A DNA stretch of 64,000 bases from Neomelitea salexigens DSM 19753 (GTDB lineage Bacteria; Pseudomonadota; Gammaproteobacteria; Pseudomonadales; Spongiibacteraceae). Made by a program: the position numbers and the translations under genes. The stretch is from assembly GCF_000422345.1 (NCBI RefSeq), contig NZ_AULP01000006.1:124001-188000 (forward strand), given 5' to 3'. Below, in pieces: positions 1 to 64,000 of this stretch; the stretch's first letter is position 1; each line of letters begins with the position of its first letter. Below the pieces are notes generated by a model. The model had not been told where the DNA came from. It did not search any database and was given only the letters and a program-made list of their open reading frames with translations.

Positions 1-77
1 ACAGGGCAGCTATTCTACTCGCTAGATTTTGCTTTCGGTAGTCTTGCGCTCAGAAAATAACCAGTGTAACGACCCCG

Positions 78-941
78 CTAAGGTCGACTGAAAAGGCGGA
101 GTTCGTAGTTGACTGCATCGGCCGCCGGGGCGGCGATTTCCAAGGCAATATGCACGGGCTGGCCGCTTTCGAGCTGGGACAGGGCGTTCAGCTCGCCGGC
201 CAGGTACTCGCTTGGATAGAACAGGCGGCTGGCTAACTCAATACCGTGAATATTACTGAAACGCAGTTGTAGCAGGGGGAAGTCGCGTGCGCCATCTGCC
301 TTGTTGAGCAGAATGGCATCTACCTTGAAGGCATCGGCAACGTCGGGGTGGGGGCGAACAAGGAGCTTTTGGCTAATAATGTCGCGACTTGGCTGCGGTC
401 CGGGTGTAGGTTGATTTGGCAGGCAGGTCAGCGCCAGCTGTGCACACTGGGATAACGCAAACGCTTTAATCTCTGGTGGCAGGTTTGGGTGGCTGAGTAA
501 GTAGCTCCTTTGCCAGTACGTCCACTGAGCCAGTAGGGCTATCAGCGCCAGGCTATTTACTAGTAGCCAAGGCCAGCGACGTCGCGCTCGCGGTTGATGA
601 AATTCAAAGCCGTGGTCGTTGGTGGACAAGCCTTCAAGCAGTTCGGGGCCGAGCTGCTTGTCGCTGCCAGCTGCGGTGGTTTCGTCCGAATTGTTTGAGT
701 CCGGTTCGGGTGAGTCTTTTGCGGGTGCGGGGCTGGTCGTCGGCGCCACTAGCGCGTCAAAGGCCTCGCGCTGAGCGGGGGTTAGCTGCTCGGTGGCATT
801 GAACACGTGTTGGCAGACGCCGCAGCGAAGCAGGCCATTGGCGATGGCAAGGTCGGAAAATTGACAGCGAAAGCGGGTGTCGCAGGCTGGGCAACACACG
901 CTGTCGAGCAAGTTGTCGTTTGCGTTATGGGCGTCTGGCAT
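78..941 (-). CDS. DUF3426 zinc-ribbon membrane protein
   Basis: The N-terminus carries a zinc ribbon of the MJ0042 type (CPAC near residue 18 and CGVC near residue 41). An acidic, low-complexity linker follows, then one membrane segment at about residues 123-143 (WPWLLVNSLALIALLAQW) and a C-terminal DUF3426 domain. The predicted topology is a cytoplasmic zinc finger with a periplasmic C-terminal domain. The molecular role of the family is not established. It lies directly downstream of prmA on the same strand with a 74-bp gap, as in many gammaproteobacteria where dusB-fis come next; those would lie outside the window. The ATG start lacks a strong Shine-Dalgarno. Family assignment is confident, function is unknown. 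Confidence 0.85.
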   Translation of the reverse strand: MPDAHNANDNLLDSVCCPACDTRFRCQFSDLAIANGLLRCGVCQHVFNATEQLTPAQREAFDALVAPTTSPAPAKDSPEPDSNNSDETTAAGSDKQLGPELLEGLSTNDHGFEFHQPRARRRWPWLLVNSLALIALLAQWTYWQRSYLLSHPNLPPEIKAFALSQCAQLALTCLPNQPTPGPQPSRDIISQKLLVRPHPDVADAFKVDAILLNKADGARDFPLLQLRFSNIHGIELASRLFYPSEYLAGELNALSQLESGQPVHIALEIAAPAADAVNYELRLFSRP

Positions 942-1015
942 ATCTGTGGTGCCGGGGCTGGGCAGTCCTCACTGCGATTCGTGGAGCAGAGTATAGGGGC
1001 TGTCTTCAGTCGATG

Positions 1016-1909
1016 CTACTTGGCCGGCTCGCTGTTGCGCTTGCCGCTGATACGGAGCCATTCTTCCCGCTGTTCGCTAGCCAGGCCGACAAACCAGCGC
1101 TGGTAGCATTGCTTAATCGTGTCGCCTTGGCTGTCCAGTATGCCCGACAGGCAAATGGGCGCGCCAGGGTCCAGGCAGCCGGCAAGGGTCGGCGCCAACT
1201 CCATCAGCGGCCCGGCTAAAATATTGGCGAGCAACACGTCGCCGTGAAGGCCCGGTGGAACCTCCTCGGGGAGATAACACGCCAGTTTGTCGGGGTCGAT
1301 ATTATTGCGCGTGGCATTTTCGCTGGTGGCCTGCAGCGCTTGTGGATCGGTGTCGACGGCAATCAGTTTTTCTGCGCCCAGTAGCAGCGCGGCAATCCCG
1401 AGAATACCTGAGCCGCAGCCGTAGTCGACGACGGTTTTGCCGGTCAGGGGTTGGCTGTCTAGCCAGGCGAGGCACAGCCAGGTCGTCGGGTGGGTGCCGG
1501 TTCCGAAAGCCAGGCCGGGGTCCAGCAGTATATTTACTGCCGTTGGATCGACGGGTTCGCGCCAACTTGGGCAAATCCATAGTTGCTTGCCGCATTGAAG
1601 TGGTTGGTAGCTGTCCATCCACTCGCGAATCCAGTCTCGATCTTCAAGAATCTCGATGCGATGCTTGGGGAGCTCGCCTACGAGAGCGTTCAATTGTGCC
1701 AGGACCGTGACCATGTCTGTGTCGGCTTGGAACATACCGGTGACGCGGGTGTGCTGCCAGATTGGGGTGTGGCCGATGGGAGGCTCAAAAAGCGGTTGAT
1801 CGGCATTGTCTTCAAGGGTCACCGATGCGGCGCCGCAGTCCAGTAGGGCATCCTCAAGGGCAGAGGCGGAGTCGGGGTTGGCGTCGAGGCGGATCTGTAG
1901 CCAGCTCAT
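1016..1909 (-). CDS. prmA: Ribosomal protein L11 methyltransferase PrmA
   Basis: SAM-dependent methyltransferase that trimethylates ribosomal protein L11. The glycine-rich SAM motif DYGCGSGILGIAALLLGA and the downstream NILAGPL (the N-[IL]-L-A motif of the family) are both present. The N-terminal substrate-recognition domain starts with MSWLQIRL. The reading frame stays open 19 codons further upstream, but that part is not PrmA-like and overlaps the accC terminator, so the ATG at 1909 is chosen; it gives 297 residues, the usual family length. Because a terminator separates it from accC, it probably has its own promoter and is transcribed with the DUF3426 gene. Confidence 0.96.
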   Translation of the reverse strand: MSWLQIRLDANPDSASALEDALLDCGAASVTLEDNADQPLFEPPIGHTPIWQHTRVTGMFQADTDMVTVLAQLNALVGELPKHRIEILEDRDWIREWMDSYQPLQCGKQLWICPSWREPVDPTAVNILLDPGLAFGTGTHPTTWLCLAWLDSQPLTGKTVVDYGCGSGILGIAALLLGAEKLIAVDTDPQALQATSENATRNNIDPDKLACYLPEEVPPGLHGDVLLANILAGPLMELAPTLAGCLDPGAPICLSGILDSQGDTIKQCYQRWFVGLASEQREEWLRISGKRNSEPAK

Positions 1910-1931
1910 GTCAGGTCTCGGTAGCAAAAAT

Positions 1932-1955
1932 AAAAAAGGGGCCTGTTGGCCCCTT
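1932..1955 (-). terminator. Rho-independent terminator after accC
   Basis: Read on the minus strand, an 8-bp stem AAGGGGCC/GGCCCCTT (1936-1943 and 1948-1955) with a 4-nt loop is followed by a run of T residues. It lies about 28 bp past the accC stop codon and just before prmA, so it should end the aroQ-accB-accC transcript. Confidence 0.85.
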
Positions 1956-1982
1956 GTCGGTGTCAATGAAAACCGGAGTAAA

Positions 1983-3323
1983 TCAGATTTTCAGTTTCTT
2001 TTCGAGATAGTGGATGCTGACGCCGCCCTTGGCAAAGGCATTGTCGCGCACCAAATCGCGGTGCAGCTCGGTGTTCGTACGGATGCCGTCTACGACCAGC
2101 TCGTCCAGCGCGGTGCGCATGCGGCTTAATGCCGACTCGCGGTCGTCGCCCCAGGTGATGATCTTGGCGATCATCGAGTCGTAGTGGGGAGGCACGGTAT
2201 AGCCGCTGTAGAGGTGGGAGTCGACGCGCACACCAAGACCGCCGGGTGCGTGGAAGTGCTTGATGTTACCCGGGCAGGGCATAAAGGTTTTTGGATCTTC
2301 GGCGTTGATCCGGCACTCGAAAGCATGGCCGCTAACCACGATGTCTTCCTGACGAAGGCTCAGGGGTTCACCGCCTGCGATCTTGAGTTGCTCTTTGATC
2401 AGGTCGACGCCGGTGACCATTTCGCTAACCGGGTGCTCAACCTGAATACGGGTGTTCATTTCAATGAAGAAGAACTGGCCGTCCTCGTAGAGAAATTCAA
2501 AGGTGCCTGCGCCGCGATAGTTGAGGGTTTTACAGGCCTCAACACAAGACATCGCCACTTCGTTGCGCACGTCATCGGGAATACCCGGGGCGGGGGCTTC
2601 TTCCAGCACCTTCTGGTGGCGGCGCTGTAAAGAGCAGTCGCGATCCCCGAGGTGAATGGCGTTGCCCTGGCCATCGGCGAGTACCTGAATCTCCACGTGC
2701 CGTGGATTCTCCAGGAATTTCTCGATGTATACGGTATCGTCACCAAAGGCCGCCTTGGCTTCCGACTGGGTAACATATACCGCGTTAAGCAGTGCGGCTT
2801 CGCTGTGAACCACTCGCATGCCGCGTCCACCACCACCGGCAGCCGCTTTGATAATTACCGGATAGCCAATTTTGCGGGCGATGCTCAGGGTGCGGTCATT
2901 GTCCTGCGTAATGGGCCCGTCAGAGCCCGGCACCGTGGGAACGCCGGCTTTTTTCATGGCCTGAATGGCCGACACTTTGTCGCCCATCATGCGAATGACG
3001 TCGGCAGTCGGGCCGATAAAGGTAAACCCGCTGTTCTCAACCTGCTCGGCAAAGTCGGCATTTTCAGCGAGGAAGCCGTAGCCGGGGTGAATGGCGACGG
3101 CGTCGGTGATTTCTGCTGCGCTGATAATGGCAGGAATGTTCAAGTAGCTAGCGGGTGAGGGAGCTGGCCCAATGCAAACCGACTCGTCAGCGAGGCGAAC
3201 GTGCATCAGGTCGCGGTCGGCGATGGAGTGCACGGCCACGGTTTTTATTCCCAGCTCCTTGCAGGCGCGCAAGATGCGCAGCGCGATTTCGCCACGGTTG
3301 GCGATAACGACTTTTTTAAGCAT
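1983..3323 (-). CDS. accC: Acetyl-CoA carboxylase, biotin carboxylase subunit AccC
   Basis: ATP-dependent carboxylation of the biotin carried by AccB, the first half-reaction of malonyl-CoA synthesis for fatty acids. The protein is 446 residues, the standard length of the free-standing subunit. Visible signatures are the N-terminal [17 protein letters not shown], the ATP-grasp glycine loop [12 protein letters not shown] near residue 160, and the [12 protein letters not shown] active-site segment near residue 290. The start ATG follows AGAGGA. It lies 44 bp downstream of accB in the same orientation and forms the usual accBC operon. A second biotin carboxylase at 38387 is a fused catabolic subunit and is distinct. 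Confidence 0.98.
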
Positions 3324-3367
3324 GTGCTGTCCTCTGTGCAGTGATCGTGTGTGCGTGAATGGTGTGC

Positions 3368-3817
3368 TTACACGATGGTGATCAGAGGCTGGTCAAACTC
3401 CACGGGCTGCGCGTCGTCCAGCAAAATAGCTTCTACCACACCGGATTTGTCGGCTTCGATTTGGTTCATCATTTTCATTGCTTCGACAATGCAAACCACA
3501 TCGCCGGCTTTAACGTGCTGACCTACTTCAACAAAAGCGGGAGAGCCCGGTGACGGCGAGCGGTAAAAAGTGCCGACCATGGGCGACTTAATAACGTGGC
3601 CGTTAATTTTTGGCTCGGCCTCGGCGGCAGGTGCAGGCGCTGCTGCGGCAGGCGCCGCTGCAGGTACCGCCTGGCTAACGTACTGCGGCGCCGCCATCTG
3701 CACGCTACCACTGTTGCGGCTGATGCGCACCGATTCTTCGCCTTCCTTGATTTCCAGCTCGTCGATGTTGGACTCTTCGAGCAGTTCAATCAGTTTTTTT
3801 ACTTTCCTGATGTCCAT
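3368..3817 (-). CDS. accB: Acetyl-CoA carboxylase biotin carboxyl carrier protein AccB
   Basis: Carrier of the covalently bound biotin in acetyl-CoA carboxylase. The N-terminal helix ([20 protein letters not shown]) is typical. An Ala/Pro-rich flexible linker spans residues about 50-70, and the biotinyl domain carries EAMKMMNQI with the modified lysine at Lys115. A GTG six bases upstream is in frame, but the ATG at 3817 has the better spaced AGAGAG ribosome-binding site, giving 149 residues. The gene sits between aroQ and accC, all on the minus strand with short gaps. Confidence 0.97.
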
Positions 3818-3850
3818 AGTCACTCTCTTTTTTTAATGTGTTGTGAAGGG

Positions 3851-4291
3851 CTAGTCCTGCAGTTGTGACAGTGCGGCCTGCAGTGCCAGCAGGTAACCCT
3901 GTGGCCCCAGACCGCAAATCACCCCGCGGGCAATATCTGAAAAATAGGAGTGCTGGCGAAAGGGTTCACGGGCGTGAACGTTCGACAGGTGCACTTCGAT
4001 AAACGGAATGTCGACACCCAACAGTGCGTCGCGCAGGGCCACACTGCTGTGGGTGAAGGCTGCCGGATTGAAAATAATAAAATTAATGCCTTCGGGCCGG
4101 GCTTGGTGAATTCGCTCGATCAGCTCTACTTCGGCATTGCTCTGTAAGCATTGGAGGTGATGGCCCGCGGCGCTGGCAGCGTCTTGCAGCTGCTGATTGA
4201 TGTCCTCGAGGCTGTGGTGGCCGTAGACCTCGGGCTCTCTGGTGCCAAGTAAATTGAGGTTGGGGCCGTGCAGCACGAGTATCGATGCCAT
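3851..4291 (-). CDS. aroQ: 3-dehydroquinate dehydratase, type II
   Basis: Catalyses dehydration of 3-dehydroquinate to 3-dehydroshikimate in aromatic amino acid synthesis. The 146 residues match the type II dodecameric family. Signatures are [16 protein letters not shown] at the N-terminus (catalytic Arg and Tyr loop), [14 protein letters not shown] near residue 75 and [14 protein letters not shown] near residue 100. First gene of an aroQ-accB-accC operon, an arrangement common in gammaproteobacteria; accB starts 33 bp downstream. Confidence 0.97.
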
Positions 4292-4432
4292 GTTTCACCG
4301 GGGTTTGCTAGAGAAATTTCGCGTAGTTTGCCGCAATTGAAAAAGCGAGTCCAACGAATTTGGTGAATTTTTTAAGATGGCCGCAAGTTTCCCGCAAGAT
4401 TGCAGACAATGGCAGGTTTTTCCCCGAAGTAA

Positions 4433-4460
4433 GTGTTTTCAGTGCTAACACTGAAAACAC
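4433..4460 (-). terminator. Perfect 12-bp hairpin after dsbD
   Basis: The arms GTGTTTTCAGTG (4433-4444) and CACTGAAAACAC (4449-4460) are perfectly complementary around a CTAA loop. The hairpin begins 4 bp after the dsbD stop codon. On the minus strand it is followed by TTACTTC rather than a long T tract, so termination efficiency is uncertain. It may instead act as a 3' end stabiliser. Confidence 0.6.
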
Positions 4461-4464
4461 GCCT

Positions 4465-6159
4465 TTAAGGACGCAAAATGGCCATTACTGTGTCTTTGCT
4501 GAGAATCTGTGGCAAGACCTGTGGCGGCTGGCTGAGATCGGCGGGGTAGTAGATGTACAGGGGGATGCCGTTGCGCTGGAAATCGGCCAACAGCTCGGTA
4601 ATCACGGGGTCGTAGCGGGTCCAGTCAGCAACCACATAGCTCACATTGGCGTGCTCGAATGCGTCGCGGATGTCATCGGTATTGAGAACCAGCGCTTCAT
4701 TGGCCGCGCATGTGATACACCAGTCGGCGGTGACATCGAGGAAAACGTTGCGGCCTGATTCACGCAGGCTTTGTATTTGGCTGCGGTCGAAACCGGTTTG
4801 GCTGTTTGCGGGCGCCGGGCGTTGCAGGCCGCTGTGAAGCAACAGCGGGATGGCCAGCGCGGTGATGGCTGCCAAGGCTTTCCCGCGTTTACCCAGGGGC
4901 CACAGCCAGATGCCAAAGCCCAGCAGGAGCCAGGTAATCAGCGTGGCTGCCATGGCATCGGCGCCGTTCTGACGACCGACCACCCACGCCAGCCAAATGG
5001 CCGTGGCCAGCAAGGGAAAAGCCATAAACTGGCGCAGATGTAACATCCAGTCGCCGGGCTTGGGTAACAACTTTAGCCATTGCGGGAAGAGGGTTAATAG
5101 CAGCACGGGCGCTGCCATACCGGCCCCCAAGCTCGCGAACACTAGCAGCGCGACGCCGGGTGGCTGGCTGGCGGCGTAGCCGATAGCGCTGCCCATAAAG
5201 GGCGCGGTACAGGGACTGGCAACCAGTGTGGCGAGCACGCCGGTGAAGAAGCTGCCGCGATAGCCGGGTTCGCGGCTGATGTCGGCGCCGACATTCATCC
5301 ATTTGCCACTCAACTCAAAGAGTCCGAGCAGGTTGAGTGACAGCACAAAAAAGAGGCTGGCGAGCAGCGAAACAAATAGCGGAGACTGCAGTTGGAAGCC
5401 CCAGCCGATTGCTTGTCCGGCGTTTTGAAGGGTGATCAGTAATGCGGCGACCAGCACAAAACTCAGCACCACGCCGGCGCTGTAGATGAGGCCGTGACTG
5501 GCCGGGCTGCCCTGGTGAGCATTGCTGAAACTGAGCACCTTTAAGCCGAGTACCGGGAATACGCAGGGCATCAGGTTGAGAATCGCGCCGCCAATAGCGG
5601 CAAGGATCAGGGTGATCAGCAGGCCGCGGTTCTCAGCTGGTGCAGAAAGCGCTGCGGCGGGAGTAGGTGCCGGAGTATCAACTTCAGTGAACACGCCCTG
5701 GGCATCGCTGCTGAAGGTTTGGCTGCGGGGCGGGTAGCACAGACCTGCGTCTGCGCAGCCCTGAGAGACCACGGTGAGTTGGAGGTTGGCAGTGTCGCTG
5801 ACGTCCAGCTGCAGCGTTGTGCCGTGATAGTAGACTTCGGTTTTACCAAAATACGGGTCGTCTTTGACCTTGCCTGGTGAAAACTCTACCGTGGCATCGA
5901 CGGGTTGGCCATCGCGACTGAGGCTTACGGCAAAACGTTCGCGGTAAAGGTAGTAGCCCTCGGCGATTTGCCAATCGATGCGCAGCCCATTGTCACTGCT
6001 AATGCTGGCTTTGTAGGCTTGTTCTACTGGTAAAAACTGCGCGCCTTGAGCAAAGCCATTTGCACTAAGGTCGGTATTGCTGGAGGAGCTAAAGGGGTCG
6101 CTGGCGTAGCTAAAGAAGCTGGCACTGACTATACAAAACAGTAATAAAAACCGGTTCAT
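4465..6159 (-). CDS. dsbD: Thiol:disulfide interchange protein DsbD
   Basis: Inner-membrane reductant shuttle that passes electrons from cytoplasmic thioredoxin to periplasmic proteins such as DsbC and cytochrome c maturation factors. Three parts are visible: a signal peptide (residues 1-19) and N-terminal domain with Cys135 and Cys141; a central membrane domain of about eight helices with the cysteines in LMPCVFPVLGLKV and ASPCTAPFMG; and a C-terminal thioredoxin-like domain with Cys481-Ile-Thr-Cys484. The 564 residues match the Escherichia coli protein in length. It reads divergently from the copper chaperone gene at 6294, which may reflect a shared role in copper/thiol handling of the periplasm (inference). 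Confidence 0.95.
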   Translation of the reverse strand: MNRFLLLFCIVSASFFSYASDPFSSSSNTDLSANGFAQGAQFLPVEQAYKASISSDNGLRIDWQIAEGYYLYRERFAVSLSRDGQPVDATVEFSPGKVKDDPYFGKTEVYYHGTTLQLDVSDTANLQLTVVSQGCADAGLCYPPRSQTFSSDAQGVFTEVDTPAPTPAAALSAPAENRGLLITLILAAIGGAILNLMPCVFPVLGLKVLSFSNAHQGSPASHGLIYSAGVVLSFVLVAALLITLQNAGQAIGWGFQLQSPLFVSLLASLFFVLSLNLLGLFELSGKWMNVGADISREPGYRGSFFTGVLATLVASPCTAPFMGSAIGYAASQPPGVALLVFASLGAGMAAPVLLLTLFPQWLKLLPKPGDWMLHLRQFMAFPLLATAIWLAWVVGRQNGADAMAATLITWLLLGFGIWLWPLGKRGKALAAITALAIPLLLHSGLQRPAPANSQTGFDRSQIQSLRESGRNVFLDVTADWCITCAANEALVLNTDDIRDAFEHANVSYVVADWTRYDPVITELLADFQRNGIPLYIYYPADLSQPPQVLPQILSKDTVMAILRP

Positions 6160-6293
6160 AAATACTATCGCTGCAAAGTGGCGTTATCATAGGGCGCAAT
6201 ACGCGGCGTTGCCTCACGGCTTAAGCCTCCGACGGCGCCCATGGTAAGTCAGATCGAGGGTGCTGTCTTGCACCGCGAAACCTGGAGAACGTT

Positions 6294-6752
6294 ATGACCC
6301 GCAAATGGCTGCTTTTACTCACCGCAATTTTGCCGTTTAGTGCAGCGGCTGTTGAGCTGCGCGATCCGGTGGTGCGCGGCCTGCCACCGGGGCAAAAAAA
6401 CACTGCGGCGTTTTTTTCGGTTACCAATCCGTCGTCGCAAACGGTGACGCTGCGGGCCGGAACCAGTGACGTTGCCGGCCGCGTGGAAATTCACAGCAAC
6501 TCGCAGCGCAACGGCATGATGGCGATGCGCAAAGAAGATAGTGTGGCGATTGCGCCGGGGCAAACACTGGATTTTGTGCCCGGTGGTAACCATTTAATGT
6601 TGATTAATTTGAAGCAGCCGCTGCGCCATGGCGAGCGGGTGCATTTCAGTTTGCTGATTGATGGCGATGTCGTGCAGGTGGAAGCGCCGGTGCGCAGCGT
6701 ACTGAACGAGCCTGCGTCTGGGCATCACCATCATCACGGAGGAGCGCACTAA
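6294..6752 (+). CDS. Periplasmic copper chaperone PCu(A)C family protein
   Basis: Secreted copper-binding protein of the PCu(A)C/DUF461 family, which delivers Cu(I) to cytochrome oxidase. A signal peptide (MTRKWLLLLTAILPFSAAA) is followed by the metal-site pattern: His in VEIHSN, Met residues in GMMAMR and the closing HLML near residue 102. The C-terminus ends in a His cluster (GHHHHHGGAH) that could add copper capacity. CTGGAG precedes the ATG. The next gene starts in the TAATG overlap, so the two are translationally coupled. Confidence 0.88.
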   Translation: MTRKWLLLLTAILPFSAAAVELRDPVVRGLPPGQKNTAAFFSVTNPSSQTVTLRAGTSDVAGRVEIHSNSQRNGMMAMRKEDSVAIAPGQTLDFVPGGNHLMLINLKQPLRHGERVHFSLLIDGDVVQVEAPVRSVLNEPASGHHHHHGGAH

Positions 6753-7789
6753 TGTTAAAACAGCGTTTAAGCGACGGTTATTTTGCTGCTAAGGAGGCGC
6801 TGCAGGACTGGCTTGGCAACCGCAATGTCGCGCGTTTGGCCGGTATTGTCGGCCTCGTTTATGTTCTTTTGGTAACCGGTTTCGGTATGTATTGGAGCCT
6901 GACGCCGGATCACCCACCCCTGCAATACGACCGCGACAATGGCAGTCGCGCGGTGGTTGGCACTGCGACCACCTCTGCGTTGATTGACGTTGCTGAAATA
7001 TTGCTCGACAAGCCCGGCGGCTTTCTCAGCAACGACATTACTCCCCCGGGCGTACTGATGGACAATATGCCCGCATGGGAATACGGCGTGTTGATGCAGG
7101 TGCGCGATCTGAGTCGAGCCATGCGAGAAAGTTACAGCCGTTCGCAGTCGCAGTCTCAGGAAGATCCCGACCTTGCGAAGGCGGAGCCGCGTTTCAATTT
7201 TTCCTCGAACAGTTGGGCGGTACCGGCTTCCGAATCGGAGTATCGCCAGGGTATTCGCTATCTCAAGGCCTACCGCAGCCGCCTCAGCGATGTCGACCAG
7301 CCTCAGGCGCAATTCTATGCTCGCGCCGATAACCTGCGTTACTGGCTGTCTGTGGTCGAGTCGCGGTTGGGCAGCCTCTCGCAGCGACTCAGTTCCAGCG
7401 TCGGGCGTCCGCGGGTTAACACCGACCTGGCAAATGATCCCAGTGCGCGCCAGTCTACGCCGTCGGCCTCTGAGCAACGGGTGAAAACACCGTGGCTGCA
7501 GATCGACAATGTGTTCTTTGAATCGCGTGGCAGTGCATGGGCCCTGATTCATTTTTTGAAAGCGGCCGAACAAGACTTTGCCGATGTGCTGGACAATAAA
7601 AATGCGACCGTCAGCTTGCGACAAATTATTCGTGAGCTGGAGGGAACTCAACAATTGTTGTTCAGCCCAATGGTGTTGAATGGCAGTGGTTTCGGCCTAT
7701 TGGCGAATCACTCTTTGGTAATGGCGTCGTACATTTCTCGCGCCAACGCTGCCATTATTGATTTACGCGATCTGTTAGCTCAAGGATAA
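6752..7789 (+). CDS. DUF2333 family membrane-anchored protein
   Basis: 345 residues with one N-terminal membrane segment (residues about 30-51, LAGIVGLVYVLLVTGFGMYW) and a large periplasmic part. The segments PPGVLMDNMPAWEYGVLMQVRD-like and the LRYWLSVVESRLGSLSQRL helix identify the DUF2333 family seen in Pseudomonas and relatives. No enzymatic motif is visible and the role of the family is unknown. Its start overlaps the stop of the copper chaperone gene by one base, and the YajG-like lipoprotein follows 3 bp after its stop. This indicates a three-gene operon for envelope proteins. Confidence 0.8.
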   Translation: MLKQRLSDGYFAAKEALQDWLGNRNVARLAGIVGLVYVLLVTGFGMYWSLTPDHPPLQYDRDNGSRAVVGTATTSALIDVAEILLDKPGGFLSNDITPPGVLMDNMPAWEYGVLMQVRDLSRAMRESYSRSQSQSQEDPDLAKAEPRFNFSSNSWAVPASESEYRQGIRYLKAYRSRLSDVDQPQAQFYARADNLRYWLSVVESRLGSLSQRLSSSVGRPRVNTDLANDPSARQSTPSASEQRVKTPWLQIDNVFFESRGSAWALIHFLKAAEQDFADVLDNKNATVSLRQIIRELEGTQQLLFSPMVLNGSGFGLLANHSLVMASYISRANAAIIDLRDLLAQG

Positions 7790-7792
7790 GTC

Positions 7793-8386
7793 ATGGTTCT
7801 TTCTCGTGCAGTAGTAAACGTATCGACGGTGCTCGCTGTTTTGGTATTGGCAGCGTGTGCGCAAAGTCCGCAAAAAATTACCGTTGCGCCTAGCTTTGAG
7901 CAAGCGCCCGAGCAGCAGCTTGCCCAGGGCCAGCCAGTGCATGTGCGTGTCAGCGATGGACGCAGCAATAAGGTACTTGGCAGCCGCGGCGGTGCCTACC
8001 GGGAGACGGCGTTGATCACCCTGCAAAACAGCCTGTCGCTGGCCGTGCAGCCGGTGTTAAAGGCGCGAATGAAGGCCATGGGTTTTGAAGTTGATAGCCT
8101 GAGTGCAGACACCGTCGACCTGCATATTGTGTTTGAGTCGCTGGTTTACAATCACCCCGAGCAAGAAGGGGTTGGGCACGATATGGATATGTTGGCGGTG
8201 GTGAAGGCTGAGGCAACGCGCAGTGACAGCCGCTATGAAGGGCGTTACCGAGTCAAACGCAAAGAGAAGTTTTTTAATGCCCCCAGCGAACCCCACAATG
8301 AGGAGCTGGTAAACAGCTTGGTGGTTGATGTGCTGGAAAGCATGCTTGCCGACCCGCAGTTGCAGAGTTTTCTGCTTGGCAAATGA
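7793..8386 (+). CDS. YajG-like lipoprotein
   Basis: A lipoprotein signal with lipobox LAAC puts the lipidated cysteine at Cys22. The mature part resembles the YajG family: an N-terminal strand region followed by VRVSDGRSNKVLGSRGG, then a mixed domain ending in a helical SLVVDVLESMLADPQLQSFL segment. Expected to be anchored in the outer membrane facing the periplasm; function is not known. It is the last gene of the PCu(A)C-DUF2333-YajG operon and is followed by a strong bidirectional terminator. Confidence 0.8.
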   Translation: MVLSRAVVNVSTVLAVLVLAACAQSPQKITVAPSFEQAPEQQLAQGQPVHVRVSDGRSNKVLGSRGGAYRETALITLQNSLSLAVQPVLKARMKAMGFEVDSLSADTVDLHIVFESLVYNHPEQEGVGHDMDMLAVVKAEATRSDSRYEGRYRVKRKEKFFNAPSEPHNEELVNSLVVDVLESMLADPQLQSFLLGK

Positions 8387-8403
8387 TTGACGAGAAACAA
8401 TAA

Positions 8404-8427
8404 AAAAGGCGCCGTGAGGCGCCTTTT
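8404..8427. terminator. Bidirectional terminator between convergent genes
   Basis: AAAAGGCGCC (8404-8413) and GGCGCCTTTT (8418-8427) form a perfect 10-bp stem around GTGA, with A and T tracts on the outer sides, so it can work from both directions. It separates the YajG-like gene (plus) from the PfkB kinase gene (minus). Confidence 0.9.
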
Positions 8428-8431
8428 GTCG

Positions 8432-9433
8432 TTACTGGCCAAGTACTTCTTGGCGCAGCTCGGCGTGCTTGGGGCCAGGCAGGCGAGGGCCGTAGTCAGA
8501 CACCACCTCCGCTGCGGCGCGACTGGCAAGTTTACCGGCCGCTTCCGCGCTGTGGCCTTGGCTGATAGCGTAGAGGAAGGCGCCAGCGAACATATCGCCG
8601 GCGCCGTTGGTATCTACCGCGTTGACTTTGCAGGGCGCGATGGAGTGCAGCTGCTCGCCATCAAAAACCAATGCACCCTTGGCGCCCAAAGTGATGGCAA
8701 ACTGTTTGGCAATCTGCTTGATTGCGCTCACCGCGTCATCCAGTGACTCGCTACCGGCCCACTGCAAGGCCTCGGCTTCGTTACAGAAAAGCAGGTCGAC
8801 ACCGTCGCCGAGCATGTCGCTGAGGCCGTCGCGGAAAAACTCCACCATGCCTGGGTCAGAGAAACTCAACGCGGTTTTAACGCCGTTTTGTTCTGCAACC
8901 TTGCGGCCGCGAATTGCCGCTGCGCGCCCTGAGTCAGAAGTAACCAAGTAGCCTTCCATGTAGTAGTAGGCAGAGTCGGCAAGGGCGGCCTCGTTGAGCT
9001 CTTTGACCGAAAGCTCCGCGCTAATGCCCAAGTGGGTATTCATGCTGCGCTCGGCATCTGGGCTGATCAATACCAGGCATTTTCCGGTAATGCCGCCATC
9101 GCGCTCGGCGTCGAAACCTGAATCAACGCCGGCGTCGCGTATATCGTTTAGGAAGAAGTCGCCGTGGCTGTCGGCGGCGACCTTGCAGGAATAGTAGCCC
9201 TTGGCACCAAAGTAGGCGGCGGCAACAACCGAGTTGCAGCCCGAACCACCGCTGGCCTGGCGAGAGTGAACCAGGTGGCCTTCAAGCTTGTCCAACAATT
9301 CCTGTTGGCGGGCCTCATCGACCAGTGTCATCAAGCCTTTTTCAACACCCATTTCAGTGAGTTCACTGTCTTGGACTTGAATTTCCGTGTCGACCAGTGC
9401 CGCGCCGATGCCGTAAACGTGATATTTTTTCAT
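8432..9433 (-). CDS. PfkB-family sugar/nucleoside kinase (adenosine kinase-like)
   Basis: Ribokinase-fold kinase of 333 residues. The first PfkB signature covers the ASGGSGCNSVVAAAYFG stretch (substrate and sugar contact, near residue 62). The second, VDTNGAGDMFAGAFLYAIS near residue 285, contains the anion hole and catalytic Asp. Overall arrangement and length fit the bacterial adenosine kinase-like clade; the true substrate (adenosine, inosine or a sugar) cannot be read from sequence. An in-frame TTG lies four codons upstream, but the ATG at 9433 is preferred. It is divergent from mrcB with about 80 bp between the starts. Confidence 0.85.
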   Translation of the reverse strand: MKKYHVYGIGAALVDTEIQVQDSELTEMGVEKGLMTLVDEARQQELLDKLEGHLVHSRQASGGSGCNSVVAAAYFGAKGYYSCKVAADSHGDFFLNDIRDAGVDSGFDAERDGGITGKCLVLISPDAERSMNTHLGISAELSVKELNEAALADSAYYYMEGYLVTSDSGRAAAIRGRKVAEQNGVKTALSFSDPGMVEFFRDGLSDMLGDGVDLLFCNEAEALQWAGSESLDDAVSAIKQIAKQFAITLGAKGALVFDGEQLHSIAPCKVNAVDTNGAGDMFAGAFLYAISQGHSAEAAGKLASRAAAEVVSDYGPRLPGPKHAELRQEVLGQ

Positions 9434-9512
9434 CTTATTTGCCAATAACTTGCAGTAAAGTGCGCGCTATTATCCGCGCCCACGTGGGATTTGCAATTCA
9501 ACGAGAGTTTTC

Positions 9513-11810
9513 ATGCCCCAGAAAAATAACCATCGGCGCCGCTTTCGGCTACCTCGCCCCGCCAGCTGGCGAGGACTGTTTGTCAAACTGGCAATCGCCG
9601 GGCTGGTTCCGCTGCTGGTCTTCTTTGCCTATTGCGACGCCAAGGTGCGCGGCGCCTTCGACCCGCAGCGCTACGACCAGCCAGCTAAGGTCTATGCCCG
9701 GCCATTGGTGTTGGCATCCGGCGCGGTGCTCACCAGTTACGAGCTGGAAGAAGAACTGCGAAATTTAGGCTACCGCCAGCTGCGTCTGGTGAATGAGCCC
9801 GGCAGCTATTTGCGCCAAGGCGACACGTTTACGATTTACCTGCGGCCTTTCGATTTTGCCGATGGTCATCGCAAAGCGAAAAAAATCACCGTGGAAATGG
9901 CGGCAACCACGGTACGCGTCGTGCGCAACGCGCTGGGCGAGCGTATCGCTGAAGAGCAGCTGGACCCAACGGTAATTGGTGGCGTCTATCCCGGGCGTCA
10001 CGAAGACCGCCTGATGCTGTCTCTGGACGAGGTGCCGGAAATGTTGGTGGAAACCCTGTTACAGGTGGAAGACCGGCATTTCTATTCCCACTTTGGGTTG
10101 TCGCCGCGCAGTATTGCCCGCGCCCTGATTGTGAATATAAAAGCCGGGCGCACGGTGCAGGGCGGCAGCACCCTGACGCAGCAGCTGGTGAAAAACACCC
10201 TGCTTACCAATGAGCGAAGCCTGTGGCGAAAATTCAAAGAAGCGGCGATGTCACTGCTCACCGAGCTGCACTACAGCAAGGACCGCATCCTTGAAGCCTA
10301 CATCAATGAGGTCTATCTCGGGCAAGAGGGCAATCGCGCGATTCATGGTTTCGGCCTCGCGGCCAGGCATTATTTTAACCGCCCCCTGCAGGAACTGGAT
10401 CTCGCTCAGGTCTCGATGCTGGTAGGGCTGGTCAAAGGCCCCTCCTATTACGACCCCTGGCGTCATCCGCAGCGCGCCACGTCGCGCCGCAATACCGTAT
10501 TGGCCGAGCTGGCCGAAGAGGGTTGGCTGAACGCCGAGCAACTTGAAGCCTGGAAAAAAGAACCGCTGAGTCTCTCCAAAAGTTCAGCGCTTGCCGGTGT
10601 GTACCCCGCCTATGTCGACTTGGTTCGGCGTCAGTTGAGCCGTGATTATGCGCGTCAGGATTTACAGAAAAAGGGCCTGCGGATCTTTACGCCCTTCGAC
10701 CCGCTGTTGCAGCGCCGCGCTGAAGCGGCAACCGCCAAGGCGCTCTCGCAATTGGCTGAACGCAAGAAGGATCTGCAAGTCGCGATGGTGGTGACCGCCG
10801 TTGATAGTGGTGATGTGGTGGCAGTGATTGGCGGCCGACAACCTCGCTATGCCGGGTTTAATCGCGCCCTTGATGCACTGCGACCGATAGGCTCGTTAGC
10901 GAAGCCGGCGGTCTACTTAACCGCATTAAATCAACCTGACAAATACACCTTGTTAACCAAGTTGCGCGACGAGCCGCTGAGTGTTCCCAATGCCGATGGC
11001 ACCCTGTGGCGACCGTCAAATTACGGTCGCAAAGCGCACGGCATGGTGCCCTTACACAAGGCCTTGTCGCACTCTTACAATCTGGCAACGGCAAACCTGG
11101 GCCTAGACCTTGGCTTGAGTGATGTTATGGATATGTTTCAGCGTCTGGGTGTACACCGGCCACTGCTGGAGGTGCCGTCCATGCTGCTGGGCGCCGCTGA
11201 GTTGGCCCCGATTGAGGTGGCCGCGATGTATCAAACCATTGCCGCCGATGGACGCTATACGCCATTGCGCACGATCTACGCCGTGTCCGATGCCAGGGGC
11301 AAGCCGCTGGCGCGCTACCCGCAGCAGCCCAAACAGGTGATCGACGCCGCGCCGGTGCACTTGCTGCAATACGCCATGCTGGAAACCGTGCGCGAGGGAA
11401 CCGGTAAATCGGTTTACCGGGTTCTCCCCAAAGACTATCGCGTGGCGGGCAAAACCGGCACGAGTAACGACACACGCGACAGTTGGTTTGCTGGATTTGC
11501 CGGTGACTATCTGGCGGTGGTGTGGATGGGCTTGGATAACAATGCGTCAACCGGGCTGACCGGCGCCAGTGGCGCCCTGCGCGTGTGGCGGCAATTTATG
11601 GCCGAGGCCAGCACAGAGCAAATGCCCTTTGCTCAGCGCAGCAATATGGAGTACTTATGGGTGGATGCCGAGTCGGGCCTGCGCACGCAATCGTGGTGCG
11701 AGAACGCCCGCTATGTGCCTTTCATCAAAGGCAGTGAGCCACAGCAAAGTGGCGGCTGCGCACCCGACGGCGAGAAGATGTGGAATTGGTTTAAGGGTAT
11801 CTTTGACTGA
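9513..11810 (+). CDS. mrcB: Penicillin-binding protein 1B
   Basis: Bifunctional class A PBP that polymerises glycan strands and crosslinks peptides. A short basic cytoplasmic tail is followed by a membrane anchor at about residues 22-41 and a UB2H-like region (about 60-150). The GT51 glycosyltransferase domain follows, with EDRHFYSHFGLSPRS (catalytic Glu186) and GGSTLTQQLVKN. The transpeptidase domain has Ser461-Leu-Ala-Lys464, Ser521-Tyr-Asn523 and Lys647-Thr-Gly649. All catalytic motifs are intact and the 765 residues are typical. It is tail-to-tail with the twin-ABC gene, only 3 bp apart, with no clear terminator between. Confidence 0.96.
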   Translation: MPQKNNHRRRFRLPRPASWRGLFVKLAIAGLVPLLVFFAYCDAKVRGAFDPQRYDQPAKVYARPLVLASGAVLTSYELEEELRNLGYRQLRLVNEPGSYLRQGDTFTIYLRPFDFADGHRKAKKITVEMAATTVRVVRNALGERIAEEQLDPTVIGGVYPGRHEDRLMLSLDEVPEMLVETLLQVEDRHFYSHFGLSPRSIARALIVNIKAGRTVQGGSTLTQQLVKNTLLTNERSLWRKFKEAAMSLLTELHYSKDRILEAYINEVYLGQEGNRAIHGFGLAARHYFNRPLQELDLAQVSMLVGLVKGPSYYDPWRHPQRATSRRNTVLAELAEEGWLNAEQLEAWKKEPLSLSKSSALAGVYPAYVDLVRRQLSRDYARQDLQKKGLRIFTPFDPLLQRRAEAATAKALSQLAERKKDLQVAMVVTAVDSGDVVAVIGGRQPRYAGFNRALDALRPIGSLAKPAVYLTALNQPDKYTLLTKLRDEPLSVPNADGTLWRPSNYGRKAHGMVPLHKALSHSYNLATANLGLDLGLSDVMDMFQRLGVHRPLLEVPSMLLGAAELAPIEVAAMYQTIAADGRYTPLRTIYAVSDARGKPLARYPQQPKQVIDAAPVHLLQYAMLETVREGTGKSVYRVLPKDYRVAGKTGTSNDTRDSWFAGFAGDYLAVVWMGLDNNASTGLTGASGALRVWRQFMAEASTEQMPFAQRSNMEYLWVDAESGLRTQSWCENARYVPFIKGSEPQQSGGCAPDGEKMWNWFKGIFD

Positions 11811-11813
11811 TAT

Positions 11814-13268
11814 TCAGCGCTCGCGAATAACCGCGGTGTAACCACCTGCTGCGGCGGCTTGCAGCATCAAGTGTTGATTGATGCAGGCCGGAATCTCTTC
11901 TTCCCGGTGGCTGACAAACAAGATCCGAGTCTGGCTGTGCTCGGCAATGTAATCGACGGCGCCAAGCAGGCGGGCTTTTTGTTCTTCGTCTAAGCCGATG
12001 CAGGGTTCGTCCAAAATCAAGATGCGGGGCGATTTAACCATTGCCCGGGCTAAAAGAATCATGCGCTGCTGGCCGAAGGAAAGGCGTTCAAAGCGCTGTT
12101 CGGCAAAGTCGCTGAGCTCCAACGCGGCGAGCCACTCGCGCAAGCATTGCTGCTGTGAGGGGCTGGGTTGGTCGTAAAGACCGACAGAGTCGAAGAAGCC
12201 GGAAGCGATCACATCGCTGGCCTTTACCCGTTTGAGGGAATTCAGTTGCATGCTGGTATTGAGCAGGCCAAATTGCGACTTAATATCCCACAGGCTTTCG
12301 CCGCTGCCGCGGGTCTTGCCAAACAGGCGAATGTTCTGGCCGTAGGCCTTGTCGTTTTCACCGCAGAGCAGTCCGAGTAGGGTCGACTTTCCCGCGCCGT
12401 TGGGGCCGCTTATCCAACAGTGGTGGTGGGGCATAAAGCGCCAGTTTATGTCGCTTAGCACCGACGTACCGCGAAAATTCACATCGACATGTTGCAGCTC
12501 GAAAAGCGCTTCACCTTCGGGCCAGGGCGCAATGTCTGCCAGTGGCAGCGCGCGGCTGAAATGTGGGCGCGGTGCAAACCTGCGCCTCGCCTCAGCGGGC
12601 GAGCAGTGGTCGGTAATACTGCCCTGAGACATAACCTGCACCTCGTCGATGCCGTCGGGAATGTCTGTCGCGCTTTTGGTGAGCAGCAGTACCGGGATGG
12701 GGGAGGCGACCAGCTCGTCAAGTAACTGGCGAATATCCGCCTGCGCCTGGGCGTCCAGCCCCTCTAGCGGATTGTCGATAATCAGCGCGGCGGGCTTTGC
12801 CAGCAAGGCGCGGGCAAGTAAGGTTTTTCTGCTCTCGCCGGTGGAAATAAAACGTATTCCCCGGTCCAGGATGTGCTCGATGCGCAGGCGTTGGCACAGC
12901 TGACCAAAGTTCTCATCGGCAACCCCGCCCTGCAAAATGGCGTCGCGCACGCGGGTGCCAACATCAAAGGCATCCGCGCGGGTTTCGCTATCGTCAAAGC
13001 GGCGGTCGTGCTCCATCAGCTGGCGGTGTTGGTCGAAGGAGATATGAGCAATATCCCCTGGCCCTATACGCTCGCCGTAGCTGCATTGGCCGCGGTTGGG
13101 GCGCAGCGTATCGATAATAAGCTGCGCGAGAGTGGTTTTGCCACAGCCATTGCTGCCGAGAATGGCGAGGTGTTTTCCCTTGGGCCAGCACCAGTTGAAG
13201 TCATCCAGAACAGGCTCGAGTTGGTGAGCAAAGCGGACGTTGTTGAGGCAAACGAGGTTGTCAGACAT
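11814..13268 (-). CDS. Twin ABC-domain ATPase, ModF/PhrA-like
   Basis: Two ATP-binding cassettes in one 484-residue chain and no membrane segment. The first has Walker A GSNGCGKTT near residue 39, a degenerate signature (FISTGESRKTLLARAL) and IIDNPLEGLD. The second has GPNGAGKST near residue 287, RLSFGQQRMILLARAM and LILDEPCIGLDE. This arrangement matches ModF (photorepair protein PhrA) of E. coli. Despite that name, a role in molybdate transport is unproven, and no modABC genes are present here. The ATG at 13268 is used; a TTG three codons upstream is also in frame. Confidence 0.85.
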   Translation of the reverse strand: MSDNLVCLNNVRFAHQLEPVLDDFNWCWPKGKHLAILGSNGCGKTTLAQLIIDTLRPNRGQCSYGERIGPGDIAHISFDQHRQLMEHDRRFDDSETRADAFDVGTRVRDAILQGGVADENFGQLCQRLRIEHILDRGIRFISTGESRKTLLARALLAKPAALIIDNPLEGLDAQAQADIRQLLDELVASPIPVLLLTKSATDIPDGIDEVQVMSQGSITDHCSPAEARRRFAPRPHFSRALPLADIAPWPEGEALFELQHVDVNFRGTSVLSDINWRFMPHHHCWISGPNGAGKSTLLGLLCGENDKAYGQNIRLFGKTRGSGESLWDIKSQFGLLNTSMQLNSLKRVKASDVIASGFFDSVGLYDQPSPSQQQCLREWLAALELSDFAEQRFERLSFGQQRMILLARAMVKSPRILILDEPCIGLDEEQKARLLGAVDYIAEHSQTRILFVSHREEEIPACINQHLMLQAAAAGGYTAVIRER

Positions 13269-13294
13269 GGGCAGCAAGCGACTTTCAGACTACA

Positions 13295-13321
13295 GACAGC
13301 GACTATACCATAGTCGCTGTC
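13295..13321 (-). terminator. Perfect 12-bp hairpin after the LOG gene
   Basis: GACAGCGACTAT (13295-13306) and ATAGTCGCTGTC (13310-13321) pair perfectly around a 3-nt loop, 10 bp past the stop of the LOG-family gene and before the ModF-like start, both read on the minus strand. There is no long T tract, so it may be a weak terminator or an operator for the ModF-like gene. Confidence 0.5.
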
Positions 13322-13331
13322 CGGCAAGGCG

Positions 13332-14207
<876 letters not shown>

Positions 14208-14386
14208 ATTGCGCTTCCTGTCGTCCTCGTGAGGCGAAATTGCCACACTTTCATATTGAGTATACGTCAGCCGACATAGAATGGACGGTAGGAGCGGAGT
14301 GATTTACCACGGTATGATAGTGTCTTGCGACGTATCGCTGCCGCGCACGGGTCGCACCACCGAGTTGTAAACAATGGAACGATGGA

Positions 14387-15958
14387 ATGATTGAGCCCCT
14401 ACTACTGGCGCTGGCATTTTTGGCTGGTTTGGTTTTTCGCCGGATGGATATGCCGCCGTTGCTGGGCTTTCTGGTTGCGGGCTTTCTCGCCGGGGCATTG
14501 GAGCTGGGAGATCCGGATGTCGTCAAGCTGATGGCCGATATCGGGGTGGTGCTGCTGCTGTTCACCATTGGTCTGAAACTGAAGTTGCGCGAACTATTGG
14601 CCCCGCAAATATGGGCGAGCGCCAGTTTGCACGCTCTGTTAGTGGTTCCGTTAACCACCGTGGTGCTGCTCAGCCTGCATTACTTGCTGCCCCACTATTC
14701 AGCGCTGCCGAGTCAAACGGCATGGATTCTTGCTTTCGCGCTGTCGTTTTCGAGCACAGTGTTTGCGGTAAAGATTTTTGAACAGCGCGGTGAGGGCGCG
14801 GCCCTGCATGCGCAGATCGCAGTGGGCATCCTGATCGTTCAGGATCTGATGGCCGTGGCGTTCCTGCTATTTTCTGCCGACCATCCGCCCAGTATTTGGG
14901 CGCTCGCGCTGTTGGCACTGCCGCTGTTGCGCCGGCCTCTGCTGAGTTTGTTGAACTGGGCGGGGCACGGTGAGCTGCTGGTGCTCTACGGTTTGTCGAT
15001 GGCACTGGCAGGGGCGTGGTTGTTTGAGACGCTGCATTTAAAGGCCGGTTTGGGCGCACTGCTGTTTGGCATACTGCTGGCGAATAGCGACAAGAGTGTT
15101 GAGCTGTATAAGAGCCTGGTAAGTCTTAAAGACATTTTCCTCACGGCTTTTTTCCTCAGCATCGGCTATTACGGGCTACCATCGTGGGACATGGCGCTGA
15201 TTGCCATACTGCTGGCGGCGCTGGTGTTGATCCGCCCCTTTCTCTATTTCGGCTTGCTGTTGTTGTTTCGGCTTAGAGCCCGCACGGGCTTGTTGGCCGG
15301 CCTGTCGCTGAGTAGCTATAGCGAGTTTGGCCTGATTGTTGCTGCATTGGCGGTACAGGAGAATATGCTGGAGCCGCAGTGGTTGACGATTTTGGCAATG
15401 GCGATGGCGCTGTCTCTCTTTATTGCCTCGTCGTTAAACCGTCGCGCCGGTGACCTATACAGCCGCTTTGGCGACTTATTGCAACGCTATGAGCGCCGCT
15501 GCTTGTTGCCGTCTGAGCGTCCGGCTGACCTGGGCGACGCCGATATATTGATTCTGGGCATGGGGCGTATCGGCAGCGGCGCCTACGATTATCTGGGACG
15601 CCACTATCCGGGGCGGATCGTGGGTGTGGAAGAAAGTGCCGACAAAGCCCAGCAAATGCGTGGTGAGGGCCTGCGCTGTGTAGCGGGAGATGCCAGCGAT
15701 CGCGACTTTCTGGAGCGATCAGCACTGGCGCGCCGCCAGGTGATTTTAGTGTGTTTGAGCAACCATAGTGAAAATGTTCAGGTTGTGAAAATGCTGCAAA
15801 GCCTTGGCTATAACGGGAAAATTGCGGCGATTTCTCGCTTCCCGGATCAGCAGCGGGAACTGCAGGCGATGGGCTGCATTAGCTTCAATTTGTATGCCGA
15901 GGCGGGTTATGGCTTTGCCGAGCGGGTATTGGAAGAGTTAGAGATTGCCACGCGCTAA
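14387..15958 (+). CDS. Kef/YbaL-type monovalent cation:proton antiporter
   Basis: CPA2-family antiporter of 523 residues. About twelve membrane segments span residues 3-350, starting with IEPLLLALAFLAGLVF. The characteristic QIAVGILIVQDLMAV segment is near residue 144. A cytoplasmic RCK/TrkA-N domain follows from about residue 385, with NAD-binding pattern ILGMGRIGSGAYDYLG and the acidic residue at the end of the second strand (VGVEES). It should exchange K+ or Na+ for protons under redox or nucleotide control. No KefF/KefG-like partner gene is adjacent. DUF2157 follows 37 bp downstream on the same strand. Confidence 0.9.
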   Translation: MIEPLLLALAFLAGLVFRRMDMPPLLGFLVAGFLAGALELGDPDVVKLMADIGVVLLLFTIGLKLKLRELLAPQIWASASLHALLVVPLTTVVLLSLHYLLPHYSALPSQTAWILAFALSFSSTVFAVKIFEQRGEGAALHAQIAVGILIVQDLMAVAFLLFSADHPPSIWALALLALPLLRRPLLSLLNWAGHGELLVLYGLSMALAGAWLFETLHLKAGLGALLFGILLANSDKSVELYKSLVSLKDIFLTAFFLSIGYYGLPSWDMALIAILLAALVLIRPFLYFGLLLLFRLRARTGLLAGLSLSSYSEFGLIVAALAVQENMLEPQWLTILAMAMALSLFIASSLNRRAGDLYSRFGDLLQRYERRCLLPSERPADLGDADILILGMGRIGSGAYDYLGRHYPGRIVGVEESADKAQQMRGEGLRCVAGDASDRDFLERSALARRQVILVCLSNHSENVQVVKMLQSLGYNGKIAAISRFPDQQRELQAMGCISFNLYAEAGYGFAERVLEELEIATR

Positions 15959-15995
15959 ACGCGGCGGCGAGTGAGCAGGGAGCGAATTTCAACGG

Positions 15996-17309
15996 ATGGA
16001 CAGTCACAAACCTTGGTTGCGTGCTGAAATTGCGCAGTGGTTGCGCGATGGCCTCATCGACGACCAACAAGCAGCGCAGCTATACGCTCGCTATCCGCTG
16101 GCGCCTCAGCAGGCGCCGCGGGCGTGGGGTAAGCTGATCTTTGCAGCAATTGGCGCGGTGGTGTTTGGCTTGGGCGTTATTTTGCTGTTTGCCTATAACT
16201 GGGAGGCGATGCATCGCTATACCAAACTGTCTGCGGTTGCCGGCGGCTTTGCCATCAGTCATCTGCTGGCATGGTGGTGGCGCCAGGACTCGCGTCTGGC
16301 AGAGGTGTTCCACCTATTGGGCACCATGCTGTTTGGTGCGGCATTGTGGTTGATCGCTCAGATTTATCACGTCGACGTAAACTACCCTGAAGGCTTTATG
16401 CTGTGGTCTGCTGCGGCCTTGGCAATGGCTTGGGTATTGCCATCTACGGCGCACGGAATACTTGCCTGTCTATTGATTTGTGGCTGGACGGCGATGCAAG
16501 TGTTTGCCTTTGAGCGGCCACACCTGCCGGGCACGGCAGCTCTGTTGCTGGGGTTGTTGCCGCTGGCTTGGCAGCAGCGCTCTACACTGCTGTTGCGTGC
16601 GGTGTTGGCTTTGCTACCCGTTAGCCTGTTGTTCAATAGTTGGATTTTCGACAGCGATATTGTCCTGTTACACGCGGTATTAATTGCCGCGATCTACTTG
16701 TGGGCAGAGCGTTTGGCGCCGGTACTTCAATGGCGAGAGAGCGTTCCCGCGCTGCATCAGACAGGCCTGTTGTTGTGGTGGGCTTGTCTGTTACTGCTGA
16801 GCATTCAAGATGTCAGCTGGGCCTTTTCGGTCGGTCATCGCAGCGGCGATGCGCTGTTGGGGCTCGCCCCGGCGCAGTTGATCAGCGCCAGTATGCTACT
16901 GGTCATTTTGGTATTTGCGGGGCTCTGCTTTGGCCGTTCGTCGCTGCGGCCGCGCAGCGGGCCACAATGGCTTGAGTTGGCGTGCCTGGCGTTGCCGCTG
17001 CTGGTGCTGTGCGCGAGCTATAGTGTTTACCCAATGCCGGTGGCGGTGCAGATCTCGGCCAATATCGCCTTGCTGGCATATGCCCTACTGTTTATCTATC
17101 GCGGCACCGAATACCTGATGAAGGGCAGTCTGTCGGCAGGTGGCGTGCTGTTAACGCTATTATTGCTGCTGCGTTTCAACGACCTGTTCCACAGCTTACT
17201 CGCCAGAGCCTCACTATTTTTACTACTCGGCACACTGCTTATTCTGGCTGGGCTACGATTTTCCCGCCAGCAAGAGCGTCAGAAGTTGGGGGTGAACCAT
17301 GCGCGCTAG
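15996..17309 (+). CDS. DUF2157 polytopic membrane protein
   Basis: A hydrophilic N-terminus of about 45 residues (LRAEIAQWLRDGLIDDQQAAQL, the DUF2157 hallmark helix-turn-helix-like pair) is followed by about a dozen short, closely packed membrane helices to the C-terminus. No transport or catalytic motif is recognised. The last 11 bp overlap the start of the GDYXXLXY gene, and this pairing recurs in many proteobacteria, which suggests that the two products act together in the inner membrane. Function is unknown. Confidence 0.82.
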   Translation: MDSHKPWLRAEIAQWLRDGLIDDQQAAQLYARYPLAPQQAPRAWGKLIFAAIGAVVFGLGVILLFAYNWEAMHRYTKLSAVAGGFAISHLLAWWWRQDSRLAEVFHLLGTMLFGAALWLIAQIYHVDVNYPEGFMLWSAAALAMAWVLPSTAHGILACLLICGWTAMQVFAFERPHLPGTAALLLGLLPLAWQQRSTLLLRAVLALLPVSLLFNSWIFDSDIVLLHAVLIAAIYLWAERLAPVLQWRESVPALHQTGLLLWWACLLLLSIQDVSWAFSVGHRSGDALLGLAPAQLISASMLLVILVFAGLCFGRSSLRPRSGPQWLELACLALPLLVLCASYSVYPMPVAVQISANIALLAYALLFIYRGTEYLMKGSLSAGGVLLTLLLLLRFNDLFHSLLARASLFLLLGTLLILAGLRFSRQQERQKLGVNHAR

Positions 17310-18246
17310 TTGGTTAGGCATTGCGATTCTCGCGCAGTTCGCGCTGTTGGTGTGGCAGACCTATGGCTGGGAAAACCTTTTGCACAATGGCCAGAGCGTT
17401 TTTCTTCGTAGCATGCCGGTCGATCCTCGCGACCCGATGCGTGGCGATTATCTGCGGTTGAATTACGCCGCGAATAATATACCCAGTCACCTGTATCGCG
17501 GGCTGGCGCCGCTGTCGAGCCTCGAGCGCGGCGACAGCGTTTACACGGCCTTCGAATCCGTTGGCGGCGTCGCGGCGGTAACATCGGTAAGCAGCGAGCC
17601 GCCGTCGTCGGGCCTGTTCATCAAGGGGCGTCTGACGTGGTCGCCGCAGGGTGAAAGACTCGGTATAGCCTATGGCTTGGGGCAGCTTTATCGTCAGCAA
17701 GGCCGCGCCCTGGAGATGGAGCTAATGCAAGGCGGCGAGGAGGGTGTGCCTCGCAGTCTTGATATTGAGCTTGCGGTCGACGATCGCGGCCGAGCATTAA
17801 TTCGCGGGTATCGCTGGGCCGAGCTGGGTATGGCCGTTACGGTGGTTAATGGCGACACGCCGGTGCTAGAGGTGCGTATTCGCAACTACGCGGACGACAC
17901 CGTGTATATTTCCAGTGACGCCCAGCACTGTGCTTTTGACATTGTGTTTAGCGACCCCCAGCCGCAGTCATTAGCGATTTCCACTTCACTCTGCGACGCC
18001 CCGGGAGCGTCGTCGCGACAGGCAATTGCGGCGGGGCAGGAGACTCTGCTCCGCATTGATTTGTCGGCTGAGCGCTGGACCGTGTTGGGGAATGACGGAG
18101 CCGCACGGCCGCTCTGGTACCAGAGGCCCCTGCCACGTTTGCGCTTGATATACCAAGAGCGGCCTAGCGCTGCTGGCGGCGCGCAGGTACAGCTTTGGTC
18201 TCCGCCGTTTAACTTGCCGCGCTTGTCTGGCTCTGGGCAGGAATAA
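17299..18246 (+). CDS. GDYXXLXY-domain protein
   Basis: 315 residues with an N-terminal membrane anchor (LGIAILAQFALLVWQTY) and the family motif Gly49-Asp50-Tyr51-Leu-Arg-Leu-Asn-Tyr56 directly after it, preceded by the VDPRDPMR segment. The remainder appears to be a two-part periplasmic beta-rich region, longer than the minimal family members of about 170-200 residues. The second half (about 190-315) contains a cysteine pair and a low-similarity beta domain I cannot assign. It is translationally coupled to DUF2157. Role unknown. Confidence 0.78.
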   Translation: MRASWLGIAILAQFALLVWQTYGWENLLHNGQSVFLRSMPVDPRDPMRGDYLRLNYAANNIPSHLYRGLAPLSSLERGDSVYTAFESVGGVAAVTSVSSEPPSSGLFIKGRLTWSPQGERLGIAYGLGQLYRQQGRALEMELMQGGEEGVPRSLDIELAVDDRGRALIRGYRWAELGMAVTVVNGDTPVLEVRIRNYADDTVYISSDAQHCAFDIVFSDPQPQSLAISTSLCDAPGASSRQAIAAGQETLLRIDLSAERWTVLGNDGAARPLWYQRPLPRLRLIYQERPSAAGGAQVQLWSPPFNLPRLSGSGQE

Positions 18247-18270
18247 AAAAAGCGCCCTAAGGCGCTTTTT
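18247..18270. terminator. Bidirectional terminator
   Basis: AAAAAGCGCC (18247-18256), loop CTAA and GGCGCTTTTT (18261-18270) make a perfect stem with A/T tracts on both sides. It lies between the convergent GDYXXLXY and desaturase genes and can serve both. Confidence 0.9.
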
Positions 18271-18292
18271 TACATCAACAATACTGAGGCGA

Positions 18293-19510
18293 TTACGCCA
18301 TCTGTGTATTGAGCATTTGCAGGCGTTTGCGCTGCATCTTCAATGTGTATTCCAGCTCTTTAAATCGGCTGCGCAACGTTGCGTGCTCCCAGGCCTCGGC
18401 CAGATTGTGCTGAAGCTGTTCTTTATGCTCAGTGAGGTTTTGTTGCAGCGCTGATTTTTGCGCGGCAAGTGACGCGCGCTTGGCGTCCATCCACTGCTGG
18501 CTAACGGTATTCCAATCGGCCAGTGTCTTGCGGAATTGCTGATATTCCTGCTCGAGAAATTCGCGCAGGTGGGGGGCGTCGGCAGTGCGGTTAAGCAGGG
18601 CCTGCTCGGTGCGCTTGAACTGCATGGTTAGCACGGCGCGCTGAATTTTGAAGTCGGGTACTTTTCTCAGGTCCCAGGTTAGGCCCACCCACGACGCCGA
18701 CTTAATCAGCCATTTTGTGGGGTCGTAGTGCCACCAGCGAATGCCGTTCCGGTAGTCGTTTTGAAAAATGTGGTGGTAGTTGTGGTAGCCCTCGCCGTAA
18801 GTAAAGAGCGCCAGCAGGTCATTGTCGCGGGCGGTGTTTTCATCGGTGTAGGGGCGTCGGCCCCAGTAGTGGGCCAGGGAATTGATAAAGAAAGTGGTGT
18901 GGTGGCTAACCACCAAGCGCAGTACGCCGGCCAGCAGGATGTGCTCGAGCATATTGCCTGTGATAACGCCCAACGCCAGTGCTGGCAGGAAGTTCATAAT
19001 GATCACCAGCGCCAGATAGTTACGGTGCTGCCACATGACAATTTTGTCGCGCTGCAGGTCACGGGCATTGGAGAAATCTTCTGCGCTGGCGGGGTAGTCG
19101 CGGAGCATCCAGCCGATATGCGAGAACCACAGGCCGCGCTTGGCTGAGTAGGGATCGTGTTCTACATCGTCAACATGGCGGTGGTGGCGGCGGTGGCCGC
19201 TAGCCCAAATAAGAATGCTGTTTTGTGTGGCAGCAGCGCCAAATAGTGCAAAGAACAGCTTCAGGCTCCAGTGAGCTTTGTAAGCGTTGTGCGCCCACAG
19301 GCGGTGGTAGCCGGCGGTGATAGACATGCCATTCGCACCCAATACCAACACAAAGCCGATCCAGCCCGCTGCCGTAAAGCCGTGAGTCAGGCCGTACCAG
19401 GGCACGCCGATCGCAGCGATCAGGAATGTCACGCTGAATAAAATGGTTTGCAGCCAGAGCAGGGGCGGTTTGCTATCGTTCTGCTGTGTCTGGGGAATTT
19501 CTTCAGGCAT
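18293..19510 (-). CDS. Membrane acyl-CoA desaturase (delta-9 type)
   Basis: Integral-membrane di-iron fatty acyl desaturase. Four membrane segments and all three histidine boxes are visible: HRLWAH near residue 70, HRRHH near residue 107, and HNYHH near residue 247. These are the iron ligands of the stearoyl-CoA desaturase family, which inserts a cis double bond in acyl-CoA chains. The C-terminal 110 residues beyond the catalytic core form an Arg/Gln/Leu-rich, probably coiled-coil tail, longer than in minimal bacterial homologues. The ATG at 19510 is chosen over an upstream TTG. It is divergent from the ketopantoate reductase-like gene. Confidence 0.9.
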   Translation of the reverse strand: MPEEIPQTQQNDSKPPLLWLQTILFSVTFLIAAIGVPWYGLTHGFTAAGWIGFVLVLGANGMSITAGYHRLWAHNAYKAHWSLKLFFALFGAAATQNSILIWASGHRRHHRHVDDVEHDPYSAKRGLWFSHIGWMLRDYPASAEDFSNARDLQRDKIVMWQHRNYLALVIIMNFLPALALGVITGNMLEHILLAGVLRLVVSHHTTFFINSLAHYWGRRPYTDENTARDNDLLALFTYGEGYHNYHHIFQNDYRNGIRWWHYDPTKWLIKSASWVGLTWDLRKVPDFKIQRAVLTMQFKRTEQALLNRTADAPHLREFLEQEYQQFRKTLADWNTVSQQWMDAKRASLAAQKSALQQNLTEHKEQLQHNLAEAWEHATLRSRFKELEYTLKMQRKRLQMLNTQMA

Positions 19511-19574
19511 ACGGTCACCGTTAAACGAAAGTAAAGACAAAATGGCACGGGCGTTTTTATTAGCGGATCAGTTT

Positions 19575-19621
19575 ACCCAATGCCAGGAAGCAATGACAGT
19601 TACAAACAGATGACATTGGGT
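19575..19621. promoter_or_regulatory. Spaced inverted repeat in divergent promoter region
   Basis: ACCCAATG (19575-19582) and CATTGGGT (19614-19621) are exact reverse complements with 31 bp between them, in the region separating the desaturase (minus) and reductase (plus) genes. Desaturase genes are often controlled by TetR-type sensors of acyl-CoA, but this repeat does not match a known DesT/FabR site, so its role is only suggested. Confidence 0.3.
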
Positions 19622-19717
19622 CATTCTAGGCTATAGTCTGGCGGGAGCCTGGTTGAGTGCCAATACGGGCTTTACTCAATAAATACTGTGGATAATGCAG
19701 GCGTTAAGGGAGAGATT

Positions 19718-20725
19718 GTGACAGTTACAGTCGGGATTGTTGGGGCGGGCAGTATCGGTTGTTACGTCGGTGGTGCGCTGCAGATGGGCGGCGCAGAGGT
19801 GCACCTGTTAGCTCGCCCGCGCATGGTGGATGAGCTGAAGGATCACGGTTTAACGGTTAGCGACTTCAGAGGCCTGCATCATCACTGCCCCCCACAGAGC
19901 TTGCATTTGCATACCGATGTGGCGGCGATGGCGGGATTGGACTGTTTGATCGTGACGGTGAAGTCAGCGGATACCGATGTCGTGGCTGCGCAGTTGGCAC
20001 CCCATGTGGGCGCCGATACGGTGGTGATTAGTCTGCAAAATGGGATCGATAATGCGTCGCGCTTGTCAGCGGCTCTGCCCCAGTGCTGTGTACTGCCCGG
20101 CATGATCGCGTTTAATGTGCTGCAGCGCGGGCAGGGAGTCTTTCACGCGGGAACCGATGGCGCAATTATGGTTGAGCGCAGCGCGCGTATTGGCCATATC
20201 GATACGCTGTTTGCCGCCAGTGCCACCCCCTTTGAGTGGCATAGCGATATGCGCTCGGTGCAGTGGTCAAAGCTGTTGCTTAACCTCAATAACCCGATTA
20301 ATGCGCTGTCGGGCTTGCCACTAAAAGAAGAGTTGTCTCAGCGGCATTACCGGCGCTGTTTGGCGCGCTTGCAGCGCGAGGCGCTGGCCGCAATTCGCCA
20401 GGCCGGTATTCCTCTGCAACGCCTGACGGCGGTGCCGCCGCGCTGGCTGCCACGCGTTTTGGATACCCCCGATTGGCTGTTTACCAAAATTGCCCAGCCG
20501 ATGCTGGCGATGGACCCGCTGGCTCGCTCGTCGATGTGGGAAGATTTGGAGCGCGGGCGGCGCACCGAGATTGATTGGCTCAACGGTGAGGTTGTGAGGC
20601 TGGCGGCGCAGCACGGCACGCAGGCGTCGGCCAATAGCCGGGTACTCGACTTGGTAAAAAAAGCAGAGCAGGGGGGGCGCCGAGACTACAGTGGTGAGGA
20701 ATTGTGGGCTTTACTCAGCGATTAA
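19718..20725 (+). CDS. Ketopantoate reductase-like protein (PanE/ApbA family)
   Basis: NADPH-dependent reductase family that includes 2-dehydropantoate 2-reductase of pantothenate synthesis. The dinucleotide motif GIVGAGSIGCYVGG is at the extreme N-terminus. The mid-region SVQWSKLLLNLNNPINAL holds the conserved Lys and Asn pair, and SSMWEDLERGRRTEIDWLNG carries the substrate-binding Ser and Glu. The GTG at 19718 with AAGGGAGAG upstream fits best and gives 335 residues; an earlier GTG lacks such a site. Many genomes carry several PanE paralogues, so a different 2-keto acid substrate remains possible. Confidence 0.85.
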   Translation: MTVTVGIVGAGSIGCYVGGALQMGGAEVHLLARPRMVDELKDHGLTVSDFRGLHHHCPPQSLHLHTDVAAMAGLDCLIVTVKSADTDVVAAQLAPHVGADTVVISLQNGIDNASRLSAALPQCCVLPGMIAFNVLQRGQGVFHAGTDGAIMVERSARIGHIDTLFAASATPFEWHSDMRSVQWSKLLLNLNNPINALSGLPLKEELSQRHYRRCLARLQREALAAIRQAGIPLQRLTAVPPRWLPRVLDTPDWLFTKIAQPMLAMDPLARSSMWEDLERGRRTEIDWLNGEVVRLAAQHGTQASANSRVLDLVKKAEQGGRRDYSGEELWALLSD

Positions 20726-20740
20726 GTTGTCGCCCCACCA

Positions 20741-21481
20741 CTACTGCGCGCTGATTCGAGTCGGTTCGACCGGTGACGTTACGCGGCGTTGACCGCCAGG
20801 GTAGCTCACTACCATGCGCCCACCCATAATGCGGTAGGTAAACTGCTCTCGCCATTCGCCGCGGTCATCGGCAAATAGAATCTTGCCATTTTCCGCCTTC
20901 CAGCGGTGGCTGTCGGCATGGCTGCAAGGGTCTTGGTAGCTGGAGGCGCGTCGGCTATCTATCATTCTCGTCGCCTCACAGGCGGTGCCGTCGGCGCGAA
21001 AGTGAATGCTCCACTGCTCGCCCATGTAGGGGTTGTCGATGCTGCCGCCGAGCTTCGTGTCACTGCTCCAGGTACCAATAAGCGCGTCGTCCACGGCGGC
21101 CAGTTGGTCATTGGCCGATAGGGTATAGCGCTCGCCGTCCAGCGTGAGTGCCACACTGTCCTGGCCAATGCGGGTTAGGCTGAAGGGTTTTTCTTCTGCC
21201 ATCGCGCTGGCGCGCAGCGGTTTATAGCTGCCGGTAATGACCGTGCCGTTTACGCTGCCCAGCAAGATATAGCGGTTGAGCGCATCGCCCATCTGCAACT
21301 TGGCGCTGATCATCGACGGGAAACTACGCCCCGAATCGATGTGGAGCATCCAGGTTTGTCCGTCAACGTCTGAACTATAGCGCTCCCGAAAGCCCTCCGT
21401 GCTTGCCGACGCACACAGCGGCAAGAGCAACAGGCTCAGCAGTCCAAGGTGAGTAAGCACCGCGGGAATTGTCCGTTTCAT
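20741..21481 (-). CDS. Secreted hypothetical protein
   Basis: A clear signal peptide (MKRTIPAVLTHLGLLSLLLL, cleavage likely after CASA) is followed by about 220 residues predicted to be beta-rich. One region resembles a repeated 'IGTWSSDTKL...YMGEQWSIHFRADGT' lipocalin-like pattern, but I cannot assign a family. Two cysteines in the mature part (TACEATR and QDPCSHA) could form a disulfide. The start has a strong AGGGGGA site. It converges on the PanE-like gene with 15 bp between stops. Confidence 0.7.
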   Translation of the reverse strand: MKRTIPAVLTHLGLLSLLLLPLCASASTEGFRERYSSDVDGQTWMLHIDSGRSFPSMISAKLQMGDALNRYILLGSVNGTVITGSYKPLRASAMAEEKPFSLTRIGQDSVALTLDGERYTLSANDQLAAVDDALIGTWSSDTKLGGSIDNPYMGEQWSIHFRADGTACEATRMIDSRRASSYQDPCSHADSHRWKAENGKILFADDRGEWREQFTYRIMGGRMVVSYPGGQRRVTSPVEPTRISAQ

Positions 21482-21604
21482 TTGTCCCCCTAATAATTAT
21501 TAAACGTCGGGGCAATTCGCATGGCACACTTTATAGCATTTGCGCCACAAAGCCGAGCCCCATTTTGGGGCGGCAATGTGTTGTGCGATCAGAGTGGTGT
21601 GCGG

Positions 21605-22906
21605 TCAGAGCTCGGGCTTACCGGATAACCAGTCACAAATTTTTTGTGGCTCGGAGGAAAAATACCAGTGTACAAAACTGGCGATAGTGCGTTTTTCACG
21701 CAAGATCAATTCGCCTTTGCGACCGTCTGAGTAGGCGCTGCGCGGCAGCTCGTCGGCATTGCTGGGCTCGTCGACAATACTGGCGTAATGAAAGCTGTGG
21801 CCGCGCAAACGGGTGCCGGGCAGAGACTGATAGCCTAAACCAGCCAACCGTTCATTCACCTTGGCGCGCAGTGGAAATATCCCGCACAGTGGCGCGCAGC
21901 GCTCGTCGTGGCTGAGACTCTCGAGCAAATAGAGCATGCCGCCGCACTCGGCCATACAGGGTTTGTCAGCCTCAATGTGCTGGCGAATGGCACTGATCAT
22001 TGCGTGGTTGTTGGCTAGGGTCTCCAAGTGTAGCTCGGGGTAGCCGCCGGGCAGGTAGAGGGCGTCGCAGTCCGGTAACCGGGTATCTGAGAGGGGCGAA
22101 AAATAGTGAACCGTGGCGCCCTCGCGCTGCAAAAAATCCATGTTGGCGTGGTAGATAAAACTAAATACCGCGTCTTTGGCCACCGCGATGCGCATACCTT
22201 GCAGTCGCGGGCCCTCGTGCTGAACATCCGGCTGACTCAAGCTGTCTTCTTCAATGCGCAGTTTTCCCCACGGCAGCGATTGCGCGATCTCCGTCAACTG
22301 CTCGGCCATTGTTGTGGCGGCATGTTGTGCAGCGCTGCGATCTTCTGCGCCGATGCCCAGATGGCGCTCGTGGACGGCCAGCGCTTTGTCGCGTTTGATA
22401 CTGCCGAGCATCGTCAGCGGCGGGCGTACGCTTTCTGCCAGAAGTGAGGCGTGACGGTCGCTGCCTACTTTGTTAGCGATCACCGCCGCAACGTTTACAT
22501 CGGGATCGTAATTGGCCAGACCATACATCAGGGCGCCAAAGGTCTGTGCCATGGCGCTGGCATCGGCAACGATACACACCGGAATTCGGTAGTCGCGCGC
22601 CAGGCGTGCGACGCTGTGTTCACCATCAAACAGGCCCATTACGCCTTCGATGATAATGTCGTCCACTTCATTTTGAGCGCGGCAAAGTTCTGCGGCAATC
22701 TCTCTTTCGCCGAGCATCCAGTAGTCCAGCTGGCGAACCTCTAGTCCGGTGGCGGCCTCGATAAATTGAGGATCCAGATAGTCCGGCCCCATTTTATAGA
22801 CGCGGATACGCCGCTTACCGCCGCCAAGGGCTTTGGCTAGCCCTGCGGTGACAAGGGTTTTCCCGTGGCCGCTGCCCGGGGATGCAAGGATAATAATTCT
22901 GCTCAT
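21605..22906 (-). CDS. cobB: Cobyrinate a,c-diamide synthase (CobB/CbiA)
   Basis: Glutamine-dependent amidotransferase that amidates the a and c side chains of cobyrinate (or hydrogenobyrinate) in cobalamin synthesis. The N-terminal P-loop domain has ASPGSGHGKT at residues 9-17. The IIIEGVMGLFDGE motif lies near residue 90, and the C-terminal class I glutaminase domain has LYLPGGYPELH and AECGGMLYLLE with nucleophile Cys321. The 433 residues match the family. No other cobalamin gene lies within this window, so it is isolated from any local cob operon. A recent specialisation towards another tetrapyrrole cannot be excluded. Confidence 0.88.
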   Translation of the reverse strand: MSRIIILASPGSGHGKTLVTAGLAKALGGGKRRIRVYKMGPDYLDPQFIEAATGLEVRQLDYWMLGEREIAAELCRAQNEVDDIIIEGVMGLFDGEHSVARLARDYRIPVCIVADASAMAQTFGALMYGLANYDPDVNVAAVIANKVGSDRHASLLAESVRPPLTMLGSIKRDKALAVHERHLGIGAEDRSAAQHAATTMAEQLTEIAQSLPWGKLRIEEDSLSQPDVQHEGPRLQGMRIAVAKDAVFSFIYHANMDFLQREGATVHYFSPLSDTRLPDCDALYLPGGYPELHLETLANNHAMISAIRQHIEADKPCMAECGGMLYLLESLSHDERCAPLCGIFPLRAKVNERLAGLGYQSLPGTRLRGHSFHYASIVDEPSNADELPRSAYSDGRKGELILREKRTIASFVHWYFSSEPQKICDWLSGKPEL

Positions 22907-22999
22907 TGCGCGTTACTCAACGTTCAGCGCGCCAGGCGCTGGAAAATTTAACGCCGCACTGTAGCAGAAATGTGTGAAGGAATGTCGAGTGTGGAAGTG

Positions 23000-23242
23000 C
23001 TAACGCATTAGCATAAGGGCGAGCCAGGGGCTCAGGTTAAAAAAGATGTAGAACACTTTAAATAGCATTAACCCCTGTGCGTACAACAGTTGCAAGCGCG
23101 CAGCAGGGATGTTCAATACGCGGCTTTGCAGGCGCAAAATCGCGGTGGGGCATTGCAGTGCCACGGCACTGCTAATGAGTAGTAGGCCGCCATTGATCAA
23201 GCAACAGTAATAGAGGATGGCTTCTAACTGAAGTAGCGTCAT
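23000..23242 (-). CDS. Small two-helix membrane protein (DUF6868-like)
   Basis: 80 residues with two hydrophobic segments (about 7-29 and 52-78) joined by a basic loop rich in Arg. The sequence resembles small proteins I associate with the DUF6868 label, without known function. GGAGG precedes the ATG. It lies 15 bp after the Mpo1-like gene, so it is the third gene of the aldolase operon. Confidence 0.6.
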   Translation of the reverse strand: MTLLQLEAILYYCCLINGGLLLISSAVALQCPTAILRLQSRVLNIPAARLQLLYAQGLMLFKVFYIFFNLSPWLALMLMR

Positions 23243-23257
23243 GGCGGCCTCCTTTGC

Positions 23258-23578
23258 TTAAAGCGCCAGCTTGCCGGTCAACAGATCTTTTGCCATAACC
23301 CAGTCGCCAATAAAGCTATACAACGGGTGCTGAAAGGTGGCCGGTTTGTTTTTTTCAAAGAAGAAATGTCCCACCCAGGCAAAGCCGTAGCCGACAACAG
23401 GTAGCAGCCACAGCAAGGCATATTGCGCGGTGCTCACGCTAAATGCCAGCAGTGCCAGTACTAACAGGCTGCCAATCAAGTGCAGGCGTCGGCAAGTGCG
23501 ATTCTCATGCTCCGCCAAGTAGTAGGGATAGAACTCTGCAAAGCTGCTGAAGTGGCGTTTTTCACTGGTGTTTTCCAT
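23258..23578 (-). CDS. Mpo1-like (DUF962) membrane protein
   Basis: A 106-residue DUF962/Mpo1-family protein. Yeast Mpo1 is a dioxygenase in the alpha-oxidation of 2-hydroxy fatty acids, using Fe(II) bound by conserved histidines. Here the conserved HENRTCRRLHLIG segment (residues about 24-36), a central hydrophobic pair and GFAWVGHFFFEKNKPATFQHP near residue 72 are present, so the His positions look intact. The ATG at 23578 has GAGGAGGA just upstream, overlapping the end of the aldolase gene. Bacterial members have not been assigned a firm substrate. Confidence 0.82.
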   Translation of the reverse strand: MENTSEKRHFSSFAEFYPYYLAEHENRTCRRLHLIGSLLVLALLAFSVSTAQYALLWLLPVVGYGFAWVGHFFFEKNKPATFQHPLYSFIGDWVMAKDLLTGKLAL

Positions 23579-23588
23579 ACGGTCCTCC

Positions 23589-24344
23589 TCAGGCGTCATA
23601 GCCGGGGTTTTGGCGATTCAAGCGGCGCAGCAGTCCCGGCCAAGCCAGATCACCGAATAGGCCTTTGGTAACGATGCGCGCGGCTTCTTTAACGCCATCG
23701 ACAATCTCTGGCTGCACCGGTGTTAGCTCGCGGCCGCCAGCCAGGGCGCGTACCTGAATCATACAAGTTGCTTCGAAGATGTACATGGCTAAAAAGGCAT
23801 CGGCGGGTGTCATGCCCACAGTGAGTAGGCCGTGATTGCGCAACATTAAAAAGGTGTTGTCCGAGAGGTCCGCGACAAGGCGGGGCTTTTCCTCCTCGTT
23901 TAAGGCGATACCCTCGTAGTCGTGGTAGCCCAATGATGCCAGTACCAGGGTTGCTTGCTGGGAAATGGGCAGCACACCTTCAGCTTGGGCAGAGACGGCG
24001 ACACCGTTGATGGAGTGGGTGTGCATCACGCAGTGGGCGTCGTCGCGGGCGGCGTGCACGGCGCTGTGAATGGTGAAGCCAGCGGGATTGACGGGATAGG
24101 GAGACTCCATGACTTTCTCGCCATTCTGGTCGACTTTCACCAGCGAGGACGCGGTCACTTCCTCAAACATCATGCCGTAGGGGTTGATCAAAAAGTGGTT
24201 GTCGGCACCGGGCACGCGGGCGGAAATGTGAGTGAAAACCAGGTCGTCCCAACCGAATAATGCGACCAGACGGTAGGCAGCGGCAAGGTCGACACGCAAT
24301 TGCCACTCTTCGGCGGAAACCTGTGATTTAATCTCTGCTGTCAT
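23589..24344 (-). CDS. Class II aldolase/adducin family protein
   Basis: Zinc-dependent aldolase-fold protein of 251 residues. FTHISARVPG near residue 38, the metal-binding VMHTHS near residue 106 and the third ligand RNHGLLTVG near residue 170 are present. Members include fuculose-phosphate aldolase, but this subgroup (starting with SAEEWQLRVDLAAAYRL) has no defined substrate. An AGGAG sits 8 nt before the ATG. First gene of an operon with the Mpo1-like and small membrane proteins, facing a Crp/Fnr regulator across a 122-bp promoter region. Confidence 0.85.
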   Translation of the reverse strand: MTAEIKSQVSAEEWQLRVDLAAAYRLVALFGWDDLVFTHISARVPGADNHFLINPYGMMFEEVTASSLVKVDQNGEKVMESPYPVNPAGFTIHSAVHAARDDAHCVMHTHSINGVAVSAQAEGVLPISQQATLVLASLGYHDYEGIALNEEEKPRLVADLSDNTFLMLRNHGLLTVGMTPADAFLAMYIFEATCMIQVRALAGGRELTPVQPEIVDGVKEAARIVTKGLFGDLAWPGLLRRLNRQNPGYDA

Positions 24345-24407
24345 GGTTGAGCTCCTGTTTACTATTATGATTGGGTCTCAGTTTGCCTGACGAGGCGGCA
24401 TGGCAAC

Positions 24408-24423
24408 TGTCACGAAATTGACA
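24408..24423. promoter_or_regulatory. Crp/Fnr-type palindromic operator
   Basis: TGTCA (24408-24412), six bases, TGACA (24419-24423). The spacing is identical to the CRP consensus TGTGA-N6-TCACA, with only the fourth base of each half-site changed. It lies between the divergent aldolase and Crp/Fnr genes, 44 bp before the regulator start. The overlapping TTGACA (24418-24423) could also be a -35 box for the regulator, which would give negative autoregulation. Confidence 0.55.
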
Positions 24424-24466
24424 ATTGGCTAATTATTCTCAATAGCCTGAGTGTAGCGGAGGAAGG

Positions 24467-25162
24467 GTGGTCGACAAGCGCGATATTCTGCGGGGTAACC
24501 CGATAATGGTCGGTTTGCCTGCGGAGTTGGTGGAAATCCTGCTGTCGCAGTGCAAAATCCGGCGGCTGAAGGATGGCGAGTTTCTCTACGAGCAGGGCGA
24601 AGCCGGCGAGGCGATGTACGGCGTTCTTGAGGGGCGCATCCGTCTGAGTAATAGCAGCCCCGATGGCCGAGAATTGCTGGTGATGTTGGCGGAGCGCGGC
24701 GACTGGATTGGCGAAGTATCGCTATTTGATGGCGAGCCGCGCAGCCAGGATGCCTATGCCCTGGGTGATACGCAGGTGCTGGTGGTCGCCAGGCATCAGC
24801 TTGATACCCTGCTGGACGCCCAGCCGAGGTTGTATCGTTATTTTCTTCTTATGCTGTGCCGAAAATTGCGCCTTGCTCTGTCCTATGTCGAGTCCGCGGC
24901 GCTGTACTCTCTGTCATCCAGGCTCGCGCAGCGACTGTTGGATCTGCAGCAGTACTACGGCAGCGAGGAGGGGGACGATATCAATATGCACCTTCCTCAG
25001 GAAGACTTAGCGAAAATGCTGGCGGTGTCTCGTCAGGCAGTGAGCCGGGAATTGAAGCGCCTGGAAAAGGCCGGATTGATTGCGTTGTCTTACGGTAAGT
25101 TGCGAGTGCTTGATCGCGAGGGCCTGCGCGCTGAGGCGCAGGCGGAGAGCGCGGGGCAATAA
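24467..25162 (+). CDS. Crp/Fnr family transcriptional regulator
   Basis: 231 residues: an N-terminal cyclic-nucleotide-binding beta-roll (about 20-115) and a C-terminal winged helix (about 150-225). The phosphate-binding cassette reads GEVSLFDGEPRSQ (residues 82-94), keeping the Glu and Arg-Ser that hold cAMP in CRP, so a nucleotide ligand is plausible. There is no FNR-like N-terminal cysteine cluster. The recognition helix is SRQAVSRELKRL with Arg189, Gln190 and Arg194 at the places of CRP Arg180, Glu181 and Arg185. A GTG start is preceded by GGAGG. Likely targets are its own gene and the divergent aldolase operon. Confidence 0.88.
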   Translation: MVDKRDILRGNPIMVGLPAELVEILLSQCKIRRLKDGEFLYEQGEAGEAMYGVLEGRIRLSNSSPDGRELLVMLAERGDWIGEVSLFDGEPRSQDAYALGDTQVLVVARHQLDTLLDAQPRLYRYFLLMLCRKLRLALSYVESAALYSLSSRLAQRLLDLQQYYGSEEGDDINMHLPQEDLAKMLAVSRQAVSRELKRLEKAGLIALSYGKLRVLDREGLRAEAQAESAGQ

Positions 25163-25181
25163 TTGCCCCGCAGAGATTTTT
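25151..25181 (+). terminator. Terminator with the stop codon in its loop
   Basis: A 9-bp GC-rich stem (25151-25159 with 25163-25171, arms GCGGGGCAA and TTGCCCCGC) encloses exactly the TAA stop codon of the Crp/Fnr gene as the 3-nt loop. A T5 run is at 25177-25181. It ends the regulator transcript right at its coding end. Confidence 0.7.
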
Positions 25182-25899
25182 AGAAGCTGTAGACCAGAGT
25201 CACTGCCGTTTGCTTGTCCATGTGGACGTTGCTGTTGGGCACGACTTCGTTATATTCCATGGTGTAGCTAATTTTTAAACCGAAGCCGCCGATAATCTTG
25301 GTCTTCAGCGCGGTAACGGATTTGCTCACCGTGTTCTTATCACCACCTTCAACTGACAGGCTTTGCTCGAATGTCGCGGTTTCGGACACCTTGGCTTTCA
25401 GATCGGTAGACAGACGCAAAATGGCTTCTTCTGTTTTGCCGTCGCCCTCGGCACTGCCGGTGTCGAATTCGCTAATACGGAAACCCGGGCCGACTTCAGC
25501 GTCCCAGACCACGCGGTCATTTTTCAAAAGACGGCGACCGTAGCCACCAGCGACAGTGGCTTGATACACGTAGCCGCTAAAGCGATCTTTGTCGACCGAC
25601 ACGTAACCGAAGCTGTAATTGAAGTCACTGATATCGTAAGACAGGCGGTCAGAGATAAAGTATTGCTCTTCCGAACGTACACCTTCTACTTCGCTGTTTT
25701 GGGCGTTGGCTTTTACCACATTGGTCCACAGACCGCTTCTGCGGCTGGCTGTGCCTTTGGCCAGCAGGCTGGTTTCGTTGCTGTTGCCATCGGTTTGATA
25801 GTAACCAAACTCAACATCCCCTTCCCATGTTGGCGTTTCATCTGCCTGGGCAGCATTTGCGCAGAGAAGGCTCAATACTATGCTTACGGGAACTCTCAT
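25180..25899 (-). CDS. DUF481 outer-membrane beta-barrel protein
   Basis: YdiY-like protein of 239 residues. A signal peptide (MRVPVSIVLSLLCANAAQA) is followed by alternating amphipathic strands, opening with WEGDVEFGYYQTDGNSNETS, a typical DUF481 start. The chain ends in an aromatic residue (TLVYSF), the C-terminal signature for outer-membrane insertion by BAM. The role of the family is unknown, with a porin-like or salt-induced function suggested for some members. AAGGAAAA precedes the ATG. The upstream region carries two inverted repeats. Confidence 0.85.
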   Translation of the reverse strand: MRVPVSIVLSLLCANAAQADETPTWEGDVEFGYYQTDGNSNETSLLAKGTASRRSGLWTNVVKANAQNSEVEGVRSEEQYFISDRLSYDISDFNYSFGYVSVDKDRFSGYVYQATVAGGYGRRLLKNDRVVWDAEVGPGFRISEFDTGSAEGDGKTEEAILRLSTDLKAKVSETATFEQSLSVEGGDKNTVSKSVTALKTKIIGGFGLKISYTMEYNEVVPNSNVHMDKQTAVTLVYSF

Positions 25900-25915
25900 C
25901 GATTTTCCTTATGTC

Positions 25916-25966
25916 TACCATGCGGGAATTTAGCGTGTGCATGGTAATCAGACCTGCGTTCAGGTC
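25916..25966. promoter_or_regulatory. Two inverted repeats upstream of DUF481
   Basis: TACCATGC (25916-25923) pairs with GCATGGTA (25939-25946) across 15 bp. Immediately beyond, GACCTG (25951-25956) pairs with CAGGTC (25961-25966) around a 4-nt loop. Both lie in the short region before the DUF481 start on the minus strand, so they could be operators or leader structures. Confidence 0.4.
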
Positions 25967-25971
25967 AACTA

Positions 25972-25996
25972 AAAAGGGCAGCGAATGCTGCCCTTT
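25972..25996 (-). terminator. Rho-independent terminator after mscS-like gene
   Basis: On the minus strand AAAGGGCAGC and GCTGCCCTTT (25973-25982 and 25987-25996) form a 10-bp stem with a 4-nt loop followed by TTTTTAGTT, 24 bp after the stop of the mechanosensitive channel gene. Confidence 0.88.
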
Positions 25997-26019
25997 CTCT
26001 GGTATTCCTACCGTTTGCC

Positions 26020-26835
26020 TCAGTCTTCCTTGTGAAAGTGAACATCCATTTGCGGGTAGGGAATACCGATGCCGGCTTCGTCGAAAGCGAGTTTAATTTT
26101 TTCGGTGAGATCCCAGTATGTTGGCCAGTAGTCCTCGGTTTTTACCCAGGGGCGACAGATCAGGTCGACTGACGACGCCCCAAGGGCGGCAACCGCGATG
26201 CGTGGAGAGGGGTCTTTCAGTATGCGCTCATCGGCGTTGACCAGTCGTTCGAGCGTTTCCTTAGCGAGCTTAATATCAGCATCATAGGAAATACCCACCA
26301 GCAGATCGACGCGGCGACGGGGCTTCACACTGTAGTTGGTGATTGCACCGGACATAACCTGAGAGTTGGGGATCACGATGCGCTTGTTATCACCGGTCAC
26401 CAAAATCGTCGAAAACAAGCTTATGTCTTCCACGGTGCCAGAGCAGCCACCGGCGTCTACCCAGTCGCCGACCCGGCACGGGCGGAAAGCGATTAATAAC
26501 ACCCCTGCAGCAAAGTTTGCCAGCGAGCCCTGCAAGGCTAAGCCAACGGCCAAGCCGGCGGCACCCAGTGCGGCGATCACCGATGCGGTTTGTATGCCAG
26601 CGTGCGCCAGAGCGGGAATCAGGGCGACGGCGAAAATAATAAAAAAGACTAATTTGCTGATGAAGGCATTCAGGGTCGGGTCGAAATTGCGCTTCTCTAA
26701 TCCGGATCGTGTGAAGCCAGAGAACAGTTTCGCCATCCAGTAGCCCACCAATACAATCGCCAGCGCGCCCGCCGCGCGAATGCCCATATCGATTGCCTCG
26801 GGGCCATACTGTTCCAATAATGCTTGTGGATCCAT
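26020..26835 (-). CDS. Small-conductance mechanosensitive channel (MscS family)
   Basis: A 271-residue channel that opens on hypo-osmotic stress. There are three N-terminal membrane helices; the third, pore-lining helix is the Gly/Ala-rich AALGAAGLAVGLALQGSLANFAAGVLL (residues about 91-117), the strongest MscS signature. The cytoplasmic beta and alpha/beta vestibule follows, with FRPCRVGDWVDAGGCSGTVEDI and the VIPNSQVMSGAITNYS segment. Length is close to E. coli MscS. GAGG precedes the ATG. Monocistronic, with its own terminator. Confidence 0.93.
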   Translation of the reverse strand: MDPQALLEQYGPEAIDMGIRAAGALAIVLVGYWMAKLFSGFTRSGLEKRNFDPTLNAFISKLVFFIIFAVALIPALAHAGIQTASVIAALGAAGLAVGLALQGSLANFAAGVLLIAFRPCRVGDWVDAGGCSGTVEDISLFSTILVTGDNKRIVIPNSQVMSGAITNYSVKPRRRVDLLVGISYDADIKLAKETLERLVNADERILKDPSPRIAVAALGASSVDLICRPWVKTEDYWPTYWDLTEKIKLAFDEAGIGIPYPQMDVHFHKED

Positions 26836-26945
26836 GCAAACCTCGTTGTGAGTAGAATTAAACGCTGATTATAGACACGATGTGCTCCCCGCCATCAAGT
26901 GCGGGAAGCCGAAACGTATTGTAGTGAATATTGGATCAGTGGCTG

Positions 26946-27716
26946 CTAAAAAGGCCAGGTGGTCGATTCCGCGCCACCGTCAACTTCAATGATCTTTCCT
27001 GTTACCCAGCGTGCCGCTGGCGACGCCAGGTAAACGGCAGCGGCAGCAATATCCCGAGGCTCGCCCAGGCACTGCATTGGCGTTAGCGCCGACATTTTTT
27101 CGCGGGTATTCTCGTCGAGAAATTGTTTCAGCGCGTCGGTCATTATGGTGCCAGGGGAAATGCCGTTTACCCTGATAGTCGGCGCGAAATCGGCAGCCAA
27201 TAAGCGCGTGAGTTGCGTCAATGCCGCTTTCGCGGTGCCGTAGCTGCTAAAGCCCTTTTGAGCGTAGCGCGCCGATGCCGACGTGATATTGATGATATTG
27301 CCGCGGCTTTTTTCAAGCGCGGGCTGGGCGAGCCGACAGAGGTTAAATGCGCTGGTGACGTTGAAGTCGAAATCGCGATTAAAGGTTTTGGCGTCGGTCT
27401 TCAGCGGATCGTTTGGCCAGGCGCCGCCGGCATTGTTCACAACGATATCCAGGCGATCAAACTCATTAACTGCGGTGTTTACAAGCGCTTGTAATTGCTC
27501 TTCCTGCGCAACATCGCATACCTGAGCAAGGGCGTTGCCGCCGGCGGCTTTGCAGCTTGCTACGGTCTTTTCCAAATCCTCCAGTGTGCGCGCAGCGCAA
27601 ATAACGGTCGCCCCGGCCTGTGCAAAGTGTTCGGCAATGCCGCGGCCGATACCCCGGCCTGCGCCAGTCACAATGGCCACTTGTCCTGAAAGAGAAAATA
27701 GTGCGTCGAGAGACAT
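26946..27716 (-). CDS. Short-chain dehydrogenase/reductase
   Basis: Classical SDR of 256 residues. The cofactor motif TGAGRGIGRGIA is near residue 17, NNAGG near residue 92, the catalytic Ser in NITSASARYAQ near residue 145, and the Tyr-x3-Lys pair in SYGTAKAAL near residue 158. The C-terminal EVDGGAESTTWPF end is typical of the 3-oxoacyl-ACP reductase/steroid dehydrogenase-like SDRs. The CAARTLEDL stretch with Arg after the second strand suggests NADP(H). Substrate unknown. It is divergent from the Fur-box gene, 187 bp apart. Confidence 0.88.
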   Translation of the reverse strand: MSLDALFSLSGQVAIVTGAGRGIGRGIAEHFAQAGATVICAARTLEDLEKTVASCKAAGGNALAQVCDVAQEEQLQALVNTAVNEFDRLDIVVNNAGGAWPNDPLKTDAKTFNRDFDFNVTSAFNLCRLAQPALEKSRGNIINITSASARYAQKGFSSYGTAKAALTQLTRLLAADFAPTIRVNGISPGTIMTDALKQFLDENTREKMSALTPMQCLGEPRDIAAAAVYLASPAARWVTGKIIEVDGGAESTTWPF

Positions 27717-27841
27717 CTGAAGTTCCTATTATTGTTGGCCTTAGCGGCGAAATTTATGCACAGCATTACTGTTCTTCGGTGGATGGGCAATGCGTTGCCT
27801 AAACGCGGTAGGCGGCGGTTTGTATTTTTGGACTTGAATTT

Positions 27842-27860
27842 ACAAATGATAATCATTATC
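27842..27860. promoter_or_regulatory. Fur box
   Basis: ACAAATGATAATCATTATC matches 16 of 19 positions of the Fur consensus, including the full right-hand part. It lies inside a larger near-perfect palindrome from 27841 to 27867 (12 of 13 base pairs, centred at 27854). A plausible TTGAAT (27834-27839) and TATCGT (27857-27862) promoter overlaps it. The ribosome-binding site of the downstream gene is 30 bp further. Iron-replete repression is expected. Confidence 0.85.
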
Positions 27861-27903
27861 GTTTGTAGGTGTTGCCAGATTTGCTTTAGTCCAGGAGATA
27901 ATG

Positions 27904-28380
27904 ATGAGCATACGATTTCTATGTGAGAGTCACCGCCAGCAGTTGCAGCGCAGCGAGGCGGTGGCCAGCCAGCGTTGGGAAGAGTGGATGGAAGCCGGCA
28001 GAGAGGCCTACGCGCAGCGAGACTGGGTGCCGGCGCTGCGGTATTTGGGTTGCTGTTTTGAGCTGAGTGAATTGATGTTATCGGGTGAGCGCGAGTTGGC
28101 GCTGGAGGACGTAGACCGGCATATGCTGTCGGGCCACTACCTGTCGGAGTGTTTTGCCCGCTGTGGTGATCAGTCGTTACAGCAACACTGTTTACTTGCG
28201 GTCCATCATCGTCTGCTGCAAGCCCTGCGCAACGGTTTAGGCCGGCGCTTGCCGCTGTACAAAAATGTTGAGATCTCACTGCAAATGCTCGAGCGCTTTT
28301 ACCGAGACGGTGGTCGTATGGATGAACTGGCTCACTGTCAGCGGGAGAGTCGTCGGCTACTGCGCAGCTGTTACCACTAG
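27904..28380 (+). CDS. Fur-regulated Cys-rich hypothetical protein
   Basis: 158 residues, soluble and almost all helical, with no signal peptide. It contains eight cysteines (for example GCC near residue 46, CFARC near residue 79, and C near the C-terminus) and many histidines. The WMEAGREAYAQRDWVPALRYLGCCFELSE stretch is TPR-like. An iron box directly upstream ties it to iron limitation. It may correspond to the small unnamed gene found in Fur-controlled fumC-sodA operons of pseudomonads, but I recall that resemblance only weakly. ATG ATG follows AGGAG; the second ATG has better spacing. Function unknown. Confidence 0.72.
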   Translation: MSIRFLCESHRQQLQRSEAVASQRWEEWMEAGREAYAQRDWVPALRYLGCCFELSELMLSGERELALEDVDRHMLSGHYLSECFARCGDQSLQQHCLLAVHHRLLQALRNGLGRRLPLYKNVEISLQMLERFYRDGGRMDELAHCQRESRRLLRSCYH

Positions 28381-28455
28381 TGCCGTGTTCAGCACTAGCT
28401 AGGCGTGACGTTCGGCTCTTGCTATGCTGTAAGCCTGAAACACAGGAGCACGGTC

Positions 28456-28722
28456 ATGGACCCAAAACATGTTCACGAGCAGCTTAACCGTCTGCAAAGT
28501 GAGATTGATGATTTACCGGTAGAGAGCGGCGAGCGGGCTAAATTGCACGCGCTGGTTGAAGATATCGACCGCGAGCTGGGCAGCGGCCCAGAGTTAGTGC
28601 TGGAAGACACCGGCTTGCAAGAGCGCCTTGATGAAATGGTGTCGAGCTTTGAGGTTGACCACCCGACGATCTCAGGCTTGCTAAAAGATATTATGGTTAA
28701 GCTCGCCAGCATTGGCGTGTAA
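28456..28722 (+). CDS. DUF4404 family protein
   Basis: 88 residues, acidic and helical, of the DUF4404 type: an N-terminal helix HVHEQLNRLQSEIDDL, a middle ERAKLHALVEDIDREL, and a C-terminal FEVDHPTISGLLKDIMVKLASIGV, the most conserved part. CAGGAG sits 7 nt before the ATG at 28456; the open frame further upstream is not protein-like. It has no membrane segment and no known role. It stands alone, 75 bp after the Fur-regulated gene. Confidence 0.82.
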   Translation: MDPKHVHEQLNRLQSEIDDLPVESGERAKLHALVEDIDRELGSGPELVLEDTGLQERLDEMVSSFEVDHPTISGLLKDIMVKLASIGV

Positions 28723-28815
28723 GCGTTTTGCTGAAATCCGGGGTGTGCCAGCTCGCTTGGCAATGCCCCGTCGTTACTTCTTTGTTGCTGTTTCTTAAAC
28801 ATTATTTGCCCCTGT

Positions 28816-28843
28816 CACTATCTCTTCGCCACTATCTCGTCGC
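28816..28843 (+). repeat. Short tandem repeat
   Basis: Two 14-bp units, CACTATCTCTTCGC and CACTATCTCGTCGC, lie head to tail in the 227-bp gap before the nitronate monooxygenase-like gene. They differ at one position. No protein is encoded here; they might be regulator half-sites, but the period of 14 bp does not favour that. Confidence 0.4.
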
Positions 28844-28949
28844 CATTGCCTTGCTCCCTGAATTTTCCGCCCTCGTTGCCGCTGGTATTCCTGCGCCCGC
28901 TGCGCTAGCTTGATCGACTCTGCTAAAAGCAATAACAAACGAGGTTGAT

Positions 28950-29954
28950 ATGTCTCTGCCTGACTCTTTGGCATCCCGCCTGCGCCTGCCCGTTGTGGCG
29001 GCGCCGATGTTCCTGGCTTCGGGGCCCGAACTTGTTATCGAAACCTGTAAGGCCGGGGCCGTTGGCTCGTTCCCGGCGCTGAACCAACGCAGCAGCGAAG
29101 GCTTCGAGGCTTGGCTTAAAGAAATTCAGACAGCACTTGCCGATTTCGAGCGCAGCTCGGGGCGCGAGGCGGCGCCCTATGCAGTGAACTTAATTGTGCA
29201 CGCCAGTAATCCACGGTTGGAGGCTGATTTGGCACTGTGCGTGCAGTACCAGGTGCCGATTGTCATCACATCACTGGGGGCTGCCGCGCAAGTGATTGAC
29301 GCGGTTCACAGCTATGGTGGTCTGGTGTTTCACGATGTGATTAACGCTCGTCATGCGCGAAAAGCGGCGGCAGCTGGTGTCGACGGCTTGATCGCCGTTG
29401 CGGCAGGAGCCGGTGGCCACGCGGGCAGTACGAGTCCGTTTGCGCTGGTGGCTGAAATTCGTCAGTTCTTCGATAAAACGCTATTGCTTGCGGGCGCTAT
29501 GTCGTCGGGCTCGGATATCGCGGCGGCTCAGATGATGGGCGCCGATCTCGCTTATATGGGCACCCGTTTTATTTGCACACAGGAGTGTCAGGTCGACAGT
29601 GATTACAAGCAAATGGTGATGGACTGCCGTGCAGAAGATATTGTGTATACGCCGAATATTTCCGGTGTGAACGCGAATTTTATGCGCCCCAGTATCGTTG
29701 CCGCTGGCCTGGACCCCGATAATTTGGCTCCAAAAAAAGACATCGACTTCGGGGCGGAGTTGACGGTGGATGGCGACCAGCAGCGTGCAGAAAAAGCCAG
29801 CGGAGCGTGGAAGGCCATTTGGTCCGCCGGGCAAGGGGCGGGCAGCATTGATAACTGCCCCGGTGTTGCCCAGCTTGTAGATCGCTTAGCCGAGGAATAC
29901 CTGCAGGCGCAGCAGCGCGGCAACCAAGCTTTCCAGATATTTGAGACGCAGTGA
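28950..29954 (+). CDS. Nitronate monooxygenase-like flavoprotein
   Basis: FMN-dependent TIM-barrel enzyme of the 2-nitropropane dioxygenase family, 334 residues. Signatures are the N-terminal RLPVVAAPMFLASG, GAVGSFPALN near residue 33, and VAAGAGGHAGSTSPFALV near residue 151 with the catalytic His in GGHAG. The AGAMSSGSDIAAAQMMGADLAYMGTRF part binds the flavin phosphate. Some members act on nitronates, others on enoyl-type or quinone substrates; next to acyl-CoA genes, the substrate need not be a nitro compound. GAGG precedes the ATG. DUF1330 starts 10 bp after its stop. Confidence 0.88.
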   Translation: MSLPDSLASRLRLPVVAAPMFLASGPELVIETCKAGAVGSFPALNQRSSEGFEAWLKEIQTALADFERSSGREAAPYAVNLIVHASNPRLEADLALCVQYQVPIVITSLGAAAQVIDAVHSYGGLVFHDVINARHARKAAAAGVDGLIAVAAGAGGHAGSTSPFALVAEIRQFFDKTLLLAGAMSSGSDIAAAQMMGADLAYMGTRFICTQECQVDSDYKQMVMDCRAEDIVYTPNISGVNANFMRPSIVAAGLDPDNLAPKKDIDFGAELTVDGDQQRAEKASGAWKAIWSAGQGAGSIDNCPGVAQLVDRLAEEYLQAQQRGNQAFQIFETQ

Positions 29955-29964
29955 GGACAGGCCA

Positions 29965-30378
29965 ATGTCAGATAATCGTTACAGTATTGATCCACGGGCG
30001 GCTGAATTAGGTGAGCTGCTGGCGCGAATCCCCAGTGACGAGCCGATTGTTATGCTTAATTTACTGTGTTTTCACGATCGCGCGCAGTATGCCGATGGCG
30101 ACCGAGGGCTTACTGGTCGGCAGGCTTATCAACGCTACAGCGAATTAATTATGCCGTTTCTCAGCGCCGTTGACGGACAACCCCAGTGGTTGGCGGCGGC
30201 CCATGCGCCGCTCATTGCGCCACCCGGTGAGGACTGGCACAAGGTAATGCTAGTGCGTTATCCCAGCATTGAGCACTTTGTAACGATGCTGCGCAATCCG
30301 GACTATCAGGCAATCACCGAGCACCGCACGGCAGCGCTCATGGATTCGCGTCTTATTGCCTGTACAGAAGGCAAATAA
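29965..30378 (+). CDS. DUF1330 family protein
   Basis: 137 residues of the dimeric ferredoxin-like alpha/beta-barrel fold. PIVMLNLLCFHDRAQYADG, GRQAYQRYSELIMPF and VMLVRYPSIEHFVTMLRNPDYQ are the typical DUF1330 segments (EthD/ABM-like). Function in the family is not settled. The frame stays open into the preceding gene, but GAGG upstream of the ATG at 29965 marks the start. Tight coupling to the nitronate monooxygenase-like gene suggests that both handle the same compound. Confidence 0.83.
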   Translation: MSDNRYSIDPRAAELGELLARIPSDEPIVMLNLLCFHDRAQYADGDRGLTGRQAYQRYSELIMPFLSAVDGQPQWLAAAHAPLIAPPGEDWHKVMLVRYPSIEHFVTMLRNPDYQAITEHRTAALMDSRLIACTEGK

Positions 30379-30417
30379 ATACTCATACCAGCCTCAAAAA
30401 ATAATAAGGATGGCGGC

Positions 30418-31695
30418 ATGAACTCTCAGCACTATCGCAGCGATGGGCGCGCCTATTACGCCCTGTTTATCTTGACCATTGTTTATAGCTTCAATTTTAT
30501 TGACCGGCAGCTGCTGGCGATTTTGCAGGAGTCGATCAAGGCTGAATTACTGCTGAGTGATACCCAGCTGGGGCTGTTAACAGGTTTTGCCTTTGCGCTG
30601 TTCTATGTCACGGCAGGGATTCCCATTGCCCGCTGGGCCGATGCGGGAAACCGCAGAAATATTGTCGCCCTGGCGGTGTTTATCTGGAGCTTTATGACGG
30701 CCATCAGTGGCTTAGTCCAGAATTACCTGCAATTGTTAATGGCGCGAATTGGTGTTGGCGTTGGCGAGGCCGGTGGCAGCCCACCATCGCATTCGATGAT
30801 TTCTGATATGTTCCCGGCGGAGCGCCGCGCTTCGGCGCTGGGTTTCTATTCCACGGGCGTCAGTATTGGCATCTTGTTCGGTTTTTTAATGGGCGGTTGG
30901 CTCAATGAATTTTTTGGTTGGCGGGTAGCGTTTTTTGTCGTGGGTGTGCCGGGGGTTCTGCTGGCAGTAGTGGTGCGCTATACCCTGCGCGAACCGCGTC
31001 GCGGTTTGTCCGAGAATCGCGATGACAACCCCGAACCCGTTGCCGTTAAAGAAGTGGTGGCGCTGCTGTGGTCGCGGCGCAGTTTTCGCCATATGGCCTG
31101 GGCGGGTGCCTTGAGCGCCTTTGCCGGTTATTCGGTCGCCAATTGGTCGGCGTCTTTCATTATTCGCAGTTACGGCATGAGCACCGGGGAGCTGGGTACG
31201 TGGCTGGCGCTCATTATTGGTATTGGTGGTGCGGTCGGGGTATTCGGTGGCGGTTTGCTGGCCGATAAACTCGCCGCTAAAGACACGCGTTGGTATGTGC
31301 TATTGCCGGCTTTGGCCGGTGTGATTTCACTGCCTTTTGCCGCCGGGGTTTACCTGGTCGACAATGTCTATGCCTCGCTGTTGTTGATGATTATTCCCGC
31401 CATACAGTCCAATGTGTTTTTAGGGAATACGCTGGCGGTTAGCCATTCACTTGTGGGCTTGCGTATGCGGGCGATGGCCTCGGCCATCCTGTTTTTCATC
31501 TTCAATTTGGTGGGCTTGGGTGCCGGGCCCTGGTCTGTCGGGCTGCTCAGTGACCTATTGGCACCGCAATTTGGCGATGAGTCGCTGCGCTATGCCATGC
31601 TGGCACTGGTGCCATTGATGGTGAGTTTATCGGCGCTGCACTTTTATCTGAGCAGCCGTCATCTTAAGCGCGACCTCGCAGCCGCCCCGCCGTGA
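30418..31695 (+). CDS. MFS transporter, spinster-like
   Basis: Twelve-helix major facilitator of 425 residues. It opens with the FNFIDRQLLAILQESIKAEL segment after helix 1 and has the motif A variant GIPIARWADAGNRRN between helices 2 and 3, and GVGVGEAGGSPPSHSMISD in helix 4-5, which are typical of the spinster-like group common in marine degraders. Probable uptake or efflux of an organic acid or lipid-like substrate of the adjoining pathway. AAGGATGG precedes the ATG; it follows DUF1330 by 39 bp and likely belongs to the same operon. Confidence 0.9.
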   Translation: MNSQHYRSDGRAYYALFILTIVYSFNFIDRQLLAILQESIKAELLLSDTQLGLLTGFAFALFYVTAGIPIARWADAGNRRNIVALAVFIWSFMTAISGLVQNYLQLLMARIGVGVGEAGGSPPSHSMISDMFPAERRASALGFYSTGVSIGILFGFLMGGWLNEFFGWRVAFFVVGVPGVLLAVVVRYTLREPRRGLSENRDDNPEPVAVKEVVALLWSRRSFRHMAWAGALSAFAGYSVANWSASFIIRSYGMSTGELGTWLALIIGIGGAVGVFGGGLLADKLAAKDTRWYVLLPALAGVISLPFAAGVYLVDNVYASLLLMIIPAIQSNVFLGNTLAVSHSLVGLRMRAMASAILFFIFNLVGLGAGPWSVGLLSDLLAPQFGDESLRYAMLALVPLMVSLSALHFYLSSRHLKRDLAAAPP

Positions 31696-31762
31696 GTCTG
31701 GCCGGTACCGCCATCGTCGGCATTCACGTACACTTTGCGAGCATGTATTTGAAGACGTGGCG

Positions 31763-32770
31763 ATGAATACGATCGACCCCAATTGGACCGTTAACAGCAC
31801 CAGTATCCGCAGTATTGCCCAGGCGATTGCCGCACTGGGTGGCGACAGTGAAGCGCTGCTGAGGTCGGTCGGTATCCTGCCGGAAGCCCTCAGTGACGCC
31901 GAGGCTCGACACCCCGTGTCGGCGATGCATCGCTTGTATGAGCTTGCCGCGCAGCACTGCGGCGAAGATATTGGCCTCTACACCGGCCGTGTGGACTATA
32001 TCAGCCGTCTGAATATGCAGCTCTACACCTGTGGTGTGTGCGAAACCTTCCGCGACTACTTGAACCTGATGCCCAGCGTGCTGCACTTTGCCGGCGACAT
32101 CGGCGAGGTTCGCATTCGCCGCGAGGATGAACGCCTGCGCTTGGACTGGCTACCCCTGTGGGAGGCATCGGGCCGTTGGCGGTATCAAAGTGACTGTCTG
32201 CTTACCACCTCTGCAGCTATTGTGCGCTCGCTGTGTGTGCGGCCAATTCCCGTGCTGCGCGCCCACTTCAGTTACCCGCAGCCCGCTAATACCGAGCTGT
32301 TGGAAAGCATTTTTGGCTGCGACCTGCATTTTTCCCAGCCGCGTAGCTCTCTGTATTTTGATGCGGCGAGCCTCGACTATCGCCTTGTTCAGTTGGACTC
32401 GGAATGGAGTATGTCGATCCGGCAATCTACCCAGCATTTATTCGGCGAAGGTGAGCCCGATCCGGTGTTGCGATCACTGCGCAACACCTTGATAAAAATG
32501 CTGCCGGCGGGTGGGGTGACTATTGATAAAACGGCGGCAGCGCAGAATATATCCCGACGCACTTTGCAGCGGCGACTGGCCGACAGTGGCACCCAGTTCG
32601 GCCAAGTGCTGCAAGAGCTGCGCAGCGAATTGGCATTGCAGTATCTCAGTGATGAGCGCTTGAGTATTACCGATATTGCGCTGCTGCTGGGCTACGCTGA
32701 CCACGGCAGTTTTTCCAGTGCCTTCAAAGCGTGGTTCGGCAAGTCGCCGCGAGAACATCGCCGGAAATAA
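31763..32770 (+). CDS. AraC family transcriptional regulator
   Basis: 335 residues with an N-terminal Arabinose_bd-type sensor domain (OruR/ArgR-like, about 15-200) and a C-terminal double helix-turn-helix from about residue 240. The latter reads KTAAAQNISRRTLQRRLADSG and ITDIALLLGYADHGSFSSAFKAWFGKSP, with the conserved closing PREHRR. A GTG two codons upstream of the chosen ATG is possible. The next gene on the same strand, the acyl-CoA dehydrogenase operon, is preceded by a 13-bp direct repeat fitting this regulator class, so it is the likely controller of the downstream catabolic operon. Confidence 0.9.
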   Translation: MNTIDPNWTVNSTSIRSIAQAIAALGGDSEALLRSVGILPEALSDAEARHPVSAMHRLYELAAQHCGEDIGLYTGRVDYISRLNMQLYTCGVCETFRDYLNLMPSVLHFAGDIGEVRIRREDERLRLDWLPLWEASGRWRYQSDCLLTTSAAIVRSLCVRPIPVLRAHFSYPQPANTELLESIFGCDLHFSQPRSSLYFDAASLDYRLVQLDSEWSMSIRQSTQHLFGEGEPDPVLRSLRNTLIKMLPAGGVTIDKTAAAQNISRRTLQRRLADSGTQFGQVLQELRSELALQYLSDERLSITDIALLLGYADHGSFSSAFKAWFGKSPREHRRK

Positions 32771-32775
32771 CGCCT

Positions 32776-32810
32776 TCTGGCACCAAATATCCCCTAGTCT
32801 GGCACCAAAT
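32776..32810 (+). promoter_or_regulatory. Direct-repeat operator for AraC-type regulator
   Basis: TCTGGCACCAAAT occurs twice without mismatch, at 32776-32788 and 32798-32810, a 22-bp period (two helical turns). It starts 5 bp after the AraC-type gene. A possible -10 box TATAGA at 32834-32839 has no good -35, so the second half-site would sit right at the -35 region, the class II activation layout of AraC proteins. It should control the operon starting at 32876. Confidence 0.65.
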
Positions 32811-32875
32811 CCTAAGCGCGCCCCAACAGAGCTTATAGACTGAGTAGGCTAATAATGACTAACTCAGGAGTTCGC

Positions 32876-34051
32876 ATGTCACTGGATTTTGACGGCGCCC
32901 GTCTACACAACCCCTACCTCAATGCCGAGCACGAAGCGTGGCGAGTACAACTGCGTAAATTTGTCGACGCTGAAATCAGCCCCTTTCTCGACGACTGGGA
33001 AGAGGCGGGAAAAATTCCCGATGAACTGTGGGCCAAAGCGGCGGATATCGGTTTGCTGCAGCTCGGCTACCCTGAGGCCTATGGCGGTATTTCCGAGGGT
33101 ATTGACCAATGGCATATCAATATTGCCAACGAAGAGATTACGCGAGCGGGCAGCGCTGGGGGCTTGATCAGTAATTTGCTCGTTCATGGCATTGGCTTGC
33201 CACCCGTGACGAACTGCGGCAGTGATGCGCTGAAAGAAATGGTTGCACCGCGCGTGTTAGCCGGTGAAAAGCGAATTTCACTGGGAATTACCGAGCCTTC
33301 CGGTGGCTCGGATGTTGCCAACATCCAAACGACTGCCAAGCGCGATGGCGACCACTACATTGTGAATGGCAGTAAAACCTTTATCTCCGGAGTCATGGGA
33401 GCGGATTGGGTGAGTACCGCTGTACGCACGGGCGGTGAGGGCGCTGGTGGTGTTTCTATGCTGCTGATTCCCACCGACCTGCCCGGCGTTTCGCGCACCC
33501 CTCTGGACCGCAAGCAGGGTTGGTGGTGTGCCGATACCGGCACCATTTATTTTGACGATGTTCGAGTGCCCGCCGAGTATTTGATCGGGCAAGAAGGGCA
33601 CGGCTTTCTCGTCATCATGAGTAACTTCAACCCGGAGCGATTAAGCCTGATCGTCACCATGGAAGCGGCCGCTCGCGCCTGCCTGGAGGATGCGGTGGAG
33701 TGGGCGCGCAATCGCAAGACCTTCGGCAAACGTCTGGCCGACCACCAGGTGATTCGCCACAAAATTGCCGCGATGAAACAGCGCATCAATGCGACCCAGT
33801 GCTACCTCAATTATTTAACCCAAGCCTATATAGAAGGGCGCTGCGACCCGGGTGACTTGGCAATGGCTAAGGTTCAAGCCAGCGAGACCATGGAGTTTTG
33901 CGCCCGTGAAGCCAGCCAAATTTTAGGCGGGGCCTGCTACTTGCGCGGCAACCGCGTTGAACGCTTTTACCGTGAAGTGAGAGTGAACGCGATTGGCGGC
34001 GGTTCCGAAGAAATCATGCGTGAGCTGGCGTCGCGCCAATACCGTTTGTAA
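32876..34051 (+). CDS. Acyl-CoA dehydrogenase
   Basis: FAD-dependent acyl-CoA dehydrogenase of 391 residues. It has the GITEPSGGSDVANIQTTA flavin-binding segment near residue 137 and GSKTFISGVMGADW. Near the C-terminus IGGGSEEIMRELASRQ replaces the Tyr-Glu-Gly-Thr motif of short/medium-chain enzymes. A glutamate is instead found at Glu254 in NPERLSL, the location used by isovaleryl-CoA dehydrogenase, which favours branched substrates. CAGGAG precedes the ATG at 32876; an ATG 21 bp upstream lacks such a site. First gene of the AraC-controlled operon. Confidence 0.9.
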   Translation: MSLDFDGARLHNPYLNAEHEAWRVQLRKFVDAEISPFLDDWEEAGKIPDELWAKAADIGLLQLGYPEAYGGISEGIDQWHINIANEEITRAGSAGGLISNLLVHGIGLPPVTNCGSDALKEMVAPRVLAGEKRISLGITEPSGGSDVANIQTTAKRDGDHYIVNGSKTFISGVMGADWVSTAVRTGGEGAGGVSMLLIPTDLPGVSRTPLDRKQGWWCADTGTIYFDDVRVPAEYLIGQEGHGFLVIMSNFNPERLSLIVTMEAAARACLEDAVEWARNRKTFGKRLADHQVIRHKIAAMKQRINATQCYLNYLTQAYIEGRCDPGDLAMAKVQASETMEFCAREASQILGGACYLRGNRVERFYREVRVNAIGGGSEEIMRELASRQYRL

Positions 34052-34060
34052 GGAGTTGTT

Positions 34061-34735
34061 ATGAGCAGTGAAAAACCCACGCTGTGGCACTGTTACCCGT
34101 CCCGTTCATTGCGGCCATTGTGGGCGATGGAAGAAATGGGTATCGACTACGAGCTGGTAAACCTTGCTTTTCCGCCGCGCATGTTCCAGCGCGAATACCT
34201 TGAGACTAACCCTCTGGGGACGGTGCCTTTTTTCCGGGACGGCGACGTGGAGATGACCGAGTCCTCCGGTATTTGTCTCTATCTTGTTGAACAATACCAG
34301 CGCTTCGATTTCGGTCTGCGCGTTAGCGACCCCGGCTATGGCGATTACCTGAACTGGTTGTTTCACAGTGATGCGACCCTGACCTTCCCCCAGACCATTG
34401 TTCTGCGTTACTCGCAGCTGGAACCGCCGGAGCGCCGCTTGCCCCAGGCAGTTGAAGACTACAGCAAGTGGTATCTGGCGCGACTAAAGCGCGTGAATAG
34501 CCATTTGCTCGACCGTGAATACCTGTGCGACGACCGCTTCACCATTGCCGATATAGCGGTTGGCTACGCGCTGTATCTGGGTAAGGGACTAGGCCTGGAT
34601 ACGTTCTACGAGCCTCAGGTTAAGGCTTACCTCGAACGTCTGATGGCGCGCCCGGCGTTTCAACGCGCCGAACCGATGGGCGCTGGACCAAACAGTTTCG
34701 TCCCCACGCCTTATCCCTTTGAAGGCTGTTTTTAA
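34061..34735 (+). CDS. Glutathione S-transferase family protein
   Basis: 224 residues. The N-terminal thioredoxin-like domain begins LWHCYPSRSLRPLWAMEEMG, with a probable catalytic Ser in PSRS. The cis-Pro lies in NPLGTVPFFRDGD and the glutathione-binding ESSGICLYLVE follows. The helical C-terminal half has FTIADIAVGYALYL, the GST N-capping motif. A strong AAGGAG precedes the ATG and it lies 9 bp after the acyl-CoA dehydrogenase. A GST inside a terpenoid/acyl-CoA operon is unusual and may open an epoxide, isomerise a double bond or remove a reactive by-product (inference). Confidence 0.9.
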   Translation: MSSEKPTLWHCYPSRSLRPLWAMEEMGIDYELVNLAFPPRMFQREYLETNPLGTVPFFRDGDVEMTESSGICLYLVEQYQRFDFGLRVSDPGYGDYLNWLFHSDATLTFPQTIVLRYSQLEPPERRLPQAVEDYSKWYLARLKRVNSHLLDREYLCDDRFTIADIAVGYALYLGKGLGLDTFYEPQVKAYLERLMARPAFQRAEPMGAGPNSFVPTPYPFEGCF

Positions 34736-34761
34736 ATAATTTTGCGTAGTTGGAGCGTTTT

Positions 34762-35919
34762 ATGATTTTGACAGAAGAGCATCAAAAGTTGCGCGATACC
34801 GTGGCGCAGTTTGTCGACAAAGAAATAAACCCCCACGCCGATGCCTGGGAAGCGGAGGGGATTTTTCCCGCCCATGAGCTGTTTAAAAAAATGGGCGACT
34901 TGGGCCTGCTGGGCATTTCTAAGCCGGTGGAATATGGCGGTCTCGGTCTGGATTACAGCTACCAAACGGTATTTTCAGAGGAGCTGGGCAGGATTACCAC
35001 CGGCGGTGTATCGATGGGCATTGGCGTACAAACTGATATGGCAACGCCGGCGCTGGCAAAGTTTGGCAGCGATGAATTGCGTCGCGAATTTCTCACGCCT
35101 GCGATAAGCGGGGACGCGGTGTTCTCCATTGCGGTGAGTGAGCCCCATGCCGGTTCCGATGTTGCGGCGATTAAAACCACGGCCCGCAAAGACGGCGACG
35201 ATTACATTATCAATGGCAGCAAAATGTGGATCACTAATTCCACTCAGGCGGATTATCTCTGCCTGCTGGCCAATACCAGCGAAGGTAAAGCGCACAGCAA
35301 TAAATCGCTGATTGTCGTGCCGACTAACACGCCGGGGGTGTCCTTTTCGGAGCGCTTAAACAAGCTGGGTATGCGTTCATCGGATACCGCGCAGGTGTTC
35401 TTTGACGATGTTCGCGTACCCCAGCGCAATCGCATTGGTGAAGAGGGGCAGGGTTTTATCTACCAGATGCTGCAATTCCAGGAAGAACGCCTGTATGCCG
35501 CTGCGGGACAACTCAAGGCCATGGAAGCCTGCATCAACCAAACCATTGACTATGCCCGCGAGCGCGAAATATTTGGTGAGCCACTTCTTAATAATCAAGT
35601 GGTTCACTTTCGGATGGCAGAGTTGCAGTCCGAGGTCGAAGCGCTGCGTGCGCTGACCTATAGCGCGGTGGAGGAATATATCCACGGAAGCGACGTGACC
35701 ATGAAGGCGTCCATGGCCAAGCTCAAAGCGGGTCGCCTCGCCAGAGAAGTTACCGATGCCTGCTTACAGTATTGGGGCGGCATGGGCTTTATGTGGGACA
35801 ACCCCATCTCTCGCGCCTACCGCGATACGCGGCTCACCTCCATTGGTGGCGGCGCAGACGAGGTGATGCTGGGCATTATCTGTAAATTGATGGGCACCCA
35901 TCCGGGCCGCAGAAAGTAG
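34762..35919 (+). CDS. atuD: AtuD-like (citronellyl-CoA) dehydrogenase
   Basis: 385-residue acyl-CoA dehydrogenase. Its N-terminus (MILTEEHQKLRDTVAQFVDKE) and the GISKPVEYGGLGLDYSY segment resemble Pseudomonas AtuD, which oxidises citronellyl-CoA to cis-geranyl-CoA. Flavin contacts are SIAVSEPHAGSDVAAIKTTA and KMWITN. The C-terminal SIGGGADEVMLGIICK has no catalytic Glu in the usual place, while Glu242 in QEERLYAAAG is in the isovaleryl-CoA dehydrogenase position. GGAG lies 7 nt before the ATG at 34762; an upstream in-frame TTG is less likely. Next is the carboxylase beta subunit, 20 bp downstream. Confidence 0.8.
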   Translation: MILTEEHQKLRDTVAQFVDKEINPHADAWEAEGIFPAHELFKKMGDLGLLGISKPVEYGGLGLDYSYQTVFSEELGRITTGGVSMGIGVQTDMATPALAKFGSDELRREFLTPAISGDAVFSIAVSEPHAGSDVAAIKTTARKDGDDYIINGSKMWITNSTQADYLCLLANTSEGKAHSNKSLIVVPTNTPGVSFSERLNKLGMRSSDTAQVFFDDVRVPQRNRIGEEGQGFIYQMLQFQEERLYAAAGQLKAMEACINQTIDYAREREIFGEPLLNNQVVHFRMAELQSEVEALRALTYSAVEEYIHGSDVTMKASMAKLKAGRLAREVTDACLQYWGGMGFMWDNPISRAYRDTRLTSIGGGADEVMLGIICKLMGTHPGRRK

Positions 35920-35939
35920 TGCGCTAAAAGGACGAGTTT

Positions 35940-37553
35940 ATGGCGATATTAGAGTCTTACATCGATCGACACAGCGATGCTTTTCAGCGCAATGCCAAGG
36001 TTATGGGCGCGGCCGTTGATGAGTTTCGAGACATCGAACAGCGAGTGATTGCCGCGGCCGAGAAAAAAGTACCGCGTTATCGCGAACGCGGTCTTATGCC
36101 GCCGCGCGAGCGTTTAAGTGCCCTGCTTGATGTGGGTACCCCCTTTCTCGAACTGTCGACCCTCTGCGGCTATATGCAGGAAGAGGATCGCGATGGCAGT
36201 GCCGCCGGCGGAAGCTGTATTACCGGTATTGGTTATGTGGCGGGCGTTCGCTGCATGATTATGGTCGATGATTATCTCACCAAGGGCGGCAGCATTACGC
36301 CATTGGGCAGCGCCAAGCGTCAGCGGATGATGCGTATCGCGATCGAGAACAAGCTTCCGGTGCTCACCTTGGCGCAAAGTGGCGGCGGTAATTTAAAGCT
36401 GCTCGGTGACTTTTTCGGGCCGTCTGGGGCCGGCTTTGCCGTGCAGGCAAAACTGTCGGCGATGGGTATCCCGCAAATTACCGTAGTGCACGGCAGCGCA
36501 ACCGCTGGCGGTGCTTATCAACCCGGCTTGTCCGACTACGTCATTATGATACGTCGTCAGTCCACGGTGTATCTCGCCGGTCCGGCACTGCTTAAAGCGG
36601 CAACTGGCGAAGAGGCCAGCGACGAGGAGATTGGCGGCGCTGAGATGCACGCGGAAGTCGCCGGAACGGCCGACTATCTGGCAGAAAACGACGCCGATGG
36701 TATTCGTATTGCCCGCGAAGTTGCGGGCAAGCTCGACTGGGACAAACGCTTGCAGGCCAGTGCGGAAGCGGCCTATGCCGAACCGCATTTTGATGCTGAG
36801 GAGCTGCTAGGTATTGTGCCCGAAGACCCCAAAACGCCCTACGACGTGCGGGAAATTATCGCGCGCATTGCCGACGATTCAGACTTCCTGGAATTCAAGA
36901 GTGCCTTCGATATTGGCACGGTCTGCGGTCATATGGCGATTCAAGGTATTGCCTGTGCAGTGATTGGCAATAACGGTCCGATTACTGCCAAGGGGGCGGC
37001 GAAGGCCGGGCAATTTATTCAGCTTTGCGAGCAGTCGCAAACGCCGATTGTTTTTCTTCATAACACCACCGGCTTTATTGTCGGCACCGAAGCGGAACAG
37101 GGCGGCATCATCAAGCATGGCTCGAAACTGATTCAGGCGGTTACCAATGCGTCTGTGCCCAAAATCAGTATTGTTGTCGGCGGTTCCTACGGCGCGGGTA
37201 ACTACGCGATGTGCGGCCGCGGTATGGAGCCGCGCTTTATGTTCGCATGGCCGCGCAGCGTGGTTTCGGTGATGGGGCCTGCCCAGGCGGGCAGCGTGAT
37301 GCGTCAGGTTGCCGAAGCGAAAATGCGCCGCGCAGGGCAGGTGAGTGAAGAGATGCTCGATGCTCTTGAGAAAGACACCGTGGATACCATGGCGGCGAAG
37401 TCTCACGCCTTGGCCAATACCGCACGCATGTGGGATGACGGAATTATCGACCCTCGCGATACACGCAGCGTGTTGGGCTTTGTGCTTGATATTTGCCGCG
37501 ATGCCGATGCTCGTCAGATCACGACCAACACCTTCGGCATTGGCCGTTTGTAG
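35940..37553 (+). CDS. atuC: Acyl-CoA carboxylase carboxyltransferase subunit (AtuC-like)
   Basis: 537-residue biotin-dependent carboxyltransferase of the methylcrotonyl/geranyl-CoA carboxylase type. Both crotonase-fold halves are present, with GGSCITGIGYVAG and TAGGAYQPGLSDYV in the N-half. GAAKAGQFIQLCEQ, NTTGFIVGTEAE and GGSYGAGNYAMCGRG in the C-half form the oxyanion holes and dimer contacts. The stretch before SAMGIPQITVVHG is Gly/Ala-rich (GPSGAGFAVQAKL), without the aromatic pair seen in methylcrotonyl-CoA carboxylases, compatible with longer terpenoid acyl chains. Partner is the biotin-carrying subunit at 38387. Substrate assignment is inferred from context. Confidence 0.82.
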   Translation: MAILESYIDRHSDAFQRNAKVMGAAVDEFRDIEQRVIAAAEKKVPRYRERGLMPPRERLSALLDVGTPFLELSTLCGYMQEEDRDGSAAGGSCITGIGYVAGVRCMIMVDDYLTKGGSITPLGSAKRQRMMRIAIENKLPVLTLAQSGGGNLKLLGDFFGPSGAGFAVQAKLSAMGIPQITVVHGSATAGGAYQPGLSDYVIMIRRQSTVYLAGPALLKAATGEEASDEEIGGAEMHAEVAGTADYLAENDADGIRIAREVAGKLDWDKRLQASAEAAYAEPHFDAEELLGIVPEDPKTPYDVREIIARIADDSDFLEFKSAFDIGTVCGHMAIQGIACAVIGNNGPITAKGAAKAGQFIQLCEQSQTPIVFLHNTTGFIVGTEAEQGGIIKHGSKLIQAVTNASVPKISIVVGGSYGAGNYAMCGRGMEPRFMFAWPRSVVSVMGPAQAGSVMRQVAEAKMRRAGQVSEEMLDALEKDTVDTMAAKSHALANTARMWDDGIIDPRDTRSVLGFVLDICRDADARQITTNTFGIGRL

Positions 37554-37562
37554 GGGGTGAGT

Positions 37563-38390
37563 ATGTTACCGGAATGCAAAGAATTGCTGCTGTCGCTGGA
37601 CGGCGGCGTGTTGTCGATCACACTCAACCGGCCACATAAACGCAACGCCATGAACAAGAGGCTTGTCGACGAAATGCGTGCGGTATTCGCCGCCATCGCC
37701 GATCACCGCAGCGTGCGCGCCGTGGTGTTGCGCGGCGCAGAGGGGAATTTTTGTGCGGGCGGCGATATCGCCGGCATGCACGACGGCGCGGTAGATGAGG
37801 AGGGCAAGCCCTTGTCCCCGGATAAGGCGGCCTGGCAGTTTAACCGTAGCTTCGGTCACCTTATCACCGAGGTAAATAAGGCCCCCCAGGTCGTTATCAC
37901 GGTCTTGGAAGGCGCGGTGCTAGGTGGCGGTTTTGGTCTGGCCTGTGTCTCGGATATTGCGATTGCCAAAGCCGATGCCAAATTTGCCATGCCGGAAACT
38001 GGCCTGGGCATTGTGCCCGCGCAGATCACGCCTTTTGTGGTGATGCGGGTTGGATTGACGCAGGCCCGGCGCTTGGCTTTAACCGGGCAGCGCATCGACG
38101 GCGCTGAAGCGCAGCGCCTCGGTCTAGTGCATTTCTGCGCGGAAAGTAACGACGACATTGACGCGCAGTTAAACGACCAACTCTCTGCGTTGCGGCGTTG
38201 TGCTCCGGCAGCAACCGCGCTTACCAAGTCGCTACTTCTTGATGTCGGCACTACCGCACTTGAACCGCTTTTAGACCACGCATCAGATCTTTTTGCCCAA
38301 TGCCTGAATGGGCCAGAGGGCAAAGAGGGGACGCAGGCGTTTATCGAAAAGCGCAAACCCAGCTGGTATTCGGAACGGGGAACAGCATGA
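37563..38390 (+). CDS. atuE: Enoyl-CoA hydratase family protein (AtuE-like)
   Basis: Crotonase-fold protein of 275 residues. The oxyanion-hole segment NFCAGGDIAGM near residue 62 and GAVLGGGFGLACVSDIAIA near residue 118 are visible. Of the two catalytic glutamates of enoyl-CoA hydratase only the second is kept (Glu145 in AMPETGLGIVPAQ); the first is Gly125. The same GGGFGL...PAQI pattern is what I associate with isohexenylglutaconyl-CoA hydratase AtuE. GGGGGTGA precedes the ATG. Its end overlaps the biotin carboxylase start by ATGA. Confidence 0.78.
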   Translation: MLPECKELLLSLDGGVLSITLNRPHKRNAMNKRLVDEMRAVFAAIADHRSVRAVVLRGAEGNFCAGGDIAGMHDGAVDEEGKPLSPDKAAWQFNRSFGHLITEVNKAPQVVITVLEGAVLGGGFGLACVSDIAIAKADAKFAMPETGLGIVPAQITPFVVMRVGLTQARRLALTGQRIDGAEAQRLGLVHFCAESNDDIDAQLNDQLSALRRCAPAATALTKSLLLDVGTTALEPLLDHASDLFAQCLNGPEGKEGTQAFIEKRKPSWYSERGTA

Positions 38391-40348
38391 CCGCATTGCA
38401 CAAAATACTGATCGCAAACCGCGGCGAAATTGCCGTGAGGGTAATACGCAGCGCCAAACAAATGGGCTATCGCACTGTCGCCGTATTTAGCGATGCCGAC
38501 GACAATGCCCCCCATGTTCAGCTTGCTGATGAGGCCGTGAATATCGGCCCGGCGGCTGTGTCGGAGTCGTATTTGCGCGTGGACGCCATTATTGACGCCG
38601 CGACAAAAACCGGAGCAGATGCGATTCACCCCGGCTACGGCTTTCTCTCAGAAAATGCCGACTTTGCCCGTGCGTGTCAGGCGGCGGGTGTCACTTTTAT
38701 CGGTCCGTCCAGCGACGCAATTGAATTGATGGGCAGCAAGCGCTTGTCTAAGTTGGCAATGATCGCCGCTGGCGTGCCCTGTGTGCCTGGGTATGAAGGC
38801 GACGATCAGAGCGACGAGCGCTTGGTGGCTGAAGCAGAATGCATTGGCTTTCCAATTATGGTCAAGGCCTCGGCGGGCGGCGGCGGACGCGGTATGCGGC
38901 TGGTTGATCAGGCGGCAGATTTACCTGAGCAACTGCGCAGCGCTCGATCGGAGGCGCTGTCAGCCTTCGGCAGTGATGAGCTGATTCTGGAGAAGGCGGT
39001 GCAGCAGCCGCGCCATGTCGAGATACAGGTTTTCGCCGACAGCCAAGGCAATGCCATTCATTTAGCCGAGCGCGACTGCTCGGTTCAGCGCCGCCATCAA
39101 AAGGTGGTGGAGGAGGCGCCGTCGCCCTTTGTCGATGACGCATTGCGCCAGCGCATGGGCGACGCCGCTGTTGCCGCGGCCAAGGCCTGCAATTACTGCG
39201 GTGCGGGTACGGTCGAATTTTTGGTTGATGCACAGGGCAGTTTCTATTTTTTAGAAATGAACACGCGCCTTCAGGTTGAGCACCCGGTGACGGAAATGGT
39301 TACCGGTGTTGACTTGGTGGAATGGCAGCTGCGTATTGCCAGTGGCGAGCCACTGCCGATGGCGCAATCCCAGCTCCGCCTCAATGGCCACGCGGTTGAA
39401 GTGCGCCTGTATGCCGAGGAGCCGCGCCAGCAGTTTATGCCTCAAACCGGCCGTATTGCCCGCTGGCAAGTGCCGCAGGAGCCGGGGCTGCGACTGGATA
39501 GCGGGATTGGCGAAGGGCAGCTTATCGGCGCCCATTACGACCCCATGCTGGCGAAACTGATTTGCTGGGCGCCGAGCCGTGAAGAGGCGCTGCGGCGTTT
39601 GGCGTCGATGTTGCAAGATACGGTATTGCTGGGCATCAATAACAATCTGCAGTTTTTGCAGGCGGTGCTGCGCCATCCGAGTTTTATTGCCGGAGAGGCC
39701 ACCACGGCTTTTATCGCTGAGTATGGAGAGCAGTGCACGCCTCCGCCAGAGCCCGGCACTGCCAGCTTGGCAAGGGCAGCCGCGGTGCTATACGAAAGCA
39801 ATGCCGCGGCGGCTAAAACAATGTCTGCCTGGCGGCGCAGCGCCCCGGAAAGTTGCGTTTTCACGCTTGCTTGGGAGGGACAGGAATACCGCGTCGACCT
39901 TGTTGCGACGGGCAAACAGCGCGAATTCGGTGTTGCCGGTCAGCGCCATACCTTGCAGGTGGCAGGTAGCGATGCTCAATCCTGTGTTATTGAAGAGGAC
40001 GGCGTGAGGCGGCGCATCCACTTTGCGCGTGATGGCAAGCAGCTGTTCCTGGATGACGGCAGCGGCCACTTCATTTTCGATGATACCAGCCACGCTGCCG
40101 CCAAAGCGGATGCGACCGCCGGCAGCGGCTTGCTGAAAGCGTCTATGGACGGCGCCATCGTGGAGGTGCTCGTTGCCGAGGGTGAGAAGGTTAGCTGTGG
40201 GCAAACCTTGGTTGTGTTGGAGGCGATGAAAATGGAGCACCCGCTAAAGGCAGATATGGACGGCGCGGTAGCGGCTATCCACTGCCAAGCAGGCGATCAA
40301 GTGAAGTCGCGGCAGTTGCTTGTCGAGCTGAATGAGGAGGCGCTATGA
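38387..40348 (+). CDS. atuF: Acyl-CoA carboxylase biotin-carrying alpha subunit (AtuF-like)
   Basis: 653 residues combining biotin carboxylase (residues 1-450), a linking BT-type region, and a C-terminal biotinyl domain with VLEAMKMEHPL (modified Lys615). ATP-grasp motifs [13 protein letters not shown] and EMNTRLQVEHPVTEMVTG are intact. This fused layout is that of methylcrotonyl-, geranyl- and propionyl-CoA carboxylase alpha subunits, unlike free AccB/AccC at 1983-3817. It overlaps both neighbours by ATGA, so translation is coupled with AtuE-like and AtuA. Carboxylates the substrate together with the 35940 product. Confidence 0.88.
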   Translation: MTALHKILIANRGEIAVRVIRSAKQMGYRTVAVFSDADDNAPHVQLADEAVNIGPAAVSESYLRVDAIIDAATKTGADAIHPGYGFLSENADFARACQAAGVTFIGPSSDAIELMGSKRLSKLAMIAAGVPCVPGYEGDDQSDERLVAEAECIGFPIMVKASAGGGGRGMRLVDQAADLPEQLRSARSEALSAFGSDELILEKAVQQPRHVEIQVFADSQGNAIHLAERDCSVQRRHQKVVEEAPSPFVDDALRQRMGDAAVAAAKACNYCGAGTVEFLVDAQGSFYFLEMNTRLQVEHPVTEMVTGVDLVEWQLRIASGEPLPMAQSQLRLNGHAVEVRLYAEEPRQQFMPQTGRIARWQVPQEPGLRLDSGIGEGQLIGAHYDPMLAKLICWAPSREEALRRLASMLQDTVLLGINNNLQFLQAVLRHPSFIAGEATTAFIAEYGEQCTPPPEPGTASLARAAAVLYESNAAAAKTMSAWRRSAPESCVFTLAWEGQEYRVDLVATGKQREFGVAGQRHTLQVAGSDAQSCVIEEDGVRRRIHFARDGKQLFLDDGSGHFIFDDTSHAAAKADATAGSGLLKASMDGAIVEVLVAEGEKVSCGQTLVVLEAMKMEHPLKADMDGAVAAIHCQAGDQVKSRQLLVELNEEAL

Positions 40349-42120
40349 GCCGTTCGTCAGTACATATTGGCTGTGCCTCGGCGTTTTACGGCGACAGTCA
40401 GCTTGCGGCGCGGCAGTTGGTGGACAAAGGCGAGCTGGACTACCTGGTGTTCGACTACCTGGCAGAAGTGACCATGGGGATTCTCGCCAAGGCGCGAGCC
40501 CGAGATGAACGGCTGGGTTTTGCCGTGGATTTTGTCACCGTTGCCATGCGCGATGTGATGGCAGACTGCGCTGCCAAAGGGATTAAGATTATTGCCAATG
40601 CCGGTGGCGTAAATGTGCCCGGCTGTATTGCCGCACTGCAGTCCTTGGCCGAGGAGCAGGGCCTGCAGCTCAATATTGCCGGTGTGTATGGCGACGACGT
40701 GCTGTCACGCAGGGAAGAATTTGCCCGTGAGGGCCTGAGCGACATGGAGAATGGCGCGCCGCTGCCCGACAAGCTTGCCAGTATGAATGCCTACCTTGGG
40801 GCTCAGCCCATCGCCGAGGCGCTGGCCGCCGGTGCCGATATCGTGGTGACCGGGCGCGTGGTCGACAGTGCGGTGGTGATCGCGCCACTGATGCATGAAT
40901 TCGGCTGGAGCTGGCAGGACTACGATCGTTTGGCGCAAGCGGCCTTGGCCGGGCACGTACTGGAATGCGGCGCCCAGTGTACCGGCGGTAACTTTACCGA
41001 CTGGCACCAAGTGCCGGACTTTTCCACGATGAGCTACCCCATTGCCGAGGTTGCGGCAGAGGGCGATTTTATTGTGACCGTTCCACCGGCGACCGGCGGT
41101 TTGGTCAACCGCGCCACTGTCGCTGAGCAGATCCTCTATGAAATTGGTGATCCGGCAAACTATCTGCTGCCGGATGTTGCCTGTGATTTTAGTGATGTGC
41201 GCTTGGAGGAGGTCGGAGAAAACCGGCTTAAGGTGAGCAATGCCAAGGGCCGCGCGCCGGGCGATAGCTACAAGGTTTGCGCAACCTGGGTAGACGGCTA
41301 TCGCTTAATGGGCAGCGCCTTTATCGGCGGGCTGCGCGCTGCCGAGAAAGCGCGCTGTAGCCTTAATGCTTGGTTGCAACGCTGCAGTAGCGTCTTCAAA
41401 GAACGCGCTTGGGAAGACTTTCGCGATGTCAGCATCGAGGTCATCGGTGCCGAGGACACCTATGGCCGTCACGCGCGCAATACCGGTAGCAGGGAGGTGA
41501 TGGCCAAATACGGTTTGCACCACAACAGCCGCGAGGCGCTTACCTTCGCCGCCAACGAGTTCGCCTATCTCGCGACCTCGGCGGCACCGGGCATGAGTGG
41601 CTTTGGCGCTGGCCGAGCCAAGCCCGGCCCATTGATTCGCATTCACTCGTCGCTACTCGCCAAAGACCGTGTTCCCGTCACCGTACAAATGGGCGATCAG
41701 CGCTTAAGCGAGCGCAGCTACCCAACGCCAGGTTCCAGCCCCGCGGTCGGTAGCCGTTACTCATCACTGGCTGTCAGCGAGGATGTCGACGGCCGCGTAC
41801 CGCTGGAGCAGTTGGCCTATGCGCGCAGCGGCGACAAGGGTAATAACGCGAATATCGGTGTGATTGCGCGCCACGAGCGCTATTTGCCCTACATCGCCCA
41901 GGCCTTGTCGGAGAGCGCGGTGGCGGAGTACTTCGAGCATCTGCTCGGCGGCGGTGTACACCGCTTTGATGTGCCGGGTTTCCACGCCTTTAATTTTTTG
42001 TTGCGCGACGCGCTGGGCGGGGGCGGTAGTGCCTCGCTGCGGGTTGATTCGCAGGGCAAAGCGCTGGCGCAAATGCTGCTTTCAATGGAGGTCGATATTC
42101 CGCAACGTCTGTTGGATTGA
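40345..42120 (+). CDS. atuA: AtuA, acyclic terpene utilisation protein (DUF1446)
   Basis: 591 residues. The N-terminal DUF1446/AtuA domain (1 to about 450) has VHIGCASAFYGDS, LDYLVFDYLAEVTMGILAK, IIANAGGVNVPGC and GADIVVTGRVVDSAVV. A C-terminal AtuA-like domain (about 485-590) begins LEQLAYARSGDKGNNANIGV. AtuA is required for citronellol growth in Pseudomonas aeruginosa but its reaction is unknown. Last gene of the seven-gene operon, translationally coupled to AtuF. Its presence is the main reason for reading this operon as Atu rather than Liu (leucine) catabolism. Confidence 0.85.
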   Translation: MSRSSVHIGCASAFYGDSQLAARQLVDKGELDYLVFDYLAEVTMGILAKARARDERLGFAVDFVTVAMRDVMADCAAKGIKIIANAGGVNVPGCIAALQSLAEEQGLQLNIAGVYGDDVLSRREEFAREGLSDMENGAPLPDKLASMNAYLGAQPIAEALAAGADIVVTGRVVDSAVVIAPLMHEFGWSWQDYDRLAQAALAGHVLECGAQCTGGNFTDWHQVPDFSTMSYPIAEVAAEGDFIVTVPPATGGLVNRATVAEQILYEIGDPANYLLPDVACDFSDVRLEEVGENRLKVSNAKGRAPGDSYKVCATWVDGYRLMGSAFIGGLRAAEKARCSLNAWLQRCSSVFKERAWEDFRDVSIEVIGAEDTYGRHARNTGSREVMAKYGLHHNSREALTFAANEFAYLATSAAPGMSGFGAGRAKPGPLIRIHSSLLAKDRVPVTVQMGDQRLSERSYPTPGSSPAVGSRYSSLAVSEDVDGRVPLEQLAYARSGDKGNNANIGVIARHERYLPYIAQALSESAVAEYFEHLLGGGVHRFDVPGFHAFNFLLRDALGGGGSASLRVDSQGKALAQMLLSMEVDIPQRLLD

Positions 42121-42190
42121 TGACTAAGGGTTTGAGCGCACTGGCTATCGCGAGTAGTATCCTTGAGCATCATATCTTCAGGGTTGGCGT

Positions 42191-43021
42191 GTGGTAGAGA
42201 GTGCATCGAGCTTTGGGCGGTTTTTAAAGTTTTGGCGCGGCGTGCATCGCCTCAGTCAGGAGCAGCTGGCCTTTGAGCTGGGCAGTTCGCCGCGCCATAT
42301 CAGCCGCCTTGAAAATGGCAGCAGTCGCCCCAGCGAAACGATGGTGTTGGAGATCGCCAAAGCGCTGAAATTGGGGCGGCGCGACCAGAGCCATTTACTG
42401 ATTGCAGCCGGTTTTGCGCCGCGCGACGATCGTGTCGATTTTAACTCAGCAGAACTCAAGTGGTTGCGGAGCGCCATGACCATGACGCTGCAGGCGCTGG
42501 ACCCCTATCCCGCTTGCCTGGTGGATAATTCCACTAATATTCTCATGGTTAACCGCAGCTGGCTGGGGTTCTACTCCCGCCTGATGCCCGCCGATGAACT
42601 GCACAATATCAGCAATTTTTACGACTTTATGTTCAGCTCCCAGTCCGCCGAAAATGCCGTGAGCAATTGGGAGGACACACTGTCGGCAATTCTTATGTCG
42701 ATCCAACAATCGGCGCTATTCAGTAATGACCCAACGGTGAAGGCAACCCTGGATCGGCTGCGAAGTTATCCCTCCGTACCTAGCGACTGGCAGCAGCGCG
42801 CCGCGTCGGTGGAACCGATGGCGAGCTTTCGCGTACAGCTGGCGATAGACGGTGTCATGCAGCGATTTTTCAGTGTGAGCACCACTGTGGGAGCGCTGGG
42901 GCCAACGGCCTTTGTTTCCGAGCCTCAGTTAACCGTTACCGCGCTATACCCGGAAGATCGTCAGCTAAATGTGGATGCCTTCGCTGACACCGACCTCAGT
43001 CACCCGCTGCTGTTCTACTAG
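42191..43021 (+). CDS. XRE-type regulator with MmyB-like ligand domain
   Basis: 276 residues. An N-terminal helix-turn-helix (about 9-65; LSQEQLAFELGSSPRHISRLENGSS) is followed by a MmyB-like domain (about 90-270) with PYPACLVDNSTNILMVNRSW, the PAS-like fold reported to bind fatty-acid-type ligands in MmyB proteins. The GTG start has no strong ribosome site. It lies between the AtuA gene and the acyl-CoA dehydrogenase module at 43114, which it probably regulates in response to an acyl compound (inference). Confidence 0.86.
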   Translation: MVESASSFGRFLKFWRGVHRLSQEQLAFELGSSPRHISRLENGSSRPSETMVLEIAKALKLGRRDQSHLLIAAGFAPRDDRVDFNSAELKWLRSAMTMTLQALDPYPACLVDNSTNILMVNRSWLGFYSRLMPADELHNISNFYDFMFSSQSAENAVSNWEDTLSAILMSIQQSALFSNDPTVKATLDRLRSYPSVPSDWQQRAASVEPMASFRVQLAIDGVMQRFFSVSTTVGALGPTAFVSEPQLTVTALYPEDRQLNVDAFADTDLSHPLLFY

Positions 43022-43035
43022 TTCTGGCGCTGCCT

Positions 43036-43048
43036 GACATCAGATGTC
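43036..43048. promoter_or_regulatory. Palindrome upstream of the second beta-oxidation module
   Basis: GACATCAGATGTC is a perfect 13-bp palindrome, 65 bp before the 601-residue acyl-CoA dehydrogenase gene and 14 bp after the XRE-type regulator gene. Size and symmetry suit a dimeric XRE regulator, but there is no second copy seen to support it. Confidence 0.35.
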
Positions 43049-43113
43049 GTGGCTGGCTCTGGGGGTGCTGGGCATACTGCTGTCACAATTCTTTTTCGAT
43101 ATGAGGTACTACC

Positions 43114-44919
43114 ATGCCTGCTCCGCTACTCAACGAACGCGATCTCGATTTCATGCTGTACGAATTTCTGGACAGCGAGAGCATGTGTGCGCGCGAGCGT
43201 TATCGAGACCACAATCGCGAAAGCTTTGATGCCGCGATTGCCACTGCCAAGCAGGTTGCGGAAAAGTACTTCCTGCCGATTCGCGGCAAGGTCGACCGCA
43301 ATGAGCCACGTTTTGAAAATGGCCGTGTGGAAATGCTCCCCGAGATCAAACAGGCGGTCGATGCCGCTACCGAGGCAGGGTTTGTCTCGTCAACGGCTGA
43401 CTACGAAGTGGGCGGGATGCAATTGCCCCTGCCCGTGGCCACGGTCGCCAATGCGTACCTTACCGCCGCAGGCAGTACGACCCTGGGGTACTTGAGCTTA
43501 ACCACCGCTAACGCCAGTTTGATAGAAGCGCACGGCACGCCAGAGCAGATTGCCAAGTGGGCCGTGCCCCAGCGCAGTGGCCGCTTTGCCGGCACCATGG
43601 CAATGACGGAGCCCGGTGCGGGCTCGGGCCTGGCAGACCTCATTACCAGTGCTGAGCGCGCAGAGGACGGCAGTTACCGCATTACCGGAAATAAGATCTA
43701 TATCTCTGGCGGCGATCACGAGCTTAATGAAAATATTGTGCACCTGGTTTTGGCTAGGGTGAAGGGGGCGCCAAAGGGGACCAAAGGCATCTCGCTGTTC
43801 ATTGTGCCCAAGTATCTGGTTAACGACGATGGCAGCCTGGGTGAGCAGAACGATGTGGCTTTGGCGGGACTGTTCCACAAAATGGGGGGACGCGGACAAA
43901 CCTCTACATCGTTGAACTTCGGTGAGCGCGGAGGGGCGGTCGGCTATTTGGTTGGCGAGGAAAACCGCGGCCTGAGTTACATGTTCCACATGATGAACGA
44001 GGCGCGCATTATGGTGGGCACGGGTGCCGCAACCATTGCTCTCACCGGCTTTCAATACTCACTAAACTATGCCCGCGAGCGCCCGCAGGGTCGCTTACCC
44101 TCATGCAAAGACCCGCTGTCGCCACCGGTTAATATTATTGAACACGCCGACGTACGCCGCATGTTATTGGCCCAGAAGGCCTATGCCGAGGGCGCGTTTG
44201 CCCTCTGTTTGTTTGGCGCACAGTTGGCTGACGACCAGCACACCGCACCAACCGAAGAGCAGCGCAGTCAGGCTAAATTATTGCTCGATTTCTTGATTCC
44301 CATGATCAAAACCTGGCCCTCTGAGTACGGCCCTCAGGCCAATAGCTTGGCCATTCAGGTATTGGGAGGTGCGGGTTATATCAATGAACACCCCGTTGAA
44401 ATGTTTTACCGCGATAATCGTCTGAACCCCATTCACGAGGGGACTACCGGCATTCAGTCCCTCGACCTGCTGGCACGGAAGGTACCGATGCAGGGCATGG
44501 CAGGCTACCGCTACTGTCTGGCGTTAATGAGCGAAACGGTGGCCAAGGCAAGTAATGTTAGCGGTTTGGTGGAACAGGCGGGGCAGCTTGAAGCGGCAAT
44601 CCAACGGTTGGCGAAAACAACGGAGACGCTATTGGCAGCCATGGCCGATACCGATATCGATAAAGTATTGGCTAACTCGGTTATATATCTGGAGCTGTTT
44701 GGCCATGTGGTTGTGGCCTGGTTATGGCTGAAGCAAGGGCTTGTGGCTAGCGCAGCACTGGCCGAGAGTGAGCACAGTGATGAGCAAAATTTCTACCGTG
44801 GCAAACTGCAGGCCATGCGTTATTTCTTCTCAGTGGAGCTGCCACATACTAAGCGCTGGTCGGCGCTGTTAGAGCAAGGCGAAGACAGCGCTTTTGTGAT
44901 GCGTGATGAATGGTTTTAA
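43114..44919 (+). CDS. Long acyl-CoA dehydrogenase with C-terminal domain
   Basis: 601 residues, the size of the FadE/DmdC-like family that has an extra N-terminal helix region and a C-terminal helical domain beyond the catalytic core. Flavin-binding MAMTEPGAGSGLADLIT is near residue 164 and the catalytic glutamate is in NPIHEGTTGIQSLDLL near residue 440. Such enzymes often oxidise long or unusual acyl-CoA such as methylmercaptopropionyl-CoA. GAGG lies upstream of the ATG. First structural gene of a dehydrogenase-hydratase-SDR module. Confidence 0.9.
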   Translation: MPAPLLNERDLDFMLYEFLDSESMCARERYRDHNRESFDAAIATAKQVAEKYFLPIRGKVDRNEPRFENGRVEMLPEIKQAVDAATEAGFVSSTADYEVGGMQLPLPVATVANAYLTAAGSTTLGYLSLTTANASLIEAHGTPEQIAKWAVPQRSGRFAGTMAMTEPGAGSGLADLITSAERAEDGSYRITGNKIYISGGDHELNENIVHLVLARVKGAPKGTKGISLFIVPKYLVNDDGSLGEQNDVALAGLFHKMGGRGQTSTSLNFGERGGAVGYLVGEENRGLSYMFHMMNEARIMVGTGAATIALTGFQYSLNYARERPQGRLPSCKDPLSPPVNIIEHADVRRMLLAQKAYAEGAFALCLFGAQLADDQHTAPTEEQRSQAKLLLDFLIPMIKTWPSEYGPQANSLAIQVLGGAGYINEHPVEMFYRDNRLNPIHEGTTGIQSLDLLARKVPMQGMAGYRYCLALMSETVAKASNVSGLVEQAGQLEAAIQRLAKTTETLLAAMADTDIDKVLANSVIYLELFGHVVVAWLWLKQGLVASAALAESEHSDEQNFYRGKLQAMRYFFSVELPHTKRWSALLEQGEDSAFVMRDEWF

Positions 44920-44944
44920 TAAGCCCAAACAATAAGGATGAAAA

Positions 44945-45406
44945 ATGGCGACAACAGTAGATAGAACGAAGGTGATGGAATACGTCGGTAGGGAGACACC
45001 GCCGACCCAGTGGCACACAGTCGATCAAGCGGCCATCAACGAATTTGCCGACTGTACGCTGGACCATCAGTTTATTCATGTTGACCCTGAGCGCGCGAAA
45101 CAAACCCCCTTCGGTGGTACGGTTGCCCATGGTTTTTTAAGCTTGTCGATGCTGTCGCATTTCGCAGAAGAGTTTATGGTGATGATCGAGGGCACCCATA
45201 TGGGCTTGAATTACGGTTTTGACAAGGTTCGTTTTATCGCGCCTGTAGCCGTCGATAGCCGCATTCGCGCCCGCGCTAAGTTTATCGACATCACCGAAAC
45301 CAAGCCGGGGCAATTTCGCTTCACCACTCAGGTGACAATAGAGATCGAGGGTCAGGATAAACCCGCTCTGATCGCAGAGTGGTTGACCATGCAACTAGTG
45401 GCGTAA
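44945..45406 (+). CDS. MaoC-like enoyl-CoA hydratase
   Basis: 153-residue single hot-dog-fold MaoC/(R)-hydratase. The catalytic Asp and His are in FADCTLDHQFIHVDPERA (the D-x4-H motif), followed by PFGGTVAHGFLSLSML. Hydrates trans-2-enoyl-CoA to 3-hydroxyacyl-CoA. It is 25 bp after the dehydrogenase and 18 bp before the SDR, providing the second step of a local beta-oxidation module. An AAGGA site precedes the ATG. Confidence 0.92.
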   Translation: MATTVDRTKVMEYVGRETPPTQWHTVDQAAINEFADCTLDHQFIHVDPERAKQTPFGGTVAHGFLSLSMLSHFAEEFMVMIEGTHMGLNYGFDKVRFIAPVAVDSRIRARAKFIDITETKPGQFRFTTQVTIEIEGQDKPALIAEWLTMQLVA

Positions 45407-45424
45407 ACATAAAAGGAAATAAAA

Positions 45425-46339
45425 ATGGATGTGAGATTTGATGGTCAGGTAGCTATTGTAACGGGCGCGGGAAACGGCTTGGGGCGTAGCCACGCTCTGG
45501 CATTGGCGGCGCGTGGCGCCAAGGTTGTGGTGAATGACCTGGGCGGCGCCCGCGATGGCAGCGGCGCGTCCTCGGAGGCGGCGCGGGAAGTGGTTGCGAC
45601 CATAGAAGCCAATGGCGGCGAGGCGATCGCCCACGGCGCCAATGTTGCGGTAATGGCAGAAGTTGAGGACATGGTTCGCCAGGCAATGGACAAGTGGGGG
45701 CGCGTCGATATTCTGGTAAACAACGCCGGTATTTTGCGCGATAAAACCTTTGCCAAAATGTCGCTGGACGACTTTCGTTTAGTGATGGATGTGCACCTGA
45801 TGGGCTCGGTGAATTGCACCAAGGCGGTGTGGGACATTATGCGCGAGCAGGAATATGGCCGCATCGTGATGACTACGTCGTCGTCGGGCATGTACGGTAA
45901 CTTTGGCCAGAGTAATTACGGCGCCGCCAAGATGGCCGTGCTCGGCTTTATGAATACCCTGGGCCTTGAGGGTGCCAAGAAGAATGTGCGGGTCAATGCG
46001 CTGTCACCGACGGCGGCAACGCGCATGACCGAAGACTTGCTACCGAAGGAAGTGCTGGATCTACTCACGCCGGAATCGGTAACGGCTGGTGCGCTGGTGC
46101 TGTGCCATGAATCTGCACCCAATCGCCATATTCTATGCGCTGGAGCCGGCGGTTATGCGAGTTCACGAATCTTTGAAACCGAAGGCGTGTTCTTGGGTGT
46201 TGAACAACAGACGCCTGAGGCAATCCTGGAAAACTGGGATGCCATTACCAGTGAAGCTGCGCAGCGGCCGCTAGAGGCGGGAAGTAAGCAAACTGAGAAA
46301 TTCCTCGCCAAAGCCATGGCGGCGATGTCGGCGGATTAA
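45425..46339 (+). CDS. SDR, 3-hydroxyacyl-CoA dehydrogenase-like
   Basis: 304-residue SDR resembling the dehydrogenase domain of peroxisomal multifunctional enzyme type 2. Its segment VVNDLGGARDGSGASSEAAR is typical of that group. TGAGNGLGRSHALAL binds the cofactor, with Asp in VVNDL favouring NAD. The catalytic Ser is in MTTSSSGMYGNFGQ, and Tyr and Lys in NYGAAKMAVLGF. The C-terminal 80 residues are an extension beyond the usual 250. Third step after the dehydrogenase and MaoC genes; AAAGGA precedes the ATG. Confidence 0.9.
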   Translation: MDVRFDGQVAIVTGAGNGLGRSHALALAARGAKVVVNDLGGARDGSGASSEAAREVVATIEANGGEAIAHGANVAVMAEVEDMVRQAMDKWGRVDILVNNAGILRDKTFAKMSLDDFRLVMDVHLMGSVNCTKAVWDIMREQEYGRIVMTTSSSGMYGNFGQSNYGAAKMAVLGFMNTLGLEGAKKNVRVNALSPTAATRMTEDLLPKEVLDLLTPESVTAGALVLCHESAPNRHILCAGAGGYASSRIFETEGVFLGVEQQTPEAILENWDAITSEAAQRPLEAGSKQTEKFLAKAMAAMSAD

Positions 46340-46391
46340 CAGGTCCTAGCGTTGTGGCATTAAGTCTCAGCTAGAGGGTCGGTGCTACTCA

Positions 46392-46422
46392 AACGGGCCG
46401 GCGGAGTATGCACCGGCCCGTT
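46392..46422. terminator. Hairpin between convergent SDR and BON genes
   Basis: AACGGGCCGG (46392-46401) and CCGGCCCGTT (46413-46422) form a perfect 10-bp stem with an 11-nt loop between the stop codons of the SDR (plus) and BON protein (minus). T tracts are weak on both sides. Confidence 0.6.
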
Positions 46423-46448
46423 GATATCATAAGTTTCGATACCGGACC

Positions 46449-47009
46449 TTAGCTATTGGTCACGTCGAGTTTATCTTCCACTTCGGAAACGTGGTCGAAG
46501 CTCTTGGCGATCTCAATGGCTAAGTCGTGTGCGGCCTCGCTTTTCACGGTGCCGCGCAGGGTCACCACACCGCGATGAGTGTCGACATTAATCTTGGTTG
46601 CCGCAATATCATCGTTGGCGGCAAACTTCATATTGATCGCCGCGGTGGTACTCAAGTCATTCCACTTGCGGGCAAAGTCATTGCTGGTTTTCTCCAGCTT
46701 GCTGCGATAGCTCCCTTCAACATTTAAGTTGTTCTCAACCGATGTAACGCCGTCTACATTGCTCGCGAGCTGGCCAGCTAGGTCCTTTTCGATATCACTG
46801 CTCACAGTGCCTTCGAGAGTAACCTTGCCCTGGTCTACATCCGTGTCGATGTCAAAGTTATTGAGCTCGCCATTGAGCATAATTGCGGTTTCGACTTTCC
46901 CGTCGAGCCAGGCATCTTTGGTTTTGCCTTGCCAGCTGTCAGCCAGTACGGGAGTGGTTGTCAAAGCGCCCAAGGTGAGGCTGGTGATTAGCGTCTTCTT
47001 GATAGTCAT
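46449..47009 (-). CDS. BON-domain periplasmic protein (OsmY-like)
   Basis: A signal peptide (MTIKKTLITSLTLGALTTTPVLA) is followed by two BON domains (about 35-100 and 115-184). Each ends in the family pattern seen as VTLEGTVSSDIEKDLAGQLASN and VVTLRGTVKSEAAHDLAIEIA. OsmY-type proteins protect the periplasm under osmotic and envelope stress. GGAGGTC precedes the ATG. Third of three neighbouring small stress genes on the minus strand (DUF1328, CsbD, BON). Confidence 0.9.
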   Translation of the reverse strand: MTIKKTLITSLTLGALTTTPVLADSWQGKTKDAWLDGKVETAIMLNGELNNFDIDTDVDQGKVTLEGTVSSDIEKDLAGQLASNVDGVTSVENNLNVEGSYRSKLEKTSNDFARKWNDLSTTAAINMKFAANDDIAATKINVDTHRGVVTLRGTVKSEAAHDLAIEIAKSFDHVSEVEDKLDVTNS

Positions 47010-47075
47010 AGTTGACCTCCATTTCGGTTCTAATCAAATACGATGCGTGCATCGTTGCCGGGTGCGAGTCACTTG

Positions 47076-47297
47076 TCATGGACTCGGTAGTGCCGATTCA
47101 CGACACTTTTTCTTTAATTCTTCAAATTGCTGTTTCGCTTCATCGCGGGCCAGGCCGTAGCGTTCTTGCAATGCACCGATAAGGCGTTCACTGCTGCCGT
47201 CCACGCTCTCTAGTTCGTCGTCGCTTAATTCAGCCCACTTCTCTTTGATGCGACCTTTCAGTTGTTTCCATTTGCCTTCAGCGATATCTCGGTTCAT
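47076..47297 (-). CDS. CsbD family stress protein
   Basis: 73 residues with the CsbD core IAEGKWKQLKGRIKEKWAEL followed by a charged helix. CsbD proteins are induced by general stress in many bacteria and have no known biochemical role. Beyond the core, the C-terminal LQERYGLARDEAKQQFEELK resembles the UPF0337 extended form. AAGGAG precedes the ATG. Confidence 0.92.
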   Translation of the reverse strand: MNRDIAEGKWKQLKGRIKEKWAELSDDELESVDGSSERLIGALQERYGLARDEAKQQFEELKKKCRESALPSP

Positions 47298-47387
47298 AGC
47301 GTTCTCCTTAGGTGAACAAGGTGATGCAGTGAAGAGTTTTGGGCGAATTGCCCGGTGGATTTCTCCCGCAATGTGAGCGTCGCGGCG

Positions 47388-47564
47388 CTACATGTGGGGA
47401 GGTTTGCCGCGCAAGGCGCGCGCAAGAAGGGAGAGAAGCAATAATGCGATAAATATAAAAAACAGAATTTTGGCGATTCCAGTCGCTGCACCCGCTACAC
47501 CACTAAAGCCCAAGGCGCCCGCGATCAGTGCGATAACGAGAAACATCAATGTCCAACCTAGCAT
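47388..47564 (-). CDS. DUF1328 (YtjA-like) small membrane protein
   Basis: 58 residues, two hydrophobic helices: the start [20 protein letters not shown] with [19 protein letters not shown] is the DUF1328 signature. The frame stays open 22 codons upstream, but GGAG 5 nt before the ATG at 47564 and family length favour this start. Found with CsbD and BON genes as a stress group; function unknown. Confidence 0.9.
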
Positions 47565-47895
47565 ACTGTCTCCATGTTGCTTCGTTACTGGATATGACAG
47601 CGCTAAGAAAAACAGTTCAATATTTTTCATTAGTGCGCCTTATGGGCGCTGAGTTTGCCGATGAAAAACGGAAACAGTGAATTTTTTGCGACGTGAATAT
47701 CGTCGTATTAAGTGTGTTAGAAAGGCCGCTATTCGCCGCCGCAGGCGCGCTATTTCGCGGCAGGGCATCGCTATTCATTCCACGCACATTTGCACCATTT
47801 GCAAGGCGTAAAAAAACCGCATGGCCCGTGTGTTGAGCAATGCGGTTTAGCGGTTTCACTACGGAGCGTTTGCGCGCTGCGTGATGCTGTATATG
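47565..47895. other. 331-bp intergenic region
   Basis: It contains the terminator of the acyl reductase gene (47814-47848) at one end and presumably the promoter of the DUF1328 gene at the other. I see no convincing protein, RNA gene or repeat in the remaining part. Confidence 0.5.
47814..47848 (-). terminator. Terminator after the acyl reductase gene
   Basis: On the minus strand AAACCGCAT and ATGCGGTTT (9-bp stem, 17-nt loop) are followed by more T residues, 48 bp after the fatty acyl reductase stop codon. Confidence 0.75.
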
Positions 47896-49884
47896 TTAGA
47901 CGTGGATACCTTTGAGTACCGCTGCCAAGGCGACCTGTTCTGACGAGGCTTCGGTTTTGCCTTCTTCCCCTTCGCCTTTTGCAGCGGCGGAGTCCGGGAA
48001 GGTGCGGAAGACGGTATTCATAATAATTTCCGTTGCCTTCGGCATCACTGCATTCAGTACTTGCATACTGATGCCCAAGCCAGTGGCAATACGCTTAGGA
48101 CGTTTCACAATTGCCTCGCAGATCATATCCGCTGCTTCTTCTGGCGACAGTGTCGGCACAGCGTTATAGATAGAAGTGGGGCCTATCATTGGTGTGCGTA
48201 CCAGCGGCATATTGATCGTAGTGAAGGCGATATTGCGGTCGGAGAACTCTGCCGCAGCACTGCGAGAAAAAGCGTCCAAGGCCGCCTTTGACGCAGCGTA
48301 TGCTGAGAAACGCGGCGAGGTGCCTACAATAACCGCAATCGACGAGATATTGATAACATGCCCGGCTTTGCGTTCCAGCATCGACGGTGCCAAGCCCATA
48401 ATCAGGCGAATTGCACCGAAGTAGTTGAGCTGCATAGTGCGCTCAAAATCGTGGAAGCGATCGAAGGTCAGCTCGAGCGAGCGACGAATTGAGCGGCCGG
48501 CATTGTTCACCAGCACATCAACGTGGCCGTGGTTTTTCAGCAGCGTAGCGACCAGTTCGTCGCAGGATTCAAGGTCAGATACATCGCATGTGTAGGCGTA
48601 GCTGGTGCCGCCAAGCTCTTCAATTTCCTGCTGGGTCTCTTTCAGTTTTTCAACCGTTCGGGCGACCAGTACAACCTCTGCACCGGCTTCGGCCAGTTTA
48701 AGGGCGCTCGCTTTACCAATACCTGATGAGGCACCGGTAATAACGATGACCTTGCCTTCAACATTGCCGCGCAGGCTGCGGTCTTTAAACAGGTCGGGGT
48801 CGAGGTTGCGTTCCCAGTAGTCCCAAATTTTGTAGGCGTAATCTTCCAGCGCGGGTAATTCAATACCGCTGCCACGCAGTGCTTTGACCGTTTCACGGTT
48901 ATCAAAGCGCGTTGGCATATTCATGAACTGCAAGCCGTCTTCAGGAATTTGATAATCTGCCAGTATCGCGCTTGTGAGGCGTTTAACCGGCGGCATGTTT
49001 TTCACCAAACCGGTTATGGAAGAGGGGATAAAGGCAAACATCCGCGAGTCGATGCGCAGCGCCATTTTCGGTGCATGGGCAGCTTTCGAGAAGATGTTGA
49101 GCACTTCACCCACTTTATGCGCGTCGGGGTTAACGAGGTGGAAGCAGCGTCCGTCGAGCTTGGGTTTGTGGGAAATATGGTCAATAGCATCGGCGACATA
49201 GTCCACCGGCACGATGTTCATCTGGCCACCCTCAATGCCGATAATCGGGCACCATTGGGGGACACGATAACGCAGTTTCTGAATGAGCTTGAAGAAATAA
49301 TAGGGGCCGTCGACCTTATCCATCTCGCCAGTCTTGGAGTCGCCCACGACCATTGCCGGGCGGTAGATGCGATAGGGGATTTTGCATTCCTTGCGCACTA
49401 GGCCTTCAGAGACATGCTTGGTGCGGAAGTAGGCATGCTTCAGGCCCTCAGCCTCTTCGAACATGTCTTCACGGAATACGCCGCGATATAGCCCAGCAGC
49501 TGCAATAGAGCTGGCGAGATGGAAGCAGCCGGCTTGCATTGCTTCTGCCGCGTCGATAGCGCTTTGGGTGCCTTGGATGTTAGTCACTTCCTGGCTTTCG
49601 GCATCGGCTTTTAAATCGTAGATGGCTGCCAGGTGGTAGAAGTGTTTGATTTCACCCTTCAGCTTGGCCATTTCTTTGGCACTGATGCCGAGTTTGTTTT
49701 TAGCGAGGTCGCCCCAAACCGGGACCAGCCGGTCTTTGCTGAGGCCGGTTTTTTCCAGCAGGTCGAGATATTTTTGTTTAGAACTGCGGCGAACCAGAAC
49801 GTAAATAGTGCCCTTTCTGCGCGCAAGGCGTTCGATAAGGAATCGGCCGATAAAGCCGGTGCCGCCAGTAACGAAGTAACTCAT
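47896..49884 (-). CDS. Two-domain fatty acyl-CoA reductase (alcohol-forming)
   Basis: 662 residues with two Rossmann domains. The N-terminal extended-SDR domain has FVTGGTGFIGRF (residues 4-15) and Tyr152-x3-Lys156. The C-terminal classical SDR domain (about 375-620) has GASSGIGKASALKLAEAG and SAYAASKAALDAFSRS. This is the layout and length of the Marinobacter reductase that converts acyl-CoA or acyl-ACP to fatty alcohol in one polypeptide, the N-terminal part being SDR12-like. GGAGAGG precedes the ATG. It is 118 bp downstream of the wax ester synthase on the same strand, so fatty alcohol production and esterification are linked. Confidence 0.85.
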   Translation of the reverse strand: MSYFVTGGTGFIGRFLIERLARRKGTIYVLVRRSSKQKYLDLLEKTGLSKDRLVPVWGDLAKNKLGISAKEMAKLKGEIKHFYHLAAIYDLKADAESQEVTNIQGTQSAIDAAEAMQAGCFHLASSIAAAGLYRGVFREDMFEEAEGLKHAYFRTKHVSEGLVRKECKIPYRIYRPAMVVGDSKTGEMDKVDGPYYFFKLIQKLRYRVPQWCPIIGIEGGQMNIVPVDYVADAIDHISHKPKLDGRCFHLVNPDAHKVGEVLNIFSKAAHAPKMALRIDSRMFAFIPSSITGLVKNMPPVKRLTSAILADYQIPEDGLQFMNMPTRFDNRETVKALRGSGIELPALEDYAYKIWDYWERNLDPDLFKDRSLRGNVEGKVIVITGASSGIGKASALKLAEAGAEVVLVARTVEKLKETQQEIEELGGTSYAYTCDVSDLESCDELVATLLKNHGHVDVLVNNAGRSIRRSLELTFDRFHDFERTMQLNYFGAIRLIMGLAPSMLERKAGHVINISSIAVIVGTSPRFSAYAASKAALDAFSRSAAAEFSDRNIAFTTINMPLVRTPMIGPTSIYNAVPTLSPEEAADMICEAIVKRPKRIATGLGISMQVLNAVMPKATEIIMNTVFRTFPDSAAAKGEGEEGKTEASSEQVALAAVLKGIHV

Positions 49885-50002
49885 AGTGCCTCTCCAGATG
49901 TTTTAAAAATTCTCCACAGCGTTGGGCCTTAAAACGGCCCGTCGCTGTTTTGCTTCCGTCAGTGAAAGCAGGGGATTTTTCTGGTTGTTTTATTCGGCCG
50001 GT

Positions 50003-51421
50003 TTAGCCAGCCGCCTTGTTATTGTGTTCGAGTAACTGCGGTGATACTGCGTTTTCGAGGTCTGCAAAGGCCTCGTGTATATAGTCACTCAATACCTCCA
50101 GTTTGGGTAGGGCGGAGCTCGCCACCAAACCAAACTGCAAACGTCCATCATAACTATATAGTGTGATATTTAAGTGGCAACCCGGAGGCAGTGCACTGAT
50201 TGGGTACATCTCCTCCAGTCGCGCGCCCTTCAGGTAGAGGGGTTTCACCGGCCCGGGCACATTAGACACCAAGGTATTGCCAAGTGGGGGCAGCTTATCG
50301 TCGATGCCTAGCAGCTCAACAAGCTGCGCCAAACTGCCAAGTAATACGGTGTAGGCCATTACCGATGCCGGGGGAACGCCGTCGACCTGGTAGCGAACAT
50401 TGCGCAGGGTAAAGCCAATTTCCCGCAAGCGCTCATAGGGGTCGGTGGTTTTGTTGGCCAGCTCAACCAATACAATGCCGATTTTATTGCCCATGCTGTT
50501 ATCGCCTTGGCGACGCAGATTTACCGGCATTTGGATGGTGATGGGTTCATCGATATCCGACTCGCAATCTTGCAGGTAGCGGTGCAAGGCGCCGTCGATA
50601 CAGGTTAGGGCAATATGGTTCAGGGTGGAGCGGGTTAGGCTGCGCAGGTGGTTCACGCGCTCCATTGGCACTGCTGCGGTAGCCACCTGTCGGCCCGGAA
50701 CAACCTGACCGTTAAGGGGGGTGTTGGGGTTGGCTTGATAGGGAACGGCAACCGCATTTTTCGTCAGCTTCATCGCTTCCAGCGCCAGTTGTGCACTGAG
50801 TTTCGACAAGCCTAAGGCCGAGCGAAGATAGTCGGTAGAGCGGCCGCCCAGCTTACTCAACACTTTCATTATCGACACGCTATCGGCGGCGTTTTCGAGG
50901 CGCTTCTCGGGAATCACTGACCACATCGGCGTGGCTTTGCGCGCGCGTGAAGATTGACTCAGGCTCTTTGCGAGAATCGATGACATGGTCACGCCATCGG
51001 CATACGCATGGTGAAGCTTGGTGTAGATGGCAAAGCGTTTATCGTCGATCCCCTGGATAACATGGATCTCCCACATCGGTTGATCCCGTTCCATCTTCGG
51101 GCTATGAAGTTCACCGACCAACTCGTAGAGTGCGTCGCGAAAATCGTCACCCTCAAGTTGGTGGTAAAAAATATGGTCGTCGATATTGAAGTCGGGAGCG
51201 TCGGCCCAACTGGGTGTCGAGAATCGGCTGAACTTGACGATTTGATTAAAAGGAGGGCGAATGTCGGCATTGGTGCCAACGTATTCACGTACTGCGGTGT
51301 CGACGAAGTCCTTGCCTGCTTTCGCGGGCTTGCGGAACATCATCATGCCACCGACGTGTTTGGGGCTGGCTTCGGTTTCGGTTAAGAAGAAAGCCAAGTC
51401 CATTAGAGAGAGTTTTGCCAT
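50003..51421 (-). CDS. Wax ester synthase/diacylglycerol acyltransferase (WS/DGAT)
   Basis: Bifunctional acyltransferase joining acyl-CoA to a fatty alcohol (wax ester) or diacylglycerol (triacylglycerol). The active-site motif His137-His138-Ala-Tyr-Ala-Asp142-Gly143 (HHxxxDG) is intact. The start LSLMDLAFFLTETEASPKHVGG and the C-terminal NTLVSNVPGPVKPLYLKGARL with PLGN-like segment are typical of the Marinobacter/Acinetobacter family, 472 residues. The frame is open to a TTG three codons upstream, closer to AGGAAG, so the start could be there. Divergent from the redoxin gene over 259 bp. Confidence 0.92.
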   Translation of the reverse strand: MAKLSLMDLAFFLTETEASPKHVGGMMMFRKPAKAGKDFVDTAVREYVGTNADIRPPFNQIVKFSRFSTPSWADAPDFNIDDHIFYHQLEGDDFRDALYELVGELHSPKMERDQPMWEIHVIQGIDDKRFAIYTKLHHAYADGVTMSSILAKSLSQSSRARKATPMWSVIPEKRLENAADSVSIMKVLSKLGGRSTDYLRSALGLSKLSAQLALEAMKLTKNAVAVPYQANPNTPLNGQVVPGRQVATAAVPMERVNHLRSLTRSTLNHIALTCIDGALHRYLQDCESDIDEPITIQMPVNLRRQGDNSMGNKIGIVLVELANKTTDPYERLREIGFTLRNVRYQVDGVPPASVMAYTVLLGSLAQLVELLGIDDKLPPLGNTLVSNVPGPVKPLYLKGARLEEMYPISALPPGCHLNITLYSYDGRLQFGLVASSALPKLEVLSDYIHEAFADLENAVSPQLLEHNNKAAG

Positions 51422-51680
51422 AGCCGCCAATACTTCCTATTGTTGTCGTAAAACATTTGTACAGGCGAGTTAATACAACTTTATTTAAATCGCTCTGGTG
51501 TGGGCTCCAAGATTGAATCCCAAAATAGTCTATGCCCTAATGGGCGATCTCGCTATTGCCGTGACTGCTCAAACCTCGTAAAAAAGGGTCAATGCTTACG
51601 CCTTACGCTAGCGCAGAATGTCGGCGCTGAACAGGGCGGCTAGTAGGATAATTATTCAATAATGACCACACAGACTATTT

Positions 51681-52520
51681 ATGACATCACTTAAAGCGCT
51701 GGCCAAGCGCTTCTTTGTATTACCTTATATACTGCTCTGCGGGGCTGCATCGTTGCACAGTGCGTGGCAGTTGAGCAGCGGCTTTAGTCTGTCATGGTTT
51801 GGTGCTTGGTTAGCCGTCACCCCGGTGCCGTTATTCGTGGCACTGTTATACAGCGTAGCCTTTGTTCATGTCGGGCGCTTTATTGTTATCCAGCTAATTG
51901 CCGCGTTGCTGGGGGCAATGTTGGTGGTGGTAGAGATGGATATCGTGCCGACTATATACGGCTTAAGTTTGGGTCTTGGCGGCGTTTTCCTCTACGTTTT
52001 TTGGTATTCCTATTTGGACCGGGATGACAATCCCGAGCTGATTGTCGGTCGCGCGCTACCCCATTTTGAGTTGCAAAATGAGCGCGGTGAATCCGTTAGT
52101 TCTGAACAGTTTCAGGGTAGGAAAACCGCCTTTTTATTTTTTCGGGGCAGTTGGTGCCCACTGTGCCGGAGCCAATTACACGAGTTTATGGGCTATTGCC
52201 GCGAGTTCTTGGGTCACGGTGTTCGTCTGGTATTGGTGAGCCCGCAAACCGTTGCGGATAGTCGCAAACTGGTTGGTGACTTGCCTGCCGGTGTCGAGGT
52301 GTATAGCGACTCCTCACTGAATGCGGCCAAGGCGCTGCATATTGTCCATGCTGCAGGTATGCCCTTTGGCGTGCCCTTGGGTAGTCGCGATACTGTGCTG
52401 CCTACCCTGCTGGTGGTTGATGAAGGCGGTGTTATTCGCTATGCCGATCTGCCAGAAAATTTTCGTATCGGCCCACAGCCAAAGCGCCTGCTGTCGGCCT
52501 TGGAGGAACATTGGTTGTGA
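51681..52520 (+). CDS. Membrane-anchored peroxiredoxin/TlpA-like redoxin
   Basis: 279 residues. Residues 1-115 have about four hydrophobic segments (LPYILLCGAASLHSAW onwards). The rest is an AhpC/TSA thioredoxin-like domain with FLFFRGSWCPLCRSQLHEF, a Cys-Pro-Leu-Cys redox site at about residue 158. With a CxxC it can work as disulfide reductase or peroxiredoxin. Topology (cytoplasmic or periplasmic domain) is uncertain. Its stop codon overlaps the Nudix gene start by GTGA. No strong ribosome site is visible before the ATG. Confidence 0.78.
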   Translation: MTSLKALAKRFFVLPYILLCGAASLHSAWQLSSGFSLSWFGAWLAVTPVPLFVALLYSVAFVHVGRFIVIQLIAALLGAMLVVVEMDIVPTIYGLSLGLGGVFLYVFWYSYLDRDDNPELIVGRALPHFELQNERGESVSSEQFQGRKTAFLFFRGSWCPLCRSQLHEFMGYCREFLGHGVRLVLVSPQTVADSRKLVGDLPAGVEVYSDSSLNAAKALHIVHAAGMPFGVPLGSRDTVLPTLLVVDEGGVIRYADLPENFRIGPQPKRLLSALEEHWL

Positions 52521-53194
52521 GCGACAAGGAAGCGATTCGTCTGGCGGCAACAGCGGTGGTATTACGGGACACACCCTCTGGGCTTGAGGTGTTGTTGCTG
52601 CGACGGCACGAGCAGTTAAAAGTGGGAGGCGGGCACTGGGTGTTCCCCGGTGGCACCGTGGACCCTGATGATGTTGCCGACGCCCAAGGCGATCGCATGC
52701 AGGCATTTCGCTTGGCGGCGGTGCGGGAAACCGAAGAAGAAGCGGCGATCAATCTGGCGCCGGAAGCGCTGCAACATATCTCTTGCTGGACAACGCCTGC
52801 ACATATGGGGCGACGCTTCGAGACGGCGTTTTTCCTCGCTGACGGCCAGGGGATGGAGGTAGAAGTGGACGGCGAGGAAATGGATGCCCATCAGTGGGGC
52901 GCAGCCGCAGATTTTGTGCGGGCGCATTGCTCTGGTGAGTTGGCGTTGATGCCGCCGACCCTGGTGACCTTGTCGGAATTATCGCAGTGCGCGACTGTGG
53001 AGGAGGCCCGGTCATTCTATGCGTCGAGGGAGATCCCTGATATTCATCCCAAGCTTGCCGACCATCAGGGGGCGGTGTGCATGCTTTATGGGGGCGATGC
53101 CGGCTATTGTCAGCACGATCCCGAGGCCGTCGGCCCGCGTAACCGCTGTTATCTAGAAAACGGTGTCTGGCGCTATGAGTTTTTGACTTCTTAA
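52517..53194 (+). CDS. Nudix hydrolase, NUDT19-like with split Nudix box
   Basis: 225 residues. The Nudix box is interrupted: GGTVDPDD is separated from the RETEEEAA helix (R-E-x2-E-E metal-binding residues intact) by an insertion of about 14 residues (VADAQGDRMQAFRL). This insertion is seen in NUDT19/RP2p CoA diphosphatases, so acyl-CoA or CoA is a possible substrate (inference). The C-terminal 110 residues have the LMPPTLVTLSELS segment typical of that group. The GTG start overlaps the redoxin stop; an upstream TTG is possible. Confidence 0.85.
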   Translation: MSDKEAIRLAATAVVLRDTPSGLEVLLLRRHEQLKVGGGHWVFPGGTVDPDDVADAQGDRMQAFRLAAVRETEEEAAINLAPEALQHISCWTTPAHMGRRFETAFFLADGQGMEVEVDGEEMDAHQWGAAADFVRAHCSGELALMPPTLVTLSELSQCATVEEARSFYASREIPDIHPKLADHQGAVCMLYGGDAGYCQHDPEAVGPRNRCYLENGVWRYEFLTS

Positions 53195-53238
53195 ACAAAC
53201 TGAACTGCTCGACGCAAAAGAATGATTGCCATAGCGAG

Positions 53239-53291
53239 GGGTTTTGACGCAGCCGGTGTTTAATCAATAACGGCCGTTAAAACCCTTTTTT
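53239..53291 (+). terminator. Possible terminator before the EF-hand gene
   Basis: GGGTTTT (53239-53245) and AAAACCC (53279-53285) can pair, with an inner palindrome TAACGG/CCGTTA at 53268-53279, followed by T6. The large loop makes it uncertain; the palindrome could instead be an operator 31 bp before the EF-hand gene. Confidence 0.35.
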
Positions 53292-53309
53292 GTTTATGGA
53301 GTCACGACA

Positions 53310-53735
53310 ATGAAAACGTCTAGCAAAATTTTGGCAGTATTGGCGATGGGTGCCGCAATGAGTGCTCAGGCAAAGCCGCCCGGCGGCTGCGAGCGCGGCG
53401 GAGAAGGCGGTCATAGCGTCGCTGATATGGTCGAAAAACGCAGTGCCCACTTTATGGCAATGGATCTGAACGGCAACGGCGAAGTTACCCGCGAGGAGAT
53501 TGCAGAGTACCGCGCGAAAATGCGCGAGCAACGCACTGGGTCTCGGGCCGACCGCTTTGAACGGGCCGATACCGACAAAAACGGTAGCGTGTCTGCGGCC
53601 GAAGCGCGTGCAGCAGCCGAGGCCCGGTTAAGCAGGCTCGATAGCAATGGCGACGGCGAGTTGTCGCGCAAGGAAATGCGCAAAGGCTTTAAGCACGGCA
53701 AGCGTCATGCCGGGCCGTGGGCAGACGATCAGTAA
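53310..53735 (+). CDS. Secreted EF-hand calcium-binding protein
   Basis: 141 residues with a signal peptide (MKTSSKILAVLAMGAAMSAQA). Three EF-hand loops follow: DLNGNGEVTREE near residue 52, DTDKNGSVSAAE near residue 88, DSNGDGELSRKE near residue 110. Acidic ligands at loop positions 1, 3, 5 and 12 are complete. A Gly/Cys segment precedes the first loop and a basic His-rich tail closes the protein. Expected periplasmic Ca2+ binder. It lies 54 bp upstream of the ECF sigma gene on the same strand and may be its regulatory partner or target. Confidence 0.88.
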   Translation: MKTSSKILAVLAMGAAMSAQAKPPGGCERGGEGGHSVADMVEKRSAHFMAMDLNGNGEVTREEIAEYRAKMREQRTGSRADRFERADTDKNGSVSAAEARAAAEARLSRLDSNGDGELSRKEMRKGFKHGKRHAGPWADDQ

Positions 53736-53789
53736 TTGAGAGGTGATACCGGCGGTGGTTGATTGGCAGCCAAGGCATGGAAGGTGGTG

Positions 53790-54326
53790 ATGGTGTCTCG
53801 CGATGCCGCCCTGCTTGCGCGAACCGCCGAGGGCGATGCCCAGGCCTTTCAGCAGCTTGTCGACCGCCACAGTAGCGCGGTACTCAATGTGATCTATCGC
53901 ATTGTGTTGTCGCGCGCAGATGCCGAAGACCTTTGCCAGGAAGTATTTGTGCGCCTGTGGAAACAGGCGCCGGCATGGCAGGACGAGGCAAAAGTTAGCA
54001 CGTGGTTATATCGAGTGGCGAGCAATCTAGCGATCAATCACTATCAGCGCGTGCAACAGCGTTTTGTTTTGGACGGCGATCTTGCCGAACAGGTATCCGA
54101 AGCGTCAACGCCGCTGGACGACGAGCCGGGCGATTCGCCGGCATTGACGGCGGCCCTGTCAGCGTTGCCTGAAGAGCAGCGAGCGGCCATTGCTTTTCGC
54201 TACTATCGGGAAATGCCAGTGCGGGAAATTGCCGACGTGCTCGGCAATAGCCCCAAAGCGGTGGAATCGTTACTGGGGCGTGCGCGAAAGCGACTGCGGC
54301 AACTTTTAGGAGAGAACAATGACTAG
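53790..54326 (+). CDS. ECF-type RNA polymerase sigma factor
   Basis: 178 residues with region 2 (SRADAEDLCQEVFVRLWK, STWLYRVASNLAINH) and region 4 (LPEEQRAAIAFRYYREMPVREIADVLG). Extracytoplasmic-function class, lacking regions 1 and 3. GGAAGG precedes the ATG at 53790; the open frame further upstream begins with a TTG. Its last 8 bp overlap the start of the putative anti-sigma gene. Target promoters are unknown; its own operon and the EF-hand gene are natural candidates. Confidence 0.93.
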   Translation: MVSRDAALLARTAEGDAQAFQQLVDRHSSAVLNVIYRIVLSRADAEDLCQEVFVRLWKQAPAWQDEAKVSTWLYRVASNLAINHYQRVQQRFVLDGDLAEQVSEASTPLDDEPGDSPALTAALSALPEEQRAAIAFRYYREMPVREIADVLGNSPKAVESLLGRARKRLRQLLGENND

Positions 54327-54747
54327 CTATTTTCGGGCTTTGCAATGTTACGGCGCAAACCTCCGGGAGTGGCCGGCACATTTATGGCCAATTGCCTTGC
54401 TGGGGATGTTGAGTCGGCGTGGCCGTGCGGCTAGGCGGAATGCCCTCGCCGAAGAGGCATCGTGGCGGCGACAGTTGCAGAGCGATGGGCTGTCATTAGC
54501 GCCCAGCGCCGCCATGCAGCAGCGCTTGTCTGCCATTCCCGGTGCGCACCGCCAAGTGGTGCCCCCCCAGCGCCCCGTATTTTTGCCAGTAAGCATGGTG
54601 ACGGCCGCGGCAATGGTGTTGGGTATTGCGATAGGGGCGACTGATTTAACATCGTCATCCAGTGTGTTTAGCGACGACTACCAAGCCTTTGCCAGCTTGG
54701 ATATTGCGGGTAGCAGCGACGTTGCAGACTGGTTGGAGGGAGAGTGA
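54319..54747 (+). CDS. Putative single-pass anti-sigma factor
   Basis: 142 residues, no named family recognised. It begins with CYGANLREWPAHLWP, an opening often seen in small proteins encoded next to ECF sigma genes. A basic cytoplasmic region (about 30-80) and a single membrane segment (about 90-107, VSMVTAAAMVLGIAIGAT) follow, then a short Ser/Asp-rich periplasmic tail. Overlap with both the sigma gene and the sensor gene supports a role as membrane-bound anti-sigma factor like CnrY. This is inferred from position and topology only. Confidence 0.7.
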   Translation: MTSYFRALQCYGANLREWPAHLWPIALLGMLSRRGRAARRNALAEEASWRRQLQSDGLSLAPSAAMQQRLSAIPGAHRQVVPPQRPVFLPVSMVTAAAMVLGIAIGATDLTSSSSVFSDDYQAFASLDIAGSSDVADWLEGE

Positions 54748-55220
54748 TGACAACGCGTAAAGGCCTGTTAATTGCGCTGGTGAGTTCGCTGGTGATCAAT
54801 GCTCTGCTGATTGGTTCGTGGGTGGGCCACAGGTTGCACGGCGACCCGATCATGCATTCGATGAGCCGCCATATTTTGAAGCGCCCACCAGAAACACTGA
54901 GCGAACAGGCGCGAGAGGTGCTCAGGGCTGAGCGAGGCGCGATGCGCAAGGCTTATCGCAATCTGCGTGAAAAACGCCGTGGTGTGGCGGCGCTGCTGGC
55001 TGAGCAGCCGCTGGATACGGTGGCGCTGGCCGCCGCCTTGGCCGATGTGCGTGAGGCCGATGTTGCCCTGAAGCGGCTCAGTCACGAGGTGCTGCTGCAA
55101 GTGCTGCCGCCGATGCCACCGGAGGAGCGTTTGGCGATGTTGCGCCCTCACAAGCGCAAAGGGGGTCGGGCGTGCCCGACGAAGGAGCTTAGGAAGCCGC
55201 CGCAGCCACCGGTTCAGTAA
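54747..55220 (+). CDS. Periplasmic heavy-metal sensor-like protein (CnrX/ZraP type)
   Basis: 157 residues. An N-terminal membrane anchor (LLIALVSSLVINALLIGSWVGH) is followed by a long helical-hairpin domain of the Metal_resist type: LSEQAREVLRAERGAMRKAYRNL, then PLDTVALAAALADVREADVALKRLSHEVLLQVLPPMPPEERLAML. Several His (GHRLHG, MHSMSRH) after the anchor and one in the second helix could bind metal, but the exact CnrX ligand set is not clearly conserved. It overlaps the anti-sigma stop by TGATGA, and its end overlaps the convergent transglycosylase gene by 7 bp. Confidence 0.8.
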   Translation: MTTRKGLLIALVSSLVINALLIGSWVGHRLHGDPIMHSMSRHILKRPPETLSEQAREVLRAERGAMRKAYRNLREKRRGVAALLAEQPLDTVALAAALADVREADVALKRLSHEVLLQVLPPMPPEERLAMLRPHKRKGGRACPTKELRKPPQPPVQ

Positions 55221-55831
55221 ATGCCACTGTAGTGCAGTTGGCCGTTGTACCAGCGTTTTTTCCAAGCGCGAAACACCCGGTCCGGATACCAGTTTTTGCC
55301 AAGGCTGCCGTTGTAGCGGGCCAGTGCGCGGCGCATATTGCCTTTCTCCCGCTTCAGATAGAACTGCAGAATCTGGCAGCCGTAGCGCAGGTTGGTGTCC
55401 ATGTCGGTGAGGTTGTCGCTAGGGCGACCAATTTCGTTTTTCCAGAAGGGCATCACCTGCATTAAGCCCTGAGCGCCGACGCTGGAGATAGCAAAGCGGT
55501 CGAAGTAGCTTTCCACTTGAATGAGCGCCAGCACCAGTTCGGGGGGCAGGTCGGCGGCCTTGGCCTCACGGTGCACGCTGCGCAATAGCGCCAAGCGTTG
55601 CTCCGGTTCACGGATAATACTTGCCAGACGAGCTGACATATCTGTTAGCCAGACTTCAGCATCAAACCGGTCTTGGAAGCTGTCGTCGCGGTGCAGCGCT
55701 TCCTTCAAATACGCGGTTAGCGCGGCGCGCTCTGCCGGGTCCTGCGGCTGAGTCCAAGCGGTGCCCGCTATCAGCAGCAGGCACCCGGCAAGGGCGAGCT
55801 TAGACCAAGGCAACACGTTGCTGAATAACAC
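55214..55831 (-). CDS. Lytic transglycosylase (SLT family)
   Basis: 205 residues with a signal peptide ([13 protein letters not shown] region) and a C-terminal SLT domain. The catalytic Glu lies in [32 protein letters not shown], then [12 protein letters not shown] and [12 protein letters not shown]. Cleaves peptidoglycan glycan strands between MurNAc and GlcNAc with anhydro-sugar formation. The start is a GTG that lies inside the 3' end of proS (32-bp overlap), so it is probably transcribed with proS. Another GTG 15 bp later is possible. Confidence 0.88.
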
Positions 55832-57527
55832 GCATCAAGTCGTCGATAGCGATGTCTTCGTTGTCGCTAGCGCGGCGGTGTTTGTATTCCAGCAGGCCTT
55901 TGTCCAGCCCGCGGTCGCCAATCACGATGCGGTGAGGAATCCCCATCAACTCCATGTCGGCGAACTTCACGCCAGGACGCTCATTGCGATCATCGAGTAA
56001 CACATCATAGCCGGCGGCTTTCAGTTGGCTGTAGAGCTGTTCTGCGGTGTCGCGCACACGCTCAGACTTCTGCATATTGAGTGGCACCAGGGCAATTTGG
56101 TAGGGCGCTATCGCGTCCGGCCAGATAATGCCCTTGTCGTCATTGTTCTGCTCAATGGCTGAGGCGACCACACGGGTTACCCCAATACCGTAGCAGCCCA
56201 TAATCATGACCTGTTCCTTGCCTTGCTCGTTCAGCACGGTGGCGTTCAGGGCTTCTGAATACTTGGTGCCGAGCTGGAAGATATGGCCGACTTCGATGCC
56301 GCGCTTGATCTGCAGCTGACCCTTGCCGTCCGGGCTGGGGTCGCCGCTGACGACGTCGCGCAGATCGGCAATTTCGCCCAGCTCGACATCGCGCTGCCAG
56401 TTGACGCCGCGCAGGTGCATACCGTCTTCGTTGGCGCCGCAGATGAAGTCGCTGCAGTGCGCCGCGCTGCGGTCCACAATGCAGCGCAGGTTCAAGCCCA
56501 CGGGGCCGATAGAGCCGGGTGCGCAATTGAGCGCCGCTTTAATGTCTTTCTCTTCGGCAAGGGTTAGCGGGCTGGCAATGCCAGGTAGTTTCTCTGCTTT
56601 GATTTCGTTGAGCTGGTGGTCGCCGCGCACGACCAGGGCGATCAAGGCTTGCTTGCCGTCTTCATCGGCTTCGCCGTATACCAGCAGCGTTTTCACCGTG
56701 CGCTCGGGCGCGCAATCGAAGAAGCGGCAAACGTCCTCAATGCTGCTCACCTCGGGGGTGGCTACTTTTTCCATGGTTTCGCTGGCAGCAGGGCGCTCGC
56801 CGGTGGGTGCTACGGCTTCTGCCATTTCTACATTGGCGGCGTAGTCGGAGCTGTCTGAGAAGGCAATGTCATCTTCGCCGGACTCTGCCAGTACGTGGAA
56901 TTCATGGGAGGCGCTACCACCGATTGAGCCGGTATCGGCAATAACCGGACGGAAGTCCAAACCAAGGCGAGTAAATATCTGCGTGTAGGCGGCGTGCATT
57001 GTCTCGTAAGTCGCCTGCAGTGATTCCTGGTCATTATGGAAGGAGTAGGCATCCTTCATAATAAATTCACGTGAGCGCATAACGCCGAAACGGGGCCGAA
57101 TCTCATCGCGGAATTTGGTTTGCACCTGATAGAAATTGGCGGGCAGTTGTTTGTAGCTGCGAATTTCATTGCGGATCAGGTCGGTAATTACTTCCTCGTG
57201 GGTGGGGCCGAGGCAAAATTCGCGCTGGTGACGGTCATTAATGCGCAGCAATTCCGCGCCGTACTGTTCCCAGCGACCAGACTCCTCCCAGAGTTCGGCA
57301 GGCTGCACCACAGGCATTAGCACTTCTTGAGCGCCTGCATTGTCCATTTCTTCGCGAATGATGCGCTCGACCTTGCGCAATACACGCAGGCCCAGCGGCA
57401 GCCAGGTATAGAGGCCGGTCGCCAGCTTGCGTATCATGCCGGCCCGCAGCATTAGCTGGTGGCTAATAACCTCGGCATCGGCAGGGGTTTCCTTTACAGT
57501 GGCAATAAGTGTTTGGCTAGCGCGCAT
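55800..57527 (-). CDS. proS: Prolyl-tRNA synthetase (bacterial type)
   Basis: Class II synthetase of 575 residues with the bacterial insertion (editing) domain. Motif 1 is around [21 protein letters not shown] and motif 2 around [25 protein letters not shown]. The INS domain at about 220-400 contains the YbaK-like [20 protein letters not shown] start, motif 3 is [20 protein letters not shown], and a C-terminal anticodon-binding domain follows with [24 protein letters not shown]. Full length and intact. Divergent from the HIT protein gene. Confidence 0.98.
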
Positions 57528-57625
57528 GGTGGGTATCTGGCCTTAAAGCTGCGAATGAAGTCGCCGCATTTTACGATTGATAGCCAGCCCGGTACAGGGT
57601 GGGCCGCGTTTAATGGAGAAAGTAG

Positions 57626-58051
57626 ATGTTTGAATTGCACCCACAACTGGCTGCCGACTGTGCTGTCGTCGGCGATTTGCCGCTCTGTCGTGTGCTGTTA
57701 TTGAATGACAGCCAGTATCCCTGGCTAATTCTTGTGCCGCGTCAGGCGGGCTTGAAAGAGCTTTTTGAGCTGTCTGCGGAGCAGCGCACTCAGTACTGCC
57801 GTGAGTCCGACTTGGCCGCCGCCATTCTGACGCGGCAATTTAATGCAGAGAAATTGAATATTGCCGCCCTCGGCAATATGGTGCCGCAGCTGCACATTCA
57901 TCATATCGCCCGCTTTACAGGCGACCCTTGTTGGCCCAAGCCGGTATGGGGGCAGCTGCCGCCGAAGGCCTACAGCGAGGCTGCGCTTACCCAGCGTCTG
58001 GGTGAACTGCGTCAGGCTTTTGCCGCAGACCCTGAGTTTTCAGCGGCCTAA
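57626..58051 (+). CDS. HIT domain protein
   Basis: 141-residue histidine-triad protein. The active-site motif is QLHIHHIAR near residue 89, a variant of His-x-His-x-His-x-x with the third His moved. NIAALGNMVPQLHIHHIARF matches the proteobacterial HIT-like diadenosine tetraphosphate hydrolase family. GGAGAAAG precedes the ATG. It lies 8 bp before lhgO, so they form a short operon. Confidence 0.87.
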   Translation: MFELHPQLAADCAVVGDLPLCRVLLLNDSQYPWLILVPRQAGLKELFELSAEQRTQYCRESDLAAAILTRQFNAEKLNIAALGNMVPQLHIHHIARFTGDPCWPKPVWGQLPPKAYSEAALTQRLGELRQAFAADPEFSAA

Positions 58052-58059
58052 ACGTTGCC

Positions 58060-59259
58060 ATGGCAGCACGCTACGACGTCATAGTGGTAGGCGCGGGCAT
58101 TGTCGGTGCGGCGAGTGCCTGGCAGATTCTTCGTCAGTGGCCAGCGTGTCGCTTGTTGATCATAGAAAAAGAATCTGCGCCGGCCCGGCATCAGTCCAGT
58201 CATAACAGCGGCGTGGTGCACGCCGGCGTCTATTACCCGGCGGGAAGCCTCAAGGCGCGTATGTGCCGGGAGGGCTTACAGCAAACGCGGGATTTTTGTC
58301 AGCGTCACGCGCTGCCATTTCGTCAGTGTGGCAAGTGGATTGTCGCCGCGACGCCCGAACAAGTACCCGGCCTTAAAGCGCTCGAAATGCGGGCCAGGCA
58401 AAATGGTCTTGCGCCCACTTGGTTGAATGAGGGCGAGCTGCGCGAGCGCCAGCCAATGCTCGCCGGTGTAGCGGCGCTGTCGGTGAAGGAGTCAGCAATT
58501 GTTGATTACGCCGCTATTTGTCGCCAGTTACTACACGACGTACAGTACGCAGGAGGGGAGCTGCGCTGCGGCTTGCCGGTGGACCGTATCGATGAGCGCA
58601 CCTCGGAGATCGTCGTGGGCAGTGGCGAGCAGACGTTTCACGCGCGACAGCTGCTCTGCTGTGCGGGGTTAATGTCGGACCGCTTGGCGCGATTGCAGGG
58701 TATAGATTGTGATTTTCGCATTATTCCCTTTCGCGGCGAATTCTATCGTTTGGCGCCGCGCTGTGATGATTGGGTGCCCCACTTGGTTTATCCGGTGCCC
58801 GACCCCACCCTGCCTTTTCTGGGTGTGCATCTAACACCCCGGGTAGGCGGTGGCGTGTTGGCGGGTCCCAATGCGATGCTGGCACTGGCGAGGGAGGGTT
58901 ATCGCCGCAGGGATATCGATACTGCCTCACTGCGAGAAATGGGATCGTTCCCGGGGTTTTGGCGCCTTTTGGCTAGTCACTCCCGGGCGGGCTTGCGCGA
59001 GCTGCATAATGCGTTTTCGCCTGGTCATTACCTAAAAGGCTTGCAGCAATACTGTCCGGCGATTGAGTTACATGACCTGCTGCCTGCCCCTGCCGGGGTT
59101 AGGGCTCAAGCGGTTAGTCGACGCGGTGAGCTGCTCAATGATTTCCACTTTTTGCAGAGTGCTCGCAGTATTCATGTGGGCAATGCGCCGTCGCCCGCAG
59201 CGACGTCGGCCCTGCCAATCGGGGAGCATATCGCCGCCCAGGTGTTGGCTCGTCGATAA
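58060..59259 (+). CDS. lhgO: L-2-hydroxyglutarate oxidase/dehydrogenase
   Basis: 399-residue FAD enzyme oxidising L-2-hydroxyglutarate to 2-oxoglutarate, linked to lysine/glutarate catabolism. The FAD-binding dinucleotide site is VGAGIVGAASAWQIL at the N-terminus, and the flavin-proximal motif is HNSGVVHAGVYYPAGSLKA near residue 47. FRIIPFRGEFYRLAP and GVHLTPRVGGGVLAGPNA in the middle are characteristic of LhgO. Length equals the family average. Follows the HIT gene closely. Confidence 0.92.
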   Translation: MAARYDVIVVGAGIVGAASAWQILRQWPACRLLIIEKESAPARHQSSHNSGVVHAGVYYPAGSLKARMCREGLQQTRDFCQRHALPFRQCGKWIVAATPEQVPGLKALEMRARQNGLAPTWLNEGELRERQPMLAGVAALSVKESAIVDYAAICRQLLHDVQYAGGELRCGLPVDRIDERTSEIVVGSGEQTFHARQLLCCAGLMSDRLARLQGIDCDFRIIPFRGEFYRLAPRCDDWVPHLVYPVPDPTLPFLGVHLTPRVGGGVLAGPNAMLALAREGYRRRDIDTASLREMGSFPGFWRLLASHSRAGLRELHNAFSPGHYLKGLQQYCPAIELHDLLPAPAGVRAQAVSRRGELLNDFHFLQSARSIHVGNAPSPAATSALPIGEHIAAQVLARR

Positions 59260-59467
59260 ATTCCACGCAAAAAATAGGGGTTTTTGTGCGGATGTCGTAT
59301 TTAAGCCTTGTTTTGCCGAGGCCAATCGACTATTAGTAGTGCGAGGCACGGCCTCGTTGTTGCGTGCACGCTTCTTTGCGAAGCGCCGGGCAGCGGCGAA
59401 GCGGTATCGGCTCAGTGCCAACTTTTACCGAGCAATAATAAACTTTCCCTGAACAGGACTGATCCCT

Positions 59468-59863
59468 ATGGCGACACGTAAAACTGCTCCGAAAAAGGCC
59501 GCTGCCAAAGCAAAACCGGCGGCGAAGGCTGCCCCCAAGCGCAAAATGACGGCACTCAGTGAGAAGATGACCAAAACCCAGATCCTCAACGAGATTGCCA
59601 CCAACACCGAACTTAGCCGCAAGCAAGTGGCCAGCGTGCTGGAAGAGCTCGAAGTGCTGATCGAACGCAGCATTAAAAAGCGCTCGTTGGGCGAATTTAC
59701 CATTCCAGGCCTGATGAAAATTACCACCGTGAAAAAGCCTGCCACCAAGGCGCGCAAGGGTATCAACCCCTTTACCGGTGAAGAGACCACGTTTAAAGCC
59801 AAGCCCGCTAGTGTGGCGGTAAAAGTACGCCCACTGAAAAAGCTCAAGGACTTCGCCTCTTAA
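59468..59863 (+). CDS. HU-family DNA-binding protein with basic N-terminal tail
   Basis: 131 residues. The first 30 residues are almost only Lys, Ala and Pro (KTAPKKAAAKAKPAAKAAPK), a histone H1-like tail. An HU/IHF fold follows (MTKTQILNEIATNTELSRKQV, helix pair), then a beta-arm region with KARKGINPFTGEETTFKA. HU proteins are normally about 90 residues without such a tail, so this is a tailed variant that may compact DNA. A strong terminator follows. Confidence 0.88.
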   Translation: MATRKTAPKKAAAKAKPAAKAAPKRKMTALSEKMTKTQILNEIATNTELSRKQVASVLEELEVLIERSIKKRSLGEFTIPGLMKITTVKKPATKARKGINPFTGEETTFKAKPASVAVKVRPLKKLKDFAS

Positions 59864-59874
59864 GCCCAGGCGTC

Positions 59875-59923
59875 AAAAGCCGCGCCGATACGTGCGATTC
59901 CGTCGTATCGGTGCGGCTTTTTT
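59875..59923 (+). terminator. Rho-independent terminator after HU-like gene
   Basis: A long stem formed by AAAAGCCGC-G-CCGATACG (59875-59892) and CGTATCGG-T-GCGGCTTTT (59904-59921) with one mismatch, ending in T6. Strong and starting 12 bp after the stop codon. Confidence 0.92.
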
Positions 59924-59974
59924 GTAGGTTTTTAACCCTTCTGCACTGATCGACATATTCCCGCTGTACTGCGT

Positions 59975-60003
59975 TTATCGCCGGCACTGCTTTGCGTTAT
60001 AAT
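59975..60003 (+). promoter_or_regulatory. Probable promoter of fmdB-aspS
   Basis: A perfect -10 hexamer TATAAT at 59998-60003 lies 85 bp before the fmdB-like start, with a weak -35 (TTATCG, 59975-59980) at 17-bp spacing. It follows the HU terminator and is the natural start for the fmdB-aspS-yebC transcript. Confidence 0.5.
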
Positions 60004-60087
60004 CCCGCTCCTTTTTCTACCTGTGGTTGTGCCCGACGGTTTTTCCAGAAGGTCACGTTTTCATGATTTGTATTGGAGGGGATTCCA

Positions 60088-60327
60088 GTGCCCATTTATG
60101 AATATCAGTGTCAGGCCTGTCAGCACGAGCTGGAAGCCTTGCAAAAAATGAGTGATCCGGCGCTAGTTGAGTGTCCGCAGTGCCATGCCGACAAGCTGGT
60201 CAAGAAGATATCAGCAGCCGGTTTTCGCCTAAAAGGCGGCGGTTGGTATGAAACCGATTTTAAATCGGGTGGAAAGAAGAAAAATCTAGCTGGCGACGGC
60301 GGAGCCTCGTCGGGATCAGATAGCTAA
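60088..60327 (+). CDS. FmdB-family zinc ribbon protein
   Basis: 79 residues. Two CxxC knuckles (CQACQ and CPQCH) define the FmdB/CxxC_CxxC_SSSS regulatory ribbon, followed by the SAAGFRLKGGGWYETDFK segment and a Ser/Gly tail. GGAGGGG before a GTG at 60088 marks the start. Such genes are found upstream of aspS in many gammaproteobacteria; exact function unknown. Confidence 0.9.
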   Translation: MPIYEYQCQACQHELEALQKMSDPALVECPQCHADKLVKKISAAGFRLKGGGWYETDFKSGGKKKNLAGDGGASSGSDS

Positions 60328-60383
60328 TTCAGGGGCCGCCAATTGCGGCCCGTTTATGACTTTACAAAAGCAGGAAAGAATCA

Positions 60384-62153
60384 ATGCGCAGCCATTTTTG
60401 CGGGAGCCTCGGAAGCGAGCACATCGATCAGGACGTCACGATCTGCGGTTGGGTGGATCGTCGCCGCGACCACGGTGGGGTTATCTTTCTGGATATGCGC
60501 GACCGTGAGGGCATCGTCCAGGTCGTGTTTGACCCGGACACAGAAGAGCATTTTGCTACGGCAGACCGGGTGCGCAGCGAATATGTATTGAAGATTCGCG
60601 GCCGAGTCCGCGCCCGCGACGGCGCCACGGTTAACCCCAGTATGAAGACCGGTGAGATCGAAGTGCTGGGTAAAGAGATCGAGATTCTCAATGAATCCGA
60701 AACGCCGCCATTCCAGCTCGACGATCACACAGAGGTTGGCGAAGATGTGCGCCTGCGCTACCGCTACCTTGACCTGCGTCGCCCGCAGATCGCCGATAAA
60801 TTGCGTTTGCGCGCCAAGGTGACCTCGGTATTGCGTCGCTACATGGACGAGCAGGGCTTCTTGGATATTGAAACGCCTATCCTGACCCGCGCAACCCCCG
60901 AGGGTGCCCGCGATTATCTGGTGCCCAGCCGCACCCACGGCGGTAAATTCTTCGCGCTGCCTCAATCACCTCAGCTGTTTAAGCAGCTGCTGATGGTGTC
61001 CGGCTTCGACCGCTACTACCAGATTGCCAAGTGCTTCCGCGACGAAGACCTGCGCGCCGATCGCCAGCCTGAATTTACCCAGATCGATATCGAAACTTCC
61101 TTTATGGACGACAAGCAGATTATGGCTGTCGCAGAAGGCATGATCCGCGATCTGTTCAAAGAAGTGTTGGACCTGGATCTGGGCGACTTCCCGCACATGC
61201 CATACGCCGAGGCAATGAACCGCTACGGCAGCGACAAGCCAGACTTGCGTATTCCGCTGGAGCTGGTTGACGTTGGCGATTTGATGGCCGAAGTCGAGTT
61301 CAAAGTATTCTCTGGCCCGGCAACCAACCCAAAAGGCCGCGTTGCTGCCCTGAAAGTGCCCGGTGGCAACGATAAGCTGAGCCGTAAGCAAATAGATGAA
61401 TACACCAAGTTTGTCGGTATCTACGGCGCGAAGGGCTTGGCGTATATCAAGGTCAACGACAAGTCCGACCTTGAGGGCGGCCTGCAGTCACCCATTGTTA
61501 AATTCCTCCCCGAGCCAGTGCGCGCCGCGATTTTGGAGCGTGTTTCCGCCGAAAATGGCGACTTGATCTTCTTCGGCGCCGACAGCGCCAAAGTCGTCAA
61601 CGAAGCCCTGGGCGCATTGCGTTGCAAGCTGGGTGAAGACCTCGATCTCTACACCGCCGAGTGGGCGCCACTGTGGGTTGTTGACTTCCCCATGTTCGAA
61701 GAAGATGACAAGGGCGGTTGGACCAGTCTCCACCACCCATTCACCGCGCCTTCGTGCAGCCCGCAAGAGCTGGAAAATGCGCCCGGCGACGCCCTGTCTA
61801 TTGCCTATGACATGGTGCTCAACGGCACCGAGCTGGGCGGCGGCTCGGTCCGTATTCACCGCTCGGAGATGCAGGAAGCGGTATTCCGCGTACTGGGCAT
61901 TAGCGACGAAGAAGCCAGCGAAAAATTTGGCTTCCTGCTCGACGCACTGAAATACGGTGCGCCCCCGCACGGTGGTTTGGCCTTCGGTCTGGATCGCTTG
62001 GTAATGCTGATGAGCGATGCGAAGTCGATTCGCGACGTGATCGCCTTCCCCAAAACGCAAACGGCGGCCTGTGTGATGACCGACGCGCCTGGCGTGGTAG
62101 AAACCCGTCAACTCAGCGAGTTGAGCATTCGTCTGCGTAAAAACGAAGAGTAA
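60384..62153 (+). CDS. aspS: Aspartyl-tRNA synthetase
   Basis: 589-residue class IIb synthetase, bacterial type. The N-terminal OB-fold anticodon domain (about 1-110, [22 protein letters not shown]) is followed by the catalytic core with motif 2 around [21 protein letters not shown]. The GAD insertion (about 290-420) and motif 3 [13 protein letters not shown] near the C-terminus are also present. Full length and intact. Located 56 bp after fmdB and 40 bp before yebC, as is common. Confidence 0.98.
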
Positions 62154-62193
62154 GTAACACGGCGGCAGGGTAGGGCCGCCGAGTGAGGGAGCT

Positions 62194-62940
62194 ATGGCGG
62201 GTCACAGTAAATGGGCCAATATCAAACACCGCAAAGCGGCGCAGGACGCCAAACGCGGCAAGGTATTTACCAAGCTGATTCGCGAGTTAGTGGTTGCCGC
62301 CCGCGCGGGCGGCCCACAGCCTGAAGACAATCCCCGACTGCGCGCGGCGGTCGACAAGGCGCTTGGCGCCAATATGAAGCGCGATACCATCGATAAAGCC
62401 ATCGCGCGCGGCGCCGGCAATGCCGAGGGTGACAACTACGACGAAGTCACCTACGAAGGCTACGGTGTTGGTGGTGTTGCCGTGCTGGTGGAATGCATGA
62501 CCGACAACCGCAATCGCACGGTCGCGGATGTGCGCCATGCGTTTAGCAAGCGCGGTGGCAACCTCGGTACTGACGGCTCGGTCGCCTATTTGTTTGATCG
62601 CCTGGGGCAGATTCTCTACCCGCCGGGTGTTAATGAAGAGCAGGTGATGGAGGTAGCGCTGGAGGCCGGTGCCGACGACGTGATTGACCACGACGATGGC
62701 AGCGTCGAAGTGCTTACCCCTTGGGAAGAATTTCTGGCGGTAAAAGACGCGATGCAGGCGGCGGGTTTGGAGCACGAGTCGGCCGATGTCATCATGCAGC
62801 CTTCCACCTCTGTGACGCTGGACAGAGCCGGCGCTGAGAAGGTGATGGGCTTGGTGGACATGCTCGAAGACCTCGACGATGTGCAAAATGTCTATACCAA
62901 TGCCGACATCCCCGATGCGGTGCTTGCCGAGCTGGAGTAA
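62194..62940 (+). CDS. yebC: YebC/PmpR family protein
   Basis: 248 residues starting [22 protein letters not shown], the invariant YebC N-terminus. It has a three-domain arrangement and [22 protein letters not shown] near residue 100. Family members are described as transcriptional regulators and, more recently, as factors helping ribosomes at proline stretches. GAGG precedes the ATG. Follows aspS and precedes ruvC. Confidence 0.96.
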
Positions 62941-63008
62941 GCAAGTGTGATTGTCATTTCGCTGTGTGATCTGTGCATAATAGGCGCAGTTTTGAACAGT
63001 GATACGCT

Positions 63009-63551
63009 ATGACAATTATTCTTGGCATCGACCCCGGTTCGCAGAAAACGGGCTTTGGTCTGATCTCGATTGAAGGTCGTCGTCACCGCTATGTCAGCAG
63101 TGGTGTCATTCGCTTGCCACAGGGCGCACTGCCTGAGCGCCTTAAAATTATCTACCGCAGCCTGTCGACCATTATCGGCGAGTACCGTCCCGATGAAGCC
63201 GCGGTGGAAGAGGTGTTTATGTCCAAAAGTGCTGGCTCGGCACTTAAATTGGGGCAAGCGCGCGGCGCGGCGGTGGTGGCCTGCGTGTCTGAAGATATCC
63301 CGGTTGCGGAATACACCGCGCGACAGATAAAAAAAGCGGTGGTGGGTACCGGCGCCGCAAATAAAGATCAGATCCAGCATATGGTGCAAGTCTTGCTCAA
63401 ACTGCCGGCGGCGCCCCAGGAAGATGCCGCGGATGCTCTGGCCGCGGCCATTTGCCACGCCCATGCCCGGGAAGGCTTGCACAGTATGTCAGAACCCCTT
63501 ACTGCCGCGCGCCTGCGCCGCGGCCGACTTAGCGCTAAGGTAAATTCATGA
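63009..63551 (+). CDS. ruvC: Holliday junction resolvase RuvC
   Basis: 180-residue RNase H-fold endonuclease. The first catalytic Asp is in [14 protein letters not shown], the Glu in [23 protein letters not shown], and the acidic pair in [15 protein letters not shown]. Resolves four-way junctions with RuvAB. Its stop overlaps the ruvA start by ATGA, the usual ruvC-ruvA coupling. Confidence 0.97.
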
Positions 63552-64000
63552 TTGCTCGTTTGCGCGGTGTCTTGCTGGAAAAGCAGGCCCCGGAAATTGT
63601 GGTGGATATCAACGGCCTCGGTTACGAAGTCCTGGTGCCGATGACCACCCTCTATAACCTGCCGCCGCTGGGCGAAGAGGTGTCGCTCTACACTCAGTTT
63701 ATTGTCCGCGAGGACGCGCAATTGCTGTTTGGTTTTAGCGACACCCGCTCGCGGCAGCTGTTTCGCGACCTGATCAAAGTTAACGGCGTCGGCCCCAAGC
63801 TTGCCTTGACGGTGATGTCGGGAATCGACAGCGACGATTTTGTGCGTTGCGTGCAAGAGGGCGACACCGCATCGCTGGTCCGACTGCCCGGCGTGGGCAA
63901 GAAGACCGCAGAGCGGCTGATCATGGAAATGAAAGACCGCTTGGAAAGCTGGGCGCCGTCGGCAGCGGCATCGCCCGCTGTGGCTGCGCAGCCCTCAGCT
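63548..64000 (+). CDS. ruvA: Holliday junction branch migration protein RuvA (partial)
   Basis: The reading frame starts at 63548 ([20 protein letters not shown]) and runs off the window after about 151 codons; full-length RuvA is near 200 residues, so the C-terminal domain is missing only because of the window edge. The OB-fold domain and both helix-hairpin-helix motifs ([13 protein letters not shown] and [16 protein letters not shown]) are visible. Binds Holliday junctions and loads RuvB. Confidence 0.95.

Follow-up and report, generated by a model that had tools for sequence, protein, structure and literature searches.

Among the closest described counterparts of the operon analysed here is the atuABCDEFGH cluster of Pseudomonas, whose regulator AtuR is of the TetR type. 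The linalool/atu genes of Thauera linaloolentis (PMC4847356) share the AtuC, AtuF, AtuE and AtuA set with it and differ by a context of linalool isomerase and geoAB; the term "glutathione" is absent from the main text of that report. As to the carboxylases, the part of PMC4673880 used here gives a 3-residue insertion with Phe as the signature of methylcrotonyl-CoA carboxylase (MCC), and Gly162 in the substrate pocket as that of geranyl-CoA carboxylase (GCC).

Less settled is the lyase step, for which acetate and a 3-oxoacyl-CoA are recorded as products of HIHG-CoA cleavage (PMC4097962). AtuA has tentatively been named HIHG-CoA:acetate lyase (PMC4847356), whereas PMC4097962 gives this step to LiuE instead, which counts against AtuA being the lyase. 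According to the part of PMC12016498 used here, LiuE frees acetyl-CoA from HMG-CoA, and the AtuA-like ThnQ/ThnS of anaerobic naphthalene degradation, for which unpublished work is cited, split a tertiary-hydroxy acyl-CoA to yield a 3-oxoacyl-CoA; they differ from AtuA in that a ring is cleaved, two genes are involved, and the organisms are anaerobes. An earlier note on this DNA regarded AtuA as a protein of no known reaction, which has to be corrected in view of these assignments and of relatives that are lyases. The operon bears on the unsettled assignment of the HIHG-CoA lyase step to either AtuA or LiuE.

Layout of the operon

In the window, i.e. the whole stretch of 64,000 nucleotides that was analysed, open reading frames and Pfam confirm seven co-directional genes in the order ACAD1-GST-ACAD2-AtuC-AtuE-AtuF-AtuA. 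The genes of the operon and its surroundings are:

28950..29954, + strand: nitronate-monooxygenase-like flavoprotein, link to the operon uncertain (Pfam)
31757..32770, + strand: AraC-type regulator (Arabinose_bd and HTH_18; Pfam), directly upstream of the operon
32855..34051, + strand: ACAD1, acyl-CoA dehydrogenase, extra in comparison with Pseudomonas atu (Pfam; best solved match 3r7k)
34061..34735, + strand: glutathione S-transferase (GST), a subfamily of its own (Pfam; model; GST fold)
34762..35919, + strand: ACAD2, AtuD-like acyl-CoA dehydrogenase (Pfam; open reading frame from TTG 34750)
35940..37553, + strand: AtuC-like carboxyltransferase (beta) subunit (best solved match 5ikl; tree; residue count)
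37557..38390, + strand: AtuE-like isohexenylglutaconyl-CoA hydratase (GTG start, alternative ATG 37563; solved matches)
38387..40348, + strand: AtuF-like biotin carboxylase/BCCP (alpha) subunit (Pfam)
40345..42120, + strand: AtuA (PF07287 and PF23544), proposed acetate-releasing lyase (Pfam; model)
42191..43021, + strand: MmyB-like HTH regulator (Pfam), directly downstream of the operon
43114..44919, + strand: FadE-like acyl-CoA dehydrogenase with PF12806 C-terminus (Pfam)
44945..45406, + strand: MaoC-type enoyl-CoA hydratase (Pfam)
45425..46339, + strand: SDR, possibly a 3-hydroxyacyl-CoA dehydrogenase (Pfam)

The gene content, families and tight spacing that the earlier note had read from the sequence are borne out: ATGA overlaps join AtuE to AtuF (38387-38390) and AtuF to AtuA (40345-40348), and the other gaps within the operon measure 3 to 26 bases. 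ACAD1 starts at 32855, the previously given 32876 being its second in-frame ATG; for ACAD2, the ATG at 34762 looks likelier than the TTG at 34750, and for AtuF the start at 38387 was chosen by its ATGA overlap, as the mechanical start at 38300 looks over-extended. The AtuF translation contains the biotin-attachment motif AMKM. The four genes from the MmyB-like HTH regulator to the SDR occupy 42191-46339 directly 3' of AtuA. Scans for promoters (2 sites, 7.4 expected) and terminators (17, 17.9 expected) gave no excess.

As in Pseudomonas, AtuC/AtuF, AtuE and AtuA occur together and with an AtuD-like acyl-CoA dehydrogenase, and the genome has separate MCC and HMGL genes, namely, at 98-100 kb of contig C9, an MCC-type carboxyltransferase that has the MCC insertion, with an HMGL-type gene lying some 3 kb from it. 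Unlike in Pseudomonas, the atuABCDEFGH order is not kept, ACAD1 and the GST are added, FadE-MaoC-SDR follow downstream, and homologues of AtuB, AtuG and AtuH are absent, as had been claimed, among the seven operon genes. The AraC-type regulator in place of a TetR-type one counts against the explanation proposed below.

Proposed pathway

We propose, with a probability of roughly 0.6, that the operon encodes a branch of isoprenoid acyl-CoA breakdown that removes a beta-methyl group, and that the GST is a dedicated enzyme of this pathway. All its reactions, its substrate and the step of the GST are what we infer from the observed gene content, homology, order, clade and conservation. ACAD2 and ACAD1 would generate a 3-methyl-2-enoyl-CoA, AtuC/AtuF would carboxylate its gamma-methyl group, AtuE would hydrate the carboxylated product, and AtuA would split the tertiary 3-hydroxy diacid mono-CoA, with acetate and a 3-oxoacyl-CoA as products. 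Beta-oxidation could then be continued by FadE, MaoC and SDR together with a thiolase encoded elsewhere, until 3-methylcrotonyl-CoA, the chain end, would join the separate liu pathway. The GST would act near the dehydrogenation steps, independently of the AtuC/AtuF carboxylase. A 3-methyl-branched isoprenoid different from citronellate is the probable substrate; a non-citronellate substrate, as the earlier note had suspected, is plausible in view of the Ser at a diagnostic Gly position (see below) and of the additional GST, second dehydrogenase and AraC-type regulator.

A conserved operon variant

The operon belongs to a distinct family of operons that occurs in Gammaproteobacteria and Alphaproteobacteria, for the most part of a marine type. 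A genome scan with two peptide patterns of the AtuC clade, which is not exhaustive, gave 33 loci; with L096 (33% identity) left out and L046 and L047 added, 34 loci were counted, L064 being that of Spongiibacter marinus, near which the Spongiibacter genome analysed here falls. The exact seven-gene order is found in 10 of these 34, and all nine such loci outside S. marinus are from MAGs. ACAD1-GST-ACAD2-AtuC-AtuE-AtuF-AtuA is thus a conserved operon variant and not a local scrambling of atuABCDEFGH: the term "rearranged", used previously, holds for the comparison with the Pseudomonas order only and not as a local event, since further loci whose carboxylase falls in this clade share that order. 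Within the taxonomic order, some relatives have the arrangement AtuA-SDR-AtuC-ACAD-AtuE-AtuF.

Within the 34 loci, ACAD2 is present in 26, the GST in 19, ACAD1 in 18 and AraC in 11. The 15 loci without GST count against the proposed pathway, as do four loci that have only the distant AtuA2 and seven that have neither AtuA form in the stretch (five of the latter end at a contig end near AtuC), and as do the few loci with FadE (3/34, at >=50%), MaoC (4/34) or SDR (4/34) near the cluster. Genes for CoA ligase, Fe-ADH or GMC oxidoreductase, which flank some relatives' loci, speak in its favour; such neighbours were annotated selectively, as chosen genes. FadE is also present in the carboxylase-free congener G007, and S. 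marinus, UBA5047 and G007 all have an MmyB-like HTH gene in the corresponding place. A plasmid search for AtuA gave matches in 172 records, all below 60% identity.

The carboxylase and the ordinary Atu pathway

The best solved match of AtuC is 5ikl, the beta subunit of P. aeruginosa GCC (731.5 bits, compared with 455 for MCC beta), and AtuE is nearest to solved AtuE, namely 4zu2 (305.9 bits) and 4k3w (296), the next solved match having 137 bits. In a tree of carboxyltransferases (CTs), from which truncated CTs and sequences identical in full or over their last 400 residues were left out, the AtuC clade stands beside GCC and is split from all other CTs with a support of 1.000, so that the tree that the earlier note had called for places the CT with the geranyl-CoA and not the methylcrotonyl-CoA kind. 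Like the P. aeruginosa enzyme (PMC4673880), AtuC lacks the MCC insertion, as do all 35 rows of its clade. The AtuC matches, the tree and the residue count together support an acyclic-terpene-type carboxylation operon.

The clade is nevertheless separate from that enzyme: in the Gly162 column, whose residue match depends on an inferred one-residue numbering offset, Ser is found in the window; across the 35 rows there are 34 with Ser and one with Thr, while Gly is found in 11/11 type-I rows (57-63% identity). As the diagnostic Gly is Ser, activity of AtuC/AtuF on geranyl-CoA is not assured, which counts against our explanation. The published Gly/Phe annotation rule has no name for the Ser-type CT clade. 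Among distant rows outside the clade, L110 (43%) has Ser and L063 has Ala in this column.

Could this simply be the usual Atu pathway for citronellol/geraniol, its genes shuffled, with the GST in an auxiliary role as a scavenger of reactive unsaturated intermediates? The proximity of AtuC and AtuE to solved Atu proteins would agree with this, as would an identity of 62-72% between ACAD2 and the dehydrogenase adjoining AtuC in relatives with type-I carboxylases. It does not agree with the exchange of Gly162 for Ser or Thr throughout the clade, with the recurrence of the same order including the GST in records of two classes, or with the degree of GST conservation described below, and we therefore consider it possible but rather unlikely.

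AtuA as candidate lyase

The AtuA protein has the PF07287 domain and a predicted citramalate lyase fold: its model (pLDDT 93.2) matches citramalate lyase 9evf, a structure that contains ADP, with a Foldseek E of 3e-22 and a Z of 31.5 over 415 residues. A profile search gave citramalate lyase 9erq at E 1.6e-8; RecA chains appear in the same search at E 1.7e-5, which limits the trust in weak E-values. Subunit A of citramalate lyase (9erq/9evf), whose deposition names it an AtuA family protein, shares the fold of the N-terminal part of AtuA, but differs in its 17% identity and in its length of 456 residues, which is too short for the fused ferredoxin-like domain of AtuA. Release of acetate and a 3-oxoacyl-CoA, as opposed to the acetyl-CoA that LiuE frees from HMG-CoA, would fit a chemistry of the AtuA/citramalate lyase type. 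The AtuA family is found in 117 of the 127 genomes that have a GCC-like CT, compared with 37 of the 263 that have none; among 24 listed of these 37, 16 have only short frames (446-500 aa).

The GST and its module

The GST in the operon is genuine and conserved. It has both N- and C-terminal GST domains and a confidently predicted GST fold (pLDDT 92.9); none of the 50 solved matches listed exceeds 26% identity. Many residues are invariant across 34 sequences, including T66-E67-S68, a Glu-Ser motif which we take to be part of the glutathione site. In the 10 complete loci, window included, mean pairwise identity is 65.3% for the GST, 65.4% for AtuA, 60.5% for AtuE and 57.4% for AtuF; being conserved as much as AtuA, the GST looks like a dedicated enzyme. 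In 10 of 12 clade genomes of an order-wide sample, at most 1.4 kb separates it from AtuC. Its presence without any GCC-like CT in 30 of 390 scanned genomes, and its absence from 87 of 127 with such a CT, count against the proposed pathway.

The view of the GST as an insert in an Atu operon does not hold, as the four congeners examined keep AraC-ACAD1-GST-ACAD2 without an adjoining AtuC-E-F-A, and the GST is thus not dependent on the AtuC/AtuF carboxylase. Two modules formerly taken as one can therefore be told apart, the AraC-ACAD1-GST-ACAD2 block and the AtuC-E-F-A cassette, and a role of the GST in acyl-CoA oxidation becomes testable between congeners with and without the cassette. Which reaction it catalyzes is a guess of low confidence, a glutathione-dependent double-bond isomerization of an enoyl-CoA, which its low score on the maleylacetoacetate isomerase model (see below) does not directly back. 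Only tentatively can one extend this to an isomerase working between the two dehydrogenases, with AtuC-E-F-A as an optional module that extends the pathway to 3-methyl-branched isoprenoids via a Ser-type GCC relative. We found no published description of such a pathway, while an Atu-GST link may still be in print.

An alternative that we regard as improbable is that the GST and the flavoprotein are different solutions to one step, e.g. enoyl-CoA isomerization or reduction. In seven of the 34 loci, from Alteromonas and Paraglaciecola, the GST is lacking and the flavoprotein gene stands between ACAD2 and AtuC; a search of these seven genomes at E 1e-25 gave no GST match in six. All seven loci, however, come from two related genera. 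The window contains both genes, its flavoprotein being 51% identical to the gene adjoining AtuC in Alteromonas/Paraglaciecola. A flavoprotein homologue is found somewhere in 9 of 15 GST-type genomes, which weakens a strict alternation.

Even less probable is a branched sterol side chain as substrate, whose C24 branch would be taken off by carboxylation and lyase in a Spongiibacter that degrades steroids. In favour of it are seven KshA-like Rieske oxygenase matches in this genome, at least one such match in 7 of 16 chosen AtuC-clade genomes, and a Colwellia relative in which genes for an SCP2-type thiolase and a family-III CoA transferase are found upstream. Against it, nine of the 16 (several of them incomplete MAGs), that Colwellia included, have no KshA match, and in this genome the operon is on contig C6 whereas the matches are spread over C1, C2, C3 and C9.

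As for the dedicated GST of the proposed pathway, identity as a maleylacetoacetate isomerase was rejected as a general reading, since its score against NCBIfam maiA (33.9 bits) is far below the cut-off of 171.05. The idea came from two MAG loci in which aromatic-degradation genes adjoin the operon, with HPPD and an aromatic amino acid hydroxylase in L078 and VOC and FAH-like genes in L093, and such neighbours possibly occur elsewhere too.

Operon and surroundings

All seven genes of the rearranged Atu operon with an embedded glutathione S-transferase (GST), as described in the earlier note, were confirmed, with ATGA overlaps at the AtuE/AtuF and AtuF/AtuA junctions and short gaps at the remaining ones:

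Immediately 5' of the operon: AraC-type regulator
32855-42120, + strand: acyl-CoA dehydrogenase ACAD1, GST, AtuD-like dehydrogenase ACAD2, AtuC (carboxylase beta), AtuE, AtuF (carboxylase alpha), AtuA
Immediately 3' of the operon: MmyB-like regulator, FadE-like dehydrogenase, MaoC hydratase, SDR

Upstream of the operon, separated from it by a few genes, lies a nitronate-monooxygenase-like gene (28950-29954), a homologue of which adjoins AtuC in Alteromonas/Paraglaciecola operons. On the - strand, a fused acyl reductase/SDR gene adjoins a wax ester synthase/DGAT gene (47896-51430), and a WS/DGAT gene likewise lies beside the cluster at locus L045.

Assignment of the carboxylase

Among solved structures, AtuC matches best the P. 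aeruginosa geranyl-CoA carboxylase (GCC) beta subunit (731.5 bits), followed by a protein named propionyl-CoA carboxylase (PCC) beta (458) and the P. aeruginosa methylcrotonyl-CoA carboxylase (MCC) beta subunit (455), the PCC comparison covering few PCC-named sequences, by score and outside the tree; the closest structure to the window's AtuE is solved AtuE. According to a passage of PMC4673880, GCC is marked by Gly162, and MCC by Phe191 and a three-residue insertion. In 68 aligned carboxyltransferases, with the Gly162 column located by a one-residue numbering offset inferred from chain length, the window's clade has Ser in 34 of 35 rows and Thr in one, and lacks the insertion, which occurs in ten of the 68 rows, MCC included. 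The remaining 23 rows at this column have Gly (21), Ala (1) or Ser (1, a distant row), and all 11 rows of 57-63% identity, among them P. aeruginosa GCC beta (5ikl), carry Gly. The FastTree tree separates the clade from all other carboxyltransferase rows (support 1.000). Tree and residue/insertion pattern thus place AtuC apart from MCC, one of the two groupings (MCC or PCC) that would have spoken against the earlier note, but with Ser instead of the diagnostic Gly, AtuC is not a GCC in the strict sense. A separate MCC-type gene is present in the genome, and about 3 kb separate it from an HMGL-type gene.

The operon family across genomes

In a single scan, two peptide patterns from the clade matched 33 loci in genome_contigs; 32 of these, together with two from further relatives, make up the 34 loci counted here. 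As several stretches stop at contig ends, the counts are to be read accordingly: AtuF 30, AtuE 27, ACAD2 26, AtuA 23, GST 19, ACAD1 18, AraC 11 and a distant AtuA2 4. The exact seven-gene order is present in ten loci, namely in S. marinus and in nine MAGs titled Colwellia (2), Arenicella, Kordiimonadales/Kordiimonadaceae (2), Sphingomonadales, Alphaproteobacteria, Gammaproteobacteria and Proteobacteria; at one of these loci AtuF is split over two matches. Judged by the genus names, the group is presumably marine. The source of the window is a Spongiibacter. The nearest named record found, S. marinus DSM 17750, shares the window's gene order, with 99% identity in AtuC and 96% in AtuF and AtuA; given the latter value, the window may belong to a sister species. 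In seven loci, all Alteromonas or Paraglaciecola, GST is absent and a nitronate-monooxygenase-like gene lies between ACAD2 and AtuC.

The GST as part of a separable block

Among the 390 genomes of an order-wide sample, GST occurs in 11 of the 12 with the window's carboxylase clade versus 59 of the 378 others; as the genomes are akin, Fisher values for this association can only serve as a guide. In ten of the 12, GST and AtuC are no more than 1.4 kb apart. A tight link to the carboxylase is opposed by the 30 GST genomes, out of 70, that lack any GCC-like carboxyltransferase. Of the 17 Spongiibacter genomes in this sample, GST is found in 15 and the carboxylase clade in three. GST surroundings were read in five Spongiibacter genomes without this clade: three (G002, G009, G017) have AraC-ACAD1-GST-ACAD2, and G010 has GST-ACAD2 only, with a type-I-like carboxylase elsewhere. 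G007 has AraC-ACAD1-GST-ACAD2-MmyB-FadE-MaoC-SDR, which is the gene order of the window once AtuC-E-F-A is taken out; 43 bases separate its ACAD2 and MmyB matches. G018, from a sister genus, has ACAD1-GST-ACAD2-MmyB. As such blocks exist in congeners without AtuC-E-F-A, the GST does not require this carboxylase.

The GST is as conserved as AtuA (mean pairwise identity in ten complete loci 65.3% and 65.4%) and more so than AtuE and AtuF. Residues invariant in 34 sequences include H10-C11, R15-S16, R18, F37-P38-P39-R40, T66-E67-S68, A105, T106, T108, F109 and P110. The model (pLDDT 92.9) has a GST fold, with at most 26% identity among the 50 solved matches listed. Members of this GST subfamily have ABC1-type atypical kinase genes nearby in three loci of other genomes (L107, L108, L111), and in some further genomes GST lies near other dehydrogenases.

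AtuA and the proposed lyase step

The lyase step is given to LiuE in a passage of PMC4097962. A passage of PMC12016498, citing unpublished work, has the AtuA-like ThnQ/ThnS split a tertiary-hydroxy CoA ester. Below E 0.001, the AtuA model (pLDDT 93.2) matches a single PDB entry, citramalate lyase 9evf (E 3e-22, Z 31.5, rmsd 4.0, 415/456 residues, 17% identity). AtuA-family genes occur in 117 of the 127 genomes that have a GCC-like carboxyltransferase, versus 37 of the 263 that do not. From the chemistry, AtuA would fit the proposed lyase step better than would an enzyme of the HMG-CoA lyase type.

The AtuA-family frames carried by Spongiibacter genomes that lack GCC (G001, G009 and G011, for example) are short, at about 458-465 aa, which is citramalate lyase size, unlike the long fused form. 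In locus L095, a beta-keto acid cleavage enzyme (BKACE) gene (8329-9938) precedes GST-AtuC-AtuF, with AtuE and AtuA absent from the available stretch; this BKACE may stand in for the lyase.

Substrate clues

In some relatives, CoA ligase genes, an Fe-alcohol dehydrogenase or a GMC oxidoreductase adjoin the cluster, neighbours that fit an isoprenoid alcohol or acid as putative substrate. The distribution of KshA speaks against sterols as the common substrate. The window's genome has seven KshA-like Rieske oxygenase matches outside the window (contigs C1, C2, C3, C9), and judging from these matches this Spongiibacter may degrade steroids. Immediately upstream of ACAD1-GST-AtuC, L078 carries HPPD and aromatic amino acid hydroxylase genes (5155-7942), and L093 carries MhpA-like, CoA ligase, curcumin-reductase-like, VOC and FAH-like genes (524-7870).
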